64,000 nt of DNA from Planctopirus ephydatiae. GTDB taxonomy: Bacteria > Planctomycetota > Planctomycetia > Planctomycetales > Planctomycetaceae. Where the stretch lies: contig NZ_CP036299.1 in NCBI RefSeq assembly GCF_007752345.1, forward strand, positions 2,805,001-2,869,000. The letters run 5' to 3'. Made by a program: the position numbers and the translations under genes. Of the stretch, positions 1-64,000 are shown piece after piece. Positions within the stretch are counted from its first letter, which is position 1. The number at the start of each line of letters is the position of its first letter. Under the pieces are notes generated by a model, which saw only the letters and a list, made by a program, of their open reading frames with translations, had not been told where the DNA came from and did no database searches.

Positions 1-253
1 CGTTACTGCCGCACGAATCATCGGATTCGTGAGTAGGTCTGCACAGACTGTGCGACGAATGGCGTCGTCGCTTAATTCACGAGTGACCTTGCTGACAAGG
101 GAAAGTCAGTAGGGTTGTACCTGTGTGAAAGAATCCGAGTTCGGAGTCTGTCACACCCATTTTCATGAAAGGAAGATCAAATGATCGGAATTCTCGGCGC
201 AATTGTCGCTGGCTCCTTGTCCGAGTGTTTGATCGCCGACAAGGGCGATTCAA
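1..253. other. left-edge non-coding stretch with a small palindrome
   Basis: No convincing gene lies here. Positions 12-19 and 24-31 form a perfect 8-bp inverted repeat with a 4-base loop, and a 5-bp inverted repeat follows at 41-45/49-53. An AAGGGCG stretch near 241-247 can serve as the ribosome binding site of the small gene at 254. The palindromes could be the end of an upstream transcription unit or a recombinase operator; nothing in the sequence decides between these. Confidence 0.3.
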
Positions 254-481
254 ATGAGCAAGACAGCAATAAGTATTGATCGACAAGCAGCGATCCCCGA
301 TGAGCTTCCCGATGGTTGCCCGGAGTGGATTGATCGGGAACTGTTGACGGAGACGCTCGATGCGTGGCAACCGTTGGCTGGCAAGAACTTGTCGGACACC
401 GAGGCCATCGAGATTCTTCAGCGATGTGGGAACCTGTTTGAAGTTGTTGGGATGGTGACGAACCGGGAGGACAACGAATGA
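254..481 (+). CDS. small protein co-encoded with serine recombinase
   Basis: A 75-residue acidic protein of unknown function. A purine-rich ribosome binding site lies just upstream of the ATG, and its stop overlaps the start of the recombinase at 478 by four bases (ATGA), so the two genes are almost certainly translationally coupled. The middle reads as a helical segment (CPEWIDRELLTETLDAW), followed by a second helix around SDTEAIEILQRCGNLFEVV. From memory, small ORFs of this type often precede large serine recombinases in planctomycete genomes, which suggests a recombination directionality or regulatory partner; that role is inference. No DNA-binding motif is obvious. Confidence 0.65.
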   Translation: MSKTAISIDRQAAIPDELPDGCPEWIDRELLTETLDAWQPLAGKNLSDTEAIEILQRCGNLFEVVGMVTNREDNE

Positions 482-1935
482 AAGACAAATATATTGGTTT
501 CGTGCGTGTCAGCAGCCGGGAGCAGGAGCGAGAAGGGTTTTCGCTCGACGTTCAGGAAGAGGCTCTTCGGAAATGGGCCAAACAGAACGGCGGCGAGATC
601 ATCCAGATGTTCCGCATTGCGGAAACTGCAAGCAAGAGGGACAAGCGGAAGACCTTCAATGAGATGCTGGCCTACGCCAAGAAGCACGCTCATGAGGTTG
701 ATGGCGTCTTGTTCTACAAGATCGATAGAGCCGCCCGGAATCTGTCGGACTATATGAAGCTTGAAGAGCTTGAAGAAAAGTACGGCCTTCGTTTCATTTC
801 CACGTCGCAGCCTATTGACGATCAGCCTGCGGGGAGGATGGCACGTCGGATGTTGGCCAGCATTGCAGCGTTCTACACAGAACAGCAATCAATCGACGTT
901 AAGGATGGAATGAACAAACGGGTCGAGAACGGTCTTTTTGTGACTAAGGCACCCTACGGCTATAAGAACGTCAAGGTGGATGATCGCAGGCTGATTACCG
1001 TAGAACCGGAGAAGGCCAGCAACGTCAAACGAATCTTTGAGTTGTTTGCATTTCATAGCCTGACCATCGAACAGGTCATCGAAACGATGGCCGAGGAGGG
1101 GCGTGTCTACGTCAGATCAAAGCCTAAGTGGAGCTACTCTAAGGTGTATGCCATCCTGTTGGATCGTTCGTATGTCGGCGAGGTTCGATATCACGACGGC
1201 TGGCATCGTGGCACGCACAAACCCCTCGTCGATTCAGTGACTTGGAGCCGGGTGCAGTTCCTACTTGGCCAGACGACCTATCGTGCGCACCAGATGGTCT
1301 ACGCTGGTGAACTGATCCGGTGTGGGCATTGCGGCAGTCCCGTGACTGGCGAAGTGAAGACGAAGCAGACGAAGAAGGGCGAGAAGTCCTACACGTACTA
1401 CCGCTGCACCAAGTACCACGTCGGCAATCATCCCCGAATCCGCCTGACGGAAAGCGAATTGGATGAGCAGGTCTTGGCGATGATCGGACGGATGAAGGTC
1501 GAGAGTCCTCAGTTACGAGCATGGTTTCAGATGGCGTTGAAAAGACGGGAAAGCCAACGTCATTCAAACTCCGTGCAGCGGGTGGAGGAACTGAAGCGGC
1601 AGTTGTCCCTCGCCGAAGGCCGAATCGAAGAAGCTCTCAACATGCGGCTTGCGGGCGATCTCGACGAAGCGAAATACGACAAGAAACGGACGGAACTTGA
1701 ACAGAAGCGGGATCAACTGCGAGCGTTGATTGCTTCATTGCGTGAGGCCGATGTCGATGAAGCCACGGATGCAGTCCATGCCGCTGACGTTTTTCGGCTC
1801 ATCGAGAAGAGATGGGCTGATGCCGATTATCCCGTCAAACGGCGCATCTTGGAGACGATCTTCAACGGCTTTGTTCTAACCGACAAAGTTCTTGTGCCAG
1901 ACAACGGGACACCGTTAGGACAACTTTCCGCCTAA
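478..1935 (+). CDS. large serine recombinase (copy 1)
   Basis: A 485-residue site-specific recombinase of the large serine (resolvase/invertase) family, which cuts and rejoins DNA through a phosphoserine intermediate. The N-terminal catalytic domain (about 1-150) carries the R-V-S-S-R-E-Q signature with the likely nucleophile Ser12. The central recombinase domain includes a GLFVTKAPYGYKN stretch (about 150-270). A zinc-ribbon follows (CGHCG ... CTKYH, about 280-325), then a coiled-coil segment (about 350-430) typical of integrases that synapse att sites. It is intact and full length for the family. It is coupled to the small gene upstream and followed after 80 bases by a second, closely related recombinase. 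The target site cannot be read from this window. Confidence 0.93.
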   Translation: MKDKYIGFVRVSSREQEREGFSLDVQEEALRKWAKQNGGEIIQMFRIAETASKRDKRKTFNEMLAYAKKHAHEVDGVLFYKIDRAARNLSDYMKLEELEEKYGLRFISTSQPIDDQPAGRMARRMLASIAAFYTEQQSIDVKDGMNKRVENGLFVTKAPYGYKNVKVDDRRLITVEPEKASNVKRIFELFAFHSLTIEQVIETMAEEGRVYVRSKPKWSYSKVYAILLDRSYVGEVRYHDGWHRGTHKPLVDSVTWSRVQFLLGQTTYRAHQMVYAGELIRCGHCGSPVTGEVKTKQTKKGEKSYTYYRCTKYHVGNHPRIRLTESELDEQVLAMIGRMKVESPQLRAWFQMALKRRESQRHSNSVQRVEELKRQLSLAEGRIEEALNMRLAGDLDEAKYDKKRTELEQKRDQLRALIASLREADVDEATDAVHAADVFRLIEKRWADADYPVKRRILETIFNGFVLTDKVLVPDNGTPLGQLSA

Positions 1936-2015
1936 GCGTTGACGGCCAGCAAAACACCGGGAAAATGCAATTGTTATCCCGTTGTTTCGCTGGCCTTCTT
2001 CGTTTGGGCGCACTC

Positions 2016-3571
<1,556 letters not shown>

Positions 3572-3936
3572 AGTTGACCGAAGTTTAACGGTGATGGTCT
3601 GGCTGGTCAATTCGACCGAGGGGGAAAGATCTGCGGGAATTGCCGGTGGGGTAGTTCCTGGGGGAGTGCCGGTTTCTGGAGATCTGCTGCCACCTGGTAA
3701 GCAGCTGGCCGCTACCGGTCAGAGAAAATCTGAGTTTTGGGTTATGCTTTTGGCCTGCAAGGAATTGCACCCGGTCATGCCAGGCTCACACAATTTCGCA
3801 GGACGAACTGTTTTTTCGTGTGGAAGAAGTCTTTGAATTCATGTCTCAGACGTGTATTCCCGGTATTCTGCTGTTCTCTGCAGAAAAATGGTAAGCTCAA
3901 CGGCCCGACGAATTTTCACCCGCAGGATTGATCATT
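3572..3936. other. intergenic region upstream of exported protein and tRNA
   Basis: About 360 bases with no gene I can support. Short plus-strand frames here lack family resemblance and a good start. It should hold the promoter of the minus-strand tRNA-Pro at its left and that of the plus-strand exported protein at its right; a GCAGGA ribosome binding site lies at 3922-3927. No clear -35/-10 pair stands out. Confidence 0.4.
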
Positions 3937-4920
3937 ATGCGATTTTCGCCCCGCGATGCCTCACGCCGCCTCAGTGATCATGCTTTGGCGAAGGGACTTC
4001 TGTTCAATCTGTTGAGTGCTCTTCTCATATTCTCGGGGTTTGGGCTGATCACAGATGCGGCGGAAGGGGCCGATCTGTTTGATAAGCACGATTTTTCTCT
4101 GGTGAAAAGAGCTGTGAGCGAATTGTCTCCAGTGACGCGGATCTCGATGCAGGATGCTTCCAAATTGAAGCCACTCTCGGCGACGATCAGTACGCCTTGT
4201 CTCATTGTCAAAACGAGTGAAGGCAACTTTGCCAAAATGCTCGTTAGCTGGGGGTTTCGCAAGCATGGTGAAGATCGCCTGCCCGTCTTATTGATTGAGC
4301 GATTCGTGACTTATCGGGGTGATCGCCCCGATATGACGGCTGCAACGGGGAAGGATGTTCTCCTGTTCGCCGGGTTCGAGTTTGATTTTGATATTGGTCA
4401 GGTCGTGCCTGCCAAAGCCGGTGGTGACATTTCGTTCTCCGCAGAGAGTGTGCTTGAAGCCGTTCCGCCCGCGGCACTGTTCACGTTATCGAAATCATTT
4501 GTTTCCACCGAAGGACCGTCCACTGCAGCAGGTGACGTTTCCTCCGGTCAAGGTTTCGCTGGTGAGTGGATTGTCAATGCTGACGATCGGTGGAATGGAG
4601 AGTGGTCGCTCAAAGTTGATGGTGAGGGACGAATCCTCGGCAAGTTTGTCTCGAAAGAATCCCGGAATACTTACGATATCACCGGAAATGTTTCGGGCTT
4701 GCCGCACCAGGCGCGATTAGAAATTTTTCTGGCGAATACTCAAGTTTCTGTGGAGGCCTATCTCTGGTCGAATACTCAGAACGATATGGCCGGCGTGGTG
4801 ACTGTGGCGGGGCGGAAATTTGGATTCTTCGCCCGCAGGGCTCAGGCAGATCAGTCAGCACCTCAGACAAAAGCTGAGAAGCAGGAATCAGCCCCGGAGA
4901 AAGGGGCAGGCGACAAGTAA
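3937..4920 (+). CDS. exported hypothetical protein
   Basis: About 327 residues from the ATG at 3937, chosen for the GCAGGA site ten bases upstream; a TTG at 3928 would add three residues. An N-terminal charged stretch followed by a hydrophobic run (GLLFNLLSALLIFSGFGLI) looks like a signal peptide, so the protein is probably exported. The middle and C-terminal half read as beta-rich; around residues 210-300 a stretch containing GEWIVNADDRWNGEWSL could be a lipocalin-like or jelly-roll domain. The last 25 residues are Lys/Glu/Ala/Gln rich and likely disordered. The stop lies two bases before the BioF-like gene, so the two are probably cotranscribed. I do not recognise the family. Confidence 0.75.
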   Translation: MRFSPRDASRRLSDHALAKGLLFNLLSALLIFSGFGLITDAAEGADLFDKHDFSLVKRAVSELSPVTRISMQDASKLKPLSATISTPCLIVKTSEGNFAKMLVSWGFRKHGEDRLPVLLIERFVTYRGDRPDMTAATGKDVLLFAGFEFDFDIGQVVPAKAGGDISFSAESVLEAVPPAALFTLSKSFVSTEGPSTAAGDVSSGQGFAGEWIVNADDRWNGEWSLKVDGEGRILGKFVSKESRNTYDITGNVSGLPHQARLEIFLANTQVSVEAYLWSNTQNDMAGVVTVAGRKFGFFARRAQADQSAPQTKAEKQESAPEKGAGDK

Positions 4921-4922
4921 TC

Positions 4923-6131
4923 ATGACGTTTCGAGCCCTATCTGCTTTGGAGCAATGGCAGGATTCCATCCAGGCGGATCTGCAACAACTGGAGGTGGGG
5001 AATCTCCGGCGTTACCGTCGGGCTTTTGAACTGTTGCCCGATGGTAGCCTGCTGTCCGACGGGCAGCGGCTCGTGAATCTCTCGGGGAATGATTATCTCG
5101 GCCTTTCCTACGAACCGAGACTGATTGCCGCTGCCACGAAAGCGATGGAATCGACGGTCGGAGCAAGAGCCAGTGCTTTGGTGAGTGGTCGATCCCATTG
5201 GCATGCTCGGTTGGAGAAGACAATTGCCGAGTTTGAAGGGTGTGAAGATGCCCTCGTTTTCCCGACAGGGGTCGCTGCTAACGTGGGTGTACTGACGGCA
5301 CTGATCGGTGAAAATGACATCGTCTATTGTGATCGACTGAATCATGCCAGTCTGGTTGACGGCTGCCGGCAGAGCGGAGGTCGATTCCGCATTTATCATC
5401 ATCACGATCTGTCGAGTCTTAAGCGGCAATTGATGCAGCCATTTGATGGTGGTCGCAGGTGGATTGTCACTGATGGTGTCTTCAGCATGGATGGAGACAT
5501 CGCTCCACTGAGAGAGCTTTGCGAACTTGCTGAAGCATACGATGCTTTGGTGGTTGTAGATGAAGCTCATGGGACTGGAGTATTCGGCGAGCGGGGGAGG
5601 GGTGTCTGCGAGTTTCTGGATGTCGAAGATCGAGTCGCCTTAAAGATCGGGACACTCAGCAAGGCGATTGGTGCTCTGGGTGGGTTTGTGACCGGCAGGC
5701 GGGTGTTGTGCGAATACTTGCTCAATCATGCCAGGACGCAGATATATTCGACAGCATTACCACCGGCAATCTGCGCAGCGGCCACTACAGCAATCGAGAT
5801 CATCGGTCAGGAGCCAGAACGCAGACAGCGGTTGTGGCAACGAGTGGACTTTGTTCGCGAGCGCATGAACAGCCTGGGCCTGTTGTCGGAAAAGAGTTTT
5901 CGCAGTCCAATTCTTTCGTTAGTGCTGGGGGAGCCAGCTCATGTCATGGACGTGGCTCGCCAACTGGAGGCCGAAGGCTTTCTCGTCGCTGCAATTCGCC
6001 CGCCCACAGTTCCTCGGGGAACATCGCGCCTGAGGCTCAGTCTGCATAGTGAACTGAGCATTTCTGATCTGGAACAACTGAGTCAAGTTCTGGCTCGGAT
6101 CCTTTCGAATGGATCAGAGGGAGCAAATTGA
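4923..6131 (+). CDS. bioF: 8-amino-7-oxononanoate synthase (BioF-like)
   Basis: A 402-residue PLP-dependent alpha-oxoamine synthase, the class that condenses an amino acid with an acyl-CoA. BioF joins alanine and pimeloyl-ACP/CoA in biotin synthesis. Visible motifs are LSGNDYLGL near residue 58, the GARASALVSG substrate loop, VVVDEAHGTGVFG with the cofactor-binding Asp, and GTLSKAIGALGG with the Schiff-base lysine at residue 247. Length is normal for the family (about 385-400). It follows the exported protein by two bases, and no other biotin gene is in the window. BioF is therefore the best call, but a related oxoamine synthase such as 2-amino-3-ketobutyrate ligase-like or a lipid-forming enzyme is possible. 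Confidence 0.88.
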   Translation: MTFRALSALEQWQDSIQADLQQLEVGNLRRYRRAFELLPDGSLLSDGQRLVNLSGNDYLGLSYEPRLIAAATKAMESTVGARASALVSGRSHWHARLEKTIAEFEGCEDALVFPTGVAANVGVLTALIGENDIVYCDRLNHASLVDGCRQSGGRFRIYHHHDLSSLKRQLMQPFDGGRRWIVTDGVFSMDGDIAPLRELCELAEAYDALVVVDEAHGTGVFGERGRGVCEFLDVEDRVALKIGTLSKAIGALGGFVTGRRVLCEYLLNHARTQIYSTALPPAICAAATTAIEIIGQEPERRQRLWQRVDFVRERMNSLGLLSEKSFRSPILSLVLGEPAHVMDVARQLEAEGFLVAAIRPPTVPRGTSRLRLSLHSELSISDLEQLSQVLARILSNGSEGAN

Positions 6132-6511
6132 CGGAAATCTCAAAGAGGTTGCAGGAAATAGCTCTCTGGACCGGAATCAGCAGGAAATTTCGTGAGATTT
6201 TGAACAATCGAAGCGTTTCTAGGAATTCAGGACTATTCAGCCACAATTTTTGGCGATAATGTGTCAGATGAAATTGATCACTGTCTGAAGTTTGCCTCTG
6301 AGTTCGTTTGGTATCTTCGGAATGAGTTGAAGTGAATTTCAACAATTTCCTAAAGATGATGCCGGGCATGTCGATGCCTGACTATCCAGCACCGAGTTGC
6401 TTTGCGAGCCGCTGAGTTCGCCCAGCAATCTCTGAGAACAATGCACCACTTTCAGCCGTATCGATTATTTAATTGCTCCTCCTCAGGGTGGAGCCAAGGC
6501 TGTCTGGTTGA
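6132..6511. other. intergenic region
   Basis: A stretch of 380 bases after the BioF stop with no recognisable gene, RNA fold or repeat. It is AT-richer than the flanking coding regions by eye and probably contains the promoter for the small membrane protein and the RNA-binding protein that follow. Confidence 0.35.
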
Positions 6512-6973
6512 GTGCCTCAGGTCGTGCAAAAAGCGTTTTCTTCAGCTGTTAATTGCAGTTTACTGTTTGTGAAGCCAGTTGTGAGTCGTTACGGCTTGCA
6601 ATGGTGGAGTATCACAGCAGCGATGATTTTGCTGTTCATGCTGGCTCTGCTGTTCATTCTGGCTCCGTGGAATCTGTCAGCGGGGAAGTGTTTTCCTTGT
6701 GCCCCGGTTGATGATCAGATTGCCATTCATCTGATTCAAATTTCTGTTGTCCTTGCTTTAACCGCAGGACTTTTCGAGATGTTCTTTCCCGACTTCATGG
6801 AACGGAAGAACATGTTTTCTCGCCACATGAGCCATGTGGTTCCTTTGTGTTTGGCAATGCTTTGCAGGCATTGTTCATCTCGTCGTCAAAGCGATTGTCG
6901 CTTTGGCCGTTTTTGTGTCGAGTCTCGCAATGACCGGTCCATTAGGATGTCGGCACTGCAGGCCGTCTCTTAG
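6512..6973 (+). CDS. possible small membrane protein, perhaps frameshifted
   Basis: A 153-residue frame whose first 100 residues contain two plausible membrane segments (AMILLFMLALLFILAPW, then HLIQISVVLALTAGLFEMFF). After about residue 115 the sequence turns into a Cys/Arg/Ser-rich tail unlike a membrane protein. A different frame starting near 6834 continues with another hydrophobic segment (GIVHLVVKAIVALAVFVSSLAM) and ends at 7019. A one-base frameshift near 6850-6870 would join them into a three-helix membrane protein. The gene ends just upstream of the RNA-binding protein. I do not recognise the family, and the reading frame may be spurious. Confidence 0.35.
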   Translation: MPQVVQKAFSSAVNCSLLFVKPVVSRYGLQWWSITAAMILLFMLALLFILAPWNLSAGKCFPCAPVDDQIAIHLIQISVVLALTAGLFEMFFPDFMERKNMFSRHMSHVVPLCLAMLCRHCSSRRQSDCRFGRFCVESRNDRSIRMSALQAVS

Positions 6974-6988
6974 TCAGGACTGTCAGTC

Positions 6989-7300
6989 ATGGGTACGAAG
7001 CTTTACGTCGGTAATTTGACTTACGATGTCAACAACAGTGGTCTTGAGCAGCTCTTTTCGAGCTTTGGCGAAGTTCGCTCAGCTCAGGTCGTCATGGATC
7101 GTGAAACTGGCCGCTCCAAGGGTTTTGGCTTCGTCGAATTCGGCGATTCACAATCTGCCAGCGACGCCATCAACGCTATGAATGGTAAGGACGTCAATGG
7201 CCGTGCCTTGACCGTTAACGAAGCTCGTCCACGCGAAGAACGCAGTGGTGGTTTCGGTGGCGGCGGTGGTGGTGGAAGCCGTTTCGGCGGTCGCCGCTAA
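6989..7300 (+). CDS. RRM-type glycine-rich RNA-binding protein
   Basis: A 103-residue protein with one RNA recognition motif and a glycine-rich tail. RNP2 is seen as LYVGNL at residues 4-9 and RNP1 as SKGFGFVEF near residues 44-52. The tail, from about residue 85, is GGFGGGGGGGSRFGGRR. This matches the small single-RRM proteins of cyanobacteria and planctomycetes, which bind single-stranded RNA and are often induced by cold; that induction is known for relatives and is not visible here. A strong terminator follows 66 bases after the stop, so the gene probably ends its transcript. Confidence 0.93.
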   Translation: MGTKLYVGNLTYDVNNSGLEQLFSSFGEVRSAQVVMDRETGRSKGFGFVEFGDSQSASDAINAMNGKDVNGRALTVNEARPREERSGGFGGGGGGGSRFGGRR

Positions 7301-7366
7301 GGTTTCCGGCTGGTACTTAGCGATGGAGTCAGGACTGATTCCTTCGATCTGAGCATAGCCAAAATT

Positions 7367-7407
7367 AAAGCCTGCAGTTGGATTTGATTCCCACTGCAGG
7401 CTTTTTT
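7367..7407 (+). terminator. Rho-independent terminator after RRM gene
   Basis: Positions 7367-7378 pair with 7393-7404 (core GCCTGCAGT/ACTGCAGGC, 14-base loop), and a run of six T residues begins at 7402. This is a textbook intrinsic terminator 66 bases after the stop of the RNA-binding protein gene. Confidence 0.9.
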
Positions 7408-7649
7408 CGTTTTCGAAAAATTGCTCCCCGGCTCAGTGAACTCTGGGAGTTGAGCCAGGGCGACGCGGTTTAACCCCGGGAGGGAGTCGCTTCGTTTCGA
7501 AGTTCGCTTCTGTTGTGGGAAGGACGATATTATTCTTCTTGTTTTAAGGCTGTTTCGAGGAATCTGATCTCGCGGAAGAAAGTATCAAAAGTGGCTTCCA
7601 GGGTCTTCTGGCGGATGTGTTCCTCATTTAAGTTCATAGAGGGTGGTTT

Positions 7650-8120
7650 GTGATTGCACCTTTGTTGCATGTGGTTCTTTACCAGCCTGACATTCCGCAG
7701 AATACGGGGAATATTGGCCGAACTTGTGTGGCTGTGGGTGCCAAGTTATGGCTGATCAGACCGTTGGGTTTCGTACTGGATGCCCGCCATTTGAAGCGTG
7801 CCGGGATGGACTACTGGCCAATGCTCGACTACGTCGTGGTCGATTCGTTGAATGATGTGCGAGAACAGTTACCTGGCCACGACTTCTGGTATGTGGAGAA
7901 TCCTGCACCGCGCAGAATCTGGGAGGCCGAATTCAAGCCCGGCAGTGTGCTGGTGTTTGGCAGCGAGTCCCGGGGATTGCCGCCAGCCGTTATTGAAGAA
8001 TGCCGTGGCCAGATGATTGACCTGCCGATGAGGCCTGAAGTTCGCAGCCTGAATCTGGCCAGCACAGTCAATACGGCAGTCTATGAGGCCATCCGTCAGA
8101 TCGGGCATGTGGGTTTGTAA
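7650..8120 (+). CDS. trmL: tRNA (cytidine(34)-2'-O)-methyltransferase TrmL
   Basis: A 156-residue SPOUT-class methyltransferase that adds a 2'-O-methyl group to the wobble base of certain leucine tRNAs using S-adenosylmethionine. It starts at a GTG preceded by a GAGGGTGG site. Family signatures are seen in order: LYQPDIPQNTGNIGR near the N terminus (motif 1), LVFGSESRGLP near residue 95 (motif 2) and LPMRPEVRSLNLASTVNTAVYEA near the C terminus (motif 3, the knotted SAM pocket). Length matches TrmL/YibK (about 155). It stands alone with non-coding DNA on both sides. Confidence 0.94.
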   Translation: MIAPLLHVVLYQPDIPQNTGNIGRTCVAVGAKLWLIRPLGFVLDARHLKRAGMDYWPMLDYVVVDSLNDVREQLPGHDFWYVENPAPRRIWEAEFKPGSVLVFGSESRGLPPAVIEECRGQMIDLPMRPEVRSLNLASTVNTAVYEAIRQIGHVGL

Positions 8121-8393
8121 CCAACTTCGCCGCCGTAGCTCACTTTCGAGCAGGATTGCGGGAAAAAATTCCGATGCTTGGGATTTCTCACGGCAAAAAG
8201 TTCTGACGTATTCAAGTTAGGCTTTCTAGCGATGAGTCTTTCTGACTTGCCGTTGAATACTGCCGAGTTGGCGAATTTGCCGGTTGACAGTTATCGAGAA
8301 ACAGATTGAGAAAATCTTCTTGCCCTCGACATGTGAGCTAGGATTGCCACAGACTGAGATCTCATTGAAATCATCATTGCTGGAACATCTGCT

Positions 8394-10637
8394 GTGAGCA
8401 TGCTGAGTCATATCCGCAATCTGCTGCCTTCATTTCTCAGAAGGAAAGGCCAAGGTACTGAGCTTTCCAGAGTTTCCAGCCGTACGTTGCATCGCACAGG
8501 AATGTTTTTGAGTCAGCACCTTTGGGTCTGGCCGATCATGGCCATCGTGCTGCTGATGGTGCTGGGATTTACAGTTCGGGTGGCAGTCGAATCGACGATG
8601 ATGGCCAGTCTGCGGTCGCAGCTGGAAACCTTGCGCGATGTCGAAGCCGAGATGCTTTCGAACTGGCTGGATACGCAGCATTCGCTGGTTCTGACTCAGG
8701 CAAATGATCCCCAGTTACGCCAGATGATCTATCAGATTCTGAAGACTCGCCAGGCGGATTCGACGACAGCAGCAAAAGCCCAGGCGTCGATCTCTTTGGC
8801 CGAACTGCGGGATCAGTTGAAGCAGGAACTGCATCCAGCGATGTCAGCGCAGAGATATACCATGTTTTCAGTCATCGATGACGAAGGAAAGGTACTTATT
8901 TCTTCGCAGCCAGAACTCGAAGGGGTTGATGATCTGGTGCCGGATCGATCCGTCATTCGGAAGTTGTTCGACGGTAAATCGGTCGTGACACCACCGTTTC
9001 GAAGCCGTCACTCCTTACGGAATGAATCGGGAGAGAGGCTTACCAATCAGCCAACGATTCTGGTGTGTGCTCCAGTGCGTGATGCCAATTTTCAGGTAGT
9101 GGCTGCGCTCGTATTTCGGGTAGATCCCCGAGGTGAATTTACACGGATTATGCACCTGGGCCGTATGGGTCGGACAGGTGAGACGTATGCCTTCACAAAA
9201 GAAGGGGTCATGGCATCCAAGAGTCGTTTTGATTCCGAACTGATGCTGCTGGGGCTCTTGCCGGATGAGAAAGATGCTGAGTCGCTGCTCTACCTTCAAC
9301 TCAAAAATCCTGGTGGCGATATGACTCGTGGATTTCGACCGAAAGTCAGACGTAGCGAATTGCCACTGACCTACGCTGCATCGGAAGCAATCGAAGGTCG
9401 TACTTTAAGCAATGTTGATGGAGTACCTGATTACCGCGGTGTAAATACCGTCGTCGCGGTGACATGGCTGCCAAAGCATGAATTGGGAATCTGCACCAAA
9501 ATCGATGCTGACGAAGCATATGGGCCGCTCATAATCCTGCGCTGGACAGCCTGGACGCTCTATGGGCTCTTTGGCTTATCGACCATCGCGATCTTCGTCT
9601 TCACGATCATCGTCGCAAGATTAAATCGCAAGGCTCGTGAAGCAGCCCTCGATGCCAAACAGATTGGTCAGTATCGACTGGAGGAAAAACTGGGTTCAGG
9701 AGGGATGGGGACGGTTTACAAAGGACAGCACGCTCTATTAAGACGTCCCACAGCCATCAAGATGCTGAGTTTCGAAAAAACGAACGAAACCTCGATAGCC
9801 CGGTTCGAGCGTGAGGTGCAGATTACCTGCCAACTGAATCATCCCAATACCGTGGCAATTTATGATTATGGAAGAACACCCGAAGGAATCTTCTACTATG
9901 CCATGGAGTATCTGGATGGCATTGATCTGCAGCATTTAGTTGAGCGATATGGTCCACAGCCGGAAGGTCGCGTCGTATCGATTCTCAAGCAGGCTTGTGG
10001 TTCATTACAGGAAGCACATACACAAGGGCTGGTTCACCGCGATATCAAACCCGCCAATTTGATGTTGAACAGGCGCGGGGGAATTCCTGACTTGCTCAAA
10101 GTCCTGGACTTCGGATTGGTCAAGGCTATAGATGAAGACCGTCAGGCGAGTTTAACCGCTCATTCGGCTCTTACAGGGACACCACTCTATTTATCTCCGG
10201 AAGCGATTCAAACGCCGAATCTGGTCGATCACCGGACAGATATCTATGCCTTAGGGGCTGTTGGATATTTCCTGTTGACGGGAAAGCCAGTCTTCATGGG
10301 AGAAAATCTGGTAGATCTGTGCCGGATGCATATCAGTGAACAACCCGTTCTACCCTCTGAAAAACTGGGAGAGCCGATCGATCAAACTCTCGAACTGTTG
10401 ATCATGTCGTGTCTGGAAAAGCAGCCATCAAAACGCCCCCAGTCCGCTCGGGAAATGTGCGAGAGGCTGGAACGTGTGACGGCAGCCGCAGAATGGGCCT
10501 TCATTGATGCAGAAACCTGGTGGGCCCGGCATTTAAGAATGACCGGGAAGGAATCCACGGGCTCATCGGCCAATTCGACATCGCAATACGGCACCAGTGG
10601 ATCATCCTCTCAGTATGAGCAGACGATCATTTCCTGA
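8394..10637 (+). CDS. membrane sensor serine/threonine protein kinase
   Basis: A 747-residue receptor-like kinase. A membrane helix around residues 43-66 (WPIMAIVLLMVLGF) is followed by an extracytoplasmic sensor region of about 300 residues with a dCache-like pattern (repeated VFRVDPRGEF/GRTGETYAF-type strands). A second membrane helix lies around 383-410, then a Hanks-type kinase domain from about 427 to 705. The glycine loop is GSGGMG, the catalytic lysine is K456 in AIK, the HRDIKPAN loop has Asp550, DFG starts at D572, and SPE replaces APE. All catalytic residues are present, so it should be active. The start is a GTG; an ATG lies two codons in. Unlike many planctomycete kinases it has no neighbouring ECF sigma factor or phosphatase. 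The ligand is unknown. Confidence 0.92.
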   Translation: MSMLSHIRNLLPSFLRRKGQGTELSRVSSRTLHRTGMFLSQHLWVWPIMAIVLLMVLGFTVRVAVESTMMASLRSQLETLRDVEAEMLSNWLDTQHSLVLTQANDPQLRQMIYQILKTRQADSTTAAKAQASISLAELRDQLKQELHPAMSAQRYTMFSVIDDEGKVLISSQPELEGVDDLVPDRSVIRKLFDGKSVVTPPFRSRHSLRNESGERLTNQPTILVCAPVRDANFQVVAALVFRVDPRGEFTRIMHLGRMGRTGETYAFTKEGVMASKSRFDSELMLLGLLPDEKDAESLLYLQLKNPGGDMTRGFRPKVRRSELPLTYAASEAIEGRTLSNVDGVPDYRGVNTVVAVTWLPKHELGICTKIDADEAYGPLIILRWTAWTLYGLFGLSTIAIFVFTIIVARLNRKAREAALDAKQIGQYRLEEKLGSGGMGTVYKGQHALLRRPTAIKMLSFEKTNETSIARFEREVQITCQLNHPNTVAIYDYGRTPEGIFYYAMEYLDGIDLQHLVERYGPQPEGRVVSILKQACGSLQEAHTQGLVHRDIKPANLMLNRRGGIPDLLKVLDFGLVKAIDEDRQASLTAHSALTGTPLYLSPEAIQTPNLVDHRTDIYALGAVGYFLLTGKPVFMGENLVDLCRMHISEQPVLPSEKLGEPIDQTLELLIMSCLEKQPSKRPQSAREMCERLERVTAAAEWAFIDAETWWARHLRMTGKESTGSSANSTSQYGTSGSSSQYEQTIIS

Positions 10638-10671
10638 AGTTTCTTGAGATCAGTTGTTTCGAAATGAAAAG

Positions 10672-10712
10672 ATGGTGCGAAGGACTACTTTGTCAGTAAC
10701 ACTTCGCACCGT
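10672..10712 (-). terminator. terminator of the aldehyde dehydrogenase gene
   Basis: Positions 10672-10682 pair with 10702-10712 (core GGTGCGAAG/CTTCGCACC, 19-base loop). Read on the minus strand, the stem is followed by CTTTTCATTTC. It lies 34 bases beyond the dehydrogenase stop, between two convergent genes, and may also stop the kinase transcript. Confidence 0.65.
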
Positions 10713-10745
10713 CTGAACACCATCGATATTACAAATTGTGCATGA

Positions 10746-12326
10746 TTAAACCGTGAGTGGATCTCGTGTCCATTCCCCATTCTGCAGTCTCAAAAGACCG
10801 AGTGGATTCTGATTTTGCAGGGCTGGAGGGAGCCGGTCGTCGCGGACATTGTCAAAACAATGCAGTGCCGCGAAGCGAGTGATTGACGCTGGCAGTCCGA
10901 CAGCAGTAAAGCCGGGATGCCCCGTTGCCGGAAACGGCCCGCCATGGTTCATCGCCGGAGAGACGGCGACGCCTGTCGGCATTTTATCGTTAAGAAGTCG
11001 TCCCACTTTCTGGCGGAGAATGCCGGCCAATTGAGTGTACGCCGCTTCGTCTTCAGTTGATGTGACTGCTGAATAAATGGCTCCGGTCAGGTTACCTTCC
11101 AGAGCTTTCATGCAGGCGGAAATCTCGGAGAGGTTCTCACACATCACAAAGAGAGCACCGTTGCCGAAGATCTCCGTCTGAAAGCCAGCTGCGTTGGCCA
11201 CGAATTGTTGACCTGACACTTGCAGCAGCGTGTTCTCGCAAGTACAGGGGTTTGGCCCCGCACTACCACCGCAAAGAAGTGTGGCACCCAGGCTGGATAA
11301 CGTTTCGACTCCTGAAAGGAAGCTCCGCTGCACCCCCGGCCCAAGCATAGGTTGCGGAGTGTTAGCTGTGAAAGCTTTCGCAACATTGGCGACAAACTGA
11401 TCGGCGGCGGAATCAGAGATCAGGAATACGACACCGGGGTTGGTGCAGAACTGGCCCGAACCCATCAGGCAACTGGCAGCATATTCCGTCGCTAAAACCT
11501 CGCCGCGTTCTGCCAGCGCACCAGGCAGAAAGACAACAGGGTTCACACTCGATAACTCGAGATAGATTGGCTTACCGACGGCATCCGCGGCAGATTTCAA
11601 ATACAGCCCCGCGTGCCGACCACCGGTATAGCCAATAGCCCCTAAAATTGGATGAGAAACCAGTCGTGCGCCATCTTCGTGGCTAGTTCGATAAATCAAT
11701 TGAACAAAGCCACTGGGCATGTGGGTTTCGTCTGCGGCAGCCTGTGCTTCTTCTGCGAAAAGCTGTGTGGTTCGAGGGTGAGAAGAGTGCCCCTTGGCAA
11801 TCACAGGGTTCCCTGCGGCGACTGCTGCAGCAAAATCACCCCCTGCGATGCTGTTAAAGGCAAAGGGGAAATTATTGGGCCCAAAGACGGCCACCGGTCC
11901 AATCGGCGCGAGCGTCGAACGGATGTTGAGCTTGCCATCGATCGTGGGACGCATCCATGAACCTTCGCGAGCCCAGTGTGCAGCCAGCTTGAGCTGACTT
12001 ATCGTGCGCGGGAGTTCGGCATCCGCGAGTCGTGGTTTGACCGGCAGGGCAGTTTCGGCATGAGCTGCCGCGATCAGATCTTCCGATCTGGCTTCAATTC
12101 GCTCGGCATAGCGCTCAAGGAATGCGGCAAAACGCTCACCGGGCCATGCTCGACATTCTTGAAAAGCGCGATCCGAAGAATGCAGGGCTTTATCAACCTC
12201 AAACCATGGACTGACAGGGAATTTCTCTTCCAAAGTTTCCCCAGTGCGAGGATTCATCGCATGGAATGTGGCGGCTCCTTCACTGGAAATCCAATGTCCC
12301 TCAATCAGCACTTTGGCAGTTGGCAT
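10746..12326 (-). CDS. NADP-type aldehyde dehydrogenase, ketoglutarate-semialdehyde-like
   Basis: A 526-residue aldehyde dehydrogenase closest in layout to the alpha-ketoglutarate semialdehyde (2,5-dioxovalerate) dehydrogenases. These oxidise the last intermediate of pentose, hydroxyproline and sugar-acid breakdown to 2-oxoglutarate. Visible are the substrate/cofactor Asn in FGPNNFPFAF (N152), the cofactor lysine region PVIAKGHSSHP near 178, the general base Glu257 in ELSSVNPVVF, and the nucleophile Cys294 in GSGQFCTNPG. The extended C terminus (NHGGPFPATGHPGFTAVG) is characteristic of this subgroup. No pathway neighbours are present: a TauE/SafE permease lies upstream on the same strand, 205 bases away. 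Substrate assignment is therefore by family only. Confidence 0.88.
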   Translation of the reverse strand: MPTAKVLIEGHWISSEGAATFHAMNPRTGETLEEKFPVSPWFEVDKALHSSDRAFQECRAWPGERFAAFLERYAERIEARSEDLIAAAHAETALPVKPRLADAELPRTISQLKLAAHWAREGSWMRPTIDGKLNIRSTLAPIGPVAVFGPNNFPFAFNSIAGGDFAAAVAAGNPVIAKGHSSHPRTTQLFAEEAQAAADETHMPSGFVQLIYRTSHEDGARLVSHPILGAIGYTGGRHAGLYLKSAADAVGKPIYLELSSVNPVVFLPGALAERGEVLATEYAASCLMGSGQFCTNPGVVFLISDSAADQFVANVAKAFTANTPQPMLGPGVQRSFLSGVETLSSLGATLLCGGSAGPNPCTCENTLLQVSGQQFVANAAGFQTEIFGNGALFVMCENLSEISACMKALEGNLTGAIYSAVTSTEDEAAYTQLAGILRQKVGRLLNDKMPTGVAVSPAMNHGGPFPATGHPGFTAVGLPASITRFAALHCFDNVRDDRLPPALQNQNPLGLLRLQNGEWTRDPLTV

Positions 12327-12531
12327 TCATATCCCTTTAAAGGTCATGAGTGAATTCGGCAAGTTGTCTGGCAGCTGTCTAAGAAAGATTAACGGATTGC
12401 AGGCGCTTTGGGGTTCTTTATGAGCTGTTTTCTTGGACATTGACCCCGCAAACTTGCATCTGTCAAATCGATAGTTGTGGATGTGATGGCGGTTGTTTGC
12501 TCTTCAGACTGATTACAAGGGCCGCAAGTTG

Positions 12532-13308
12532 TTATTTCAGGAAAAAATAAATCGAGACGATGAAGCCTGTAAAGATCACGAACCAGCGAATCAGTGAGCG
12601 AGGGAGTCTTCGTCCATAAGCTGCACCAAGCCATCCGCCAATTGCTGCAGCCAGAATCATCGGCCAGGCCCAACCCCAGTCGATCTTGCCGCTCAATATG
12701 AAGATGATGACTGAGATGCCGTTGATGACAGAAGCGAGAATCGTTTTCAGAGCATTCATCTGGTGAATGTCCGGTATCCCCAGAAGTGAGAGCGAACTCA
12801 GCATGAGAATGCCAATTCCTGCACCGAAGTAACCGCCATAGGTGGCCACAAGGAATTGAAAGACAAGCACGCCGCACAGCGTCCAACCATGTGGCCTGGC
12901 GTGCGGGAGCCCGATTCCCATGACACGTGAGAGCGTCGGTTGCAGCAGAAACAGAAGCGTGGCTAAAAGAATGAGCCACGGAACAACGGTCTTGAAGAAT
13001 AGTTCGGGAAGCAGAATAAGCAGGAGTGATCCCGCTGCACCGCCGAGAATGCTGGGCCCGAGGAGCAGGGCTCTCCACTCTCGGATGCCAGCCATTTCCC
13101 GGCGGTAGCCATAAGCACTGGCTATCGATCCGGGGAAGAGAGCCACCGTACTGGTCACGTTCGCAATCTTTCCTGCCTCAGCAGCAGTGCCCAGCACATT
13201 GGCCAACGTGGGGAAGGTTATCAACGTTCCGCCACCGGCAACGGCATTCACGACTCCCGCAGCGAGTGCTGCAGCGCTGAGTGAGATGAAATTCCACAGT
13301 TCTTCCAA
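12532..13308 (-). CDS. TauE/SafE-family sulfite/organoanion exporter
   Basis: A 258-residue integral membrane protein of the TauE/SafE (former DUF81) family, whose members export sulfite, sulfoacetate or other small anions. About eight hydrophobic segments are visible. The two internal repeats carry the usual glycine-rich signatures, GVVNAVAGGGTLITFPTL near the N terminus and YGGYFGAGIGILML near residue 155. Length is typical. It is transcribed away from the CobW gene and towards the aldehyde dehydrogenase; substrate cannot be inferred from the context. Confidence 0.88.
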   Translation of the reverse strand: MEELWNFISLSAAALAAGVVNAVAGGGTLITFPTLANVLGTAAEAGKIANVTSTVALFPGSIASAYGYRREMAGIREWRALLLGPSILGGAAGSLLLILLPELFFKTVVPWLILLATLLFLLQPTLSRVMGIGLPHARPHGWTLCGVLVFQFLVATYGGYFGAGIGILMLSSLSLLGIPDIHQMNALKTILASVINGISVIIFILSGKIDWGWAWPMILAAAIGGWLGAAYGRRLPRSLIRWFVIFTGFIVSIYFFLK

Positions 13309-13583
13309 GCAGGTGCCTCTTTACGAAAATTGCATGCGTCGAGTAGGGACTGAATCGCAGCGAATCACTTTCGTGATGAATTCAAATACCTGTAACCGGG
13401 GCATTCGTCGATCTATCGAGAATGTAATCCAGATCTTACGAGTATTTCCTGGAACTTTCAGTGGCAGGTTCATGCCAAGGTATTTCAGGCACACCTGATG
13501 TTTATGCAAAAAGGTTGCAAGAATGTTTTGGTTGCGATATGTTTCCATGATCGACATTGTTGGTGTGCAATAAAGGGTTGGTC

Positions 13584-14810
13584 ATGACTTCCAAGCTGCC
13601 TGTTACGGTGCTTTCCGGATTTCTGGGTGCGGGGAAAACGACTCTTCTGAATCACGTACTGAGGAACCGAGAAGGGATGAAAGTAGCCGTCATCGTCAAT
13701 GACATGGCGGAGATCAATGTCGATGGGCAACTGATCAAAACCGGTGGGGCCGAGCTTTCGAGAGTTGAAGAGAAGCTGGTCGAATTCTCGAATGGATGTA
13801 TCTGTTGCACATTGCGAGAAGATCTGCTGGCTGAAGTCAGCCGCCTGGCTCGTGAAGAGCGTTTTGATTACCTGCTCGTCGAATCCACGGGAATTTCTGA
13901 GCCGTTGCCTGTGGCTGAGACCTTTACTTTTGTCGATGAGCAGGGGGCTTCACTCAGTGAGGTCGCCACGCTTGATACGCTGGTGACAGTGGTCGATGCC
14001 GTCAATTTTCCCAAAGAAGTAGAATCCATCGAGACTCTCGCTGAACGCCGCATGGGGCTAAGTGATGACGATGATCGTGACGTCGCCCAGTTACTGATGG
14101 ATCAGATCGAGTTTGCAAATGTGCTGATCATCAGCAAGTGCGATCTGGTGACAGCCGCCCAACTGGAAGGACTGGAATCGCTCCTTCACCAGCTCAATCC
14201 GGATGCGCGAATTGTGCGTGCCACACGTGGGCAGCTACCTTTGAATGAGATCCTGAACACTCAGAGATTTTCGATGGATTGGGCCGGGCAGTCGCAGGAT
14301 TGGCTGGTTGTTCCTCGGGGCGCTGAAGTCTCGGAAAGTGAGACCTATGGCTTTGCCAGCGTGATTTATCGTGCTCGGCGACCCTTTCACCCGGCTCGAC
14401 TCTTCGAAGCCATACAAAGCCCGCTGTTTGACAGCATTGTGCGTTCGAAGGGGATTGTCTGGCTGGCCACAAGGCATGACTATGCCGGGCAATGGTCGCA
14501 AGCGGGAGGAGTGTTTGCTCTCGATCCTGCCGGAACATGGTTTGCCGCGATCGGTGGTCTTGATGATGTGGAGGATCCTGAAGAACGAGCCGTTCTTCTG
14601 TGCCAATGGCAGGAACCTTTTGGCGATCGCCGACAGGAACTGGTTCTGATTGGTCAGGAGCTATCCGAGGATGCTGTCTCGGAACTCCTCCATGATTGCT
14701 TACTCACAGATGAAGAAATCGAAGCAGGAAGTTCTGTCTGGTCGGCCTGGGAAGACCCTTTCACCCCATGGAACTTCGTGGATCACGATGTGGCAGGCTC
14801 TGACAAGTGA
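13584..14810 (+). CDS. CobW/ZNG1-family metallochaperone GTPase
   Basis: A 408-residue GTPase of the COG0523 family, which delivers metal (often zinc) to client enzymes. The ATG at 13584 is preferred because an AAAGGG site precedes it; an upstream TTG at 13557 has none. Motifs are the Walker [10 protein letters not shown] at residues 12-20, the metal-binding GCICC (CxCC, residues 72-75), ESTGISEP with the switch region, and a late SKCDL for guanine recognition. The C-terminal CobW_C domain begins around residue 265 ([23 protein letters not shown]). Such genes are commonly zinc-regulated, but I see no convincing Zur site in the 275-base divergent region. Confidence 0.9.
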
Positions 14811-14952
14811 CAGACACTGGTACGTGGCAGGCTCGATGACTTCTCGATTCAGGCCATTCTGAAAAGTATGCCTCTGCTTTTGTTCGATAAGACTTGTTTT
14901 CCTAGGCGGAAATCGTGCCATTCCAGCAGGTCATTTCCGTCGATATGAGGCC

Positions 14953-15705
14953 GTGGTGCGCAAACTCATCGATAAGTCAAAATATCTGGGAGTTTCCAAA
15001 GAACCGCAACTTCCAGAGTTTGGGAGTGTTTTTCGGCGGTTATGGTTGAGTTCGTCGGAAAGGCGCACTCTCGATCGTGAACCGAGCTTATCGCAAGGGG
15101 CGACTTTCGATGAATCCCGAGCGATCGATCGCCAGCTTCGCGACTCACAGAAATTCATGGTGAGTAAGTGCGGAGAGATATTTGTTTCCGAAGTCTCCGA
15201 GCTTCTGGACTATTATTTGTGGTGCCTGGGTCAGGATATTCGCACAGAGGGAAATCTGTTGCTGCAGGCTGGTGGACGAAAAAATCCTTGCCCTCGACCT
15301 CATCCCTGCGGCAGCCGCTATGAGTGGAACTCGGGTGAAAATCTGCTCGTTTTGTGGGGCTTTGGAGTTTGCTTTGGTAATCCACAGTCTGGACGGGTGA
15401 TGCTGCGTCGCTTAGGTTTTGCACCACTCTTGATGGTTGATTCTCGACGGATCGATTTTGGTTGGTCGATTGAAGAGTTGCCGCCACAAAGAACGGCCAC
15501 AGAGGGTGAATGGTCGGCACTCAAGACGTTGTTAGGACGGCTCTTTGTTACGCTCGCCGAACTCGAAAAATCGATCCTCTCACAGGCTCTGCCGACGCAT
15601 CGCGAGGACTGTCTTTCGAAATGGGACAAACGCAAGTACTCAACCCCTCTGGAACCCGGCCAGGAATGGTTGCGGCGCGACATGACTCTTCAATCAATTG
15701 AGTAG
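14953..15705 (+). CDS. hypothetical protein
   Basis: A 250-residue protein with no family I recognise, starting at a GTG. There is no signal peptide or membrane helix, so it is probably cytoplasmic. A mid-protein segment (RKNPCPRPHPCGSRYEWNSGENLLVLWGFGVCFGNPQSG) is Cys/Pro/Gly rich and followed by hydrophobic strands (RRLGFAPLLMVDSRRIDFGW), which suggests a compact alpha/beta fold. It follows the CobW GTPase by 142 bases on the same strand and could be a client, but nothing in the sequence shows this. The frame is open throughout and has coding-like composition. Confidence 0.65.
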   Translation: MVRKLIDKSKYLGVSKEPQLPEFGSVFRRLWLSSSERRTLDREPSLSQGATFDESRAIDRQLRDSQKFMVSKCGEIFVSEVSELLDYYLWCLGQDIRTEGNLLLQAGGRKNPCPRPHPCGSRYEWNSGENLLVLWGFGVCFGNPQSGRVMLRRLGFAPLLMVDSRRIDFGWSIEELPPQRTATEGEWSALKTLLGRLFVTLAELEKSILSQALPTHREDCLSKWDKRKYSTPLEPGQEWLRRDMTLQSIE

Positions 15706-15959
15706 TATTCTTATGGTCACGGTTGTGGAGTTAATCCAGGCACTCCTGGGGACATAGTTACTCCGAATGCTTCAGTTATGCCGATTATGCAGCATTGCAT
15801 TAGTATGTTTTGGTGGTTCGGGGGCTGTGGGAAAACTGCAAAGATGGTGCAGACCCTAATTGACGTAGAGTGTTTGACGACTTCATACCGCGTAACCGTC
15901 AGGAGGGCGATGTATCCGCATGGAGGCTTCATCGAAAAGCCAACAGATCGTGATCGCAG

Positions 15960-17561
15960 ATGCTGCTTCCGCTCATTGTGACTTTGTTGTTCGTCACTCT
16001 GGTCAACACTGTTTTTCAGTTGACCCAGTTCGATCTCGCTTATCGTTATTGGCGCAGTGTCTGGAAGAAACAAAAGCCAACAACCAGACCGATTGATCGC
16101 GAGCAACAGCCAGCCGTCACGATTCAGTTGCCGATGTTCAACGAGTCGATCATTGCACCCAGGATTCTCGAGGCGGTATCGCACATCGATTATCCTAGGG
16201 ATCGACTTCAGATTCAGATTCTCGATGACTCGACAGACCATTCTCCGGAGATCATTGCAAGGATTCTGGAGGAATTGCATCGAACTCAGCCGGAACTCAA
16301 CATTGAGTATCTGCACCGCACAGATCGGCAAGGCTTTAAAGCGGGCGCGCTGCAAGCCGCCATGCCGCTGGTAACTGGCGAGTTTATCGCGATCTTTGAT
16401 GCTGACTTCATCCCTCAGCCCGATTTTCTGACCCAACTGTTACCTTACTTTGATTCCTCCGAAGTGGCGGTCGTGCAGAGCCGATGGGGCCATTTGAATG
16501 CGCATGATTCTGTGCTGACACAGGCTCAAGAGTTCTTTCTGGATGGTCATCACTCGGTCGAACAAAATGGACGTAACCGGGCTGGGTACTTTATTACCTT
16601 TAACGGAACAGCCGGGATCTGGCGACGCTCAGCCATGGAGGCCGCTGGTGGCTGGAGTGCCGATACGCTCGTGGAAGATCTGGATCTCAGCTATCGCACG
16701 CAGAGTTTGGGATACCGGATTGTCTATGTCGAGGATTATGTCACTCCCGGAGAACTCCCCAATTCCGTATCAGGATTGCGGGTGCAGTTGTTCCGCTGGT
16801 TCAAGGGTAATGCCCAGGTAGGCCTGAAGATTCTCGGAAAAGTCTGGAAGCAACCGCTCCCGCTATCGGTCAAGATTCACGCGACAGCACAGCTTTTCGC
16901 TCCATTTACAATGCTTTCAAGCTTGATCATGCTGCTGATTACCGGTGCCTTGCCATTAATACTTCATGCAGCACCCGAACATGCTGATCTTGTCAAGCTC
17001 TGCTATATGGGTTGTGTCTGGGTTCCGGCCGTTCTGCTGGTCTATGGAACCCCCCGCATCCGCTTTCATGAAGGCCCCTGGTATGTAAGGCTGGCAAAGC
17101 TGGTGCCACGCACATTTGTCTTTATGGCGATGATGACAGGGTTTTCCTGCCAAAGCAGTATTGCTGTATTGGAAGCTGTCTTTAAGCGTGCCAACCAATG
17201 GGTAGTGACTCCCAAGGGTTTCAGCCAGCAGAGCATTAGAAAGAAGGTACGCCGCAAACTGGCCTGGTATGTATGGCCGGACACGTTTGTCATTCTTTAC
17301 CTGATGGCATCAATCGTTATTGCCTGGAAATTCAATTTCCAGGCTTTGATGATGATCGAAGCGACATGGCTGGTGGGGTATCTATGGCTATTTGGCGGAG
17401 CTGTCTGGGAGGCTTACGGAACGCCTGCAGCTTCCTCTATTGTCAAAGCCAATCAACCCGAGAATGCCACAGCTGAGGGCAGGGCACGCGTGGAGTACGG
17501 AGTTAATTCCGAAGGTGGAAGTGAATCAGTGACGACTGCACCAGCAGGAGCCACACTATGA
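15960..17561 (+). CDS. GT2 processive glycosyltransferase, cellulose/mannan synthase-like
   Basis: A 533-residue membrane glycosyltransferase of family 2, of the type that polymerises beta-linked hexoses (cellulose, glucomannan, curdlan-like) across the membrane. One membrane helix at the N terminus is followed by the catalytic domain: TIQLPMFNES, then LDDSTD (first Asp pair), FDADF (DxD metal site), LVEDLDLSYR (base Asp) and QLFRWFKGNAQ (Q-x-x-R-W motif). About four to five helices follow from residue 310. It overlaps the next gene by four bases (ATGA), so the two are translationally coupled. Donor and product are not determinable from sequence. The C-terminal 30 residues are Glu/Ser/Thr/Ala rich and likely disordered. 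Confidence 0.9.
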   Translation: MLLPLIVTLLFVTLVNTVFQLTQFDLAYRYWRSVWKKQKPTTRPIDREQQPAVTIQLPMFNESIIAPRILEAVSHIDYPRDRLQIQILDDSTDHSPEIIARILEELHRTQPELNIEYLHRTDRQGFKAGALQAAMPLVTGEFIAIFDADFIPQPDFLTQLLPYFDSSEVAVVQSRWGHLNAHDSVLTQAQEFFLDGHHSVEQNGRNRAGYFITFNGTAGIWRRSAMEAAGGWSADTLVEDLDLSYRTQSLGYRIVYVEDYVTPGELPNSVSGLRVQLFRWFKGNAQVGLKILGKVWKQPLPLSVKIHATAQLFAPFTMLSSLIMLLITGALPLILHAAPEHADLVKLCYMGCVWVPAVLLVYGTPRIRFHEGPWYVRLAKLVPRTFVFMAMMTGFSCQSSIAVLEAVFKRANQWVVTPKGFSQQSIRKKVRRKLAWYVWPDTFVILYLMASIVIAWKFNFQALMMIEATWLVGYLWLFGGAVWEAYGTPAASSIVKANQPENATAEGRARVEYGVNSEGGSESVTTAPAGATL

Positions 17562-19474
17562 TGCAACCGTCGGGAATGTTGGCGACAGCCTTATCGATCG
17601 ATAGCTCCAATGAAATATCGAGCCAGCAGGGAGGCACGAGTTCATCCAATCAGGAAGTGAGCTCCAAAAGCGCGGGCGTGGTTAACTTTCAGGATCATGG
17701 CGAACAGACAAGAATTCACTGGTCGAAATTCTGTTACCTGATGCTCCCATTCTGGCTTTTGCAGCTGGTTCTGGTGTGTTTATCGAATGGCGCCTACCAT
17801 GATGATGATGCGAGTCATTACATCATCTCCCGCAGAGCCTGGTCTCAACCCGTGCTGTTTCTCAATGTCTGGGGACGACCTGGGTTTACCATCCCCTATG
17901 CACTGACTGCAATCATCGGTTCGCCGCTGACAGGTTGGCTGGCTTGCCGTCTTTTGAGTGTGGCGATCTGTACGCTCACAGCGATACTGACGACGAAAGT
18001 GGCTGCACGGTTAAACCTCAGAAATCCGGAATGGTGCGGGCCACTGTTCATGCTGATTCCTCTGAACTTTCAGCTCTCGATTACCACATTAACCGAGACG
18101 ATCTGCGGGCTCTATTTCATACTGGCGACATGGCTTGTCATCGAAAAGCGATGGTATCTTGCTGCGATTGTACTGGGGCTGACCATGCTGACCCGTCACG
18201 AAGCGATTGTGACGGCAGCAGCCGGGTCAATCGTTCTATTTAGTTTAAGGCAGCTTATCCCCGCTCTCATGGTCTGGCTCCCGGAACTGTTGTGGAATTT
18301 AGCCTGTTATCGATTTCAGTCATACGACATTCCTATCAACAGGTATTTGTCGGGAAATGCGAACCATAGCTACGGAAGTGGTGGACTGGTCCATGGCTTC
18401 TGGATGTGGGCGGAAGCGGCTGGCACAGCGGCAATCGTACTCATCATTTTTGGTGGAGTGCTGCTACTCACCAGGTCCATATCAGACCTTTCATATCGAT
18501 CCGATGGGGATCAGTCACCTGATGCCCTGAGAAATCGTTCATTGATAGTAATGTTCTGGCAGGCGATCTGTGAGAAAAACACCATTTTTCTTGGTTTGTG
18601 GCTGGTTGTTGCCGGAGCGTGGGGAACAGTGCTCCTCAATACGGCATTGTATTCACTCAACTTTTTCGCCAGCGGTGGCTACGGTCGTTTTCTCGTGCCA
18701 GCCGCACCCTGGATGGTGCTATGTATTCATGCAGCTCTTGCAGAGCTGGTCAAATTGATGAAGTCTGAAACTGGAGCAGAAACTTCTCACTCACGTGGAT
18801 TTGTCAGGAATGTTGATCATACCTTGAGTCTTGTGGTCTCTCCGTTGGGACTGGCTGTCCTGATGTGGCTGGCAGCGATCTCCTCGATCATCTTGATGTC
18901 ACTGCAGACGGATCGTTGGTTCTTGAACTACTTGACGTCTTATGTTCTTTCGCCCACGGTCACAATTGTGGCTGCTTCTCTATTTGTAATGATGTTCTGT
19001 GTGAGAAATAAGTATTCTCAGTTTTCTGGACTGCTCCTTAAGTCGGCATGCCTTGCTGGATGTGTCGCGTCGGCTATGGCCTTTGTGGGAGCATCGCAAC
19101 CGCTCAGGCTGACTCCGACTCAAGCCCTCTACGCAGATGCAGTGCAATGGATTGGGCAGAAGGAGTCTGGCGATAACGTTTATGTCACCGCCAATTCCCC
19201 TCTTGGTGAGGTCTTTGCCGCAGAGGCCGGGTTTCATGATATTTCAATTTATACACTTCCGTGGCTTAAGAGGCCGTTTTATCTGTTAGTCGACACGCAG
19301 TGCATGATGGAAAAAGAACGTAAAGATCTCCTGCAGAGATATAAAGCTCACAAAGTTCATGAAGTGGTAACGTCAGAGCGGATCTCCCAGACGACCGGTG
19401 AATCGTCTCATGCTGTGGAGATCTATTATGCCGGGCTTCAAGGATCACAGGTTGCAAGTTATGCCGCACCATAG
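17558..19474 (+). CDS. GT39/ArnT-like membrane glycosyltransferase
   Basis: A 638-residue polytopic membrane protein with about eleven helices after a hydrophilic N terminus of 60 residues. The first periplasmic loop carries the acidic signature HDDDASHYI, which in the PMT/ArnT (GT-C) fold provides the catalytic aspartate. Other typical pieces are GRPGFTIPYAL, LTMLTRHEAIVTA and GGYGRFLVPAAPW. Such enzymes use lipid-linked sugars as donors and act at the outer side of the membrane. Its start overlaps the GT2 stop by four bases, which implies that both build or decorate the same glycan. The C-terminal 110 residues form a soluble domain (ALYADAVQWIGQ ... EIYYAGL). Confidence 0.82.
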   Translation: MMQPSGMLATALSIDSSNEISSQQGGTSSSNQEVSSKSAGVVNFQDHGEQTRIHWSKFCYLMLPFWLLQLVLVCLSNGAYHDDDASHYIISRRAWSQPVLFLNVWGRPGFTIPYALTAIIGSPLTGWLACRLLSVAICTLTAILTTKVAARLNLRNPEWCGPLFMLIPLNFQLSITTLTETICGLYFILATWLVIEKRWYLAAIVLGLTMLTRHEAIVTAAAGSIVLFSLRQLIPALMVWLPELLWNLACYRFQSYDIPINRYLSGNANHSYGSGGLVHGFWMWAEAAGTAAIVLIIFGGVLLLTRSISDLSYRSDGDQSPDALRNRSLIVMFWQAICEKNTIFLGLWLVVAGAWGTVLLNTALYSLNFFASGGYGRFLVPAAPWMVLCIHAALAELVKLMKSETGAETSHSRGFVRNVDHTLSLVVSPLGLAVLMWLAAISSIILMSLQTDRWFLNYLTSYVLSPTVTIVAASLFVMMFCVRNKYSQFSGLLLKSACLAGCVASAMAFVGASQPLRLTPTQALYADAVQWIGQKESGDNVYVTANSPLGEVFAAEAGFHDISIYTLPWLKRPFYLLVDTQCMMEKERKDLLQRYKAHKVHEVVTSERISQTTGESSHAVEIYYAGLQGSQVASYAAP

Positions 19475-19572
19475 GATATCGATACAAACTCGTTGAATAT
19501 CTGCTGAGTCGTTGTTCTTGATATTTGATTTCAGTTTGTATGAATCTTGCGAAAAGTACTCGGAGAGAATGA

Positions 19573-20661
19573 ATGTTGTTAACCTTTATGTGTGCGACTT
19601 CTCCGGCAGCGAAGAGTCGGCGTGGATTTACGCTGATTGAGTTGCTGGTTGTGATTTCGATTATTGCTGTGCTGATTGCGCTGTTGCTACCTGCTGTCCA
19701 ACAGGCTCGTGAGGCCGCCAGGCGGACACAGTGCCGTAATCACTTGAAGCAATTGGGATTGGCGATTCACAATTATCATGATGCCTCCCGGATGCTTCCC
19801 CCACGTCAGACCGGCCCGGGGACTCCGGCATTATCGGCTTCGACTGGAGCAAATCGCTGGAGTGGTTTTGTGGCGCTACTGCCGTTCATTGATCAGGCAC
19901 CACTGTTTTCTCAAATCCAGTCGGTCAATCAGGTTCCCTGGGGTGGGAATGCTGTTTGGCAGGCAAAAATTCCTTCGCTGGTGTGTCCCTCCGATTCAAC
20001 CGGCATTGATCCTTCGGGGTCACCGAATCAGCAGGGGTACTTGAATTATGTTTTCAGTGCGGGCGACACGCTTTCTTCGTCCGGAAGTAATTCGACCTCA
20101 ACAACACCCGTAATTGTTGGTTCCCGCGGTGGCTTTGGGTCTCTGAAGTGTTACCGTTTGGCAGATATTACAGATGGCAGCAGCAATACCATTGCCATGT
20201 CAGAGGGTGTCAGGCCAACGAGAATTCGAGAAATTGGTATCCGCACTGAGTTAGCCGACGGAACCAATCCGACGTCTTGCCAGATTCAATTGCCATCGGG
20301 TTCCCGTGAGTACAGCACTGTCATACCCGTCTATCTGGGCGATACGGCCTTTGGTTATCGCTGGGCAGATGGTGCTGCATACTTTACGTCGTTTTCGACA
20401 ATTCTCCCCCCCAACTCAGCCTCCTGTTTTGTGACCGCTCCAGATCACTGGGGAACTGGCTTTTTTAGTGCCAGCAGTCGTCATACAGGTGGGGTCCATG
20501 TACTGATGCTGGATGGCTCTGTGAGATTTGTCTCCGACAACATCGATACAGGGACTTTGTCGAGCCAGCCTCCTCAACCGGATACAGGGACGGCTTCTCC
20601 TTACGGTGTCTGGGGCCGCCTCGGTTCTCGTTCTGGAGGAGAAGTAATCGGTGAGTTCTAA
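19573..20661 (+). CDS. DUF1559 prepilin-like protein
   Basis: A 362-residue member of the large planctomycete DUF1559 family. The N terminus has a type IV prepilin leader: [20 protein letters not shown], cut after the glycine, with the conserved Glu at +5. A long hydrophobic helix and [28 protein letters not shown] follow. The C terminus has the family signature [16 protein letters not shown] (the H-x9-DG motif). Members are thought to be pseudopilin-like surface or envelope components; the function is not established. Planctomycete genomes carry dozens of copies, so its place between glycosyltransferase genes is suggestive but may be incidental. Confidence 0.93.
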
Positions 20662-20750
20662 GGGGTGTCATATGGAAACTGTTCTGACGTGAAGTTCTAT
20701 GGTTTTACTTTTTCGGCACTGTTGCCGGATTTCTAGGCATTGAAGTCTTT

Positions 20751-21989
20751 ATGTACTATATCGCCGGCGGATTATTGCTGCTCTCGATGGCTATGGTGCT
20801 CATTCACATGGTGATTGCGTACCGCGTGCTGAAATCGTTGAGTCATTGCCCACAGCCTCCCTATCCGGATGAGAAATGCCCCAAAGCGATGGTCGTGATG
20901 TGCCTGCGGGGCTCAGATCCATTTCTGGAAGCGACGCTCCGTTCCATTTTTGCACAGGATTATCCTCATTACGTCGTGAAGCTGATCGTGGATTCTGTTC
21001 ACGATACAGCCTGGGGGATCGTGCATCGTATAAAGGAAGAACTTCATGCCAGTCATGTGACGATACAACCTCATCTGAAGCGGAGAGCGGGTTGCAGTCT
21101 GAAGTGCGGCAGCCAGATTGAAGCGCTGGAGACGATTGACCCGTCCATTGAAATTCTGGCATTTCTTGACGCTGATACGGTGCCGCACGCGACCTGGTTG
21201 CGAGAATTGGCCGCGGCTTTAAATCAACCGGGTGTTGGAGCTGCAACGGGGGGACGCTGGTATGCACCGGAAGCTGCCACACCTGGGGCTGTCATGCGTT
21301 ATCTGTGGAATGTGGCAGCACAGGCCTTGATGACGGAACTGCATATCGCCTGGGGTGGGACTTTGGCATTTCGGCGGGAGATTTTTGATCAGTTGAAACT
21401 GGCTGATCGATGGAGCAAAGCCATCTGTGAAGACACGATGACACAGGATGCCTTGCGAGAGATGAATCTCAAGGTGCAGTTTGTACCAACGTTAATGATG
21501 GTGAATCGAGAAGATATCAGTGTAAATTCTTTCCGCCGCTGGGTGACCAGGCAATTATTAAACACCAGGCTCTATCACTCGAACTGGTGGTTTATCTTGC
21601 TGCACGGTCTCTCGGTCTTCGTGGTGGTCGAGGGCTCCTTAATCTTTTCTCTGGTGGCAGCTCTGCGTGGATACGGAAACGAGGCCTTATTGGCAATTGG
21701 GGCCGCTGTGTTATTCCAATCGACGCTCTGTCTATTGCTGTTCCTGCTGGAGAGAGCAGTTCTGAATCTTTCCAGCCCGCGTCGAAGGCTCTGGGGAGCT
21801 TGGTGGGTCTGGGCTTTGATTCCTGTCTGGATGGTCTTTGTACAAACGATGAACTTGTGGTGTGTCCTGCAAGCTCAATTTACCCGTCGGATCGAATGGC
21901 GAGGGGTGACTTATGAAGTCTTGTCACCCTTCCATATACGGATTGTTGAAGAGACGGAAGTGATTGTGTCGGCCACGCAGTCGATTTGA
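20751..21989 (+). CDS. GT2/GT21-like membrane glycosyltransferase
   Basis: A 412-residue glycosyltransferase with one N-terminal membrane helix, a catalytic domain and about three C-terminal helices. Key motifs are MVVMCLRGSDPFLEATLRSIFAQDYP (nucleotide-sugar fold), FLDADTVPH (DxD), CEDTMTQDAL (base Asp) and RRWVTRQLLNTRLYH. The latter is a reordered form of the Q-x-x-R-W motif that recalls ceramide-glucosyltransferase-like GT21 enzymes. It may glycosylate a lipid or start a glycan. It lies 89 bases after the DUF1559 gene, on the same strand as the other two glycosyltransferases. Confidence 0.86.
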   Translation: MYYIAGGLLLLSMAMVLIHMVIAYRVLKSLSHCPQPPYPDEKCPKAMVVMCLRGSDPFLEATLRSIFAQDYPHYVVKLIVDSVHDTAWGIVHRIKEELHASHVTIQPHLKRRAGCSLKCGSQIEALETIDPSIEILAFLDADTVPHATWLRELAAALNQPGVGAATGGRWYAPEAATPGAVMRYLWNVAAQALMTELHIAWGGTLAFRREIFDQLKLADRWSKAICEDTMTQDALREMNLKVQFVPTLMMVNREDISVNSFRRWVTRQLLNTRLYHSNWWFILLHGLSVFVVVEGSLIFSLVAALRGYGNEALLAIGAAVLFQSTLCLLLFLLERAVLNLSSPRRRLWGAWWVWALIPVWMVFVQTMNLWCVLQAQFTRRIEWRGVTYEVLSPFHIRIVEETEVIVSATQSI

Positions 21990-22108
21990 AGTGAATGCTG
22001 TTTGTGATCCTGGCCTTGCAGATGCCGACTGCAAATGTCGCGTAAGCGGCTCCAATAACGATCGAGAAAAGGAGAGCTGTTACTCGGCATCGGTGTGTCC
22101 AGTTCAAT

Positions 22109-23512
22109 ATGTTTGGAAATCAGCTGGCGATCATGGTGAACTTGATGGAAACTGAAATCGAAACGAGTCAATTCCTGACTGTTGATGATCGACTTGGACG
22201 TTTGATCCCTTTGGAAAGTTCTGAATTGACCGGGTCTGGTGAAACTCTGAGTGAAGTGATGGGTTCGATCCGCCCATTGGCTTTTGAACCTGAACTGGTT
22301 CCGAAAGTCTGGGGAGGCTACCGACTGCTTGAGCACGCGGCTCGTCGGCAGAAGACCTCCGATTATTCTTCATTGGTTAGCGGCAATGAGATTTGCAGGA
22401 TTGGCGAATCCTGGGAGATCTCAGGCGTCGAAGGAAAATCGTCGCGTCTCAAGATGGTCAGCCAGCATCCATCGGAAAATGGTCAACAGGAGATCTGGAC
22501 ACTGCAGCAACTCTGGCAGAAATTCGGGGCATCACTCGCCGGCTCTTCATTCGTAACGCAGCCATCTGATGAGCAACCTCCCGAGTTTCCCTGGCTGGTC
22601 AAGCACCTGGAATGCAACGACTGGCTCTCGCTGCAGGTCCATCCCGCTGTAATTCCCGGATGTGACTCCGGTGGATTGACCGGAACGACCCAACTGAGAC
22701 TGTTCAATCCAGAGTCAGCCAGCAAGACGGAGACATCAAAAGCTCGTGTCGAGTTACCAGACGAGTTTCCAGGTAAAAACGGCAAATTTGAGTTCTGGCT
22801 TGTGGTGGAAACTGCAATTGATAGTGAAGTTATTGTTGGTCCCGTGAGAGAAGATCAGCGGGAAGAGTTAGCAAAACAGGTCGAAGCGGGAGCGCGAGAA
22901 TACGAACTTCTGGAAGCTGGCTTATTGACACGACTTCCAGTCGAGGCAGGACAATGGGCGATTCTGCCTCCGGGAAGCGTTCATACAGCTCGTGGAGTGA
23001 CCATTCTGGAGGTTCAGACTCCTGTCGATGTGACCTACCGAATTGATGATTATGGGCGGCGTGGAAGTGATGGCGAACTGCGTACGCTTCATCCGCGGGA
23101 GGCTGCCCGGGCGATCCGTTCCGGAACTGGACTTCCACAGGTTTCACATTCGTTACTCTGGGGAAGCAATTCGAAAAGTCATGTCGATCAATCGACACAG
23201 CACAAGCAGTCATCGAGATTGATTCGGCACATCACGGCTCCCCAGGATCCTTTTCAAATTCGCTTTCAAAAGCTTGGAAACGATCTTCAAATCCTGAATC
23301 TTGAAGAAATGACCGTCTTGTGTGTGATTGATGGCGAGCTCGAATTAATCTGGAAGCATGGCACAGAACTCCTTGAGCCACGGGATGTTCGATTGCTTCC
23401 GGTCGATCTGAGAGAAGTGTCGCTCAGGTCAAAAGGAGAATCGGTATCAATTTTGCTGCTGACATCGTCTTCCTCATTCGGTGGCAACTCACCATCGAGT
23501 GTCCCACGATAA
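22109..23512 (+). CDS. manA: type I mannose-6-phosphate isomerase
   Basis: A 467-residue zinc-dependent isomerase of the type I phosphomannose isomerase family, interconverting fructose-6-phosphate and mannose-6-phosphate. Motifs are PKVWGGYRLLE, GESWEISG, the metal-binding LSLQVHP, GKFEFWLVV, LPPGSVHTARG and ILEVQTPVDVTYRIDDYGR. Starts at 22109, 22133 or 22145 are all possible; none has a strong ribosome site. About 45 residues before the LAFEP stretch are not typical, so a later start is plausible. The gene supplies GDP-mannose precursors and fits with the glycosyltransferases upstream. It is longer than bacterial relatives (about 320) because of inserts in the C-terminal half. Confidence 0.87.
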   Translation: MFGNQLAIMVNLMETEIETSQFLTVDDRLGRLIPLESSELTGSGETLSEVMGSIRPLAFEPELVPKVWGGYRLLEHAARRQKTSDYSSLVSGNEICRIGESWEISGVEGKSSRLKMVSQHPSENGQQEIWTLQQLWQKFGASLAGSSFVTQPSDEQPPEFPWLVKHLECNDWLSLQVHPAVIPGCDSGGLTGTTQLRLFNPESASKTETSKARVELPDEFPGKNGKFEFWLVVETAIDSEVIVGPVREDQREELAKQVEAGAREYELLEAGLLTRLPVEAGQWAILPPGSVHTARGVTILEVQTPVDVTYRIDDYGRRGSDGELRTLHPREAARAIRSGTGLPQVSHSLLWGSNSKSHVDQSTQHKQSSRLIRHITAPQDPFQIRFQKLGNDLQILNLEEMTVLCVIDGELELIWKHGTELLEPRDVRLLPVDLREVSLRSKGESVSILLLTSSSSFGGNSPSSVPR

Positions 23513-23622
23513 ACCTGAACAGATGGTTCAAGGTCGAGAACGGATTGTTCAATACGCAGGCCCAGACAAGCCAGTGTGAACTGCACAGGAATGTTGGATT
23601 AAGGGCTATCAGGATCACAGTT

Positions 23623-24231
23623 ATGATTCAGACGACGGGCCAGCAAAAGACAGTTTCATCGACTGAAGAGTTCTCTGGTCGTAGCCCTGGTATCGCCTTA
23701 GATCCAGTGCATCGTAGTCCATTACCCGATCCGGGTGATTGGCATTTGCTGCCAGATCTGATTACGGCTGATCAAATTCATACTGTGAATCCTCAGCGTT
23801 TTGAGATGCATCAGCTCGATGGAATCCTTTCCATCGATAATGATCGGCAGGAAATCCTGGGATATCGGCATCTGGTAGACAACCCTTTTGCTTCTGAGGT
23901 CAATGCCAATACTGTCGGTCAGGGAACCATCCAGGCTGGGCCACGCTGGACTGAAGTGGCGGCTCAGGTGAGTGCGTATTATCTCAAACGTCTCGATTTT
24001 GGAGGCATGGGGATCAATTTCGGTATCGGTGGAATCTATGGCCTCGAGTTTCACCACGCAGCACTGAACGGTCACCGATTATACGTGCTTTCGCGAGCGA
24101 TCAGTGTGGATGCTCCAGTTTCGGCCCGCATGGAATTTGAAGGCTACGTCGATTCGACCCCATTCTTCAGCGGTGAAATTCTTCTGATGCCGCTGAAGTG
24201 CCTCGATCGCAGTGCAGGACGTTCTACCTGA
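23623..24231 (+). CDS. probable hotdog-fold (FabA/FabZ-like) protein
   Basis: About 202 residues from the ATG at 23623, chosen because AGGA precedes it by eight bases; an upstream start would add 26 atypical residues. The pattern RFEMHQLDGILSID ... ILGYRHLVDNPF ... AAQVSAYYLKRL ... EFHHAALNGHRLYVLSRAI ... ARMEFEGYVD resembles the beta-helix-beta layout of the FabA/FabZ thioester dehydratases. The His and Glu/Asp catalytic positions of true dehydratases are not clearly kept. It could bind or process acyl chains for a glycolipid made by the neighbouring enzymes. The assignment rests on pattern only. Confidence 0.6.
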   Translation: MIQTTGQQKTVSSTEEFSGRSPGIALDPVHRSPLPDPGDWHLLPDLITADQIHTVNPQRFEMHQLDGILSIDNDRQEILGYRHLVDNPFASEVNANTVGQGTIQAGPRWTEVAAQVSAYYLKRLDFGGMGINFGIGGIYGLEFHHAALNGHRLYVLSRAISVDAPVSARMEFEGYVDSTPFFSGEILLMPLKCLDRSAGRST

Positions 24232-24330
24232 TTCCACTGGGCTGTCCGACCATCCGTGCAGGATCTGGTCTTCTCAACAAGTGGGAATCCAACAGTCGCG
24301 TTAGGACGAAATCGCTAGATTTACAGAAGA

Positions 24331-24395
24331 GCGTGGGCTCTCGGCGCGGCCAAAGAGCCCACGCAGCGACTGCCCCCAGGGGGGCGGCAAGTCGC
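24331..24395. repeat. pair of adjacent inverted repeats
   Basis: A perfect 11-bp stem (24331-24341 with 24354-24364, 12-base loop) is followed one base later by a second, GC-rich hairpin. In the second, GCGACTGCCCCC pairs with GGGGGC and AGTCGC across a small bulge (24366-24395). Neither has a T-run. Positions suit transcript ends of the plus-strand hotdog gene and the minus-strand coiled-coil gene, or a dispersed intergenic repeat. Confidence 0.6.
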
Positions 24396-24779
24396 AGTAT
24401 CCTTGCTTGCTGCTGACGTCTCACGATGTGTGAGACAAGGACTCATGAAAACGTAGCTTTCTTCAAGTGAAGGTCAAAAGATAACCCGAGCTTCAGATCG
24501 AGAATTCTGCAATTGCTGAATGTTGAATCAAAAATACAACATGGGCTGTTGACGTTAATTGACGATTGTGGAAGTCCTGCAACAGATCTCTTGAGTGCAG
24601 CCTCATCCGAGAGAGTGACATGTGAGCGTTTCTCGGAGGGCTGGCCTATGGGAGTGAGTGTTCGCCTCACTTACGCACGAGCGCCGATTATCTCGCAGGC
24701 GCAAGAGATCAGAAGCGAGTTGCGATGAGGTCAATCATTAATCAATCGTGCAGTGCGTTTGAACACGCCCTCATACCGG

Positions 24780-24805
24780 CCTTCTCCCGTCGGAACGGGA
24801 GAAGG
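24780..24805. repeat. REP-like palindrome
   Basis: A perfect 11-bp inverted repeat CCTTCTCCCGT/ACGGGAGAAGG with the four-base loop CGGA. CTCCC/GGGAG palindromes of this kind are widespread as dispersed intergenic repeats in many bacteria. It lies 44 bases beyond the stop of the minus-strand coiled-coil gene. Confidence 0.6.
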
Positions 24806-24848
24806 GGTGAAATGCGCCCCCCACGTTTCCTGGGCAAGCAGGGATGGC

Positions 24849-26318
24849 TCAATCCCGGGGTGGTGTTCCCAGAAATCGCCGCCAGCGCCTTTCGGCAGAT
24901 TTCGTATTATGAACTGCCGGTGTGGGATCATCCTTCTGAGCCGAATTGGGTCTGTCCCGCATAACTTCCTGCTGCTGACGAACCTTTGCCTGATCGCGTG
25001 CACAGCGGGCTCGCTCCAGCGAAAGTTCGACTTCAGCCAGGCGTAAATGTTCTTCCAGGCGAACCTGTAATGAACGCAATTCATCGACAAGTTCTGCCGG
25101 TGCATGTTCCAGAGCGGCCCAGTTGGGAGGGCCACCAGAAATTTCGCGGGCTCTTAATCGCCGAATCAGCCAACTGATGTAAGCATCTCGCTGATTAATG
25201 GCTGTTTCAAATTCCTGTTGCTGGCAATCTTCGATGTTAAAAGGGAGTGGGACTTCTGGTTCGGTGAAATCGGTCTCGACCAGCGATTCGACACCCGACC
25301 CACTAGTTCCTTCTTCGAAAGTATCAGGTGGCTCATCGACAGAGAGCATCTGCGATTTAAGGCTCTCCCAGAGAACACTATTACCTTCAGATGAGGATTC
25401 GTGATGAGCACTTTGTTCATTAGCCAGCAGCGAATCTAAAGTCTGGTCAACTGCTGCATTGAGCGATGACAACTGAGAGGTTGACCCCAAATAGAAGGCA
25501 TTTTGGCTTTTCAGTTGTTCAAATTGATCGGACAGATAATCCCGAATGTCTGCGAGGCGAGAATCCAGTTGTCCCAGCAACACAGCAGGTTGCATGGCAT
25601 CCCACTGTTCAAGAAACCTTTGCATATCTGCTGTTAATGTGGCATGTCGATCAACACTGGCACCAAATGATGAGCTGACAACCTTCCGATCTGCCCCGGT
25701 CCGATGCAGTCGATCAAGCTGTTCAGCCGCTTGTTCCAGCCGTTCAGTGAGTGCCTGGATCAGGTTGTTCTTGTTTTCCAGCTCGATTTCAAGGGATTGA
25801 ATTCGCGAAAGGGCAGCAGCTTTGAAGTGCTCGTTCGCGCGTTGCTGCTCCTCGAGGATTGACCGTTCTTTCCTATGACGTCCATGCTCAGTGGCAGCAC
25901 CCCGATGGGAAGGATTTGCAACCGATGCTGGATGCATGCGCTGCTTTGAGTTCCGGAGTTCTGAGCTGATTTTTGGAGACGCGATCTGGCCTTCCGGGAG
26001 GTGATCCATCGAGGAAAGGTTAATGTCCTCACTCCAGGTCTGCTCAAAAGAGTGATCATTCAAAGGGGAATTGGCTGTTCGTGCGCTGATCAGATCCTGG
26101 AAGTCTTGTGCAGAGATCTCTGCCGTCTCAGGTGACCTTTCCCAATTCGCGGGAAGACCGGAAAAATGCTGCCCGGTACTGGGCATCTCTGTCGATTGAG
26201 TGTCGGTCGGATCGACAGAGTCTGCTGATGAATCCATCGCAAATAGAGAGCTCTCAACTTGCTCGATATTTTCGAACAGTCGGTCTTCATCGACTGGAAG
26301 TTCTGATTCATTCCGCAT
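24849..26318 (-). CDS. coiled-coil hypothetical protein
   Basis: A 489-residue acidic protein with no family I recognise. Residues 1-150 are Ser/Glu/Asp rich and probably disordered. Residues about 150-205 form a heptad-rich coiled coil (LSRIQSLEIELENKNNLIQALTERLEQ). A helical stretch around 220-300 (MQRFLEQWDAMQPAVLLGQLDSRLADIRDYL) is followed by another disordered part. A second coiled coil lies around 415-455 (ELVDELRSLQVRLEEHLRLAEVELSLERAR). The basic C terminus ends in RRWRRFLGTPPRD. There is no signal peptide or membrane helix. It could be a cytoplasmic scaffold. It is isolated, with convergent palindromes downstream and a long non-coding stretch upstream. Confidence 0.75.
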   Translation of the reverse strand: MRNESELPVDEDRLFENIEQVESSLFAMDSSADSVDPTDTQSTEMPSTGQHFSGLPANWERSPETAEISAQDFQDLISARTANSPLNDHSFEQTWSEDINLSSMDHLPEGQIASPKISSELRNSKQRMHPASVANPSHRGAATEHGRHRKERSILEEQQRANEHFKAAALSRIQSLEIELENKNNLIQALTERLEQAAEQLDRLHRTGADRKVVSSSFGASVDRHATLTADMQRFLEQWDAMQPAVLLGQLDSRLADIRDYLSDQFEQLKSQNAFYLGSTSQLSSLNAAVDQTLDSLLANEQSAHHESSSEGNSVLWESLKSQMLSVDEPPDTFEEGTSGSGVESLVETDFTEPEVPLPFNIEDCQQQEFETAINQRDAYISWLIRRLRAREISGGPPNWAALEHAPAELVDELRSLQVRLEEHLRLAEVELSLERARCARDQAKVRQQQEVMRDRPNSAQKDDPTPAVHNTKSAERRWRRFLGTPPRD

Positions 26319-26986
26319 GACATGCCTGTCGTGTTGTGCGCTGCGCTAGCCTGTTGAGCAGCGAACAAATCTTTGAATGTTCTCACACGCTGTGCCGAGA
26401 ACTTCGTTCATCGCCTTTCGAGAAACAACTTTCGTTGTCAGAAAAATCTCTGATCAAATTGGTGAAATCGAATTCACACGAGCCGAATTGATCTTTGATA
26501 CGTTTCAATGAGTCTTCGGATCAAGAATCAATCACGATCACAGGACAGATTCGACAGCCTCTGTTTTCACCACAGCCTGTGATTGGTCCTCCAGCGGGTT
26601 GCTTCCTCACTGGGAAACATAGCACACGATTCCGCAGCTCAATCGAGGCTGGAATTCGCGACTGCTTGAATTACAGCAAGCACTGGACGGTGCAATCCAT
26701 GCAACCGTTAAAACTGCATTGTAAAACGACACTGGGCGATGAGTCGAAAGTGCTCGGAAGTACCGTTAGACCGGTTCAAGATCCCTGGAAAATTCAGGCT
26801 TGTTGCTAAGGAGAGTGATACTTGTAGGAGCCATCGGGATGGGGCACCTGTATTCTGCCTTGCCATGCGCATGCCAAGCACTGGATTAGCACCGGCGCAC
26901 TCTGTCAGAACATGCCGGCCGCTCGTGGCGTCGGTCCTGATTCAACTCCTTCAACAGAGGGTTCGCAATATGGAGCTGAAGAAAAC
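26319..26986. other. long non-coding stretch between coiled-coil gene and phoB
   Basis: About 670 bases with no gene I can support. Two overlapping plus-strand frames of about 100 codons lack a ribosome site, family resemblance and a sensible amino-acid pattern. The stretch must hold the promoter for the minus-strand coiled-coil gene; the right end follows the phoB stop. No clear terminator or RNA fold is visible. Confidence 0.4.
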
Positions 26987-27694
26987 TCACTCGGCAATAA
27001 CTTCAGAGTTCTCGGCACGGAATCGATAACCAACTCCACGCACTGTCTCCACAATATCTGCCAGTGCCCCCAGTTTCTGCCTCAACGAACGCACGTGAAC
27101 ATCAATCGTTCGTTCGAGTGCATTGGCATCTTCACCTCGGCAACGATCCATCAGTTCATTTCGACCAAAGGGTCGGCCAGGTGAACGTGCCAGAGTCCAG
27201 AGCAATCGAAATTCTGTGGGTGTCAGATGCAGCTCTTCACCATTCAGGCGAGCCGTATGATTGATCCGATCAATCTCGATGCCCCTTGTCACAATCACAT
27301 CTCGTGATTGCTCACCGGCCTGAGATCGTCGCAATAGAGCCTTGATTCGATGAATCAGGGGCTTCACCTTAAAGGGCTTGGCCACATAATCATCCGCCCC
27401 CATGTTGAAGCCGACAATCTCGTCAACTTCCTCCGCACGGGCAGTGAGCATTAAAATCCTGCAGTTTGGTAGCTTCGGGTCGCTGCGAAGCTGACGGCAC
27501 ACTTCAAGGCCGTCAATCACAGGTAGCATCAGGTCAAGAATCACCAGATCCGGCGTCATGGCCTGTGCTCGCCGCAGACCATCCTGACCATCTGAGGCCG
27601 AAGTGACTTCGAACCCCTCTTTTTCAAGATTGTAGGTCAGAATATCGATCAGAGATCTTTCATCTTCGATCAAAAGAACTTTCGGCTTGGCCAT
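26987..27694 (-). CDS. phoB: PhoB-type phosphate response regulator
   Basis: A 235-residue OmpR/PhoB-family response regulator. The receiver domain (1-120) has the acidic pocket E10-D11, the phosphoacceptor Asp54 in LVILDLMLP, the Thr of MLTARAE and the lysine of AKPFK. The winged-helix DNA-binding domain (about 135-230) carries LTPTEFRLLWTLARSPGRPFGRNELMD and TIDVHVRSLRQKLG ... VETVRGVGYRF. Together with PhoR it should switch on phosphate-starvation genes. It is the last gene of the pho/pst run, separated from phoU by 297 bases, so it may have its own promoter. Confidence 0.95.
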   Translation of the reverse strand: MAKPKVLLIEDERSLIDILTYNLEKEGFEVTSASDGQDGLRRAQAMTPDLVILDLMLPVIDGLEVCRQLRSDPKLPNCRILMLTARAEEVDEIVGFNMGADDYVAKPFKVKPLIHRIKALLRRSQAGEQSRDVIVTRGIEIDRINHTARLNGEELHLTPTEFRLLWTLARSPGRPFGRNELMDRCRGEDANALERTIDVHVRSLRQKLGALADIVETVRGVGYRFRAENSEVIAE

Positions 27695-27991
27695 ACAACC
27701 CCAATGATGACGACTGAGAAAAGAACTCGTTTGTCAAATGAGTGGATTCTGAAGAATCAAGTAGCCAGGAACATTTTAATATGTGGCTGATTTTTGGTTG
27801 ACCGTGGCTTCGGCAAATTATCGTAACAATACCCCAAATGTTTTTTGCGTAAGAATAGCCGAAGGATTCGTGCAGTCACTCGCTGGAAGTGGGTTAAAGT
27901 GTTTATTCATAAGAACTTCATCAACTGCCATCGCGATTTATCAGTGACCAGAGGTTTTTCAGTGATCTGAGGTTTTGTCGATGGCCATGCC

Positions 27992-28666
27992 TTATGAAGA
28001 GCCTGTCTCTAAGCGGTTGCGATGCCGGATGATCTCACCCTCGACAAGATAAACCACATCTTCGGCGATATTTGTCGCGTGATCCGCGACACGCTCAATC
28101 TGTCGACACACACTGAAAAGATGCATGTGCAATTCAATGAGTTGTGGCTGTCGCTGCATACGTAGAATGAGATCGTGGATAATCTCTCGATTGAGGTTGT
28201 CAACGCGATCATCTGTCTGGCAGACATCTCGTGCCAGCTTGACATCCATTTCCACGTACGAATCGATACTGCGATGCAACATGCTCAGTGCCAGATGTGA
28301 CATCTCGCGGAAATCGTCGGGAACGTGGACTTCACCACAACGGATAATCGAGAGCGCACGCTCAGAAATATTCACACCCAGATCGGCGACCCGCTCCAAC
28401 TCACCGGAGATCTTCATGACTGTGGTGATTCGTCGCAGGTCCACGGCTACAGGCTGATGAAGTGCCAGGAGTTTGAGACACTCCTCTTCGATCTGCACGT
28501 CCATGCGATCGATTTCGTCATCCTGAGCCGGAATCTGCTCTGCTTTCTCATAATCCCGGCGGTGCAGGGCATCAACTGCTGAATCAATCAGTTCCTCAAC
28601 GCGAGCGCACATCGTGAGCACGTTGCGATGAAGTGCATCGAGATCGCGAATAAGGTGAATCGCCAT
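27992..28666 (-). CDS. phoU: phosphate signalling protein PhoU
   Basis: A 224-residue all-helical protein with two PhoU repeats, each a three-helix bundle with acidic metal-binding positions (EQIPAQDDEIDRMDVQIEEECL; DVCQTDDRVDNLNREIIHDLI). PhoU links the Pst transporter to PhoR and keeps the regulon off when phosphate is plentiful. Length and layout are standard. It lies 75 bases downstream of pstB on the same strand, the usual operon position. Confidence 0.95.
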   Translation of the reverse strand: MAIHLIRDLDALHRNVLTMCARVEELIDSAVDALHRRDYEKAEQIPAQDDEIDRMDVQIEEECLKLLALHQPVAVDLRRITTVMKISGELERVADLGVNISERALSIIRCGEVHVPDDFREMSHLALSMLHRSIDSYVEMDVKLARDVCQTDDRVDNLNREIIHDLILRMQRQPQLIELHMHLFSVCRQIERVADHATNIAEDVVYLVEGEIIRHRNRLETGSS

Positions 28667-28741
28667 AGACGATGCCCTTAGGTACCGACTGAAAAAATGG
28701 ACTGATGCCTAATGTTTTAGATTCCGTTGCATCAAAAATGA

Positions 28742-29623
28742 TTAACCAAATCGACCGGTAATGTAATCCTCTGTTTCCTTTTCCCGAGGCTTGAAGAAGA
28801 GTTGCTTCGTCAAACCAACTTCCACCAGTCGACCTTGGCAGAAAAAAGCAGTCCATTCACTGATACGGGCGGCCTGCTGCATGTTATGAGTCACGATAAC
28901 GATCGTATAATTCTGCTTCAGCTCGATGATGAGATCTTCAATGCGGGCTGTTGAAGCAGGATCCAGTGCCGAGGCCGGCTCATCCATCAGCAGGACTTCT
29001 GGATTCGTGGCCAATGCCCGGGCAATGCACAATCGCTGCTGCTGCCCGCCAGAAAGAGCCATCGCTGAATCTTTGAGCCGGTCTTTGACTTCGTTCCACA
29101 ATGCGGCCTGTTGCAGGCAGCGCTCGACGGTCTCCTGCACAAATGAGCGATTTCGGATGCCGGCTATCCGCATTCCGTAGGCTACGTTCTCAAAGATCGA
29201 CTTGGGAAACGGAGTTGACTTCTGGAAGACCATGCCTACGCGTTTGCGCAAGGCTACGACATCGATGCGAGGTGCATAGATATCCTGTGAATCCAGCAAC
29301 ACATCCCCGGTATGTCGGGTGCCTTCGATGATATCGTTCATGCGGTTAAGTGCCCGCAGATAGGTGCTTTTGCCACATCCCGAAGGGCCAATCAGAGCCG
29401 TGACTGCCCGTTCGGGAACTTTGAGATTGATGTCGAACAGAGCCTGGTGGCTGCCGTAAAAGAAGTTCATGTGTCGGGTTTCGATCTTCAACTTCTGTTG
29501 ATTGTGATCAGAAACCGCAGCAGTGGACGTCGACGAATGAGCTTGACCGGCAACTGGCGGTTGAGTTGCCTGAGGCATTGCGGTGGCCTGTGCGAAGCCC
29601 GCTTGTGGTGGTATCAGATTCAT
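28742..29623 (-). CDS. pstB: phosphate ABC transporter ATP-binding protein PstB
   Basis: A 293-residue ABC ATPase that powers high-affinity phosphate import. Walker A is GPSGCGKST, the Q-loop is [18 protein letters not shown], the signature is LSGGQQQR, Walker B is [13 protein letters not shown], and the switch His is [12 protein letters not shown]. The PstB-specific N-terminal [11 protein letters not shown] is present. It has an extra N-terminal stretch of about 45 residues rich in Ala/Gln/Ser/Thr that most PstB proteins lack; an internal start such as the Met of RHMNFFYG would give a short form. Eight bases separate it from pstA. Confidence 0.96.
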
Positions 29624-29631
29624 AAGAGGCC

Positions 29632-30696
29632 CTACCAGCGAACTTTTTTCTGGAAGTGCTGGCGAATAAAGATTGCCAGACCATTAGAGATCAGCAGGAT
29701 AACAAGCAGCACAAGAATGGCTGCCGCCGCAACGTGCTGGAATTCAGGTTTTGCTTCGTTGATCCAACCGTAGATCTGCATCGGAATGGTGGTAAACGAA
29801 TCAAAGGGAACTTGTGCCAGTTTGTCTGGCCTGGTGAAAGCTTCGGAGACGGAATTGAGACGCCCTGGAGTGAAGGTGATGTAAGTTGCCGCACCGATAG
29901 CCACAAGCGGTGCTGTTTCACCAATCGCCCGCGACATGGCGAGAATGACTCCGGTCATCATTCCCGGCAGAGCTGAGGGCAAAACCTGATGCCAGATGGT
30001 CTGCCACTTTGTGGCTCCCAGAGCTAACGAAGCATGACGCAGGCTCGGAGGAACGGATCGCAGTGCTTCTTGGCTGGCAATGATCACGACTGGAAGGCTC
30101 AAGAGAGCCAGTGTCAATGCACCCGAGATCACTGTGCGACCGAAAGGAAGCGTTAATTGCAGGCTACCTATCCCTAGATTAATCAGGTACTCACTTTTCG
30201 CGAGGCCGAACATGCGCACGAATGCGGTGAATCCGAGAATGCCATAAACAATCGAAGGAACACCTGCCAGATTCGCGATGTTCAACTGAATGAATTTTGT
30301 CAGCAGAGTTGGCTTGGAGTACTCTTCGAGGTAGATAGCGGCACCAACCCCCAATGGTACTGACAAGAGTGCCGTCAGGAGGATCAGCCAGAACGTCCCG
30401 ACAATCCCCGGTAGAATCCCTGCATCAGCCGGATTTCTGCGGGGCATCGATACCAGAAACTTAGGTGTCAGCCATCCCATCGCCTGCCAGGCCATGGTCG
30501 CAATCAGCACGCCAAGGATGAAGACTGATCCCCAGGTGGCCAACCAGCAAACCCATTCGAAGATCATGCCATACCGGTGACGGCGAGCCAGTTCCGAGTC
30601 AAAACTTTCTTCGAGAAGTTTTGCGCCGGCAGCCGTGGTCTCAACAGGCATTTGAGGTGGTTCTGAGGATGTTGGTGCTGAGATCTTTGGGTTCAC
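29632..30696 (-). CDS. pstA: phosphate ABC transporter permease PstA
   Basis: A 354-residue inner-membrane permease, one half of the phosphate channel. After an N-terminal cytoplasmic stretch of about 45 residues come six helices. The transporter coupling loop ([31 protein letters not shown]) contains the EAA-type motif that docks to PstB. It starts at a GTG that overlaps the pstC stop by four bases (GTGA), so the two are translationally coupled. The long N terminus is the only unusual point. Confidence 0.95.
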
Positions 30697-31739
30697 TGGT
30701 ACACCTCACGGTAGCGCGCCAGCACCAGTTGGGAGATCAGATTCATTGTCAGCGTGGTCAAAAAGAGCACCAGAGCGACGGCATACAGACTTTTATATTC
30801 AATCGTGCCGACCGGCGTATCGCCCGACATCACATTCACCACGTAGGCTGTCATGGTTTCAATCTGGCTGAGGGGGTTGAGCGTTAACGTCGGTTTTTGA
30901 CCGGCAGCTATCGTCACGGCCATGGTCTCCCCAACGGCACGAGAGATGGCCAGCAGAAATGCCGCAATGATCCCCGAAAGTGCTGATGGAATCACCACAC
31001 GCACACAAACATCATATTTTGTGGAACCCAGTGCATAACCAGCTTCTCGTAAAGTTCGTGGTACTGCACGAAGGACATCTTCGCTCAGCGAGCAAACCGT
31101 AGGAATGATCATCAATCCCACGACGATCCCGCCACTCAAGGCATTGAAGCCATCGACTGGAATACTCCACAGCCAGTCGACACCAAAAAATTCAGCAGGT
31201 TTGAGAATAGGCCGAATGACATAAGGCGTTACGATCCTCAGGCCAAAATAGCCATAAACGACGGTGGGAACACCAGCCAGAAGTTCAAGAATCGGCTTCG
31301 CGATCGAACGAACGCGTGGTGATGCGTATTCCGCCAGATAGACAGCAGCCAGCAATCCAGTCGGCAATCCGATGATCGCGGCAATGATCGTAATGAGGAA
31401 TGTTCCACAGATCAGTGGCCAGATGCCGAAGAATGGTGGGCTGTATTGGGGTGCCCACCGGGTTTCGAGGAAAAACTGAGAGAGGCTGATCTCTTGAAAG
31501 AAAGCTCTTTCCGGGGGAATGCCAAAGATCGCCTCACTGACCAGTACAAAAATAATGGCCAATGTTGTTAACACTGAAAGGAGAGCACAAAGAAACAGCA
31601 GCATCTGAATGATGCTTTCACGCAGCCTGTGCCACGTGAAGCGATAAGCCAGCCCGGAAGCTTCCAGATTCGTACGGTCGATGACCGAGTCGGTACTCGC
31701 AGGCTTTTGTTCGACCACAGACATGTGCCGTATACTCAA
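30693..31739 (-). CDS. pstC: phosphate ABC transporter permease PstC
   Basis: A 348-residue membrane permease that pairs with PstA. Six helices are visible, and the coupling loop is DVLRAVPRTLREAGYALGSTKYDVCVRVVIPSALSG. A large periplasmic loop follows the first helix (residues about 70-105). It lies after the strong hairpin in the pstS-pstC gap, which fits the usual excess of PstS over the channel. A second in-frame ATG at codon 6 is an equally good start. Confidence 0.95.
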   Translation of the reverse strand: MSIRHMSVVEQKPASTDSVIDRTNLEASGLAYRFTWHRLRESIIQMLLFLCALLSVLTTLAIIFVLVSEAIFGIPPERAFFQEISLSQFFLETRWAPQYSPPFFGIWPLICGTFLITIIAAIIGLPTGLLAAVYLAEYASPRVRSIAKPILELLAGVPTVVYGYFGLRIVTPYVIRPILKPAEFFGVDWLWSIPVDGFNALSGGIVVGLMIIPTVCSLSEDVLRAVPRTLREAGYALGSTKYDVCVRVVIPSALSGIIAAFLLAISRAVGETMAVTIAAGQKPTLTLNPLSQIETMTAYVVNVMSGDTPVGTIEYKSLYAVALVLFLTTLTMNLISQLVLARYREVYQ

Positions 31740-31857
31740 TTAATCGGTCAGTAGTGTAATCGGTCAATAGTGCCTTGAACTCTGATCGAAACCATTAGCA
31801 GACAAGACGCCTAGCGCATGAAAGCTCGACGATATACTTCAGAGGCACTGAGGATTG

Positions 31858-31900
31858 GATCTTCCGACTCGACTGCCAATGGGAATCGAGCCGGAAGATC
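31858..31900 (-). promoter_or_regulatory. intercistronic hairpin between pstS and pstC
   Basis: Positions 31858-31866 pair with 31892-31900 (9 bp), and after a one-base mismatch 31868-31872 pair with 31886-31890 (5 bp), with a 13-base loop. There is no T-run on either strand, so it is more likely an mRNA-stabilising or attenuating structure than a full terminator. In other bacteria structures at this place keep pstS mRNA abundant relative to pstCAB. Confidence 0.6.
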
Positions 31901-31959
31901 GTGGGTTTCAATCCGCTATCTAATTTGACTGACAAAAATTCCAGAGTGCCCCGACGGCC

Positions 31960-32976
31960 CTACTTGAGGGCGTCAGCCAATCGCTGCTGCATGGTTTCTT
32001 TGACAGACTTGGGAACCTTGATGTACTTCACTTCTTCAACCAGCTTGTCACCCTCTTCAGAAAGCAGGAATCGAATGAACTCGGCCACCTCAGGACGTTT
32101 CAGTTTGGCTTTTGTGGTGTAGATAAACAATGGTCGAGAGAGTGGTGTATATTCACCCGATTCAATTGTTGCCGGCGTAGGCTCAACACAAACAGCGTTT
32201 TTACCATCAGAGATCTTGACGGCCTTCAGTTTGGAGGCGTTTTCGGCGTAGTAGGCATACCCAAAATAACCCAGAGCACCTTTCGAATCGACAACACCTT
32301 GCACGAGAATGTTATCATTCGAATTGGCTGTGTAGTCTGAGCGGCTGGATTTCGATTTCCCGTTGATCACTTCAGTGAAGTAATCAAAAGTTCCTGAAGC
32401 TGTGTCAGCTCCAAAAAGTTGGATCGGTTCGTCGGGCCAGCCTTCGCGAACTTCACTCCACTTGGAAATTTTGCTGTCAGCAGCCCAGATTTTGTTCAGC
32501 TCTGCCACTGTCATACATTCAGCCCAAGTGTTGGCAGGATTGATGACCACTGTCAGACCATCAATCGCCACCTGAAATTCAACATAATCGATCCCCTTGG
32601 CCTTGCACTCAGCGGCTTCCTTCTCTGTGATCGGTCGGCTGGCACCCGTCACGTCGATTTCTTCCGCAATAAACTTCTTGAAGCCGCCACCTGTTCCAGA
32701 CATGGCGACCGTAAGTTTCACCTCTGGAAATTTACCTTCAAATTCTTCAGCCACTGCCTGAGAAATTGGGAAGACAGTGCTGGATCCATCGACGGCAATC
32801 GTGCCTGTAATCGCTGGAGTTGCCGCATTCATCCCCTCATTTGACGAATCAGTATTTTTGCTGGTGGTGGCGGTTTGATCGGCTGGCTTCTCCTGGACAC
32901 AGCCAGACATCGAGCCACACACTGTCCCAAGCAACGCGATCAGTACCAAGGCATAACGGGGACGAATAAATGGCAT
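31960..32976 (-). CDS. pstS: phosphate-binding lipoprotein PstS
   Basis: About 338 residues from the ATG at 32976, chosen because GGAG lies eight bases upstream and because it puts the lipoprotein signal at the N terminus. In the longer frame (from 33081) the signal would be buried 36 residues in. The lipobox is SMSGC, with Cys26 as the lipidated residue. The mature protein has the periplasmic binding-protein folds with TIAVDGSSTVFPIS, the phosphate-binding AMSGTGGGFKKF, TGASRPIT and FGADTASGTFDYF. It captures phosphate outside the inner membrane and hands it to PstCA. Confidence 0.95.
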   Translation of the reverse strand: MPFIRPRYALVLIALLGTVCGSMSGCVQEKPADQTATTSKNTDSSNEGMNAATPAITGTIAVDGSSTVFPISQAVAEEFEGKFPEVKLTVAMSGTGGGFKKFIAEEIDVTGASRPITEKEAAECKAKGIDYVEFQVAIDGLTVVINPANTWAECMTVAELNKIWAADSKISKWSEVREGWPDEPIQLFGADTASGTFDYFTEVINGKSKSSRSDYTANSNDNILVQGVVDSKGALGYFGYAYYAENASKLKAVKISDGKNAVCVEPTPATIESGEYTPLSRPLFIYTTKAKLKRPEVAEFIRFLLSEEGDKLVEEVKYIKVPKSVKETMQQRLADALK

Positions 32977-33265
32977 TCCAGCGGCTCCAAAGTCTTCTGT
33001 GTTCATTGTTATCAAGAATAGATGCCGAATATGTTCTTCCGACACCTGTTCGAGACTAAGGACTCTCTGTGAAAATTCCAACCAGCCTATTGTGAAGATT
33101 GTCTTAATTTAAGTGCGGCAATGGGTTGCGTTCAAGTGAGGCCACACGGGTGTCGCGAGAGAAGGGCCTTTTGCAGAGGAAAAACTTCACAAATTCGGGT
33201 TTTCCTGAAGCAGGATTATTGGGCTTGTATTCCATCTGATGGGCATTGCACGGCAAATTCTCAGT
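32977..33265 (-). promoter_or_regulatory. pstS leader and probable Pho-controlled promoter region
   Basis: The 289 bases between phoR and the chosen pstS start should hold the pstS promoter. On the minus strand, near 33091-33112, TTAAGACA and TTCACA lie about eleven bases apart. This loosely resembles the direct-repeat layout of Pho boxes, and a third TTTCACA lies near 33069-33075. The match to any published Pho box is weak, so the operator itself is only suggested. Confidence 0.25.
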
Positions 33266-35020
33266 TCACATCCATGTCTGGCCATTCGAGTTTTGACCGT
33301 TCTTCAGCAGGACCGTGAATTGACTGCCGGAGCCGACCTGACTGGTGACGCGGATACTTCCCCCAAAAACCTGGCAAAGGTGTTTCACAATCGAAAGGCC
33401 CAATCCGGTACCGCCGACCTCGCGGGAGCGAGCTTTATCGACCCGGTAGAATCGCTCAAAAATTCTCGCCTGATGCTCGCGGGGAATCCCGACACCGGTA
33501 TCTTCAACATCGATTCTTGACCACTCACCTTCCCGTCTCCAGCGGACCGTGACCCGGCCACCCGAAGGAGTGTAGTTCAATGCATTGTCGAGCAGGTTGT
33601 CGATAATTGTCTGGAAACCATCACTGTCGGCAATGACTTCCATCTCTTCGTTCGGAGCGACCGAGATCAGTTCAATCTGCTTGCTTTTGGCCACACCCTG
33701 ATGTTCGTCAATGCTTTTTTGCAGGATGTACGTTGCGTTGACTGGTTCAAGCTCAAATGCCTGTTCAATCGAATCCAGCCGCGCGAGGGCAATCAGATCG
33801 GCAATCAGCTTGTTTAACCGTTCGGCCTGTTCCTCAATTCTTTGCAGGAATGTCCGGCAAGTTTCTTCATCTTCCATCGCGCCATTCAGCAAGGTCTCTG
33901 CATAGGCACTGATGGAAGTGAGCGGGGTCTTCAGTTCATGAGAAACATTGGAGACAAACTCTCGTCGCAGATTTTCAAGTCGCCTGAGATCTGTGACATC
34001 ATGCAGCACCAATACCGCGCCAGTTGCCGGTTCACCGGGCAAGGGGGAGGCCACCATGGCCAACGTTCGCTGTGTGCGGGCAACGTCGAACTCGACCTTT
34101 TCCGAGGGTTGGCCACTGAGCGCCGCTTGAACAATTTTTTGAACCTGCGGATGTCTGACTGCTTCCCAGATCGGCCGGCGCATAAAACTCTGTGGCTGCA
34201 CGTCCAGAAGCTGGAACACCGTATCGTTGGCAAAAAGAATCTGCTCTGAGCGGTCAACAGCAATGACTCCTTCAATCATGGAGCGAAGGACCGTTGCCAG
34301 TTGTTCATGTTTTTCTTCGAGTTCCTGGCTCTGTTTTTCGAGTTCACTGAATCGCTGGGCCAGCTGGCGATCCATGTTTCTCAACGTGCGGGCTAAAGTA
34401 CCGATTTCGTTCCGGCTATCGAAATTCAATCCCTTGGGAGATTCTCCCAAGGCCATCTGTTCGGCAGCGTGGGTCAGTCGATCCAGCGGCTGAATGATTC
34501 GGGCGACCATGACGTATGTCACAATCAATCCGATCAGCACCAGTGTAAACGCGGTGACCCACAATCGAGCCGAGATCCAGGAAAGGTTTTCTGTCACGCT
34601 GTCGAGCGGCGTCGTCATGCGGAGAATAAGTGTCTCACCATGGGCCTCGAATTCGATCGTATACAACTGAAACAGGGCGTTCGCGTTGGGCCGCCGAGAA
34701 GTTCCAATACGATGAGCAAGTGCATCCGCCAGATCCGGCTCGGAATTCGCCTTCTGTCGAGCTTGATCCAACGTCAAGACTTCGAATCTTGTTTCAGAAG
34801 TTGCGTTGATCGTTCGCAGAAAATCCCATCGATCACCGGCAGGAATTTTTCGAAGTTGTGGTAACAGGATTTGCGCATTGTCGATCTGCCGGGCTTCCAC
34901 TTGCGGATACGCCAGATCGCGGTATCCCGCAGTGAGTGTCAAGGCAAATGCGAATGCCGTGCAGAGCGTCAAACCCGCATAGATCGCGAAAATTCTCCAG
35001 AAGAGTTGCGATGTCAGCAT
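33266..35020 (-). CDS. phoR: PhoR-type membrane sensor histidine kinase
   Basis: A 584-residue sensor kinase. It has a membrane helix at 8-30, a periplasmic segment of about 115 residues, a second helix at about 152-173 and a HAMP segment to about 225. A PAS domain follows around 240-345 (MIEGVIAVDRSEQILFANDTVFQLLD). The HisKA domain has phosphoacceptor His361 in FVSNVSHELKTPLTS, and the ATPase domain has DNLLDNALNYTPSGG (N box), DTGVGIP (G1) and GGTGLGLSIVKHL (G2). Its place directly upstream of pstS identifies it as the PhoB partner. The large periplasmic segment is unlike the very short one of enterobacterial PhoR but common in other phyla. Confidence 0.93.
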   Translation of the reverse strand: MLTSQLFWRIFAIYAGLTLCTAFAFALTLTAGYRDLAYPQVEARQIDNAQILLPQLRKIPAGDRWDFLRTINATSETRFEVLTLDQARQKANSEPDLADALAHRIGTSRRPNANALFQLYTIEFEAHGETLILRMTTPLDSVTENLSWISARLWVTAFTLVLIGLIVTYVMVARIIQPLDRLTHAAEQMALGESPKGLNFDSRNEIGTLARTLRNMDRQLAQRFSELEKQSQELEEKHEQLATVLRSMIEGVIAVDRSEQILFANDTVFQLLDVQPQSFMRRPIWEAVRHPQVQKIVQAALSGQPSEKVEFDVARTQRTLAMVASPLPGEPATGAVLVLHDVTDLRRLENLRREFVSNVSHELKTPLTSISAYAETLLNGAMEDEETCRTFLQRIEEQAERLNKLIADLIALARLDSIEQAFELEPVNATYILQKSIDEHQGVAKSKQIELISVAPNEEMEVIADSDGFQTIIDNLLDNALNYTPSGGRVTVRWRREGEWSRIDVEDTGVGIPREHQARIFERFYRVDKARSREVGGTGLGLSIVKHLCQVFGGSIRVTSQVGSGSQFTVLLKNGQNSNGQTWM

Positions 35021-35489
35021 GCGGTCATCCGTCTCAAAGACACTTCCGTGGTTCTTTCAATGCTCGTCATGCGGGTCTCAAGAGTGATGACAATTTCAAC
35101 GTCGCCGGGAGATTTCACTCACGACATCGCGCAACCCTGCCTATGCTGATTCTGCACAGATGATAGGGCAACAATCAACGCCAGACGGTTGGGGAAGCCT
35201 ATACGATGAGATTTTGGTGAGCAGTTCGCGAAGAAACAGCCAATTCGGGTCGACTGGGGAGCTTCGTCAGCACGAATTGTCGCGGTGAGCAATTCAAAGG
35301 GCCTGCACATCACATTTTCTTTACATCCTCTTTGGCTGCCAAATCCCTGCAACTTTTTGCACCCTGTATTTCCTTTTCCTCGTACTTTTAATACCTCAAA
35401 AGTCCCGCCGGAGTGCTCGTATCAAAGGTCGAATTGAATCAAAATGGACTTTGTGTGACGGAAATCAGAATCTTAAGGGATATCAATCC
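35021..35489. other. divergent regulatory region phoR / DUF1801 gene
   Basis: About 470 bases between the minus-strand phoR and the plus-strand DUF1801 gene. It must contain two divergent promoters. A T- and C-rich stretch lies around 35310-35390, and an AAGGGA ribosome site at 35475-35480 serves the plus-strand gene. No clear operator or terminator could be read. Confidence 0.4.
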
Positions 35490-35882
35490 ATGCACATGGA
35501 AACCCTGGCATACAACCAAAAGTGTGAACCGCAGCAGAGAGAAATCTGCGATCTTTTAGCACAGGAAATTGATAAGAATCTGAAAGGGGCAGAAAACAAG
35601 ATTTGGCACGCTCATCCCGTCTGGTTCATCGATGGAAATCCAATCGTTGGATATAGTCGACAAAAACCCGGCATCCGACTGATGTTCTGGAGCGGTGCAG
35701 GCTTTGAAGAAGCCAGCCTGAGTGTGGTCGGCAAAAAGTTTAAAGACGCATCAATTTTCTATAATGACATTTCTGAGATCAAGAAAACTGATATAAGGCG
35801 ATGGTTAGAGAAGGCCCGGGAAATTCAATGGGACTATAAAAATCTCATTCGTCGTAAAGGTCAGTTAGAAAGGCTCCAATAG
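35490..35882 (+). CDS. DUF1801 (YdhG-like) protein
   Basis: About 130 residues from the ATG at 35490, which has AAGGGA ten bases upstream; a TTG at 35451 would add 13 residues and has no ribosome site. The order of elements (REICDLLAQEIDKNLKGAENKIWHAHPVWFIDGNPIVGY, GIRLMFWSGAGFEEASL, a final helix with RRWLEKAREIQWDYKNL) fits the DUF1801 family, a small alpha/beta fold related to frataxin-like folds. Its cellular role is not established; the family has been linked to iron handling and phenotypes of uncertain meaning. It converges on the alpha-E gene. Confidence 0.75.
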   Translation: MHMETLAYNQKCEPQQREICDLLAQEIDKNLKGAENKIWHAHPVWFIDGNPIVGYSRQKPGIRLMFWSGAGFEEASLSVVGKKFKDASIFYNDISEIKKTDIRRWLEKAREIQWDYKNLIRRKGQLERLQ

Positions 35883-35966
35883 TCTGCTTAATTGAGCTGT
35901 TCAGCCGCCTGATGTTGCTCGCTGTCTAATGTTGCTCAAGGAGGCTGGCCAATTCTGATCTCATGG

Positions 35967-36974
35967 TTAGCGAACGAAAATGGACTGTCGCTGGTAACCA
36001 TTTTCCTGAGACTGTACCGATGTGTCCACGGGTTTCACGGCAATAAATGTTTCATGAACTGCGGAACCAATTTTATTAAGTTTCGTCTGCAGTAGATCAA
36101 GAAATTCATGCAGGCCTTGCTGAATCACATCATCCACCGTGGTATACGCCAGTTCGGATCGCAGTTGCCCGACGCGCTGTTCGGCTGAGTTGCGAAAAGT
36201 ATCCATGGGCGTGCCCGAAATTGCATGTAAGGCATGTTCCACGCCGGTGACCGAATAATTGATCGCCCGAGGGAAATGGCGATCCAGAATCAGGAATTGA
36301 GCGACTTTCGATGGAGTGATCGCATGGAATTGTTTCGAGTACATTTCCATCGCACTGACAGATCTCAAGACCGCTTGCCACTGCAGGTCATCCGTGGGCG
36401 AGCCCACATCATGGACTGTCGGCAACAGGAGGTAATATTTCACGTCCAGAATTCGAGAGGTTTTATCGGCGCGCTCAAGCAAACGCCCCAACCGGCTGAA
36501 ATTCCATCCTTCCCCTCGGGACATCGTGGCATCGGTGATCCCTTTGAACAGATGCGAAGCCTGCTTGATCTCCTGGAAAAAATCGAGAGGAGACGCCTTG
36601 ATGCGATCATTAGCCGAAGCTTCCCGCACCATGTAGTAGAACAGATTCAATTGCTCCCACATCTCGCTGGAGATCGTCTCACGAACAGAGCGGGCATTTT
36701 CTCGGGCAAATTTGACGCACGAACGGATCGACCCAGGATAGTCCTGATCGAAGGCGAGAAACTCAATCACGCTGCTCTGATTTGCATCGCCATATTTCTC
36801 ACGAAAGTACTCATGGTCACCTGTCGTATAGACCAGTGGCGCCCACGCATTCTGATGAGACTGCGGCAAGTCGAGCATTAGGTTAAATGTCACGTCCATG
36901 AATCGTGCCAGATTCTCAGCACGTTCAATGTATCGACTCATCCAATAGATCGCGTCGGCAACACGGCTGAGCAT
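35967..36974 (-). CDS. alpha-E domain protein (stand-alone)
   Basis: A 335-residue all-helical protein of the alpha-E family (COG2307). The start LSRVADAIYWMSRYIERAENLARFMDV is the family hallmark, and helices with conserved Glu/Arg pairs follow (GRLLERADKTSRILDVKYY; SVTGVEHALHAISG). The biochemical role is unknown. Genes of this family almost always sit beside circularly permuted ATP-grasp and transglutaminase-like genes, as here, and are proposed to take part in making or processing a peptide-like product. It is the last gene of the five-gene run, 104 bases after the stand-alone ATP-grasp gene. A fused copy of the same domain is in the gene at 39634-42327. Confidence 0.92.
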   Translation of the reverse strand: MLSRVADAIYWMSRYIERAENLARFMDVTFNLMLDLPQSHQNAWAPLVYTTGDHEYFREKYGDANQSSVIEFLAFDQDYPGSIRSCVKFARENARSVRETISSEMWEQLNLFYYMVREASANDRIKASPLDFFQEIKQASHLFKGITDATMSRGEGWNFSRLGRLLERADKTSRILDVKYYLLLPTVHDVGSPTDDLQWQAVLRSVSAMEMYSKQFHAITPSKVAQFLILDRHFPRAINYSVTGVEHALHAISGTPMDTFRNSAEQRVGQLRSELAYTTVDDVIQQGLHEFLDLLQTKLNKIGSAVHETFIAVKPVDTSVQSQENGYQRQSIFVR

Positions 36975-37078
36975 TCCAGTTCTTCCGGCAAGCGTTCAAG
37001 TTGTAAAACAGGATCTGAGAATTCTAAAGGTGAGTCTGAGCGTTTTTTGAGTGGGTCATGGATACCCTGGATCTGCCG

Positions 37079-38584
37079 TTAAGGGGTCGCTGATTGAGGT
37101 GTCAACTGTTCCTGATTGGTGGCAATGACCCACGTGTCTTTACTTCCACCCCCTTGAGAAGAATTCACAACCAGCGAGCCTTTTCTTAAGGCCACTCGGG
37201 TCAGTCCGCCGGGAAGCACGAAAATCTCTTTACCATAGAGGATGTAAGGCCTGAGATCGACATGCCGACCCTCAAAATGATCTCCACAGATCGTCGGTAC
37301 TCTCGAAAGCGAGAGTGTCGGCTGCGCAATATAGTTCCGCGGATTGGCTTTGATCAGTTCAGCAAACTGGGCCTGTTGTTCTCTGGTTGAATGGGGCCCC
37401 ACCAGCATGCCATATCCTCCCGATTCATTGGCCGCCTTGACGACCAGCTCGTCCAGATGATCGAGAACATAGGCTCTCTCATCTTCGTTTTCACAGATAT
37501 AAGTGGGGACGTTCGGAATAATGGCCTCTTCATTGAGGTAGTACTTGATGATCTTGGGGACATACGCATAGATCACTTTGTCATCGGCCACACCGGTGCC
37601 TGGTGCATTCGCCAGCGCAACCCGCCCTGCACGGTAGACATTCATCAGCCCTTCCACTCCAAGCATGGAATCGGCCCGGAAGGCTTTAGGGTCAAGAAAA
37701 TCGTCATCGATCCGACGGTAGATAACGTCAACCTGCTCCAGGCCGGAGGTCGTCCGCATGTAAAGCTTTTCGCCGGCAACAACCAGATCCCGTCCTTCGA
37801 CGAGTTCGACACCCATCTGTTGTGCCAGGAATGAGTGCTCGTAGTAGGCTGAATTAAAGACGCCTGGTGTGAGCACCACCACGCGCGGATTGGCGACATC
37901 CCGGGGCGAAAGATGCTCTAAAGTTCTCAGTAATCGAAGCGGATAATCACCTACCGGACGCACCCGGCTGAGATCGAACACCTGTGGGAATGTCCGCTTC
38001 ATGATCGAGCGGTTTTGCAGCACATAAGAGACACCCGACGGGCAGCGCAGGTTGTCCTCCAGCACATAGACCTGCCCATCGCCGCCGCGCACCAGGTCTG
38101 TCCCGGTGACATGGCACCAGATCCCGTGAGGCGGATTGATCCCGTGGCATTGCTCGCGGTAACTCTTCGCATCCAGCAGAATTTCGGCCGGTATAACGCC
38201 ATCCTTAATGATGTGCTGATCGTGATAAATATCGTTAATAAATAAGTTGAGAGCTTGAATTCGTTGTTTCAAGCCCCGTTCGAGCCATTCCCACTCATGG
38301 GCCGGTACAATTCGGGGGATGATGTCGAACGGAAAGATACGTTCAGCGCCTTGATTGTCTCCATAGACATTAAATGTAATGCCCAACTGGAGCAGGAGAC
38401 GTTCGGCGGCCGCCTGCCGGCGCATTAACTCGCCAGGCGGTAGCGAATTGATTCTTTGGATGATCGGGCCGGCTTCAGGTCTCGGGGTCTGATCTGCGAG
38501 AAACAGTTCGTCGTGAAACCCCTCGGTCTGGTACTCGGCAAAGCTGAGGGCTACGTCAGGAACGGACGCCAGCACTGGATTCAT
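37079..38584 (-). CDS. circularly permuted type 2 ATP-grasp protein (stand-alone)
   Basis: A 501-residue protein of COG2308, predicted to form amide bonds by activating a carboxylate with ATP. The circularly permuted order places the former C-terminal part first ([22 protein letters not shown]). The metal-binding [13 protein letters not shown] lies around residues 175-187. The nucleotide-binding part has [17 protein letters not shown], with lysine K383 and the glycine-rich loop at 389-392. [25 protein letters not shown] follows and GGGSKDTWV closes the domain. All expected ATP-site elements look intact, so this is the likely active ligase of the cluster. It lies between the short transglutaminase and the alpha-E gene. 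Confidence 0.93.
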
Positions 38585-38668
38585 GAATTCGATCCTGCGA
38601 AGTTAGCCAAAGATTAAAGATGACAATTGTGAGCAATGAGCAAGTCGAAATCACAGGCAGAAAAATCT

Positions 38669-39583
38669 TTACCCGGCGGTAGCGGCATAACCGCCCGTCG
38701 TATCGAATTCTTCTTCGGGCATAACATCCACAGAAATTGCCATCGTATGCTGACCCCCACCGATAAACACCCCTTTAATCGGGCAAACATCGGTGTAGTC
38801 TCTGCCCCATGCCGTGGTGATATGTTGGTCGGAAGCCATCGTGTTATTTGTCGGGTCAAAATCAATCCATCCCATCTCACCGCAAAAGACCGATAACCAG
38901 GCATGGGAAGCATCCGCGCCAATTAGCCTGGGTTTACCCGGAGGTGGTAACGTCCGGATGTATCCACTGACATAACGGGCTGCCAAGCCTAACGAGCGCA
39001 GGCAACCAATCTGCAAATGTGCAAAATCCTGACAGACGCCGCGTCGGCTCTCCAGAACTTCTTCCAGAGGGCTGTTCACCGTTGTGGCTGTTGGATCATA
39101 TTTAAAATCATGAAAAATTCGTGCCGTGAGATCAAGAACTGCTGAAACAATGGGCTTTCCCGGGCTGAAAGACAGAGCAGCGTACTCTCGAAGGGCTGGA
39201 AATGAGTGGATCGATGGCGAGTCGATGTAAAACTGCATGGCATCAAGGCAGTCGTGCCCGTCGGCGCGGCACAATCGCTGCACCATTTGTTCCCACGAGG
39301 GGGACAGACTTGGGATCACGGGCGGCTTAACGATCACTTCAATATGGCTGATCGACTTCACCATCAAACGCCGATGAGGCCGCTGTATGGCAAAGTAATG
39401 CTCGACGTTCCCAAAAAAATCGGTCCTTCGAACAATCGCAGCGGGCTTCGGCCTGACGATGACCCGATGATCGAAACACCGTTGAGTCAGCATGTTTCGT
39501 GGTGCCAGATGCACCACATTATGGCAGACAGCCACCGGGTCGGTATAGCGGTAGTCGGTCGTGTGAGTAATGCGGTATTCCAT
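38669..39583 (-). CDS. transglutaminase-like cysteine protease (short form)
   Basis: A 304-residue protein of COG1305 with a beta-sandwich N-terminal domain (about 1-100: YRITHTTDYRYTDPV, NVVHLAPR) and a papain-like core. The catalytic triad is visible as Cys184 in SRRGVCQDFAH, His228 in DASHAWLSV and Asp243 in WIDFDPTNN. No signal peptide is present, so it acts in the cytoplasm. In this gene context it is predicted to cut or re-form amide bonds in a product made by the ATP-grasp partners. The stop is 84 bases from the next gene. Confidence 0.92.
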   Translation of the reverse strand: MEYRITHTTDYRYTDPVAVCHNVVHLAPRNMLTQRCFDHRVIVRPKPAAIVRRTDFFGNVEHYFAIQRPHRRLMVKSISHIEVIVKPPVIPSLSPSWEQMVQRLCRADGHDCLDAMQFYIDSPSIHSFPALREYAALSFSPGKPIVSAVLDLTARIFHDFKYDPTATTVNSPLEEVLESRRGVCQDFAHLQIGCLRSLGLAARYVSGYIRTLPPPGKPRLIGADASHAWLSVFCGEMGWIDFDPTNNTMASDQHITTAWGRDYTDVCPIKGVFIGGGQHTMAISVDVMPEEEFDTTGGYAATAG

Positions 39584-39633
39584 ACGCTTGGCTGATTTTC
39601 AGAAGGAAATTGTTTCCTGCAAAGCCTCCGATT

Positions 39634-42327
39634 TCAGAGGCTTTCGTTATCCAGCATAAAATCGTTGTCTTCCAGAGATCTCCGTTCCCGCTCAATCATT
39701 TTCTCCCGCTCGTTGGTTTTCTCACGGGAGGTGGTGTTCATGTTCCATTCGGCGGGCTTGAGTTTTCGCGGCCGGACATCTGTCAGTTGTTGTGCAGAAA
39801 CCGCGTGCAACAAATAACGATGAGTAATGGCATTGGAAAGCTGCGGGAGAATACGGGCAAGTTTTGCCAGGCGGCGGTCAATTCGATCTCGCACATCGGG
39901 CTGGTTGGCACTGGAGAGTTCTTCGGCAGAGATCAATTGCAGCAGGCTGTTGGCGTTGAGAATCAAACGCTGTTCTGTCGTTCTCAGTGGTGTCGTCTTG
40001 TCTCTGGGGAGCTGATCAATGTGCTGGGATAACGTCTGCATCTGGAAAATGACCGAACGTGGGTTGCTTTCGTCAGTCAGAATCAGATCCAGCACAGGTG
40101 GCAATTGAATGCGGGTCAGATAGCGTGTGCGATAGGTGATCAGGCTATCTGCCACTTCGACGATCGATTCCAGAACAGCCGAAGAATTCATGTATTCAGG
40201 GATTAACAGGCTTCGCCCGAGAACCAGAGTCTGCATACTCCGTTCGATGCGCCGCCCGATATCCAGAAATCGCCAACCCAGGGTTCTTGTCGTACTTTCC
40301 ATCGATAATCCACTCAGGGCCGACAGATCTCCAATCAAGCGGTTGAGCTGTTGAAGCACGTCTGCAAAATCGGTAGCGGCATTGGTGCGTCGGCGATGAA
40401 ACTCCCGGTACAGACGGTTGATCGTTCGCCAGCTATCGAGAGAAAGTCTTTCCCGAACCAGCGATGCGACATGATTGAGCTGGCTGAGTGTCGATTTCAG
40501 GCTGAATGGTTCACGTTCATCAAAAATCGCTGGTGGCAATAAACTTTCAATGGCAGGCATGTGCTGACGGAAATCCTGCAGGGCGAAGCTGGGTTCAATC
40601 TGACCCCCTTCCGCCAGGCATCGCATCAGTACAGCAACATCCGGGACATTGCTGCCACCGGATTCTCCAGTCAGTCGGCTGACCATAGTTCGCAATAAGC
40701 GAGCGGTGCTTTCCGCCCTTTCAGCAAATCGACCGACCCAGAACATGTTATCTGCCACACGGCTGGGAAGTTCCGAGCCACTTCGCCTGAGTGTAATGGC
40801 CGCCCCGGGTGGCGAAAGCAACGTGATCTGCGGTACCGGGCCATCACTTTGAACCCAGCAGTCTTTGGCACCCTCTCCCAATGAAACCGACTGATCAAGG
40901 GTGTGAGACAATGGAGAACATCGCACTAAACCACCGGGCATAGCCACGTACCCGGAATTCGATGCCACAAGATAAGTTCTCAGCCCCACATGCCATGATT
41001 GCCAGGAATCATTGAGCAGGACGGGAGCTTTCGAGCGACGCACAATCTCCTGACCGACATACAAATGCGGCCTGTGGTTCATGGCTGCCAGCAGCGTGTC
41101 TCTTTGGGATTGAGAAATTTCAGCCGGGCGTCCCGAAGGGAGGTTCGAATGCGAAAACGCAGGACGAATCCACAACGAATTCGCATGCTGCCTGACATAC
41201 TCCAATGATTTGGGGTCTCCGCACCACCAGGTTTGAGTCGATGGCAGATCCAGCTCGGTTCCCAGCCAGTTCCTCGCAATTTGCGGCAAATAAGCCATGA
41301 TGGCGGGTGTTTCGAGCAAACTGCATCCGAGTGCATTGGCCACTGCACATTGCCGGGCTCGCAAGGCCTGAACCAGTCCCGTCACACCGCGAAATGAATC
41401 CGCTTTCAGTTCCAGTGGATCGCAATCGAGGTCATCCAGCCTGCGAAACAGGACATCGACAGGAAGTAATCCGCCGAGTGTTTTCAGCATCACCTGCTGA
41501 TCGCGAACAGCGAGATCTTCTCCTTCGACAAGAGAATATCCCAGGTATCGAGCGAGGTAGGCATCTTCAAAAAAATTCGGGTTGGATGGCCCCTGGCTCA
41601 GGAGCACAATCCGCGGATTGTCCCGATGATCATAAGCCATCTTTTGCAGGAGTTCACGCAGAGCAATAAAGAAAGGCGCAAGACGCTGCACCCGCTGGTC
41701 TCGAAAAACTTTGGGGAAAATACTCGAACCCACAATGCGGTTTTCGAGTGCGTAAGCCACACCAGAGGGTGCTTCCGTTCGATCACTGACAATCACCCAT
41801 TCTCCACCGGGATTCCTGGCCAGTTCTCCCGCATAAAGCTGTAACCACTGATGCTGTACGGGTGCGGGCAGATCGTGTAGAGCCCGCGAATAATGCGGGT
41901 TCGAGTAGACCAGTTGTGGTGGTAACAATCGTTCGCTGAGCAGACGCTGTTCGCCATACAGGTCGCGAATAATCATGTTTAACAGGTATGCCCGCTGCGA
42001 CAGTCCTCGAGCAAGCTTCTGCCATTGACCGGGCGGGATGATCAATGGGATGACATCAAACTCCCAGGGCCGATTGCGCCGTTCGGTATCGCCCTGAGCA
42101 GTGTAAGTCACACTGTTTTCATGAATCGTTCGCTGGGCCTGCTGTCGAGATCGCAGCAATTCCAGCGGCCCCATCTCCTGGATGGCATCAACCAGCGAAG
42201 TTGTGTGGGCACGAAGAACCCCACGACTCATGAAATATTCGTCGTGAGTTCCTTCGGCAACCGGATAGCTTTCAACAAGACCTTCTGCGAGTCCGGTTCG
42301 CAGAACTGTTCCAGGGGCTTGAGTCAT
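39634..42327 (-). CDS. ATP-grasp / alpha-E fusion protein
   Basis: An 897-residue protein joining a circularly permuted ATP-grasp domain (about 1-515) to an alpha-E domain (about 520-870, beginning LPSRVADNMFWVGRFAERAESTARLL). The ATP-grasp half keeps EFDVIPLIIPPGQW, SDRTEAPSGVAYALENR and GLRTYLVASNSGYVAMPGGL. Where the stand-alone paralogue has the ATP lysine and a GGYG loop, however, this one reads SLWIRPAFSHSNLPSGRP (about 384-401). The lysine is replaced by Arg and the loop is missing, so ATP binding is doubtful. It may be a scaffold or regulatory partner of the active ligase. The last 45 residues are Arg/Glu/Lys rich and charged. It lies 50 bases upstream of the short transglutaminase gene. 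Confidence 0.92.
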   Translation of the reverse strand: MTQAPGTVLRTGLAEGLVESYPVAEGTHDEYFMSRGVLRAHTTSLVDAIQEMGPLELLRSRQQAQRTIHENSVTYTAQGDTERRNRPWEFDVIPLIIPPGQWQKLARGLSQRAYLLNMIIRDLYGEQRLLSERLLPPQLVYSNPHYSRALHDLPAPVQHQWLQLYAGELARNPGGEWVIVSDRTEAPSGVAYALENRIVGSSIFPKVFRDQRVQRLAPFFIALRELLQKMAYDHRDNPRIVLLSQGPSNPNFFEDAYLARYLGYSLVEGEDLAVRDQQVMLKTLGGLLPVDVLFRRLDDLDCDPLELKADSFRGVTGLVQALRARQCAVANALGCSLLETPAIMAYLPQIARNWLGTELDLPSTQTWWCGDPKSLEYVRQHANSLWIRPAFSHSNLPSGRPAEISQSQRDTLLAAMNHRPHLYVGQEIVRRSKAPVLLNDSWQSWHVGLRTYLVASNSGYVAMPGGLVRCSPLSHTLDQSVSLGEGAKDCWVQSDGPVPQITLLSPPGAAITLRRSGSELPSRVADNMFWVGRFAERAESTARLLRTMVSRLTGESGGSNVPDVAVLMRCLAEGGQIEPSFALQDFRQHMPAIESLLPPAIFDEREPFSLKSTLSQLNHVASLVRERLSLDSWRTINRLYREFHRRRTNAATDFADVLQQLNRLIGDLSALSGLSMESTTRTLGWRFLDIGRRIERSMQTLVLGRSLLIPEYMNSSAVLESIVEVADSLITYRTRYLTRIQLPPVLDLILTDESNPRSVIFQMQTLSQHIDQLPRDKTTPLRTTEQRLILNANSLLQLISAEELSSANQPDVRDRIDRRLAKLARILPQLSNAITHRYLLHAVSAQQLTDVRPRKLKPAEWNMNTTSREKTNEREKMIERERRSLEDNDFMLDNESL

Positions 42328-42446
42328 CTCGCGATGTCAATCTTTTACACGAGTTCGTACCAATGGAAGCCGCATTGTTCCGGCAGCCACGAGATGTCAT
42401 GCACACCGTGACAACCAATTCATAAATGCGTGGATACATGAGCGGT

Positions 42447-42495
42447 GCCTGCGTGTCAATATGCCAAATGGTGCAATATCAACCAACACGCAGGC
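42447..42495 (-). promoter_or_regulatory. hairpin between transglutaminase-DUF2126 gene and ATP-grasp fusion gene
   Basis: Positions 42447-42456 pair perfectly with 42486-42495 (10 bp, GCCTGCGTGT/ACACGCAGGC), and the 29-base loop itself contains short ATAT and GCCA/TGGT pairings. It begins 12 bases beyond the DUF2126 gene stop. No T-run follows on the minus strand, so it may stabilise the upstream mRNA or partly terminate, lowering expression of the four genes behind it. Confidence 0.5.
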
Positions 42496-42506
42496 TCCTG
42501 CAGGAA

Positions 42507-45500
42507 TCACATGAACATGGGTGCTGTGGGACGCCTCAGATCTAACGTAAATGGGAAGTGTCTGTTGGTGTGTTCCGGAGGAAGCTTCATAGCTCCGCCC
42601 GTGTGATTCATCTTGTAGAAGCGCGTCATGCGACGACTTTCAGCCTCGTAGGAGTTCACCGGGAAAACGTCATATCCTCGACCACCCGGATGCACCACAT
42701 GATATTGCGCACCGCCGACTGAGCGATTCAGCCAGGTATCGACGACGTCAAAGGTCAAGGGGGAATGAATTCCAATCGTCGGATGCAGGCAGGATGGCGG
42801 TTGCCACGCTCTGTACCTGATGCCAGCCACATATTCGGATTCTGTACCCGTCGGATGGAGTGGAATGCGTCGTCCGTTCACGGTGAGTACTTGACGCCCT
42901 GGAGTGAGGCCTTTCACCTTCACCTGCAGTCGTTCGACCGAAGAATCGACATACCGGGCCGTTCCGCCAGGTGCACCTTCTTCGCCCAGCACATACCACG
43001 GTTCCAGTGCTGTGCGGAACTCGATATGCACTGATCCCAGTGAGATCTCGCCGATCTTCTGGCAACGGAATTCGAGATGCGGATTGAACCAGTCGTTCTC
43101 AAATGCAAAACCAGCATTCTGCAGTTCACCAATCACACACTGGAAATCTTCTTCCAGAAAATGTGGCAGCATGAATCGATCATGCAGCGACGTTCCCCAG
43201 TGAACTGGCGGGTGACGATAGGGTTCCTCCCAGAACCATGCCACAATGGCCCGAATCAACAGTTGTTGCGTCAGGCTCATGCGGGCATGTGGGGGCATCT
43301 CAAACCCACGGAACTCCACCAGTCCCAATCGTCCGGTGGAACTGTCTGGTGAATACAATTTATCGATACAGAACTCTGCACGATGCGTGTTCCCCGTCAG
43401 GTCCACCAGCAGGTTTCTAAAGATACGATCCACCAGCCAGGGTGGGACGGATGTGTGATCGGGAATCTGCTCGAAGGCCAGTTCCAGTTCGTAAAGCGTA
43501 TCTTTTCGCCCTTCATCCACGCGGGGTGCCTGGCTGGTCGGCCCAATAAACAGCCCCGAGAATAGATATGACAGCGAAGGATGATTATTCCAATAGGTAA
43601 TCAGGCTGCGCAACAGATCGGGACGTCTGAGGAAGGGACTATCAGCCGGTGTCTTGCCGCCCAATACCACATGATTCCCACCACCAGTTCCCGAGTGTCG
43701 TCCATCGAGCATGAACTTTTCAGTCCCCAGTCGAGACAGCCGGGCTTCGTCGTACAGGCCGGTGGTTAATTCAGCCAGATCATTCCAGGTTTCCGTGGGT
43801 GGAGTATTGACTTCAATCACCCCGGGATCCGGTGTGATCTTCCAGACGAGAAGCCGAGGATCATAAGGGGAGAGGTACCCTTCCACCGCGACCGGCATCG
43901 AAAGTTCGGCCGCTGTTTCCTCGATCGCAGCGATGAGCTCCAAAAAGCATTCGGCTGTTTCAACGGGTGGAAGAAACACAAATATGCGCCCATCGCGTGG
44001 CTCAACCACGAGAGCCGTGCGGACATGGCTGTCATTCATCTGGAATGGTTCAGGCTGCTTCCAGTGTGAGTCTTGATGGCTGTCAGAATTTCCATTTGAA
44101 CCATTGTGGCCATCATGCCCGTTCGAAGGTGGCCCCGAGTATACGCCAGATCGATCAGCCGGCAGACTGCTGGCGCCGTCACTGCCAGGAGCCAGAGTTT
44201 TGCGAGCGACCGAAGAGACTGTCGCACCTTCACCAAACCCCCAGTGTTCTGTCGAAGGCCGATCCTGAGCCGCTTCACCCAGGTTTTGAGCCGACCACAA
44301 GTTCGCTCCACTGGTCGAGGCGACTCCAATAGGAGTTGCAGGAAACATCGCCTGAGCTGCCCGCCGGAGTGATTTAGGGACGGGAAGTGGCGGCAATGGT
44401 TCTAGAGGATCTCGATCGACAAGTCGTCCAAGACGTTCATCTGAAATGTAGGGCAGCGAATCCAGCGGCAGGCGGAAGCCCATCGCGGAATCACCCGGGA
44501 GCAGATAAAACTGATCTCGCCTGACAGGCCATTCGGCTGTGACCCAATGCGGTGTCGAGTTAAAGCGGTTACGGCGCAGTGGCAGAACACAACCCGTGGG
44601 TTTGCCCAGACCTCGCTCAAACAGTCGCACGATTCTCTCGCGCTCCTGCTTGTCTTTAAGTTTGTTATCGAACACATCAACGTTAATGGGCAATCGCATT
44701 TCACGCATGGCGTAATAAGCCACGTCTTCATATCCATCCACAATGGTGCTGGTCGTGACTTCGAGGTTTTTGGCCAGTAATTCGATAAACCGTCTTGCAT
44801 CCGCAAAATTGAAGTCGTATTTGGTTGTTTCGTCGGCCATGAGATTCCGATCACGCCAGACGGGTAACCCATCTTTCCGCGAGATCAGCGTAAATGCCCA
44901 GCGGGGTAATGGCTCACCTGGATACCATTTTCCTTGGCCATAATGAATCAGCGCTCCAAGGGCAAAACGCTCGCGAATACGCCGGGAAAGGACATCAGCC
45001 CGCATCCGTTTTGTCGGTCCCACGGCAGCCGTATTCCACTCGTCGCCTTCCATGTCGTCGATGGAAACAAACGTCGGTTCACCACCCATGGTCAGTCGCA
45101 CGTCGGCTGCCTGCAGGTGACGATCCACATCGTTCCCCAGCCGCATGATCCGTTGCCACTGCTCGTCAGTGTAAGGCTTCGTGACACGGGGATCTTCGTG
45201 AACTCGAACGACTTCCATTTCGAAATGGAATTTGGTTTCACAGGGATCAATCGCTCCTGTGATGGGTGCCGCAGAACCTGGCTCTGGCGTACAAGCCAAA
45301 GGAATATGCCCTTCGCCACAAAGCAGACCTGAAGTCGGATCCAGACCCACCCAACCGGCTCCCGGAAGATAGACTTCCGTCCAGGCGTGCAGATCGGTGA
45401 AGTCATACTCTGCACCGGATGGACCATCCAGAGCTTTGACATCGGGAGTCAGTTGTAAGAGATACCCTGAGGCAAAACGTGCGGCGTAACCAAGATGTCT

Positions 45501-46073
45501 CAGTATATGAACCAGTAGCCACGCAGAATCTCGGCAGGAACCAGATCGCTTGGTTAACGTTTCTTCCGGCGACTGAACACCATGTTCGAGACGGATGACG
45601 TAGCAGATATCTCGATGAAGCTGGCGGTTCAGTTCGACCAGAAAATCAATTGTTCTTTGAGGTTTTTGATCGACAGTTTCAATGTAAGCTTTGAGAGCAG
45701 GCGTGGCTGTGGGAACCTCCAGGTAGGCCGCCAGTTCGGATTTGAGCCAGGGTTCGTAGATGAACGGAAACTTCTCGGCGTACTCTTCGAGGAAAAAGTC
45801 AAACGGATTGATGACTGTCATGTCGGCAATCAGGTCGACGCTCACACTGAATTCTGTGGTCTTTTTGGGGAAAACCAGACGTGCCAGAAAGTTACCGTGA
45901 GGATCCTGCTGCCAGTTCAGATAATGGTCTTTGGGCTCAATTTTGAGCGAATACGAAACGATGGGTGTCCGACAATGAGGTGCCGGTCTGAGCCGCACAA
46001 TATGCGCTCCCATCGATACCAATCGATCGTAGGTGTAGACAGTTTTGTGATGAAGAGCGACACGGATCGTCAT
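42507..46073 (-). CDS. transglutaminase-DUF2126 protein
   Basis: An 1188-residue protein with an N-terminal transglutaminase domain and a large DUF2126 region (COG1305 plus COG4196). The beta-sandwich segment (1-110) starts [17 protein letters not shown]. The papain-like triad is Cys180 in [11 protein letters not shown], His229 in TDLHAWTEV and Asp245 in [11 protein letters not shown]2126 begins around residue 310 ([19 protein letters not shown]) and runs to the C terminus, with [15 protein letters not shown] and [12 protein letters not shown] as strong landmarks. DUF2126 has been suggested to be a ligase-like or peptide-processing domain, but this is not proven. A disordered linker of about 100 residues (575-675), rich in Gly, Ser, Asn and His, interrupts it. 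It is the first gene of the operon. Confidence 0.93.
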
Positions 46074-46608
46074 TTGGTCTGCGCTTTACTTACAGTATTC
46101 GTTTCGGGTGCCGCACAAGTTTGTTGTTTCGGCCCACCATCTAGGATGATTACAGTCGGAAATTCTCAGGCGAAAGTTCCTGGTACAAATCCACACTCAA
46201 TTGACGTGAAACTCAGTCGTAACGATCTTCTGGCCAAATCCAATTCCTGTTTACGGTGAACGGAAAACAGGAACCCGCAGCCAGGATTTCTGTAAGAGTA
46301 GTTCACGAACGGGCGCCGACTTGCTCCTGAATCAACTTTCTGAAAGTCTGGTCATGGGAAATTGGGACTTACCAACAAAAGTTTGCAACAAGTGCAATTT
46401 TCGTGCATTCTGAGGTGTGAAATGAGGCTCACGCCACGAAAACTTTGATGAGAAGTGAAAGCCACCTCAAATTTCAAAGAGCACACCGTGATGTGCCAAA
46501 AAAACGGGCGTTTTATTGATTAAGTGGCGCGAAATTTGGGCATGTCCTGGATTGTTGTTATCCGTCTAACTTGCAAAGTTTATTGTTTCTCCGTGGAAAT
46601 CGTGACTT
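46074..46608. other. divergent region between ATP-grasp/transglutaminase operon and sulfatase
   Basis: About 535 bases between the minus-strand DUF2126 gene and the plus-strand sulfatase. No gene can be supported; the long frame that enters from the left is antisense to the DUF2126 gene. The region is AT-rich from 46370 to 46600 and should hold promoters for both transcription units. Confidence 0.4.
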
Positions 46609-48219
46609 ATGTTCATTGTGCCTGAAATTCGTGCAGCTCTGAGTGTGTTGTTGCTGATCCAGTTGGCTGCTGAATCTCTCTTGGCCAATGAACTTACTTT
46701 GATGTCACATCAATCTCCCCGGCCGAATGTGGTGTTCATTCTTGCAGATGACCTGGGGTGGGGAGAAGTTGGTTGCTTTGGACAATCCAAAATTCCCACG
46801 CCCAACATTGACCTCCTCGCGAGTCGGGGTGTCAAACTGACTCGCCACTACAGTGGTGCACCAACATGTGCCCCTTCACGTTGCGTCCTGATGACGGGAA
46901 AACATCTGGGACACTCAGAAATTCGCGGCAATCAGCAAGCTAAAGTGAAGCTCCCTCAGTTCACAGAAGGGCAACATCCATTAAGTGACAAAGCGCTAAC
47001 CATTGCCAGACTATTTCAAAAGGCAGGTTACGCGACGGGAGCCTTTGGAAAATGGGGTCTGGGGCCAGTCGGCAGTACAGGTGAGCCCAATCGTCAGGGA
47101 TTTGATGAGTTTTTTGGTTACAACTGCCAGGCCTTGGCCCACAGTTACTTTCCCAAAGCCTTATGGAAGAATGGTGAGAGTATTGTCATCAATGAAAAGC
47201 CGGTTCCCGGCCATAAAAAGCAACCTGAAGGCGAAGTGACGATGGAGGCTTACCAGGGTGAAAAATACGCTCCCCGGTTAATTATGGCGGAGGCCCTCTC
47301 GTTTATTGATCGTCATCATCAGCAGCCGTTTTTCCTTTATCTCCCTTTGACTGAGCCGCATGTCGCGATGCAGCCACCGCCGAAAATTGTGGAAGAATTT
47401 CCGGCAGAGTGGGATGAGCGTGTCTATCGAGGCGATGGCGGTTATTTGCCACATCCCAGGCCCCGTGCAGCCTACGCCGCGATGATTCGAGATCTCGACA
47501 ACCATGTCGGAGACGTTATCGCCTCTCTCGAAAAACATGGTCAAGTGGATAACACCCTTATTGTCTTTACCAGTGACAACGGGGCGACTCATGCCAGTGC
47601 CAATCCCGATTTTCATGTCGGGGGAGCTGATCCCCTCTTCTTTAATAGCACCCGTGAACTCAAAGGATTCAAGGGAAGTATCTATGAAGGAGGCTTGCGT
47701 GTCCCAGCCATTGTTTCCTGGCCCGGGCAAATCCCTCCTGCGACAACCATCGATACCCCCAGCTATTTTCCCGATTGGTTTCCCACTCTTTGTAGCGCGA
47801 CAAATCTCCCTCTTCCTGAGGGTTTAGATGGCGTTAACCTGCTGCCATTGCTGACTGGCAAAACCTCTCCAGGTCAGTTCGTCCGTCCCGAACCCATGGT
47901 GTGGGTCTACGCCGAATATACCGGTCAGGTTTGTGTACATCTGGGAGACTTCAAGGTTCTCAGGCGCGGCCTTCGCACCAACCGGCCCGGGCCCTGGGAA
48001 GTCTATCATCTTGTTTCTGATCCCGGTGAAAGCACAAATCTGGCAGACAGCCGGCCTGATCTTATTGCCAAGGCGATCGAAGTCTTAAAGTCCCAAACCT
48101 TGCCGAACGAAGTCTTTCCTATGCCGGAGTGTGACCTGCCTGTCGTCGAAAAGGGTGCTCCCAAGGCCAAAACGCAGGGTAAGAATCGCTCCAGGCAAGA
48201 ATCTGGGGCTACAGAATAG
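46609..48219 (+). CDS. formylglycine-dependent sulfatase
   Basis: A 536-residue exported sulfatase of the arylsulfatase A family, cleaving sulfate esters, most likely of polysaccharides. The N terminus is a signal peptide (LSVLLLIQLAAESLLA). The mature part opens with PNVVFILADDLGWGEVGCFG (metal Asp pair). The activation motif CAPSR starts at Cys87, which a formylglycine-generating enzyme would convert; MTGKHLGHSEIRGN follows. Further metal and substrate residues are in FGKWGLGP, PFFLYLPLTEPHVA and TSDNGATH. The C-terminal 20 residues are Lys/Arg/Gln rich. Planctomycete genomes hold many sulfatases; no maturase or carbohydrate enzyme is adjacent, so the substrate is unknown. Confidence 0.95.
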   Translation: MFIVPEIRAALSVLLLIQLAAESLLANELTLMSHQSPRPNVVFILADDLGWGEVGCFGQSKIPTPNIDLLASRGVKLTRHYSGAPTCAPSRCVLMTGKHLGHSEIRGNQQAKVKLPQFTEGQHPLSDKALTIARLFQKAGYATGAFGKWGLGPVGSTGEPNRQGFDEFFGYNCQALAHSYFPKALWKNGESIVINEKPVPGHKKQPEGEVTMEAYQGEKYAPRLIMAEALSFIDRHHQQPFFLYLPLTEPHVAMQPPPKIVEEFPAEWDERVYRGDGGYLPHPRPRAAYAAMIRDLDNHVGDVIASLEKHGQVDNTLIVFTSDNGATHASANPDFHVGGADPLFFNSTRELKGFKGSIYEGGLRVPAIVSWPGQIPPATTIDTPSYFPDWFPTLCSATNLPLPEGLDGVNLLPLLTGKTSPGQFVRPEPMVWVYAEYTGQVCVHLGDFKVLRRGLRTNRPGPWEVYHLVSDPGESTNLADSRPDLIAKAIEVLKSQTLPNEVFPMPECDLPVVEKGAPKAKTQGKNRSRQESGATE

Positions 48220-48275
48220 CCATCAAGCTCTTCGCTTCGAATTGGAATTTCAGCCATCACGCAATATCAGCACGA

Positions 48276-49235
48276 TTACGTTTGTCGCTGAGTGAGTGCG
48301 TAAGAAATCGCCAACGCCAGAGAGTTAAGCCGAGTCGAAGTTTCATCGGCCCGAGACATGAAGACCACCGGGTGAGTTGTCCCCATCAGCATTCCACCAA
48401 ACCGGCAATGGGCTGTGTACATGATGGCTTTAACCGTAAGGTTGGCTGCCTGTAATGAAGGGAAGAGCATGGCATCGGCATTTCCGAGGATCTGCCGGTC
48501 GAGTTGCTTGCGAGAATTCGCCTGAGCATCCATGGCCATATCAAAAGAGAGCGGGCCTTCTATGACACAATCGGAAAACGCACCCTTTTGACCCATCTCA
48601 CAAAGCTCCGGGCAATCGAGAGTATCCGGCATCGCCTCGGAGACTTTTTCGGTCGCTGCCATCAGTCCCATGCGAATGGGTTCTTTGGATTGTGCTTTGT
48701 GAGAGTCGAACTTGAGTAACCCTCGGGCTGCACTGGCCAGATGGTTGAGCATTTGCCGTTTCTGTTCTCGATTCGGAGTAATGGTGATCCCTGTATCGGT
48801 CATCAGAAAACGTCGATCGACCGCCAGGAGTTCCATCAGCACGACTTGGCAGATCACTTGATCTGTGCGCAGGCCCTGGCTGCGATCCAGCACTGCTTTC
48901 ATTAACGCCGGGGTTGCTATCTGGCCTTTCATCAGCAGATCAGCGCGACCGGCGCGAATCTCGGCAGCGGCAGCCTGAGCAGGGGCGGAAGAATCGGACG
49001 GGGCATCAATCACATCTACAATCCGGAATTGATCGAGAGAGATCCCTGCAGCATCGGCCAGTTCTTCGATCTTCTGAGCAGGGCCAGTCAGCACAGGTTC
49101 GATCCAGCCGCGCTGTCTGGCCAACGACATGGCCTCGAGCACAGTCATATCGGCACCACCCGCAGCGACAACACGCATGCGAGGCTGGAGTTGATCAAGG
49201 TAAGCGAACATCACATCGAAAGATGGCAGTGGCAT
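48276..49235 (-). CDS. ptb: phosphate acyltransferase (phosphate butyryltransferase-like)
   Basis: About 319 residues from the ATG at 49235, preceded by GGAG; an upstream TTG at 49268 would add 11 residues without a good ribosome site. The protein resembles phosphate acetyl/butyryltransferases, which exchange CoA and phosphate on acyl groups. Landmarks are VVAAGGADMTVLEA, ADLLMKGQIATPALMKAVL, VVLMELLAVDRRFLMTDTGITI, EGPLSFDMAM and ADAMLFPSLQAANLTVKAI. The usual partner, butyrate or acetate kinase, is absent here. The gene lies near an enoyl-CoA hydratase on the same strand, hinting at short-chain acyl-CoA metabolism. Confidence 0.85.
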   Translation of the reverse strand: MPLPSFDVMFAYLDQLQPRMRVVAAGGADMTVLEAMSLARQRGWIEPVLTGPAQKIEELADAAGISLDQFRIVDVIDAPSDSSAPAQAAAAEIRAGRADLLMKGQIATPALMKAVLDRSQGLRTDQVICQVVLMELLAVDRRFLMTDTGITITPNREQKRQMLNHLASAARGLLKFDSHKAQSKEPIRMGLMAATEKVSEAMPDTLDCPELCEMGQKGAFSDCVIEGPLSFDMAMDAQANSRKQLDRQILGNADAMLFPSLQAANLTVKAIMYTAHCRFGGMLMGTTHPVVFMSRADETSTRLNSLALAISYALTQRQT

Positions 49236-49333
49236 GCAGTCAGACGCTCCTCGAAGTCGCACGATCAATCATTGGGGATGATTAATGCATTGTTGTGGCC
49301 GGAAAGTGATGCGGCACATGTATCGTCACCAGG

Positions 49334-50146
49334 TTATTCGGCGGGGAAGTGAGGCCGGGTATGCTGCCAGTGGGGAGTGCGCTTTTCAAGAAAGGCTCCA
49401 ATCCCTTCTTGAGCGTCGCAGGCGAGAGCGTTTTGAGTCATCAGTTCGACGGCTTTCTGATAAGCCTCGACCTCAGGAATCTCGGCCAGATCGTAGAAAG
49501 CCCGTTTGCCAATTTCGAGAGCCGTCGCACTCGCCTGGCTGATTGCCAGCACGTATTCCTCGACCGCCTCGTCCAGTTGATCAGCAGGAACCACTCGGTT
49601 CACTAAACCGATCTGTCTTGCTTCCACAGCGGAAACAACTCGTCCGGTGAGCAACATTTCCATGGCCACTCGTGGCGGAACCACACGGATGAGTGGGACC
49701 ATGGGGGTGGTACAGAACAGACCAATTTTCACGCCGGGTGTGGCGAATCCCGCAGTATCCGCTGCTACCACCAGATCACAGGCAGCAGCCAACTGACAAC
49801 CTGCGGCCGTGGCTAAACCTTGTACTCGGGCAATCACCGGTTGAGGCAACCTTCTGAGTCCCAGCATGACCCGCGTGCAGCGCGCGAACAGATGCCGGTA
49901 TTCCTCCTCCGTTCGTCCGCGCATTTCTGCAAGGTCGTGGCCAGAACAGAAAACCGGGCCTTCTGCCGCGAGCACTATAACGCGAATGGAACGATCTTCT
50001 GCAATCGCACTCAAATGCAATTCGAGTTCTTGCAGCATGAGTTCCGAAAGGGCATTTCGACGTGATGGTCTTGCGAGTGTCAGTCGAAGTGCAGCTGCTA
50101 CGCGCTCAACTTTGACAAACGCTTCACCAGAACTGGCACCGAGCAT
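49334..50146 (-). CDS. enoyl-CoA hydratase/isomerase (ECHDC3-like)
   Basis: A 270-residue crotonase-fold protein. The oxyanion-hole segments are [10 protein letters not shown] (about 66-75) and [19 protein letters not shown] (about 110-128). The glutamates that serve as acid/base in classical hydratases are not clearly in place: the second position reads [11 protein letters not shown], as in the ECHDC3-like group. Its reaction may therefore be isomerase, hydrolase or unknown. Length is standard for the family. The stop lies near the phosphate acyltransferase start (gap of about 100 bases), and both are read in the same direction. Confidence 0.88.
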
Positions 50147-50210
50147 TGCGATCCATCCCCTGGAAACTGCCCGAAAATATCATGCAACAATCTTTGGGCA
50201 GCATTTCAAT

Positions 50211-51776
50211 TCAGTTTCGAGTGTTACCCGAAGAAGTACCGGCGGCACTGGCAGCAGCATTGGCAGGTGGTGCTGCTGGTTTTTCTCCCCCAAGAGCCTG
50301 CAGATTTTTCACAGCATCTCCAGGGATGGCCTGCTTCTTGATGGCGGCACGGATAATTGGAATCAACTGTTCATACACTGGCTTGGCTTGAGGGCCTAAA
50401 GTTGAGTTCGCCAGTAATCCACCCGGGTTTCGCTTTAAAGCATCGCGATCACTGTCGTCCAAAGGCTGGAAAGCCAGATACAACTTAACGAACGCTGAAC
50501 GAAGCATCGCTTCATCCTGCGGAGTCGACTGCATCGCCGATGCGAGTTCTACCCCAAAGTTTGCCAATGATTGAGTGACTTTTGCAGCAGGAACGGAAGG
50601 TTCATACGCAATTCGACCCAAAGCGCGTGCGGCTTCACCACGAACCAGCCAGTTCCGTTTGGGATCATTGAGGATCGACAGCAGAGTGTTCCACAAATAC
50701 GGCTTTCGCTCGGCACGGTCGTAAATTGTATCATTAGCCGAGAGAAGTTGAACCAGTCGCATCTGATACCAGAAATGCGTATCCATGGGGAGGAGTTGAT
50801 CGACTGCCGCCTGGGCAATTTCCGACTTGAGATTGGAATCAGGCTGGCCAACCTTTAGAATTCGATGCAGGCTATTGGCTGCAGCGGTCTTTATTGCCTC
50901 TGGTTGGTTGCTGTCCTTCAGGATTTCCACAAGGGGTCTGGCTGCCGGGGCGAAAGCTTGAATCTGTATTCCACCTCGTGGATCGTTGGGCAGAATATCC
51001 AGTTCACCCAGCAATATGGCAACCTGCAGCCGGACATAGAAATTGTTGTCAAGAAGTGGCACGGCCTGCTTCACGATCTCGTCGCAAAATGCTGTGCGAA
51101 AAGCCCGGATATCATCGGGGCGTGTCTTGTTTTTGGCTGCAAACTGCATATCGCGAACAGTCAACTCTTCGCGGAATTTATGGAGATTTTCGCGATTCAG
51201 AGGATCTGAAAGCTGCGCCAGGCGATAACGAATTCCCCTTTTCAGGAGGTTTTTATCGGCTTCACTGGCAAGATCACCATTGGTAATGACAGTGCGATAC
51301 TTGCTCAAATCTCGTTTGAGGTCGTCGAGTTCCTTTTGAGTGGCCAGAGGTTTATCCAGCCTGGTCATATCCAGGGCCCGGAGCGGTGGTCGATAATCTG
51401 CAGGCAATTTTTCAGGATCGGGTGGAACCCAATCACGGTTATCACGGTCTGAGCCTGGAATCACCTTCGGTACGGCAGATGGCGTCGGTGTAAATGGACG
51501 CCCACTCATCCCGGGGGCACCATGTGCAGGAGGAGACGAACCACTCCCATGACCTGCTGGCGAACTCTGTCCCGGTCGCGATTTCGTTTTGGGCGCAGCA
51601 TGTTGAGCATCAGCATTGCCCATGCTAGCCAGGCATATGGCCCCGCTCAACAAGACTGCTAGTGCACTTACCGAATACTTTCCCTCTGCCGGATGCGAAT
51701 TTCGTTTCGGTGGCTGTGACGATGTCGTCATAGGGTTTACAGCTGGAAATCTCTGTGGTTGCAGCAGTGGAGACAT
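50211..51776 (-). CDS. exported HEAT-repeat-like protein
   Basis: A 521-residue protein with a hydrophobic export signal at about residues 35-58 (VSALAVLLSGAICLASMGNADA). A Pro/Ser/Gly-rich stretch follows to about 120, then a helical repeat domain. The repeats read as pairs of helices of about 35-40 residues, such as LLDNNFYVRLQVAILLGELDI, LVEILKDSNQPEAIKTAAANSLHRIL and NWLVRGEAARALGRIAYEP, which is the HEAT-like pattern used for protein binding. The C terminus is Ala/Ser/Gly rich. A second ATG at codon 16 is a possible start. No enzymatic motif is seen; it may be a periplasmic scaffold. It is divergent from the Hsp70-like gene. Confidence 0.78.
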   Translation of the reverse strand: MSPLLQPQRFPAVNPMTTSSQPPKRNSHPAEGKYSVSALAVLLSGAICLASMGNADAQHAAPKTKSRPGQSSPAGHGSGSSPPAHGAPGMSGRPFTPTPSAVPKVIPGSDRDNRDWVPPDPEKLPADYRPPLRALDMTRLDKPLATQKELDDLKRDLSKYRTVITNGDLASEADKNLLKRGIRYRLAQLSDPLNRENLHKFREELTVRDMQFAAKNKTRPDDIRAFRTAFCDEIVKQAVPLLDNNFYVRLQVAILLGELDILPNDPRGGIQIQAFAPAARPLVEILKDSNQPEAIKTAAANSLHRILKVGQPDSNLKSEIAQAAVDQLLPMDTHFWYQMRLVQLLSANDTIYDRAERKPYLWNTLLSILNDPKRNWLVRGEAARALGRIAYEPSVPAAKVTQSLANFGVELASAMQSTPQDEAMLRSAFVKLYLAFQPLDDSDRDALKRNPGGLLANSTLGPQAKPVYEQLIPIIRAAIKKQAIPGDAVKNLQALGGEKPAAPPANAAASAAGTSSGNTRN

Positions 51777-52291
51777 GATTTTATTTTCCGCTCATCAATA
51801 GGGCTCAGAGCTGGAACTGAGAGCCGAGCCAATTTCGCAAGATGTGAGGAATTCAAAGATGTGGTCGGGATGTTTCAGCAAAGACAGTGTCAATCGTTGG
51901 TAATACCACGAAGCCACCACACATAAGTTAACTTCTCATGGAACGAAAAGCCAGAACGGTCTGGGGTTCCATTGAGCAAATCTTTCCACGGAAGAGGTTC
52001 TCACTTCTCACTTTAGGTACGCCAGCTTACCGGCAGTCCGCGAAGTCGATCCCTCAGTTCAGCCGGCAGATTTTCCGGAAGGTGGTCTGGATATTCTGAC
52101 CTGCCAATTTGGATTGTTCAGGTTTGATCAGCAAAGAGTGTGAAGAATCGATGAAACATAGCGGCTGAACCCGCAGAATCGATTCGGCAGGACATCGAAC
52201 TCTGTAAGCTCTGCCAAAGAATTCTGTCTGGTTAAGAACCAGATTGCAGTGCCAGTTCAAATCCGGGTCCTCAGATAAACGTACAACCATC
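51777..52291. other. divergent region upstream of Hsp70-like gene
   Basis: About 515 bases between the minus-strand HEAT protein and the plus-strand Hsp70-like gene. No gene is supportable. No CIRCE heat-shock operator (the nine-base inverted repeat with a nine-base spacer) could be found by eye. Confidence 0.4.
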
Positions 52292-53881
52292 ATGACACAA
52301 TTTGTCGACGGATTGACCGTAGGGATTGACCTCGGAACATCTTCCTCTGGAATCGCGACTTTGGCTGCTGACGGACAGCCAGTCGTTATTCCGAATTCCG
52401 ATGGTCAAATGATCACACCTTCGGTCGTGGTGATCAATGACAACGGCGAAGTAGTTATCGGCCCGCATGGTGACTGGATCCGCACCGTGAACCCGGATCG
52501 GGTTATTGTGGGGATCAAGCGTCAGATGGGGAATCCCGACTATTCCAAAATCATCGACGGGAATCCGTTGAATGCCGAGTTCTTTTCGGCCCTCATTCTC
52601 ATGAAATTAAAGCAGGATGCAGAGGCCAGACTCGGTGGCCCGGTCACAAATGCCGTGATTACGGTCCCCTATTACTTCAATGATCCCTGCCGCCGAGCGA
52701 CGATGAATGCCGGTCAAATTGCTGGCCTCAACGTGATTGATCTGCTCAATGAACCAACGGCTGCCACCCTCGCCTATGCCTGGCAAAAAGGGGATCTCGG
52801 AAAGCTTCAGTCAGGGGTGCCTGAGAAGGAAAAAACAATCCTTGTCTACGATCTGGGTGGGGGAACATTCGACGTCACGGTTGTGCGTTACTCGGCTTTG
52901 CAATTTCGAGTTCTCGCAACGGATGGTGATACATTTCTCGGAGGTCTGGATTGGACCCGGCGCCTTGTCAACCATATTTCAGAACAGTTTCGGCTGAATT
53001 ATCGGCTCGATCCCCGTGATGATGCTCGCGCCCGCCTCGCGCTGACGGATGAATGTGATGAAGTGAAACGGGCACTTTCGGAGTTGCCTCAGGCCGCTCT
53101 CGAATTCTCATTCAAAGAAAAAACTCTTAAACCCGTGATCACACGTGCAGAATTTGAGAGACTCACGGCGGATCTTTTGCAGCGAACGCGAGACACAACG
53201 GAATTCGTACTCGATGGAGTCGGCGTCGCCCCTCAGGAACTTGATGAAGTTCTTTTGATTGGTGGTTCGACTTATATGACCGGCGTCAGTGCCATGCTCG
53301 AAAAGCTGTGCGGTCGTGTCCCGGTGCGTGTGCTGGATCCCCAGTTAGCAGTCGCCCAGGGAGCCGCTATTCATGCAGGCATTCTACAGGCCCGCGAAAC
53401 CGGTCAAGTGCTTGGGCAGACAGGGGCCGTCGTCTCGCGATTAAAATCAGTGGAAGCGGTCGATGTGAACTCCCACTCACTCGGGATTGAGATCACTCCT
53501 CCCGGAGATCGTAACCGCAAGCTCAATCACATCATGATCCCTCGAAACACAGCCCTGCCGTGTGAGTTCAAGCAGCGGTTCGTGACGAACACGCCGAATC
53601 CTGCAGGAATTCTCGTGCGGTTGCTGGAAGGAGAGACGAAGGAGATTGATGGCTGTACCTTTATTGGCGATTTTCGCATTACCGGTCTGCCAGAGAATCT
53701 CCCTGTAGGTTCACCAGTCGAATTGACTTACCGTTACGATGAAAACCGTCGTATTACGGTGGTTGCCAAAGAACTTACTGGCGGTCGCCAGGCAACCTGC
53801 GAAATCCACTGGAGTTCCAACAGTGGAGCTGGGACTGTTGACCAGATGCAGTCGTTGGTGAACAGCTTTCATGTCGACTAA
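52292..53881 (+). CDS. Hsp70-family ATPase lacking the C-terminal lid
   Basis: A 529-residue Hsp70/DnaK-type ATPase starting at the ATG at 52292; a longer frame from 52244 lacks a typical start. The actin-like ATPase domain has phosphate loop 1 GIDLGTSSSG (11-20), connect motif NEPTAATLAYA, phosphate loop 2 DLGGGTFDVTVV (187-198) and the adenosine motif VLLIGGSTYM. A substrate-binding beta domain follows from about residue 395 (SHSLGIEI, a variant of the usual SLGIET). The protein ends at the position where DnaK continues with its helical lid, so it is about 100 residues shorter than DnaK. Several such short Hsp70-like proteins occur in planctomycetes. The client is unknown; no DnaJ or GrpE gene is adjacent. 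Confidence 0.9.
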   Translation: MTQFVDGLTVGIDLGTSSSGIATLAADGQPVVIPNSDGQMITPSVVVINDNGEVVIGPHGDWIRTVNPDRVIVGIKRQMGNPDYSKIIDGNPLNAEFFSALILMKLKQDAEARLGGPVTNAVITVPYYFNDPCRRATMNAGQIAGLNVIDLLNEPTAATLAYAWQKGDLGKLQSGVPEKEKTILVYDLGGGTFDVTVVRYSALQFRVLATDGDTFLGGLDWTRRLVNHISEQFRLNYRLDPRDDARARLALTDECDEVKRALSELPQAALEFSFKEKTLKPVITRAEFERLTADLLQRTRDTTEFVLDGVGVAPQELDEVLLIGGSTYMTGVSAMLEKLCGRVPVRVLDPQLAVAQGAAIHAGILQARETGQVLGQTGAVVSRLKSVEAVDVNSHSLGIEITPPGDRNRKLNHIMIPRNTALPCEFKQRFVTNTPNPAGILVRLLEGETKEIDGCTFIGDFRITGLPENLPVGSPVELTYRYDENRRITVVAKELTGGRQATCEIHWSSNSGAGTVDQMQSLVNSFHVD

Positions 53882-54240
53882 GGGTGGTCTCACGAGAAAG
53901 TGAGCATGGTGCTGCTGCCTAATCGCCACAACCCATTTGTGCTGGTGATGCCTCCGCCGCGAGCGTTGACAACTTGCCATCAAGCGAGCAGGCATGTTGT
54001 CACCAGCCGCGCCGACATGCGGAACAGCGATTTTGAAAAGCTTGTGAAACGTCGTCGAGAATTGTTTCACATCTTCTCACGACGATCGATTAGACTCCGG
54101 ACGAGAATTCGAACAGCATCAGCATCCATTTCGCTTTTCACCTGTCCAAATTGGGTTCTCCGTCATTCAGCAGATCCTGCGGTCATCTCTCTTATTATGC
54201 CGATGAGGCTCTCTTTTCTTATGTTCAACTGGGAAAACAC
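53882..54240. other. gap between Hsp70-like gene and glutaminase
   Basis: About 360 bases with no supportable gene. A plus-strand frame crosses it but has a basic, low-complexity composition and runs into the glutaminase in another frame. A weak 6-bp inverted repeat (GCATGT/ACATGC) lies near 53992-54020. A GGGA ribosome site at about 54229 serves the glutaminase. Confidence 0.35.
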
Positions 54241-55233
54241 ATGTCCAGCGATCACCTGGCAGATACTTCACCCTTCGTCTCGACGGGTCAGTTACCACCG
54301 ATGGAGTCGGTTCAATCTTGGGTGAAGGAGGCTCATGCACGCTACAGCAAGGAAACTTCGGGAGAAAACTCTCAGGTCTACCCAGCCTTGGCCCGCGTGC
54401 CGAGCGATTTGTTTGGCATCTCTGTCGTCAACACTCAGGGAGAAGTCTGCAGTATCGGAGATTGTGGCTACGGTTTCACGATCATGAGCGTTTCCAAGCC
54501 GTTTGTTTTTGCGCTGGTTTGCGAAATCCTCGGTGCCGAAGTCATGCAGGATAAAATTGGAGTCAACGCCACAGGCCAGGCATTTAATTCCTTAGGTGCG
54601 ATCGAGCAGGGGAATTCTGGTCGTACAAATCCCATGGTGAATTCCGGAGCCATTGCGACGACAAGCCTGGTTCCAGGCGATAACTTGGATAAGAAGTGGG
54701 ATTTTATCTACTCAGGACTCTGTCGCTTTGCCGGAAGAGATTTGTCATTAAATGAAGAGGTTTATGCTTCGGCCTCTGCAACGAATCATCGAAATCAAGG
54801 CATTGCCCGATTGCTGGAAAGTTTTGGCCGAATCTATATGGATCCTGCCGAAGCGACGGATCTATATACGAAGCAATGTTCGCTGAATGTCACTGCGACC
54901 GATCTGGCGATCATGGGGGCGACTTTGGCTGATGGTGGTGTAAATCCTATAACAAAAGAACGTGTCGTCGATCCTTCGGTTTGCCATTATGCTCTGGCTG
55001 TCATGGCCACAGCAGGTCTCTATGAGACTTCAGGGGACTGGCTATATAGCATTGGCCTTCCCGGGAAAAGTGGGATTGGCGGTGGGATTGTCACTGTTTC
55101 TCCAGGCAAGGGTGGATTAGGTACTTTTTCTCCACGGCTGGATTCTGCGGGAAACAGTGTCAGAGGCCAATTGGCTTCGAAGTTCTTGTCTCAAAAACTG
55201 GGGATGGATCTCTTTCTCTCGAAACCTGTCTGA
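54241..55233 (+). CDS. glsA: glutaminase (serine-type)
   Basis: A 330-residue glutaminase of the beta-lactamase-like fold, hydrolysing glutamine to glutamate and ammonia. The ATG at 54241 is preferred, with a GGGA site about eight bases upstream; the longer frame from 54151 lacks one. The nucleophile is in the S-x-x-K motif (Ser83, Lys86 of IMSVSKPF). Other family markers are VYPALARVPSDLFGISVV, NPMVNSGAIATTSLV, the Tyr of VYASASATNHRNQGIARLLESFG, and SGIGGGIVTVSPGKGGLGTFSPRLD, which ends in the conserved Asn/Ser region. Length matches bacterial GlsA (about 310). No neighbour explains the pathway. Confidence 0.93.
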   Translation: MSSDHLADTSPFVSTGQLPPMESVQSWVKEAHARYSKETSGENSQVYPALARVPSDLFGISVVNTQGEVCSIGDCGYGFTIMSVSKPFVFALVCEILGAEVMQDKIGVNATGQAFNSLGAIEQGNSGRTNPMVNSGAIATTSLVPGDNLDKKWDFIYSGLCRFAGRDLSLNEEVYASASATNHRNQGIARLLESFGRIYMDPAEATDLYTKQCSLNVTATDLAIMGATLADGGVNPITKERVVDPSVCHYALAVMATAGLYETSGDWLYSIGLPGKSGIGGGIVTVSPGKGGLGTFSPRLDSAGNSVRGQLASKFLSQKLGMDLFLSKPV

Positions 55234-55318
55234 TCTGGTCGCATCAGGTTTTAACGCGTACTGCTTATATGATCGCCACTACAATTTCTAGATAAATGTC
55301 CCTTAAAGGATCAGTGCC

Positions 55319-56926
55319 ATGTCAGGACAATCAGCAGCTGGGGAAGTATCTGGGGTGACAGTCAGAGATTCCTGGGTGCCTATGATTGTCATAGCCATGG
55401 GACAGGCACTGATGTCTTTTAACGTGGCAGCCATCCCTGTTTCGATGGGAGGGATGATCGCCAGTTTTCAGACACCGCCGACCACAGTGGGAACAGCCAT
55501 TGTGCTCTACTCATTAGGTGTTTCCGGCTTCATTATGCTCGGTGCACGATTGGGCCAGCGGTTTGGATCGAAGATTTTCTTTCAGGCGTCTGTGAGTCTG
55601 TTTCTTGTCGCCATGATTGTCATGGTTTCCAGTCCGACGGCTGAAATCATGCTGGCTGCACAGGCGATGGCGGGCATGGCAGGTGCCGCATTGGTGCCAA
55701 CGCTGGTCGTGCTGATTGCTGACCACTACCGGGGGGCACAGCAAGCTGAAGCGGTCGGCTGGTTGGGCTCAGCCCGGGCCATTGCCGGTGTGCTGGCCTT
55801 TGTGACCGTCGGGTTTGTCGCGACAATCAACTGGAGACTCGGATTTGGAATTCTCATCCTGCATGCATGTGCGATCCTCTTTCTCAGTCGAAAACTGAAA
55901 CCTTCCACTCCGCGGCCTGAAGTGAAGATTGATCTCTTTGGTGTGCTGCTATCAGCCACAGCGATTATCATGATTAGCTTTGGTGTGAATAACATTCGCA
56001 CCTGGGGATTGCTACTGGCAAGTTCTGCAGCTCCTTTTGATATTCTGGGAGTCTCGCCAGCTCTCGTGATGATTACGGTTGGGATCACGATTGGTCTGGG
56101 GTTTCTGGCCTGGACATCCCGTCGCGGAAGCCTTGGCCGTACACCTCTCCTGGCTTTGGAAGTGATGGGATCACCCCGTGAATGGGCAGCGATCTTTGCC
56201 CTGTTTGTCATTGTGGGTATGGAAGGTGCTATTAACTTTACCGTCCCACTATACATACAAGTTGTCCAGGGAAGCAGCAGTCTGATGACGTCTGTGGCCA
56301 TGATGCCCTTTATGCTGACGGTCTTCTTTACGGCCATTCTGATCGTCCGGCTCTATCAGAAATTCAGTCCGAGGGTGATTGCACAGGTTGCCTTTACGAT
56401 CGTTTCGTTGGGGACTGGCTGGCTGGCGTTTGTTGTGCAGAACGACTGGAGTGCTTTTCCTGTGGTTCTGGGACTGATCACTATTGGCCTCGGGCAGGGG
56501 GCATTGGTCACATTGTTGTTTAATGTGCTGGTGACATCGGCCCCAAAATCCATGGCGGCCGATGTCGGGTCCTTGCGAGGGGTGACGCAGAATCTGGCCG
56601 CTGCCGTCGGGACGGCAGTGGCTGGTGCCATGCTCGTCGGGTTGCTCACGTCGGTAATTCAAATCGAGAAAACCGATAATGCCGTGATCTCGGCGGAATT
56701 AAAGGATCAGATCAATCTCGGCAATATGAACTTCTTTAGTGATGTCCAGCTTCAAGACCGCTTATCAACCCTTCAGGCAACACCTGAAGAAATGAAAGAG
56801 GCCCTCGTGATTAACGCTTCGGCCCGCACGCGAGCGATCAAAACCGGTTTTCTCATACTCTCAGGCCTGGCCTTATTAGCGATCTTTCCTTGTGCGTGGT
56901 TGCCGGGTTATCAGGCAAAAACATAG
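55319..56926 (+). CDS. MFS transporter, DHA2-like (14 helices)
   Basis: A 535-residue major facilitator with about 14 membrane helices, the size of drug:proton antiporters of the DHA2 type. The family loop between helices 2 and 3 is GARLGQRFGSKIFF, and the motif C region around helix 5 (GSARAIAGVLAFVTVGFVATINWRLGF) marks antiporters. A soluble loop of about 55 residues before the last helix (ISAELKDQINLGNMNFFSDVQLQDRL) is also typical of this group. The AAAGGATC ribosome site lies just upstream of the ATG. The substrate is unknown. It follows the glutaminase by 85 bases on the same strand and could be cotranscribed. Confidence 0.85.
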   Translation: MSGQSAAGEVSGVTVRDSWVPMIVIAMGQALMSFNVAAIPVSMGGMIASFQTPPTTVGTAIVLYSLGVSGFIMLGARLGQRFGSKIFFQASVSLFLVAMIVMVSSPTAEIMLAAQAMAGMAGAALVPTLVVLIADHYRGAQQAEAVGWLGSARAIAGVLAFVTVGFVATINWRLGFGILILHACAILFLSRKLKPSTPRPEVKIDLFGVLLSATAIIMISFGVNNIRTWGLLLASSAAPFDILGVSPALVMITVGITIGLGFLAWTSRRGSLGRTPLLALEVMGSPREWAAIFALFVIVGMEGAINFTVPLYIQVVQGSSSLMTSVAMMPFMLTVFFTAILIVRLYQKFSPRVIAQVAFTIVSLGTGWLAFVVQNDWSAFPVVLGLITIGLGQGALVTLLFNVLVTSAPKSMAADVGSLRGVTQNLAAAVGTAVAGAMLVGLLTSVIQIEKTDNAVISAELKDQINLGNMNFFSDVQLQDRLSTLQATPEEMKEALVINASARTRAIKTGFLILSGLALLAIFPCAWLPGYQAKT

Positions 56927-56991
56927 TTGTGTACGATCGATTGTTCTGAGATGTGAGCATCACCGTTCAGAATGTGTTTTGGCAGAATCAA

Positions 56992-57471
56992 TCAGTGCCA
57001 GAATCGTTCTCTCTGCTCACGAGTCAGTTTTTCGTATCGATCGGTATCTTCCGCCAGTTGATCAAGAAACCTGATGGCAAGTTCCCAGAACATGCTCTGG
57101 CGTTCTTTCTCTGTGAAGAGAACCCTGAGTCGTCGTGAGTAGGATCCAAACATATAGACTTGTGTATGCCTGGGGACTGCCCGTTGATTTGCCAGTAGCG
57201 CCATATGCTCAATTTCCAATAGCATAAGATGGAATCTTTTTTCCATGGCCTGGTCAGAAGAATCTCTCACCAATTCCCCTCGTTCGAGTGGAAGAATATT
57301 TGTTGTCAGATAGCTATCGGGAGAAAACAGGCGGTCGTGCGTTTCGATAAATCGTGCCAGATTGGAAATTCGCCTGTTCCGCACCATGACAACCGAATTG
57401 AGGATAAACACAAGCAAAGCGGTGAGTGCTGCCAGGACAGTCGCATAATCTCGTAAAGTACTGGAGTCCAT
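56992..57471 (-). CDS. small membrane-anchored hypothetical protein
   Basis: A 159-residue protein with one N-terminal membrane helix (YATVLAALTALLVFILNSVVMV) and a cytoplasmic helical domain of about 125 residues. The soluble part is rich in Arg/Glu pairs (NRRISNLARFIETHDRLF, EKRFHLMLLEIEHMALLANQ, DRYEKLTREQRERFWH). The layout resembles small regulatory or structural membrane proteins; I do not recognise the family. It is read opposite to the MFS gene and towards it, so the two converge. Confidence 0.65.
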   Translation of the reverse strand: MDSSTLRDYATVLAALTALLVFILNSVVMVRNRRISNLARFIETHDRLFSPDSYLTTNILPLERGELVRDSSDQAMEKRFHLMLLEIEHMALLANQRAVPRHTQVYMFGSYSRRLRVLFTEKERQSMFWELAIRFLDQLAEDTDRYEKLTREQRERFWH

Positions 57472-57611
57472 ATCAACCTTCCCTTGATTTTCGAATAAGA
57501 AGGGTTGTCAATGCTGATCCCGTCCACGTTCATCATTACGGGATCAGCTCTCGCACCATCATATCGTGGTGCTTGCTGAGATGATGCTGAGCAAACAATA
57601 CGCTAAAGAAA

Positions 57612-57650
57612 GAGCCACGTCGCAGAAGCGGATGCCTCGGGACGTGGCTC
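57612..57650 (-). terminator. terminator of the DUF1269 gene
   Basis: Positions 57612-57621 pair perfectly with 57641-57650 (GAGCCACGTC/GACGTGGCTC, 19-base loop). Read on the minus strand the stem is followed by TTTCTTT. It lies about 97 bases beyond the stop of the DUF1269 gene. Confidence 0.75.
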
Positions 57651-57746
57651 AATGATGCCAGATTCTTTTTCGAGATCGCAAGGAGACGGAGATTCCGGCT
57701 AAATAAACTCTGTTGCCTAAGCTGGTTTTAGCTCAATAGTTACTGG

Positions 57747-58241
57747 TTATTGGGCTGATGCAGCAGCCAGACCTGCCCGGAGCTTCTCTTCGCTTTCATG
57801 AGAGAGGCTGGTTTGCAGCAGAGTGCCACCAAACTTTTCAACTTCAGCCAGCACTTTATCAGCCGTCATGTGGCGAATCAGTACGAAGAGGGCTGCACTT
57901 CCTGGCTTGAGGGTTTCTGCCAGTTGCTTCATGAAGCCATCGTTAATGCCCACATCGGTCAAAGATCCTGACAGCGCTCCGGCACCAGCACCAACGGCCA
58001 GTCCAAATAAAGGATTGAGGAAAATCATCCCGACCAGAGTTCCCCAGAATCCACCACTGATGGCACCTGCCGCCGTCAGATCATACATCTGACGAAGCTT
58101 GACCTTGCCTTGATCGTCACGGACTGCCACCACTGCATCGGCCAGATCAACCAGATATTCCTTCTGCATTTTCAGAAGGGCTAAACGCACTTCTTCAGCT
58201 TTCAGTTCGTCGTCGTAACCAATTACTACTAATGATGCCAT
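57747..58241 (-). CDS. DUF1269 protein with glycine-rich membrane segments
   Basis: A 164-residue member of the DUF1269 family. The N-terminal part has a ferredoxin-like strand-helix pattern (SLVVIGYDDELKAEEVRLALLKMQKEY, then VVAVRDDQGKVKLRQ). The middle carries a glycine-zipper membrane-type segment (AAGAISGGFWGTLVGMIFLNPLFGLAVGAGAGALSG). The C terminus returns to the soluble fold (SAALFVLIRHMTADKVLAEVEKFGGTLLQTSL). The family has no established function; it is found in envelope- and stress-linked settings. It has its own terminator and is probably a single-gene unit. Confidence 0.88.
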   Translation of the reverse strand: MASLVVIGYDDELKAEEVRLALLKMQKEYLVDLADAVVAVRDDQGKVKLRQMYDLTAAGAISGGFWGTLVGMIFLNPLFGLAVGAGAGALSGSLTDVGINDGFMKQLAETLKPGSAALFVLIRHMTADKVLAEVEKFGGTLLQTSLSHESEEKLRAGLAAASAQ

Positions 58242-58454
58242 TGAAGTTCTCCTGGTTTGCAGTCAGTTACTCGGTCAATTCGCCAAACGCGAATTCATGC
58301 CATCGATCATCACTCATTCCGGCGTGGGATTAAGCCGCTTCCCAGCAGTGTGGAGAGAAGATTTTGAAAAGACAAGCCGCCTGAGCATGATCTATTAAGA
58401 ATCATTCACCTTTCGAGTGAAGCGAACTCATCAATCGATTTCGTCAACGTGTTG

Positions 58455-59663
58455 TCATTCTTGACCGCACTGCGTGGCAATTGCGAGCGCAAGCTGGCAC
58501 CCGTCCATGAATTCGTCAAGGTTGATAAATTCCTTGATGGTGTGAATCTCATGCTGACCGGCACCCATGGTGACCGTGGGCACTCCATGCTTAACCAGCC
58601 AGTTGGCATCCAGACCACCATTGGAGGATTTTGTGATTGGCGACATACCAATGAATTTCGCAGCGTCAACAGCTCGCATGACGACCGGGCTGTGATCTTC
58701 CAGATGAAACGGAGGATACGCTTTGTGGATCGTAAACTTGAGTGTCGCTCTTTGACCATCGATCGTCACAACTTCATTCACTGCCTTTTCAAACGCCGCT
58801 TGAAAAGCCGCGGTGATCCGGGAATTAAATTCCGCGTCATGACTTCGTGCTTCGCCTTTTAAATAGACATAATCCGTAACGACATTCGTGGCATCACCGG
58901 CGGCCAGCCCTTTTTTGCCACCAAAAATCCCAATGTTACTTGTTCCATAGCCGTCAGGCTTCTGGATTTTCCCAAACCATCCTTGAGCATGCACATCGGC
59001 AATTGCTTTCGAAGCAATCAATGTGGCCGAAATGCCCTGTTCCGGTGCAACCCCAGCGTGTGAAGCCAGGCCAGTGATCTCGACATAGAAGGTTTCCTGG
59101 CCGACGGCTCCTGTGACCAATTCAGCCGGTACTTTTCCGTCAAAATTGAAACACATCTCGACATCGGACACCGCTTTTGTATCGAGGTAGCGGGCACCTT
59201 GAATGCCGCTTTCTTCACGGATCGTAAAAAGCAGAGTGATCGGCGGGTGAGGAAGCTGATGTTTTAATAGAGCGGCTACAGTCGAGATCAGAACCGCGCA
59301 GCCGGTGCGGTTGTCGCCTCCCAGGCCTGTTGATCCATCAGTACAAATCTGGCCATCTTTAAGAATTGGTTTCGCTCCCTGGCAAATGGGAACGGTATCC
59401 AGGTGCGTGGAAAACATGATTCGCGGGCCGGGCTTTGTACCTGGTAGTTGGACGAACAGATTGCCAATTTCACAAGGCAGATCAATTCGGCTGTGAGCAT
59501 CGTCGTTGAACATGCTCGTGGCGGGTACTCCAGCCGCAATCAGTTCTGCCTGGACGGCTTGAGAAATCGCTGTTTCCTGACCACTCAGGCCCGGGACTTC
59601 CAGTAATCGCATGAGCAGGTCAATTGTCGATGATCGCTCAATGTAGGCTGATAAACTGGCCAT
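58455..59663 (-). CDS. M20-family peptidase (tripeptidase T-like)
   Basis: About 402 residues from the ATG at 59663, chosen for the AAGGA site six bases upstream; the longer frame begins inside the preceding gene. It is a zinc peptidase of family M20, close to peptidase T. Metal ligands and the catalytic pair read in order: the His and Asp of FSTHLDTVP, the Asp of LGGDNRTG, the Glu pair of TIREESGIQGARY, the Asp of NFDGK, and the late His of GAGQHEIHT. The dimerisation domain lies around ETFYVEITGLASHAGVAPEQG. It follows the AbgT transporter gene by 97 bases, which suggests it hydrolyses a peptide or aminoacyl compound that the transporter moves. Confidence 0.88.
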   Translation of the reverse strand: MASLSAYIERSSTIDLLMRLLEVPGLSGQETAISQAVQAELIAAGVPATSMFNDDAHSRIDLPCEIGNLFVQLPGTKPGPRIMFSTHLDTVPICQGAKPILKDGQICTDGSTGLGGDNRTGCAVLISTVAALLKHQLPHPPITLLFTIREESGIQGARYLDTKAVSDVEMCFNFDGKVPAELVTGAVGQETFYVEITGLASHAGVAPEQGISATLIASKAIADVHAQGWFGKIQKPDGYGTSNIGIFGGKKGLAAGDATNVVTDYVYLKGEARSHDAEFNSRITAAFQAAFEKAVNEVVTIDGQRATLKFTIHKAYPPFHLEDHSPVVMRAVDAAKFIGMSPITKSSNGGLDANWLVKHGVPTVTMGAGQHEIHTIKEFINLDEFMDGCQLALAIATQCGQE

Positions 59664-59760
59664 GAATAATCCTTTAATGAATGGTAATGTGACTATGAAA
59701 GTAGGAATTATCAACAAGTGAAAATAATGTCGTCGAAAGGGGGCGTGAACTGATGGGAAG

Positions 59761-61332
59761 CTAAATACCCCATGGGATTCCCAGTAAATACCAGGCAATA
59801 AACAGAAGTATCCAGCCCGCGAAGATGAACACCACGTAGGGCAGCATTAAGGAGACAATCGTCCCTACGCCGGCATTCTTGTCGTACTTTTGAGCAAAGC
59901 CTACGACCATGGCAAAGTAAACATTCAAGGGTGTGATCATGTTAATTGGCGAATCGGCGATTCGATAAGCAGCGAGAGCCGCTTCGGGATCGACATTGAG
60001 TTTGACGAGGACAGGGACAAAGATCGGTGCAAAAATCGCCCATTTGGCAATGGCTCCCGTGATAAGAAAATCAAGCAGCCCGACAACGACGATTAATCCC
60101 ATAAGTAACCAGAATGGCCCGACATTGGCATCCTTGAGCATATTCGAAAGATTCACCGCGAGGATGGTGCCCATATTGGAATAATTAAAGTAGGCCACAA
60201 ACTGGCTGATAATCAGCAGCAGGAAGATTGTTCCGCCCAGACCACTGATTGATTTGCCGATGGCATTGATAACATCATTGGTTTTAGCAATCGTGCCGGC
60301 ACCGATGCCGTAGGCAATGCCTGTGGCGAGAAACATGACCATGATGACCGCAATCAAACCGTTCATAAACGGAGAGTTGCCAATGATGGCACCGCTGGCA
60401 GGGTCTCGAAGCGGGGCTTCGGCAGGAATTGTAAGTAGTCCAAAAAAGATCAGGACACCAAGCATGGCCCATAGCGAGTAGAGGAGCCCTCTGGACTCTT
60501 GCGGCGTCAATGAGCCACTTTTTTCTATGGGCTTTTCGCCCGTGTAAGCTCCCAGTCGTGGTTCAATAATTCGTTCTGTGACTAATGTGATGATGATTGT
60601 CAGTAAGGGGACAGAAGCCAGCGAAAACCACAGATTCGCTGTCAATCCAATCGACCGTGAAGGATCCACGAGATGAATGGCATCATTCGTGAATTCCGTC
60701 AGGACGGCATCGAGGGGCTTGATCAGCATATTGACAGTAAACGCCCCCGCGACTGCCGCAAAACCCGCAGCCAGGCCAGCGAGTGGATGTCGGCCAATAC
60801 TGAGAAAAGCAGTACCAGCCAACGGAATGAGAACCAGATATCCAGCGTCAGCGCCCACACTGGAAAGAATCCCGACAAAGACCAGGATGTAGGCCAGAAT
60901 GGCTTTGGGGGAAAGAATGACGAGTTTGCGAATCAGAGCTTGTATCAAGCCCGATTCCTCGGCAACCCCGGCACCCACCATGGCCACGATCATGAGCCCC
61001 ACAGCTGAGAAACCCATGAAGTTGGGAATCAACTGGGTATAGATAAAGCGTATGCCGTCACTGGAAAGCAGACTTCGGGCCACCGAGGTTTCTGCTTCAA
61101 GCTGATCGGTCTCTTGATTAAGAACCTGGAAACTGACCGAAGCGTTAGCCATTTCCATGATGTGCGAAACGACCACGACCACAGCAATCAGCAACAGAAA
61201 AATCACAGCGGGATGAGGGACCCGGTTTCCCGCCGCTTCAACGATATCGAGCATTCGCTGGAGTAATGAGGTTTTCTTGGCGCTCTCAGGTGTTGATCCA
61301 GGATTCGAGCCGACTTCACCTGATGGCTGCAT
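59761..61332 (-). CDS. AbgT-family transporter
   Basis: A 523-residue membrane protein of the AbgT family, known for p-aminobenzoyl-glutamate uptake in E. coli and for sulfonamide or metabolite export in other bacteria. About a dozen membrane segments are visible, and family landmarks include VGAGVAEESGLIQALIRKLV, SSVGADAGYLVLIPLAG, FLATGIAYGIGAGTI, FVAYFNYSNMGTILA and DSPINMITPLNVYFAM. Length is normal. It heads a two-gene unit with the M20 peptidase. In E. coli AbgT is paired with the M20 enzyme AbgAB, so the pairing here argues for a similar use-and-hydrolyse arrangement, but the substrate is not shown. Confidence 0.9.
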   Translation of the reverse strand: MQPSGEVGSNPGSTPESAKKTSLLQRMLDIVEAAGNRVPHPAVIFLLLIAVVVVVSHIMEMANASVSFQVLNQETDQLEAETSVARSLLSSDGIRFIYTQLIPNFMGFSAVGLMIVAMVGAGVAEESGLIQALIRKLVILSPKAILAYILVFVGILSSVGADAGYLVLIPLAGTAFLSIGRHPLAGLAAGFAAVAGAFTVNMLIKPLDAVLTEFTNDAIHLVDPSRSIGLTANLWFSLASVPLLTIIITLVTERIIEPRLGAYTGEKPIEKSGSLTPQESRGLLYSLWAMLGVLIFFGLLTIPAEAPLRDPASGAIIGNSPFMNGLIAVIMVMFLATGIAYGIGAGTIAKTNDVINAIGKSISGLGGTIFLLLIISQFVAYFNYSNMGTILAVNLSNMLKDANVGPFWLLMGLIVVVGLLDFLITGAIAKWAIFAPIFVPVLVKLNVDPEAALAAYRIADSPINMITPLNVYFAMVVGFAQKYDKNAGVGTIVSLMLPYVVFIFAGWILLFIAWYLLGIPWGI

Positions 61333-61442
61333 GACGACGTTCCGTATCGGTTGTTATAGATTCGTATGACACACCAGGTCGATGGATATGAACAGTCAAT
61401 GAAAATCGAATTGTCGACAAAGCAGTCAACTTCTGTTGGCTG

Positions 61443-63305
61443 CTAAGGCGTGACTGAAGCTGCCGGATAAAATGGCAGCAACCAGGGAACCATGGCGACA
61501 CTGATTACGAGGACGATCACACTTAAAGGAATACCGACTTTGACAAAGTCGCTGAATGAATAATTTCCGGGAGTGACGACCAACGTATTCACAGGTGATG
61601 AAACGGGAGTCATGAATGCTGTTGAAGCAGCTAAGGCCACGATCATCGCAAAAGGATACGGCGAGGCTTGCATATCGGCAGCCATGGCTAATGCAACAGG
61701 TGCCATCAAGACGGCTGTCGCGGTGTTAGAAATGAACATTCCCAAAATGGCGGTGATCATAAACAGGATCGCCAGCACCCCACGCGGTCCCATACTGCTG
61801 GTGATCGTTCGTAAACCTTCAGCTGCCAATTCGACTCCCCCCGTTTCCTGCAGAGCGATCGAGAAGGGGAGCATGCCGACAATCAGGATCAATGTTTTCC
61901 AGTCGATGCATTTGTAGGCAGTTTCTATCGTGATGCAGCGGAATAAACCCATCAAAAGACAACCGATCAGTGCCGCCAGGACATTAGGAACCACGCCGGA
62001 GACCATCAATCCAATCACAATGAGCAGGCTCACCACTGCATAAGGGGCTTTACCCGGTGCTGGCAGCAGATCATGGTATTCCGAAGGATACCTCAATGGA
62101 ACAATATAATTGCTGTCCTTCGTCAAATGCCGGATGGCTTTCCAGGGGCCGATCAGCAGCAGGGTATCACCTGCTTTCAGGTTTTCCTCGCGGAGCTTTT
62201 CCGTGACGGCCGCTTTGCTGCGACGTAAGCCAATCGCGGTCAATCCCGTGCGGCTGCGAAATTCACTGGAAATAAGTGATTGTCCGACCAGTTCGGAATC
62301 AACAGGAATGATCACTTCGAGCATCCCGATTTCCTGGGCTCGATCGGTGAAGTAGAGCCCACTGAGCGGCATGGGTTCGAGGGCGAATTGAGTCTTCAGA
62401 GCATCTGAGTCAGCCGGGGGCCCGTAAAAATCGACGAGGAGAACGTCACCCGAATGCAGGATCGTCTTTGCCGTGGGCTGTAGAACTGAACGCTCACGCT
62501 CAATCGCCACCAGGCTGGCGCTGGCAGCGTTTCTTAACCCCACTTCTTCGATTGTTTTCCCTACCAGTGGTGATGACTGACTGATCCGGACTCTCTGTTC
62601 CCGCGTGGCCAGTTCATACTGCTCAACCCAACCGGCCAGCGTGGGCTGCCTGGTATCTGCTTTGGAATCAAATGGGTTGGTTGCAGGGAGCCATTTTCTA
62701 GCGATGAGCATGTAACCAATCGCTGCCAGCAGTATGGGGATTCCAAAAGGCGCAAAACTAAAAAATCGAAAACCTGTGCTGTCGGTGTTATGTTGTTCGG
62801 CGAAGCGGATCAATTCGCTGTTAACAACCAGATTGGGGGCTGTCGCCACCAGGGTCATCATGCCACTGATCAGGGCCGCACAACTCAGTGGCATCATTAA
62901 CCGGCTGGGTGGAGTTCCCGTGCTCTGGCAAATTCTCAGAACGACAGGAATGAAAATCGCTGTCACGGCCGTGGAACTCATCGTCGAGCCTAAGCCGCAA
63001 ACGACCAGCATCAGCAGAATCATCATGCGGGTTTCGCTGCTGCCGGCTTTCGCACTGAGCCAGTCGCCCAGATTTCGAGCAACTCCTGTTCGAACTAAGC
63101 CATCTCCAATCACAAACAGTGCGGCAATCAGCACAATGTTAGGGTCAGAAAAACCTCGCAGGGCATCGTTGACCGTAATGATTTGTGTGAGGGGAAGCAG
63201 AGTCAGCATCAGTAAGGCGACAACATCCATCCGTGGTTTGTCGATGGCAAACATCACGATGGCGGCAATCAACAGCGCCAAAACTATTGCGAGTTCAATC
63301 GTCAT
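61443..63305 (-). CDS. SLC13-type anion transporter with two RCK_C domains
   Basis: A 620-residue transporter of the divalent-anion:sodium (SLC13/CitT) type, with two membrane halves separated by a cytoplasmic region. The first half carries DPNIVLIAALFVIGDGLVRTGVA and STAVTAIFIPVVL, with TAPNLVVNSELI as the substrate hairpin. The second half carries FISNTATAVLMAPVALA and TPVSSPVNTLVV. The middle (about 215-390) contains two RCK_C (TrkA-C) domains, which bind small ligands and gate related transporters. Sulfate, dicarboxylate or tungstate are typical family substrates; the one used here is unknown. The gap to the AbgT gene is 110 bases, on the same strand. Confidence 0.88.
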   Translation of the reverse strand: MTIELAIVLALLIAAIVMFAIDKPRMDVVALLMLTLLPLTQIITVNDALRGFSDPNIVLIAALFVIGDGLVRTGVARNLGDWLSAKAGSSETRMMILLMLVVCGLGSTMSSTAVTAIFIPVVLRICQSTGTPPSRLMMPLSCAALISGMMTLVATAPNLVVNSELIRFAEQHNTDSTGFRFFSFAPFGIPILLAAIGYMLIARKWLPATNPFDSKADTRQPTLAGWVEQYELATREQRVRISQSSPLVGKTIEEVGLRNAASASLVAIERERSVLQPTAKTILHSGDVLLVDFYGPPADSDALKTQFALEPMPLSGLYFTDRAQEIGMLEVIIPVDSELVGQSLISSEFRSRTGLTAIGLRRSKAAVTEKLREENLKAGDTLLLIGPWKAIRHLTKDSNYIVPLRYPSEYHDLLPAPGKAPYAVVSLLIVIGLMVSGVVPNVLAALIGCLLMGLFRCITIETAYKCIDWKTLILIVGMLPFSIALQETGGVELAAEGLRTITSSMGPRGVLAILFMITAILGMFISNTATAVLMAPVALAMAADMQASPYPFAMIVALAASTAFMTPVSSPVNTLVVTPGNYSFSDFVKVGIPLSVIVLVISVAMVPWLLPFYPAASVTP

Positions 63306-63470
63306 GGGAGAGGCTCAAGGGATGTGACGAAACTTGTGGACTTGAAGGTGAAGACAGTCTGACTGTGAGACTGCGGACTGAAACAAAGGTAGTCTTTCCG
63401 CCTGTGAATCGAAAGCCGAAGAAGCCAGAGTTCAGCGAATCAAACATACTTTCGAAATGCTTTTTGATCA

Positions 63471-63788
63471 TTAATGGGTCAACTTCAAGATGATGACTCC
63501 ACCAACGATCAGCAAAACTCCCAGTACTCTGCCAAAAGAGATGGGGTCGCCGTACCAGGCAATTCCGATGGCGAATGTGCCCGCCGCTCCAATGCCTGTC
63601 CACACGGCATAAGCTGTCCCAATCGGAATCTGCCTCTGCGCGAGCCACAGCATCCAGCCACTTAAACCCATGAGCAGCACAGCTGTGATCAGCCCGGTCC
63701 AGCGAGACTCTGGGGCCTGAGACATTTTCAAGCCCACAGGCCACCCAATTTCCAGTAAGCCAGCCATGATCAAATACAACCAGGCCAA
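63471..63788 (-). CDS. small multidrug resistance protein, SugE/Gdx-like
   Basis: A 105-residue four-helix SMR protein if read from the TTG at 63788. That start is chosen because AGGAG lies six bases upstream and because it gives the exact family length and N terminus (LAWLYLIMAGLLEIGWPVGL). The longer frame from an ATG at 63875 would add 29 hydrophilic residues not seen in the family. The Glu in GLLEIGW is the essential membrane carboxylate, and GIGAAGTFAIGIAWYGDP is the dimer helix. WPVGLK resembles the SugE/Gdx group, which exports guanidinium in some bacteria, rather than EmrE. No guanidine riboswitch was seen upstream. Confidence 0.88.
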   Translation of the reverse strand: MAWLYLIMAGLLEIGWPVGLKMSQAPESRWTGLITAVLLMGLSGWMLWLAQRQIPIGTAYAVWTGIGAAGTFAIGIAWYGDPISFGRVLGVLLIVGGVIILKLTH

Positions 63789-64000
63789 TTTTGTCTCCTG
63801 TTCGATTGTCTTGTGCCAGTCGGCATTGCTGTTCAATGAGTATCGAGAAAAGAGTGGCGAATGGAGTTTAACCATTCACGCGCTGCCTGTCGTGAAAGGG
63901 CTGGAGCTTTCAGTGTCGGATGTAGCAGCTGCCGTTCAACAGAGTCAGAGGGGCGAACATAGCTAACTGGATTTTTTCCGGAAAACGATGGAGGCAGGTT
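63789..64000. other. right-edge region upstream of the SMR gene
   Basis: The last 212 bases lie upstream of the SMR gene on its strand and should contain its promoter. Short frames in both directions lack support. I looked for the paired ACGR-loop hairpins of the guanidine-II riboswitch and for the guanidine-I core and saw neither. Confidence 0.4.

Follow-up and report, generated by a model that had tools for sequence, protein, structure and literature searches.

A probable pseudo-ATP-grasp domain fused to Alpha-E in a transglutaminase gene cluster of Planctopirus ephydatiae

The window, a stretch of 64,000 nucleotides of Planctopirus ephydatiae DNA, encodes a protein in which an ATP-grasp domain is fused to an Alpha-E domain. 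The fusion is probably a member of an ancient pseudo-ATP-grasp subfamily; it would serve as a scaffold or regulator of a DUF2126/transglutaminase module, the ATP chemistry being carried out elsewhere. Both the Mg-binding and the phosphate-binding residues are gone from its ATP-grasp half, so the protein most likely cannot form an acyl-phosphate and, judged from its sequence, most likely lacks activity. Since the fusions found across several phyla have all lost the catalytic site, the protein has probably long served as a non-catalytic partner of other enzymes encoded in the same cluster.

Layout of the gene cluster

According to the open reading frames and Pfam profiles, five minus-strand genes span 35967–46073, with intergenic gaps of 50 to 179 bases. 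The most upstream gene (42507–46073) encodes a transglutaminase-DUF2126 protein of 1188 residues, which has Cys180, His229 and Asp245, as well as GTGGGNH and ExN in its DUF2126 part. It is followed by the fusion (39634–42327), 897 residues in length, and by a transglutaminase-like protein of 304 residues (38669–39583), in which Cys184 and His227 are conserved. The last two genes encode a stand-alone circularly permuted ATP-grasp protein of 501 residues (37079–38584), whose catalytic signature is complete in the alignment, and a separate Alpha-E protein of 335 residues (35967–36974). The Pfam families matched in the cluster are PF14403, PF04174, PF04168, PF08379/PF01841 and PF09899; NCBIfam search gave no match. 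The whole genome contains two CP_ATPgrasp_2 genes. Scans for promoter-like and terminator-like signals gave nothing useful above chance. Just beyond the upstream end of the five genes, the other strand carries a sulfatase gene (46609–48219). Downstream, on the same strand as the cluster, a phosphate-uptake and -sensing cluster (26987–35020) encodes a response regulator, PhoU, an ABC ATPase, two permeases, a phosphate-binding-like protein and a PAS histidine kinase.

The fusion is composed of a CP_ATPgrasp_2 domain (residues 94–470; 40918–42048, minus strand) and an Alpha-E domain (residues 520–839; 39811–40770, minus strand). The first matches the PF14403 profile with 437.6 bits, compared to a curated cut-off of 32, and is thus a homologue of the family; the second matches PF04168 with 230.1 bits. 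The ER motif of the fused Alpha-E domain is kept (E695 in 150/157 and R696 in 154/157), and the AREN motif of the separate Alpha-E proteins (columns 90–93), which lies outside the Pfam definition of Alpha-E, is lost in the fused form.

The peptide-tagging system of Iyer et al. 2009 is said to have ATP-grasp, a GS-like ligase, an Ntn peptidase and Alpha-E encoded together. Our cluster encodes ATP-grasp, Alpha-E, DUF2126 and transglutaminases, and the genome has no Ntn-hydrolase of PF00227. A whole-genome profile search for a PF00227 proteasome-type protein had no match, indicating that neither Anbu nor HslV is encoded. The cluster has the same Pfam families as the circularly permuted ATP-grasp/Alpha-E/transglutaminase peptide-modification system, the Anbu operon included (Iyer et al. 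2009); different from that system, it has a second, apparently degenerate ATP-grasp domain, fused to Alpha-E. Besides ATP-grasp, alphaE and transglutaminase, the Anbu operon has a gene for Anbu itself (PMC6376114), whereas the P. ephydatiae genome lacks the Anbu subunit, and Anbu was therefore rejected as the partner of the fusion. Published hypotheses on the role of the Anbu operon have no experimental confirmation (PMC6376114). In Yersinia bercovieri, whose operon resembles by gene set the stand-alone ATP-grasp unit of our cluster, the ATP-grasp protein released phosphate from ATP (PMC6376114); this active ATP-grasp is a protein of its own, unlike the fusion. In Pseudomonas putida, PP_2685 (proteasome beta subunit) and PP_2688 (circularly permuted ATP-grasp) are among the genes behind potential nitrogen-sensitive promoters (PMC8050072). 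In the literature searched, which excludes the original work of Iyer et al. 2009, we found no description of the fused form as inactive.

Catalytic positions and fold of the fusion

E176-D177-N178, D334-D335-K336, K383, G389-G390-Y391-G392, D443 and N474 are invariant or almost so in the stand-alone proteins of the phylum. In the stand-alone gene of the cluster, EDN is encoded at 38051–38059, DDK at 37577–37585 and the K...GGYG loop at 37406–37438. At the positions listed first, in the same order, the fusion reads S-D-R, E-T-P, R, S-N-L-P, G and S. The stretch aligned to K383 and GGYG (389–392) is RPAFSHSNLPSG (41131–41166), that is, R388 followed by PAFSHSNLPSG, and the glycine-rich ATP loop is lost. 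In agreement with the initial annotation, the stand-alone protein keeps the lysine and GGYG, and the fusion has Arg and no GGYG. The same annotation regarded the change as local, with the surrounding landmarks conserved; however, E176/N178, K336 and D443 are lost along with the loop. SDR (residues 181–183; 41779–41787) replaces EDN, ETP (residues 339–341; 41305–41313) replaces DDK, and G448 (40984–40986) replaces D443. Several catalytic motifs are thus lost together, and a change of the loop only was rejected. A W-W-C-G stretch (residues 366–370; 41218–41232) is nearly fixed in fusions; the stand-alone proteins are variable there, except for the Cys.

The putative roles of these residues come from the glutathione synthetases of eukaryotes, which follow 3N6X as the closest folds in our structure search. 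In those enzymes a pair of lysines (residues 305 and 364 of the human protein) holds the phosphates together with a glycine-rich loop, and Mg is bound by acids including Glu146 in yeast (PMC2845819). By order and spacing, we infer that E176 and N178 form the Mg-binding E-x-N pair, that K336 and K383 are the two phosphate lysines, K336 being the first, and that D443 is the later Mg-binding acid. Profile alignment onto E. coli GSP synthetase for residue mapping gave nothing significant, so the catalytic assignments rest on motif, spacing and the glutathione synthetase work (PMC2845819). Read with these assignments, the fusion lacks the E-x-N of an active ATP-grasp ligase (SDR instead) and has neither phosphate lysine nor the glycine-rich loop (P341, R388 and no GG).

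The fusion was predicted with AlphaFold2 at a mean pLDDT of 84 (84.1, model m016d4bddb067) and the stand-alone protein at 85. The best match of both is 3N6X (Mfla_0391 of Methylobacillus flagellatus), with structural-alignment identities of 52% for the stand-alone protein and 27% for the fusion. The TM-score of the fusion model to 3N6X is 0.87 by target length, and glutathione synthetases come next, pointing to an ATP-grasp fold. 3N6X, the nearest solved structure, carries KEVQGSGGYG at the loop position, whereas the fusion does not have this K...GGYG loop; the loop of the stand-alone protein is thus the usual state. When the window's genome is compared with that of a close relative, the fusion has a dN/dS of ∼0.02, its ATP-grasp part ∼0.04 and the stand-alone protein ∼0.01; these values (Biopython YN00) come from one close pair and are hence rough. 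Taken together, the predicted structure and the substitution rates show that the ATP-grasp domain of the fusion, as modelled, is folded and kept by purifying selection.

A decaying gene or a misalignment could also be imagined, and the loop columns do drift. Against this stand the low dN/dS of ∼0.02, the open frame of 897 residues, the same state in 162 homologues and the conserved flanks that anchor the alignment. We rejected this explanation, the chance of which is negligible. A precedent for a non-ligating protein of this kind is hTTLL12, which belongs to the TTL family, has an ATP-grasp-like domain and reportedly does not catalyse the ligation known for its family (PMC3520985). Compared to the fusion, hTTLL12 is eukaryotic and of another family and architecture.

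Loss of the catalytic signature across phyla

Three sets of genomes were surveyed. Fusions of the window's phylum were gathered by whole-genome family search. Named genomes, assigned by record titles to Planctomycetota, Acidobacteriota, Verrucomicrobiota, Pseudomonadota, Myxococcota, Nitrospirota, Binatota and Fibrobacterota, were retrieved with peptide patterns taken from the fusions of a single phylum, a choice that might bias this set towards sequences of that type. The Pseudomonadota sample was an even draw of genomes, picked by family match and frame length instead of sequence pattern; it is free of pattern bias and gave the same result as the named set. Six long-frame Pseudomonadota rows were called fusions from length, domain score and position alone. 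The stand-alone set contains 85 proteins, 86 initially, after removal of one fusion fragment (SA_L187).

The loss is general to fusions, those of other phyla included: all 162 keep just 0–3 of the 11 signature residues, compared to 10 or 11 in 84/85 stand-alone proteins and 8 in the remaining one. E176 together with N178 is found in none of the fusions and in all 85 stand-alone proteins; the same is true for an acid at 443. K336 is present in 2/162 fusions and 85/85 stand-alone proteins. GGxG occurs in 84/85 stand-alone proteins but in 1/162 fusions, so the difference in the loop is not due to chance. A loss confined to this lineage was ruled out by these counts. Lys at 383 behaves differently: it is retained in half of the fusions (81/162; 85/85 stand-alone), and Lys-to-Arg, which we rejected as the key loss, is not diagnostic and is the least informative of the changes. 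Two very divergent Pseudomonadota fusions (L225 and L226, ∼280 bits) adjoin intact stand-alone genes and are without the catalytic signature. One unfused ATP-grasp of 485 residues (L203), with 8/11 signature residues, has GPRN in place of GGYG, possibly a second, separate loss of the loop.

In a tree of 164 sequences, built with the catalytic columns excluded, one branch separates fusions from stand-alone proteins (SH-aLRT 100). As the tree is without outgroup, it gives one split and leaves its direction unspecified; the stand-alone state is taken as ancestral because it resembles other ATP-grasp enzymes.

The positions lost in the fusions do not all behave alike. The glycine loop, E176 and D443 drift, and several new residues are fixed: N178 became Arg in 145/162, D334 became Glu in 147/162 and T279 became Leu in 143/162; P422 to Glu is likewise fixed. 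Together with the strong conservation, the newly fixed residues could fit an enzyme that is still active through a rearranged, non-canonical site. We consider this improbable, as Mg ligands and loop are gone in every fusion and no recognisable ATP chemistry is left. The fixation of new residues, in place of drift, is also in line with another use of the old pocket, as a non-catalytic sensor of a nucleotide or phosphate ligand in which Arg183 would replace the metal. Apart from the Arg at 178, most fusions keep a basic residue at 383 (Lys or Arg, 127/162), K482 (141/162) and an acid at 163 (151/162), and all keep R445, so the fusion may still bind a ligand without turnover. Since the glycine-rich loop and K336 are gone, a sensor function is rather doubtful; it is compatible with the scaffold or regulator role that we prefer.

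The working partner of the fusion

The initial annotation proposed an active ligase working with a non-catalytic partner. What holds of this is that the degenerate copy lies beside an intact paralogue and was never found without an intact stand-alone protein; as to the partner, the gene most closely associated with the fusion in genomes is that for transglutaminase-DUF2126 rather than the stand-alone ligase. That the fusion is an inactive subunit paired with the active stand-alone ATP-grasp would fit their constant company: an intact stand-alone gene is present in all 117 fusion-bearing genomes (33/33 in the phylum, 49/49 in Pseudomonadota and 35/35 among the named genomes), and here both genes belong to one five-gene cluster. 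However, the stand-alone protein does not need the fusion, which is missing from 37/86 Pseudomonadota genomes that have it and from ∼13/46 genomes of the phylum with an ATP-grasp match above cut-off. Moreover, most named loci have DUF2126, not the stand-alone gene, near the fusion, and residues common to both proteins might reflect the fold instead of an interface. We therefore regard such a pairing as unlikely.

DUF2126, which we take to be a glutamine-synthetase-like domain, is present in 78/82 fusion genomes (46/49 in Pseudomonadota and 32/33 in the window's phylum). Without the fusion it was found in just 4 genomes of Pseudomonadota and 2 of the window's phylum. Within ATP-grasp-bearing genomes the association gives Fisher p = 6e-16 and 7e-8, values uncorrected for relatedness, and could stem from operon inheritance. 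The order DUF2126, fusion, transglutaminase recurs in the named loci, the stand-alone and Alpha-E pair being nearby in about one third. Co-occurrence and gene order together make DUF2126 a likelier working partner than the stand-alone ligase. GTGGGNH and ExN of DUF2126 and the Cys-His-Asp of the transglutaminase are invariant or nearly so in 54 copies, in keeping with an active enzyme.

We infer that the cluster would work as two units. In the first, a ligase unit, the stand-alone ATP-grasp would work with its own Alpha-E protein. In the second, the fusion and the short transglutaminase would join the DUF2126 protein, with DUF2126 as the ligase. ATP-dependent ligation would thus be left to the stand-alone ATP-grasp and to the DUF2126 domain. 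The fusion, retaining the shape of an ATP-grasp, would be a scaffold or regulator of the transglutaminase-DUF2126 protein encoded upstream and possibly of the downstream transglutaminase as well. A broader formulation is more tentative, and we put it at somewhat below even: the fusions may constitute a cross-phylum ATP-grasp subfamily of obligate pseudoenzymes, with the Mg site rebuilt around a fixed Arg, acting as scaffold or sensor for a peptide-modification module built on DUF2126 and always coexisting with an active paralogue.

The ATP-grasp/Alpha-E/transglutaminase/DUF2126 system is widespread in bacteria. Telling apart the components with and without a usable ATP site, and seeing which genes co-occur, would guide the choice of targets for co-purification and mutation. 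The fusion would also add a bacterial case of an ancient pseudoenzyme kept beside its active paralogue.
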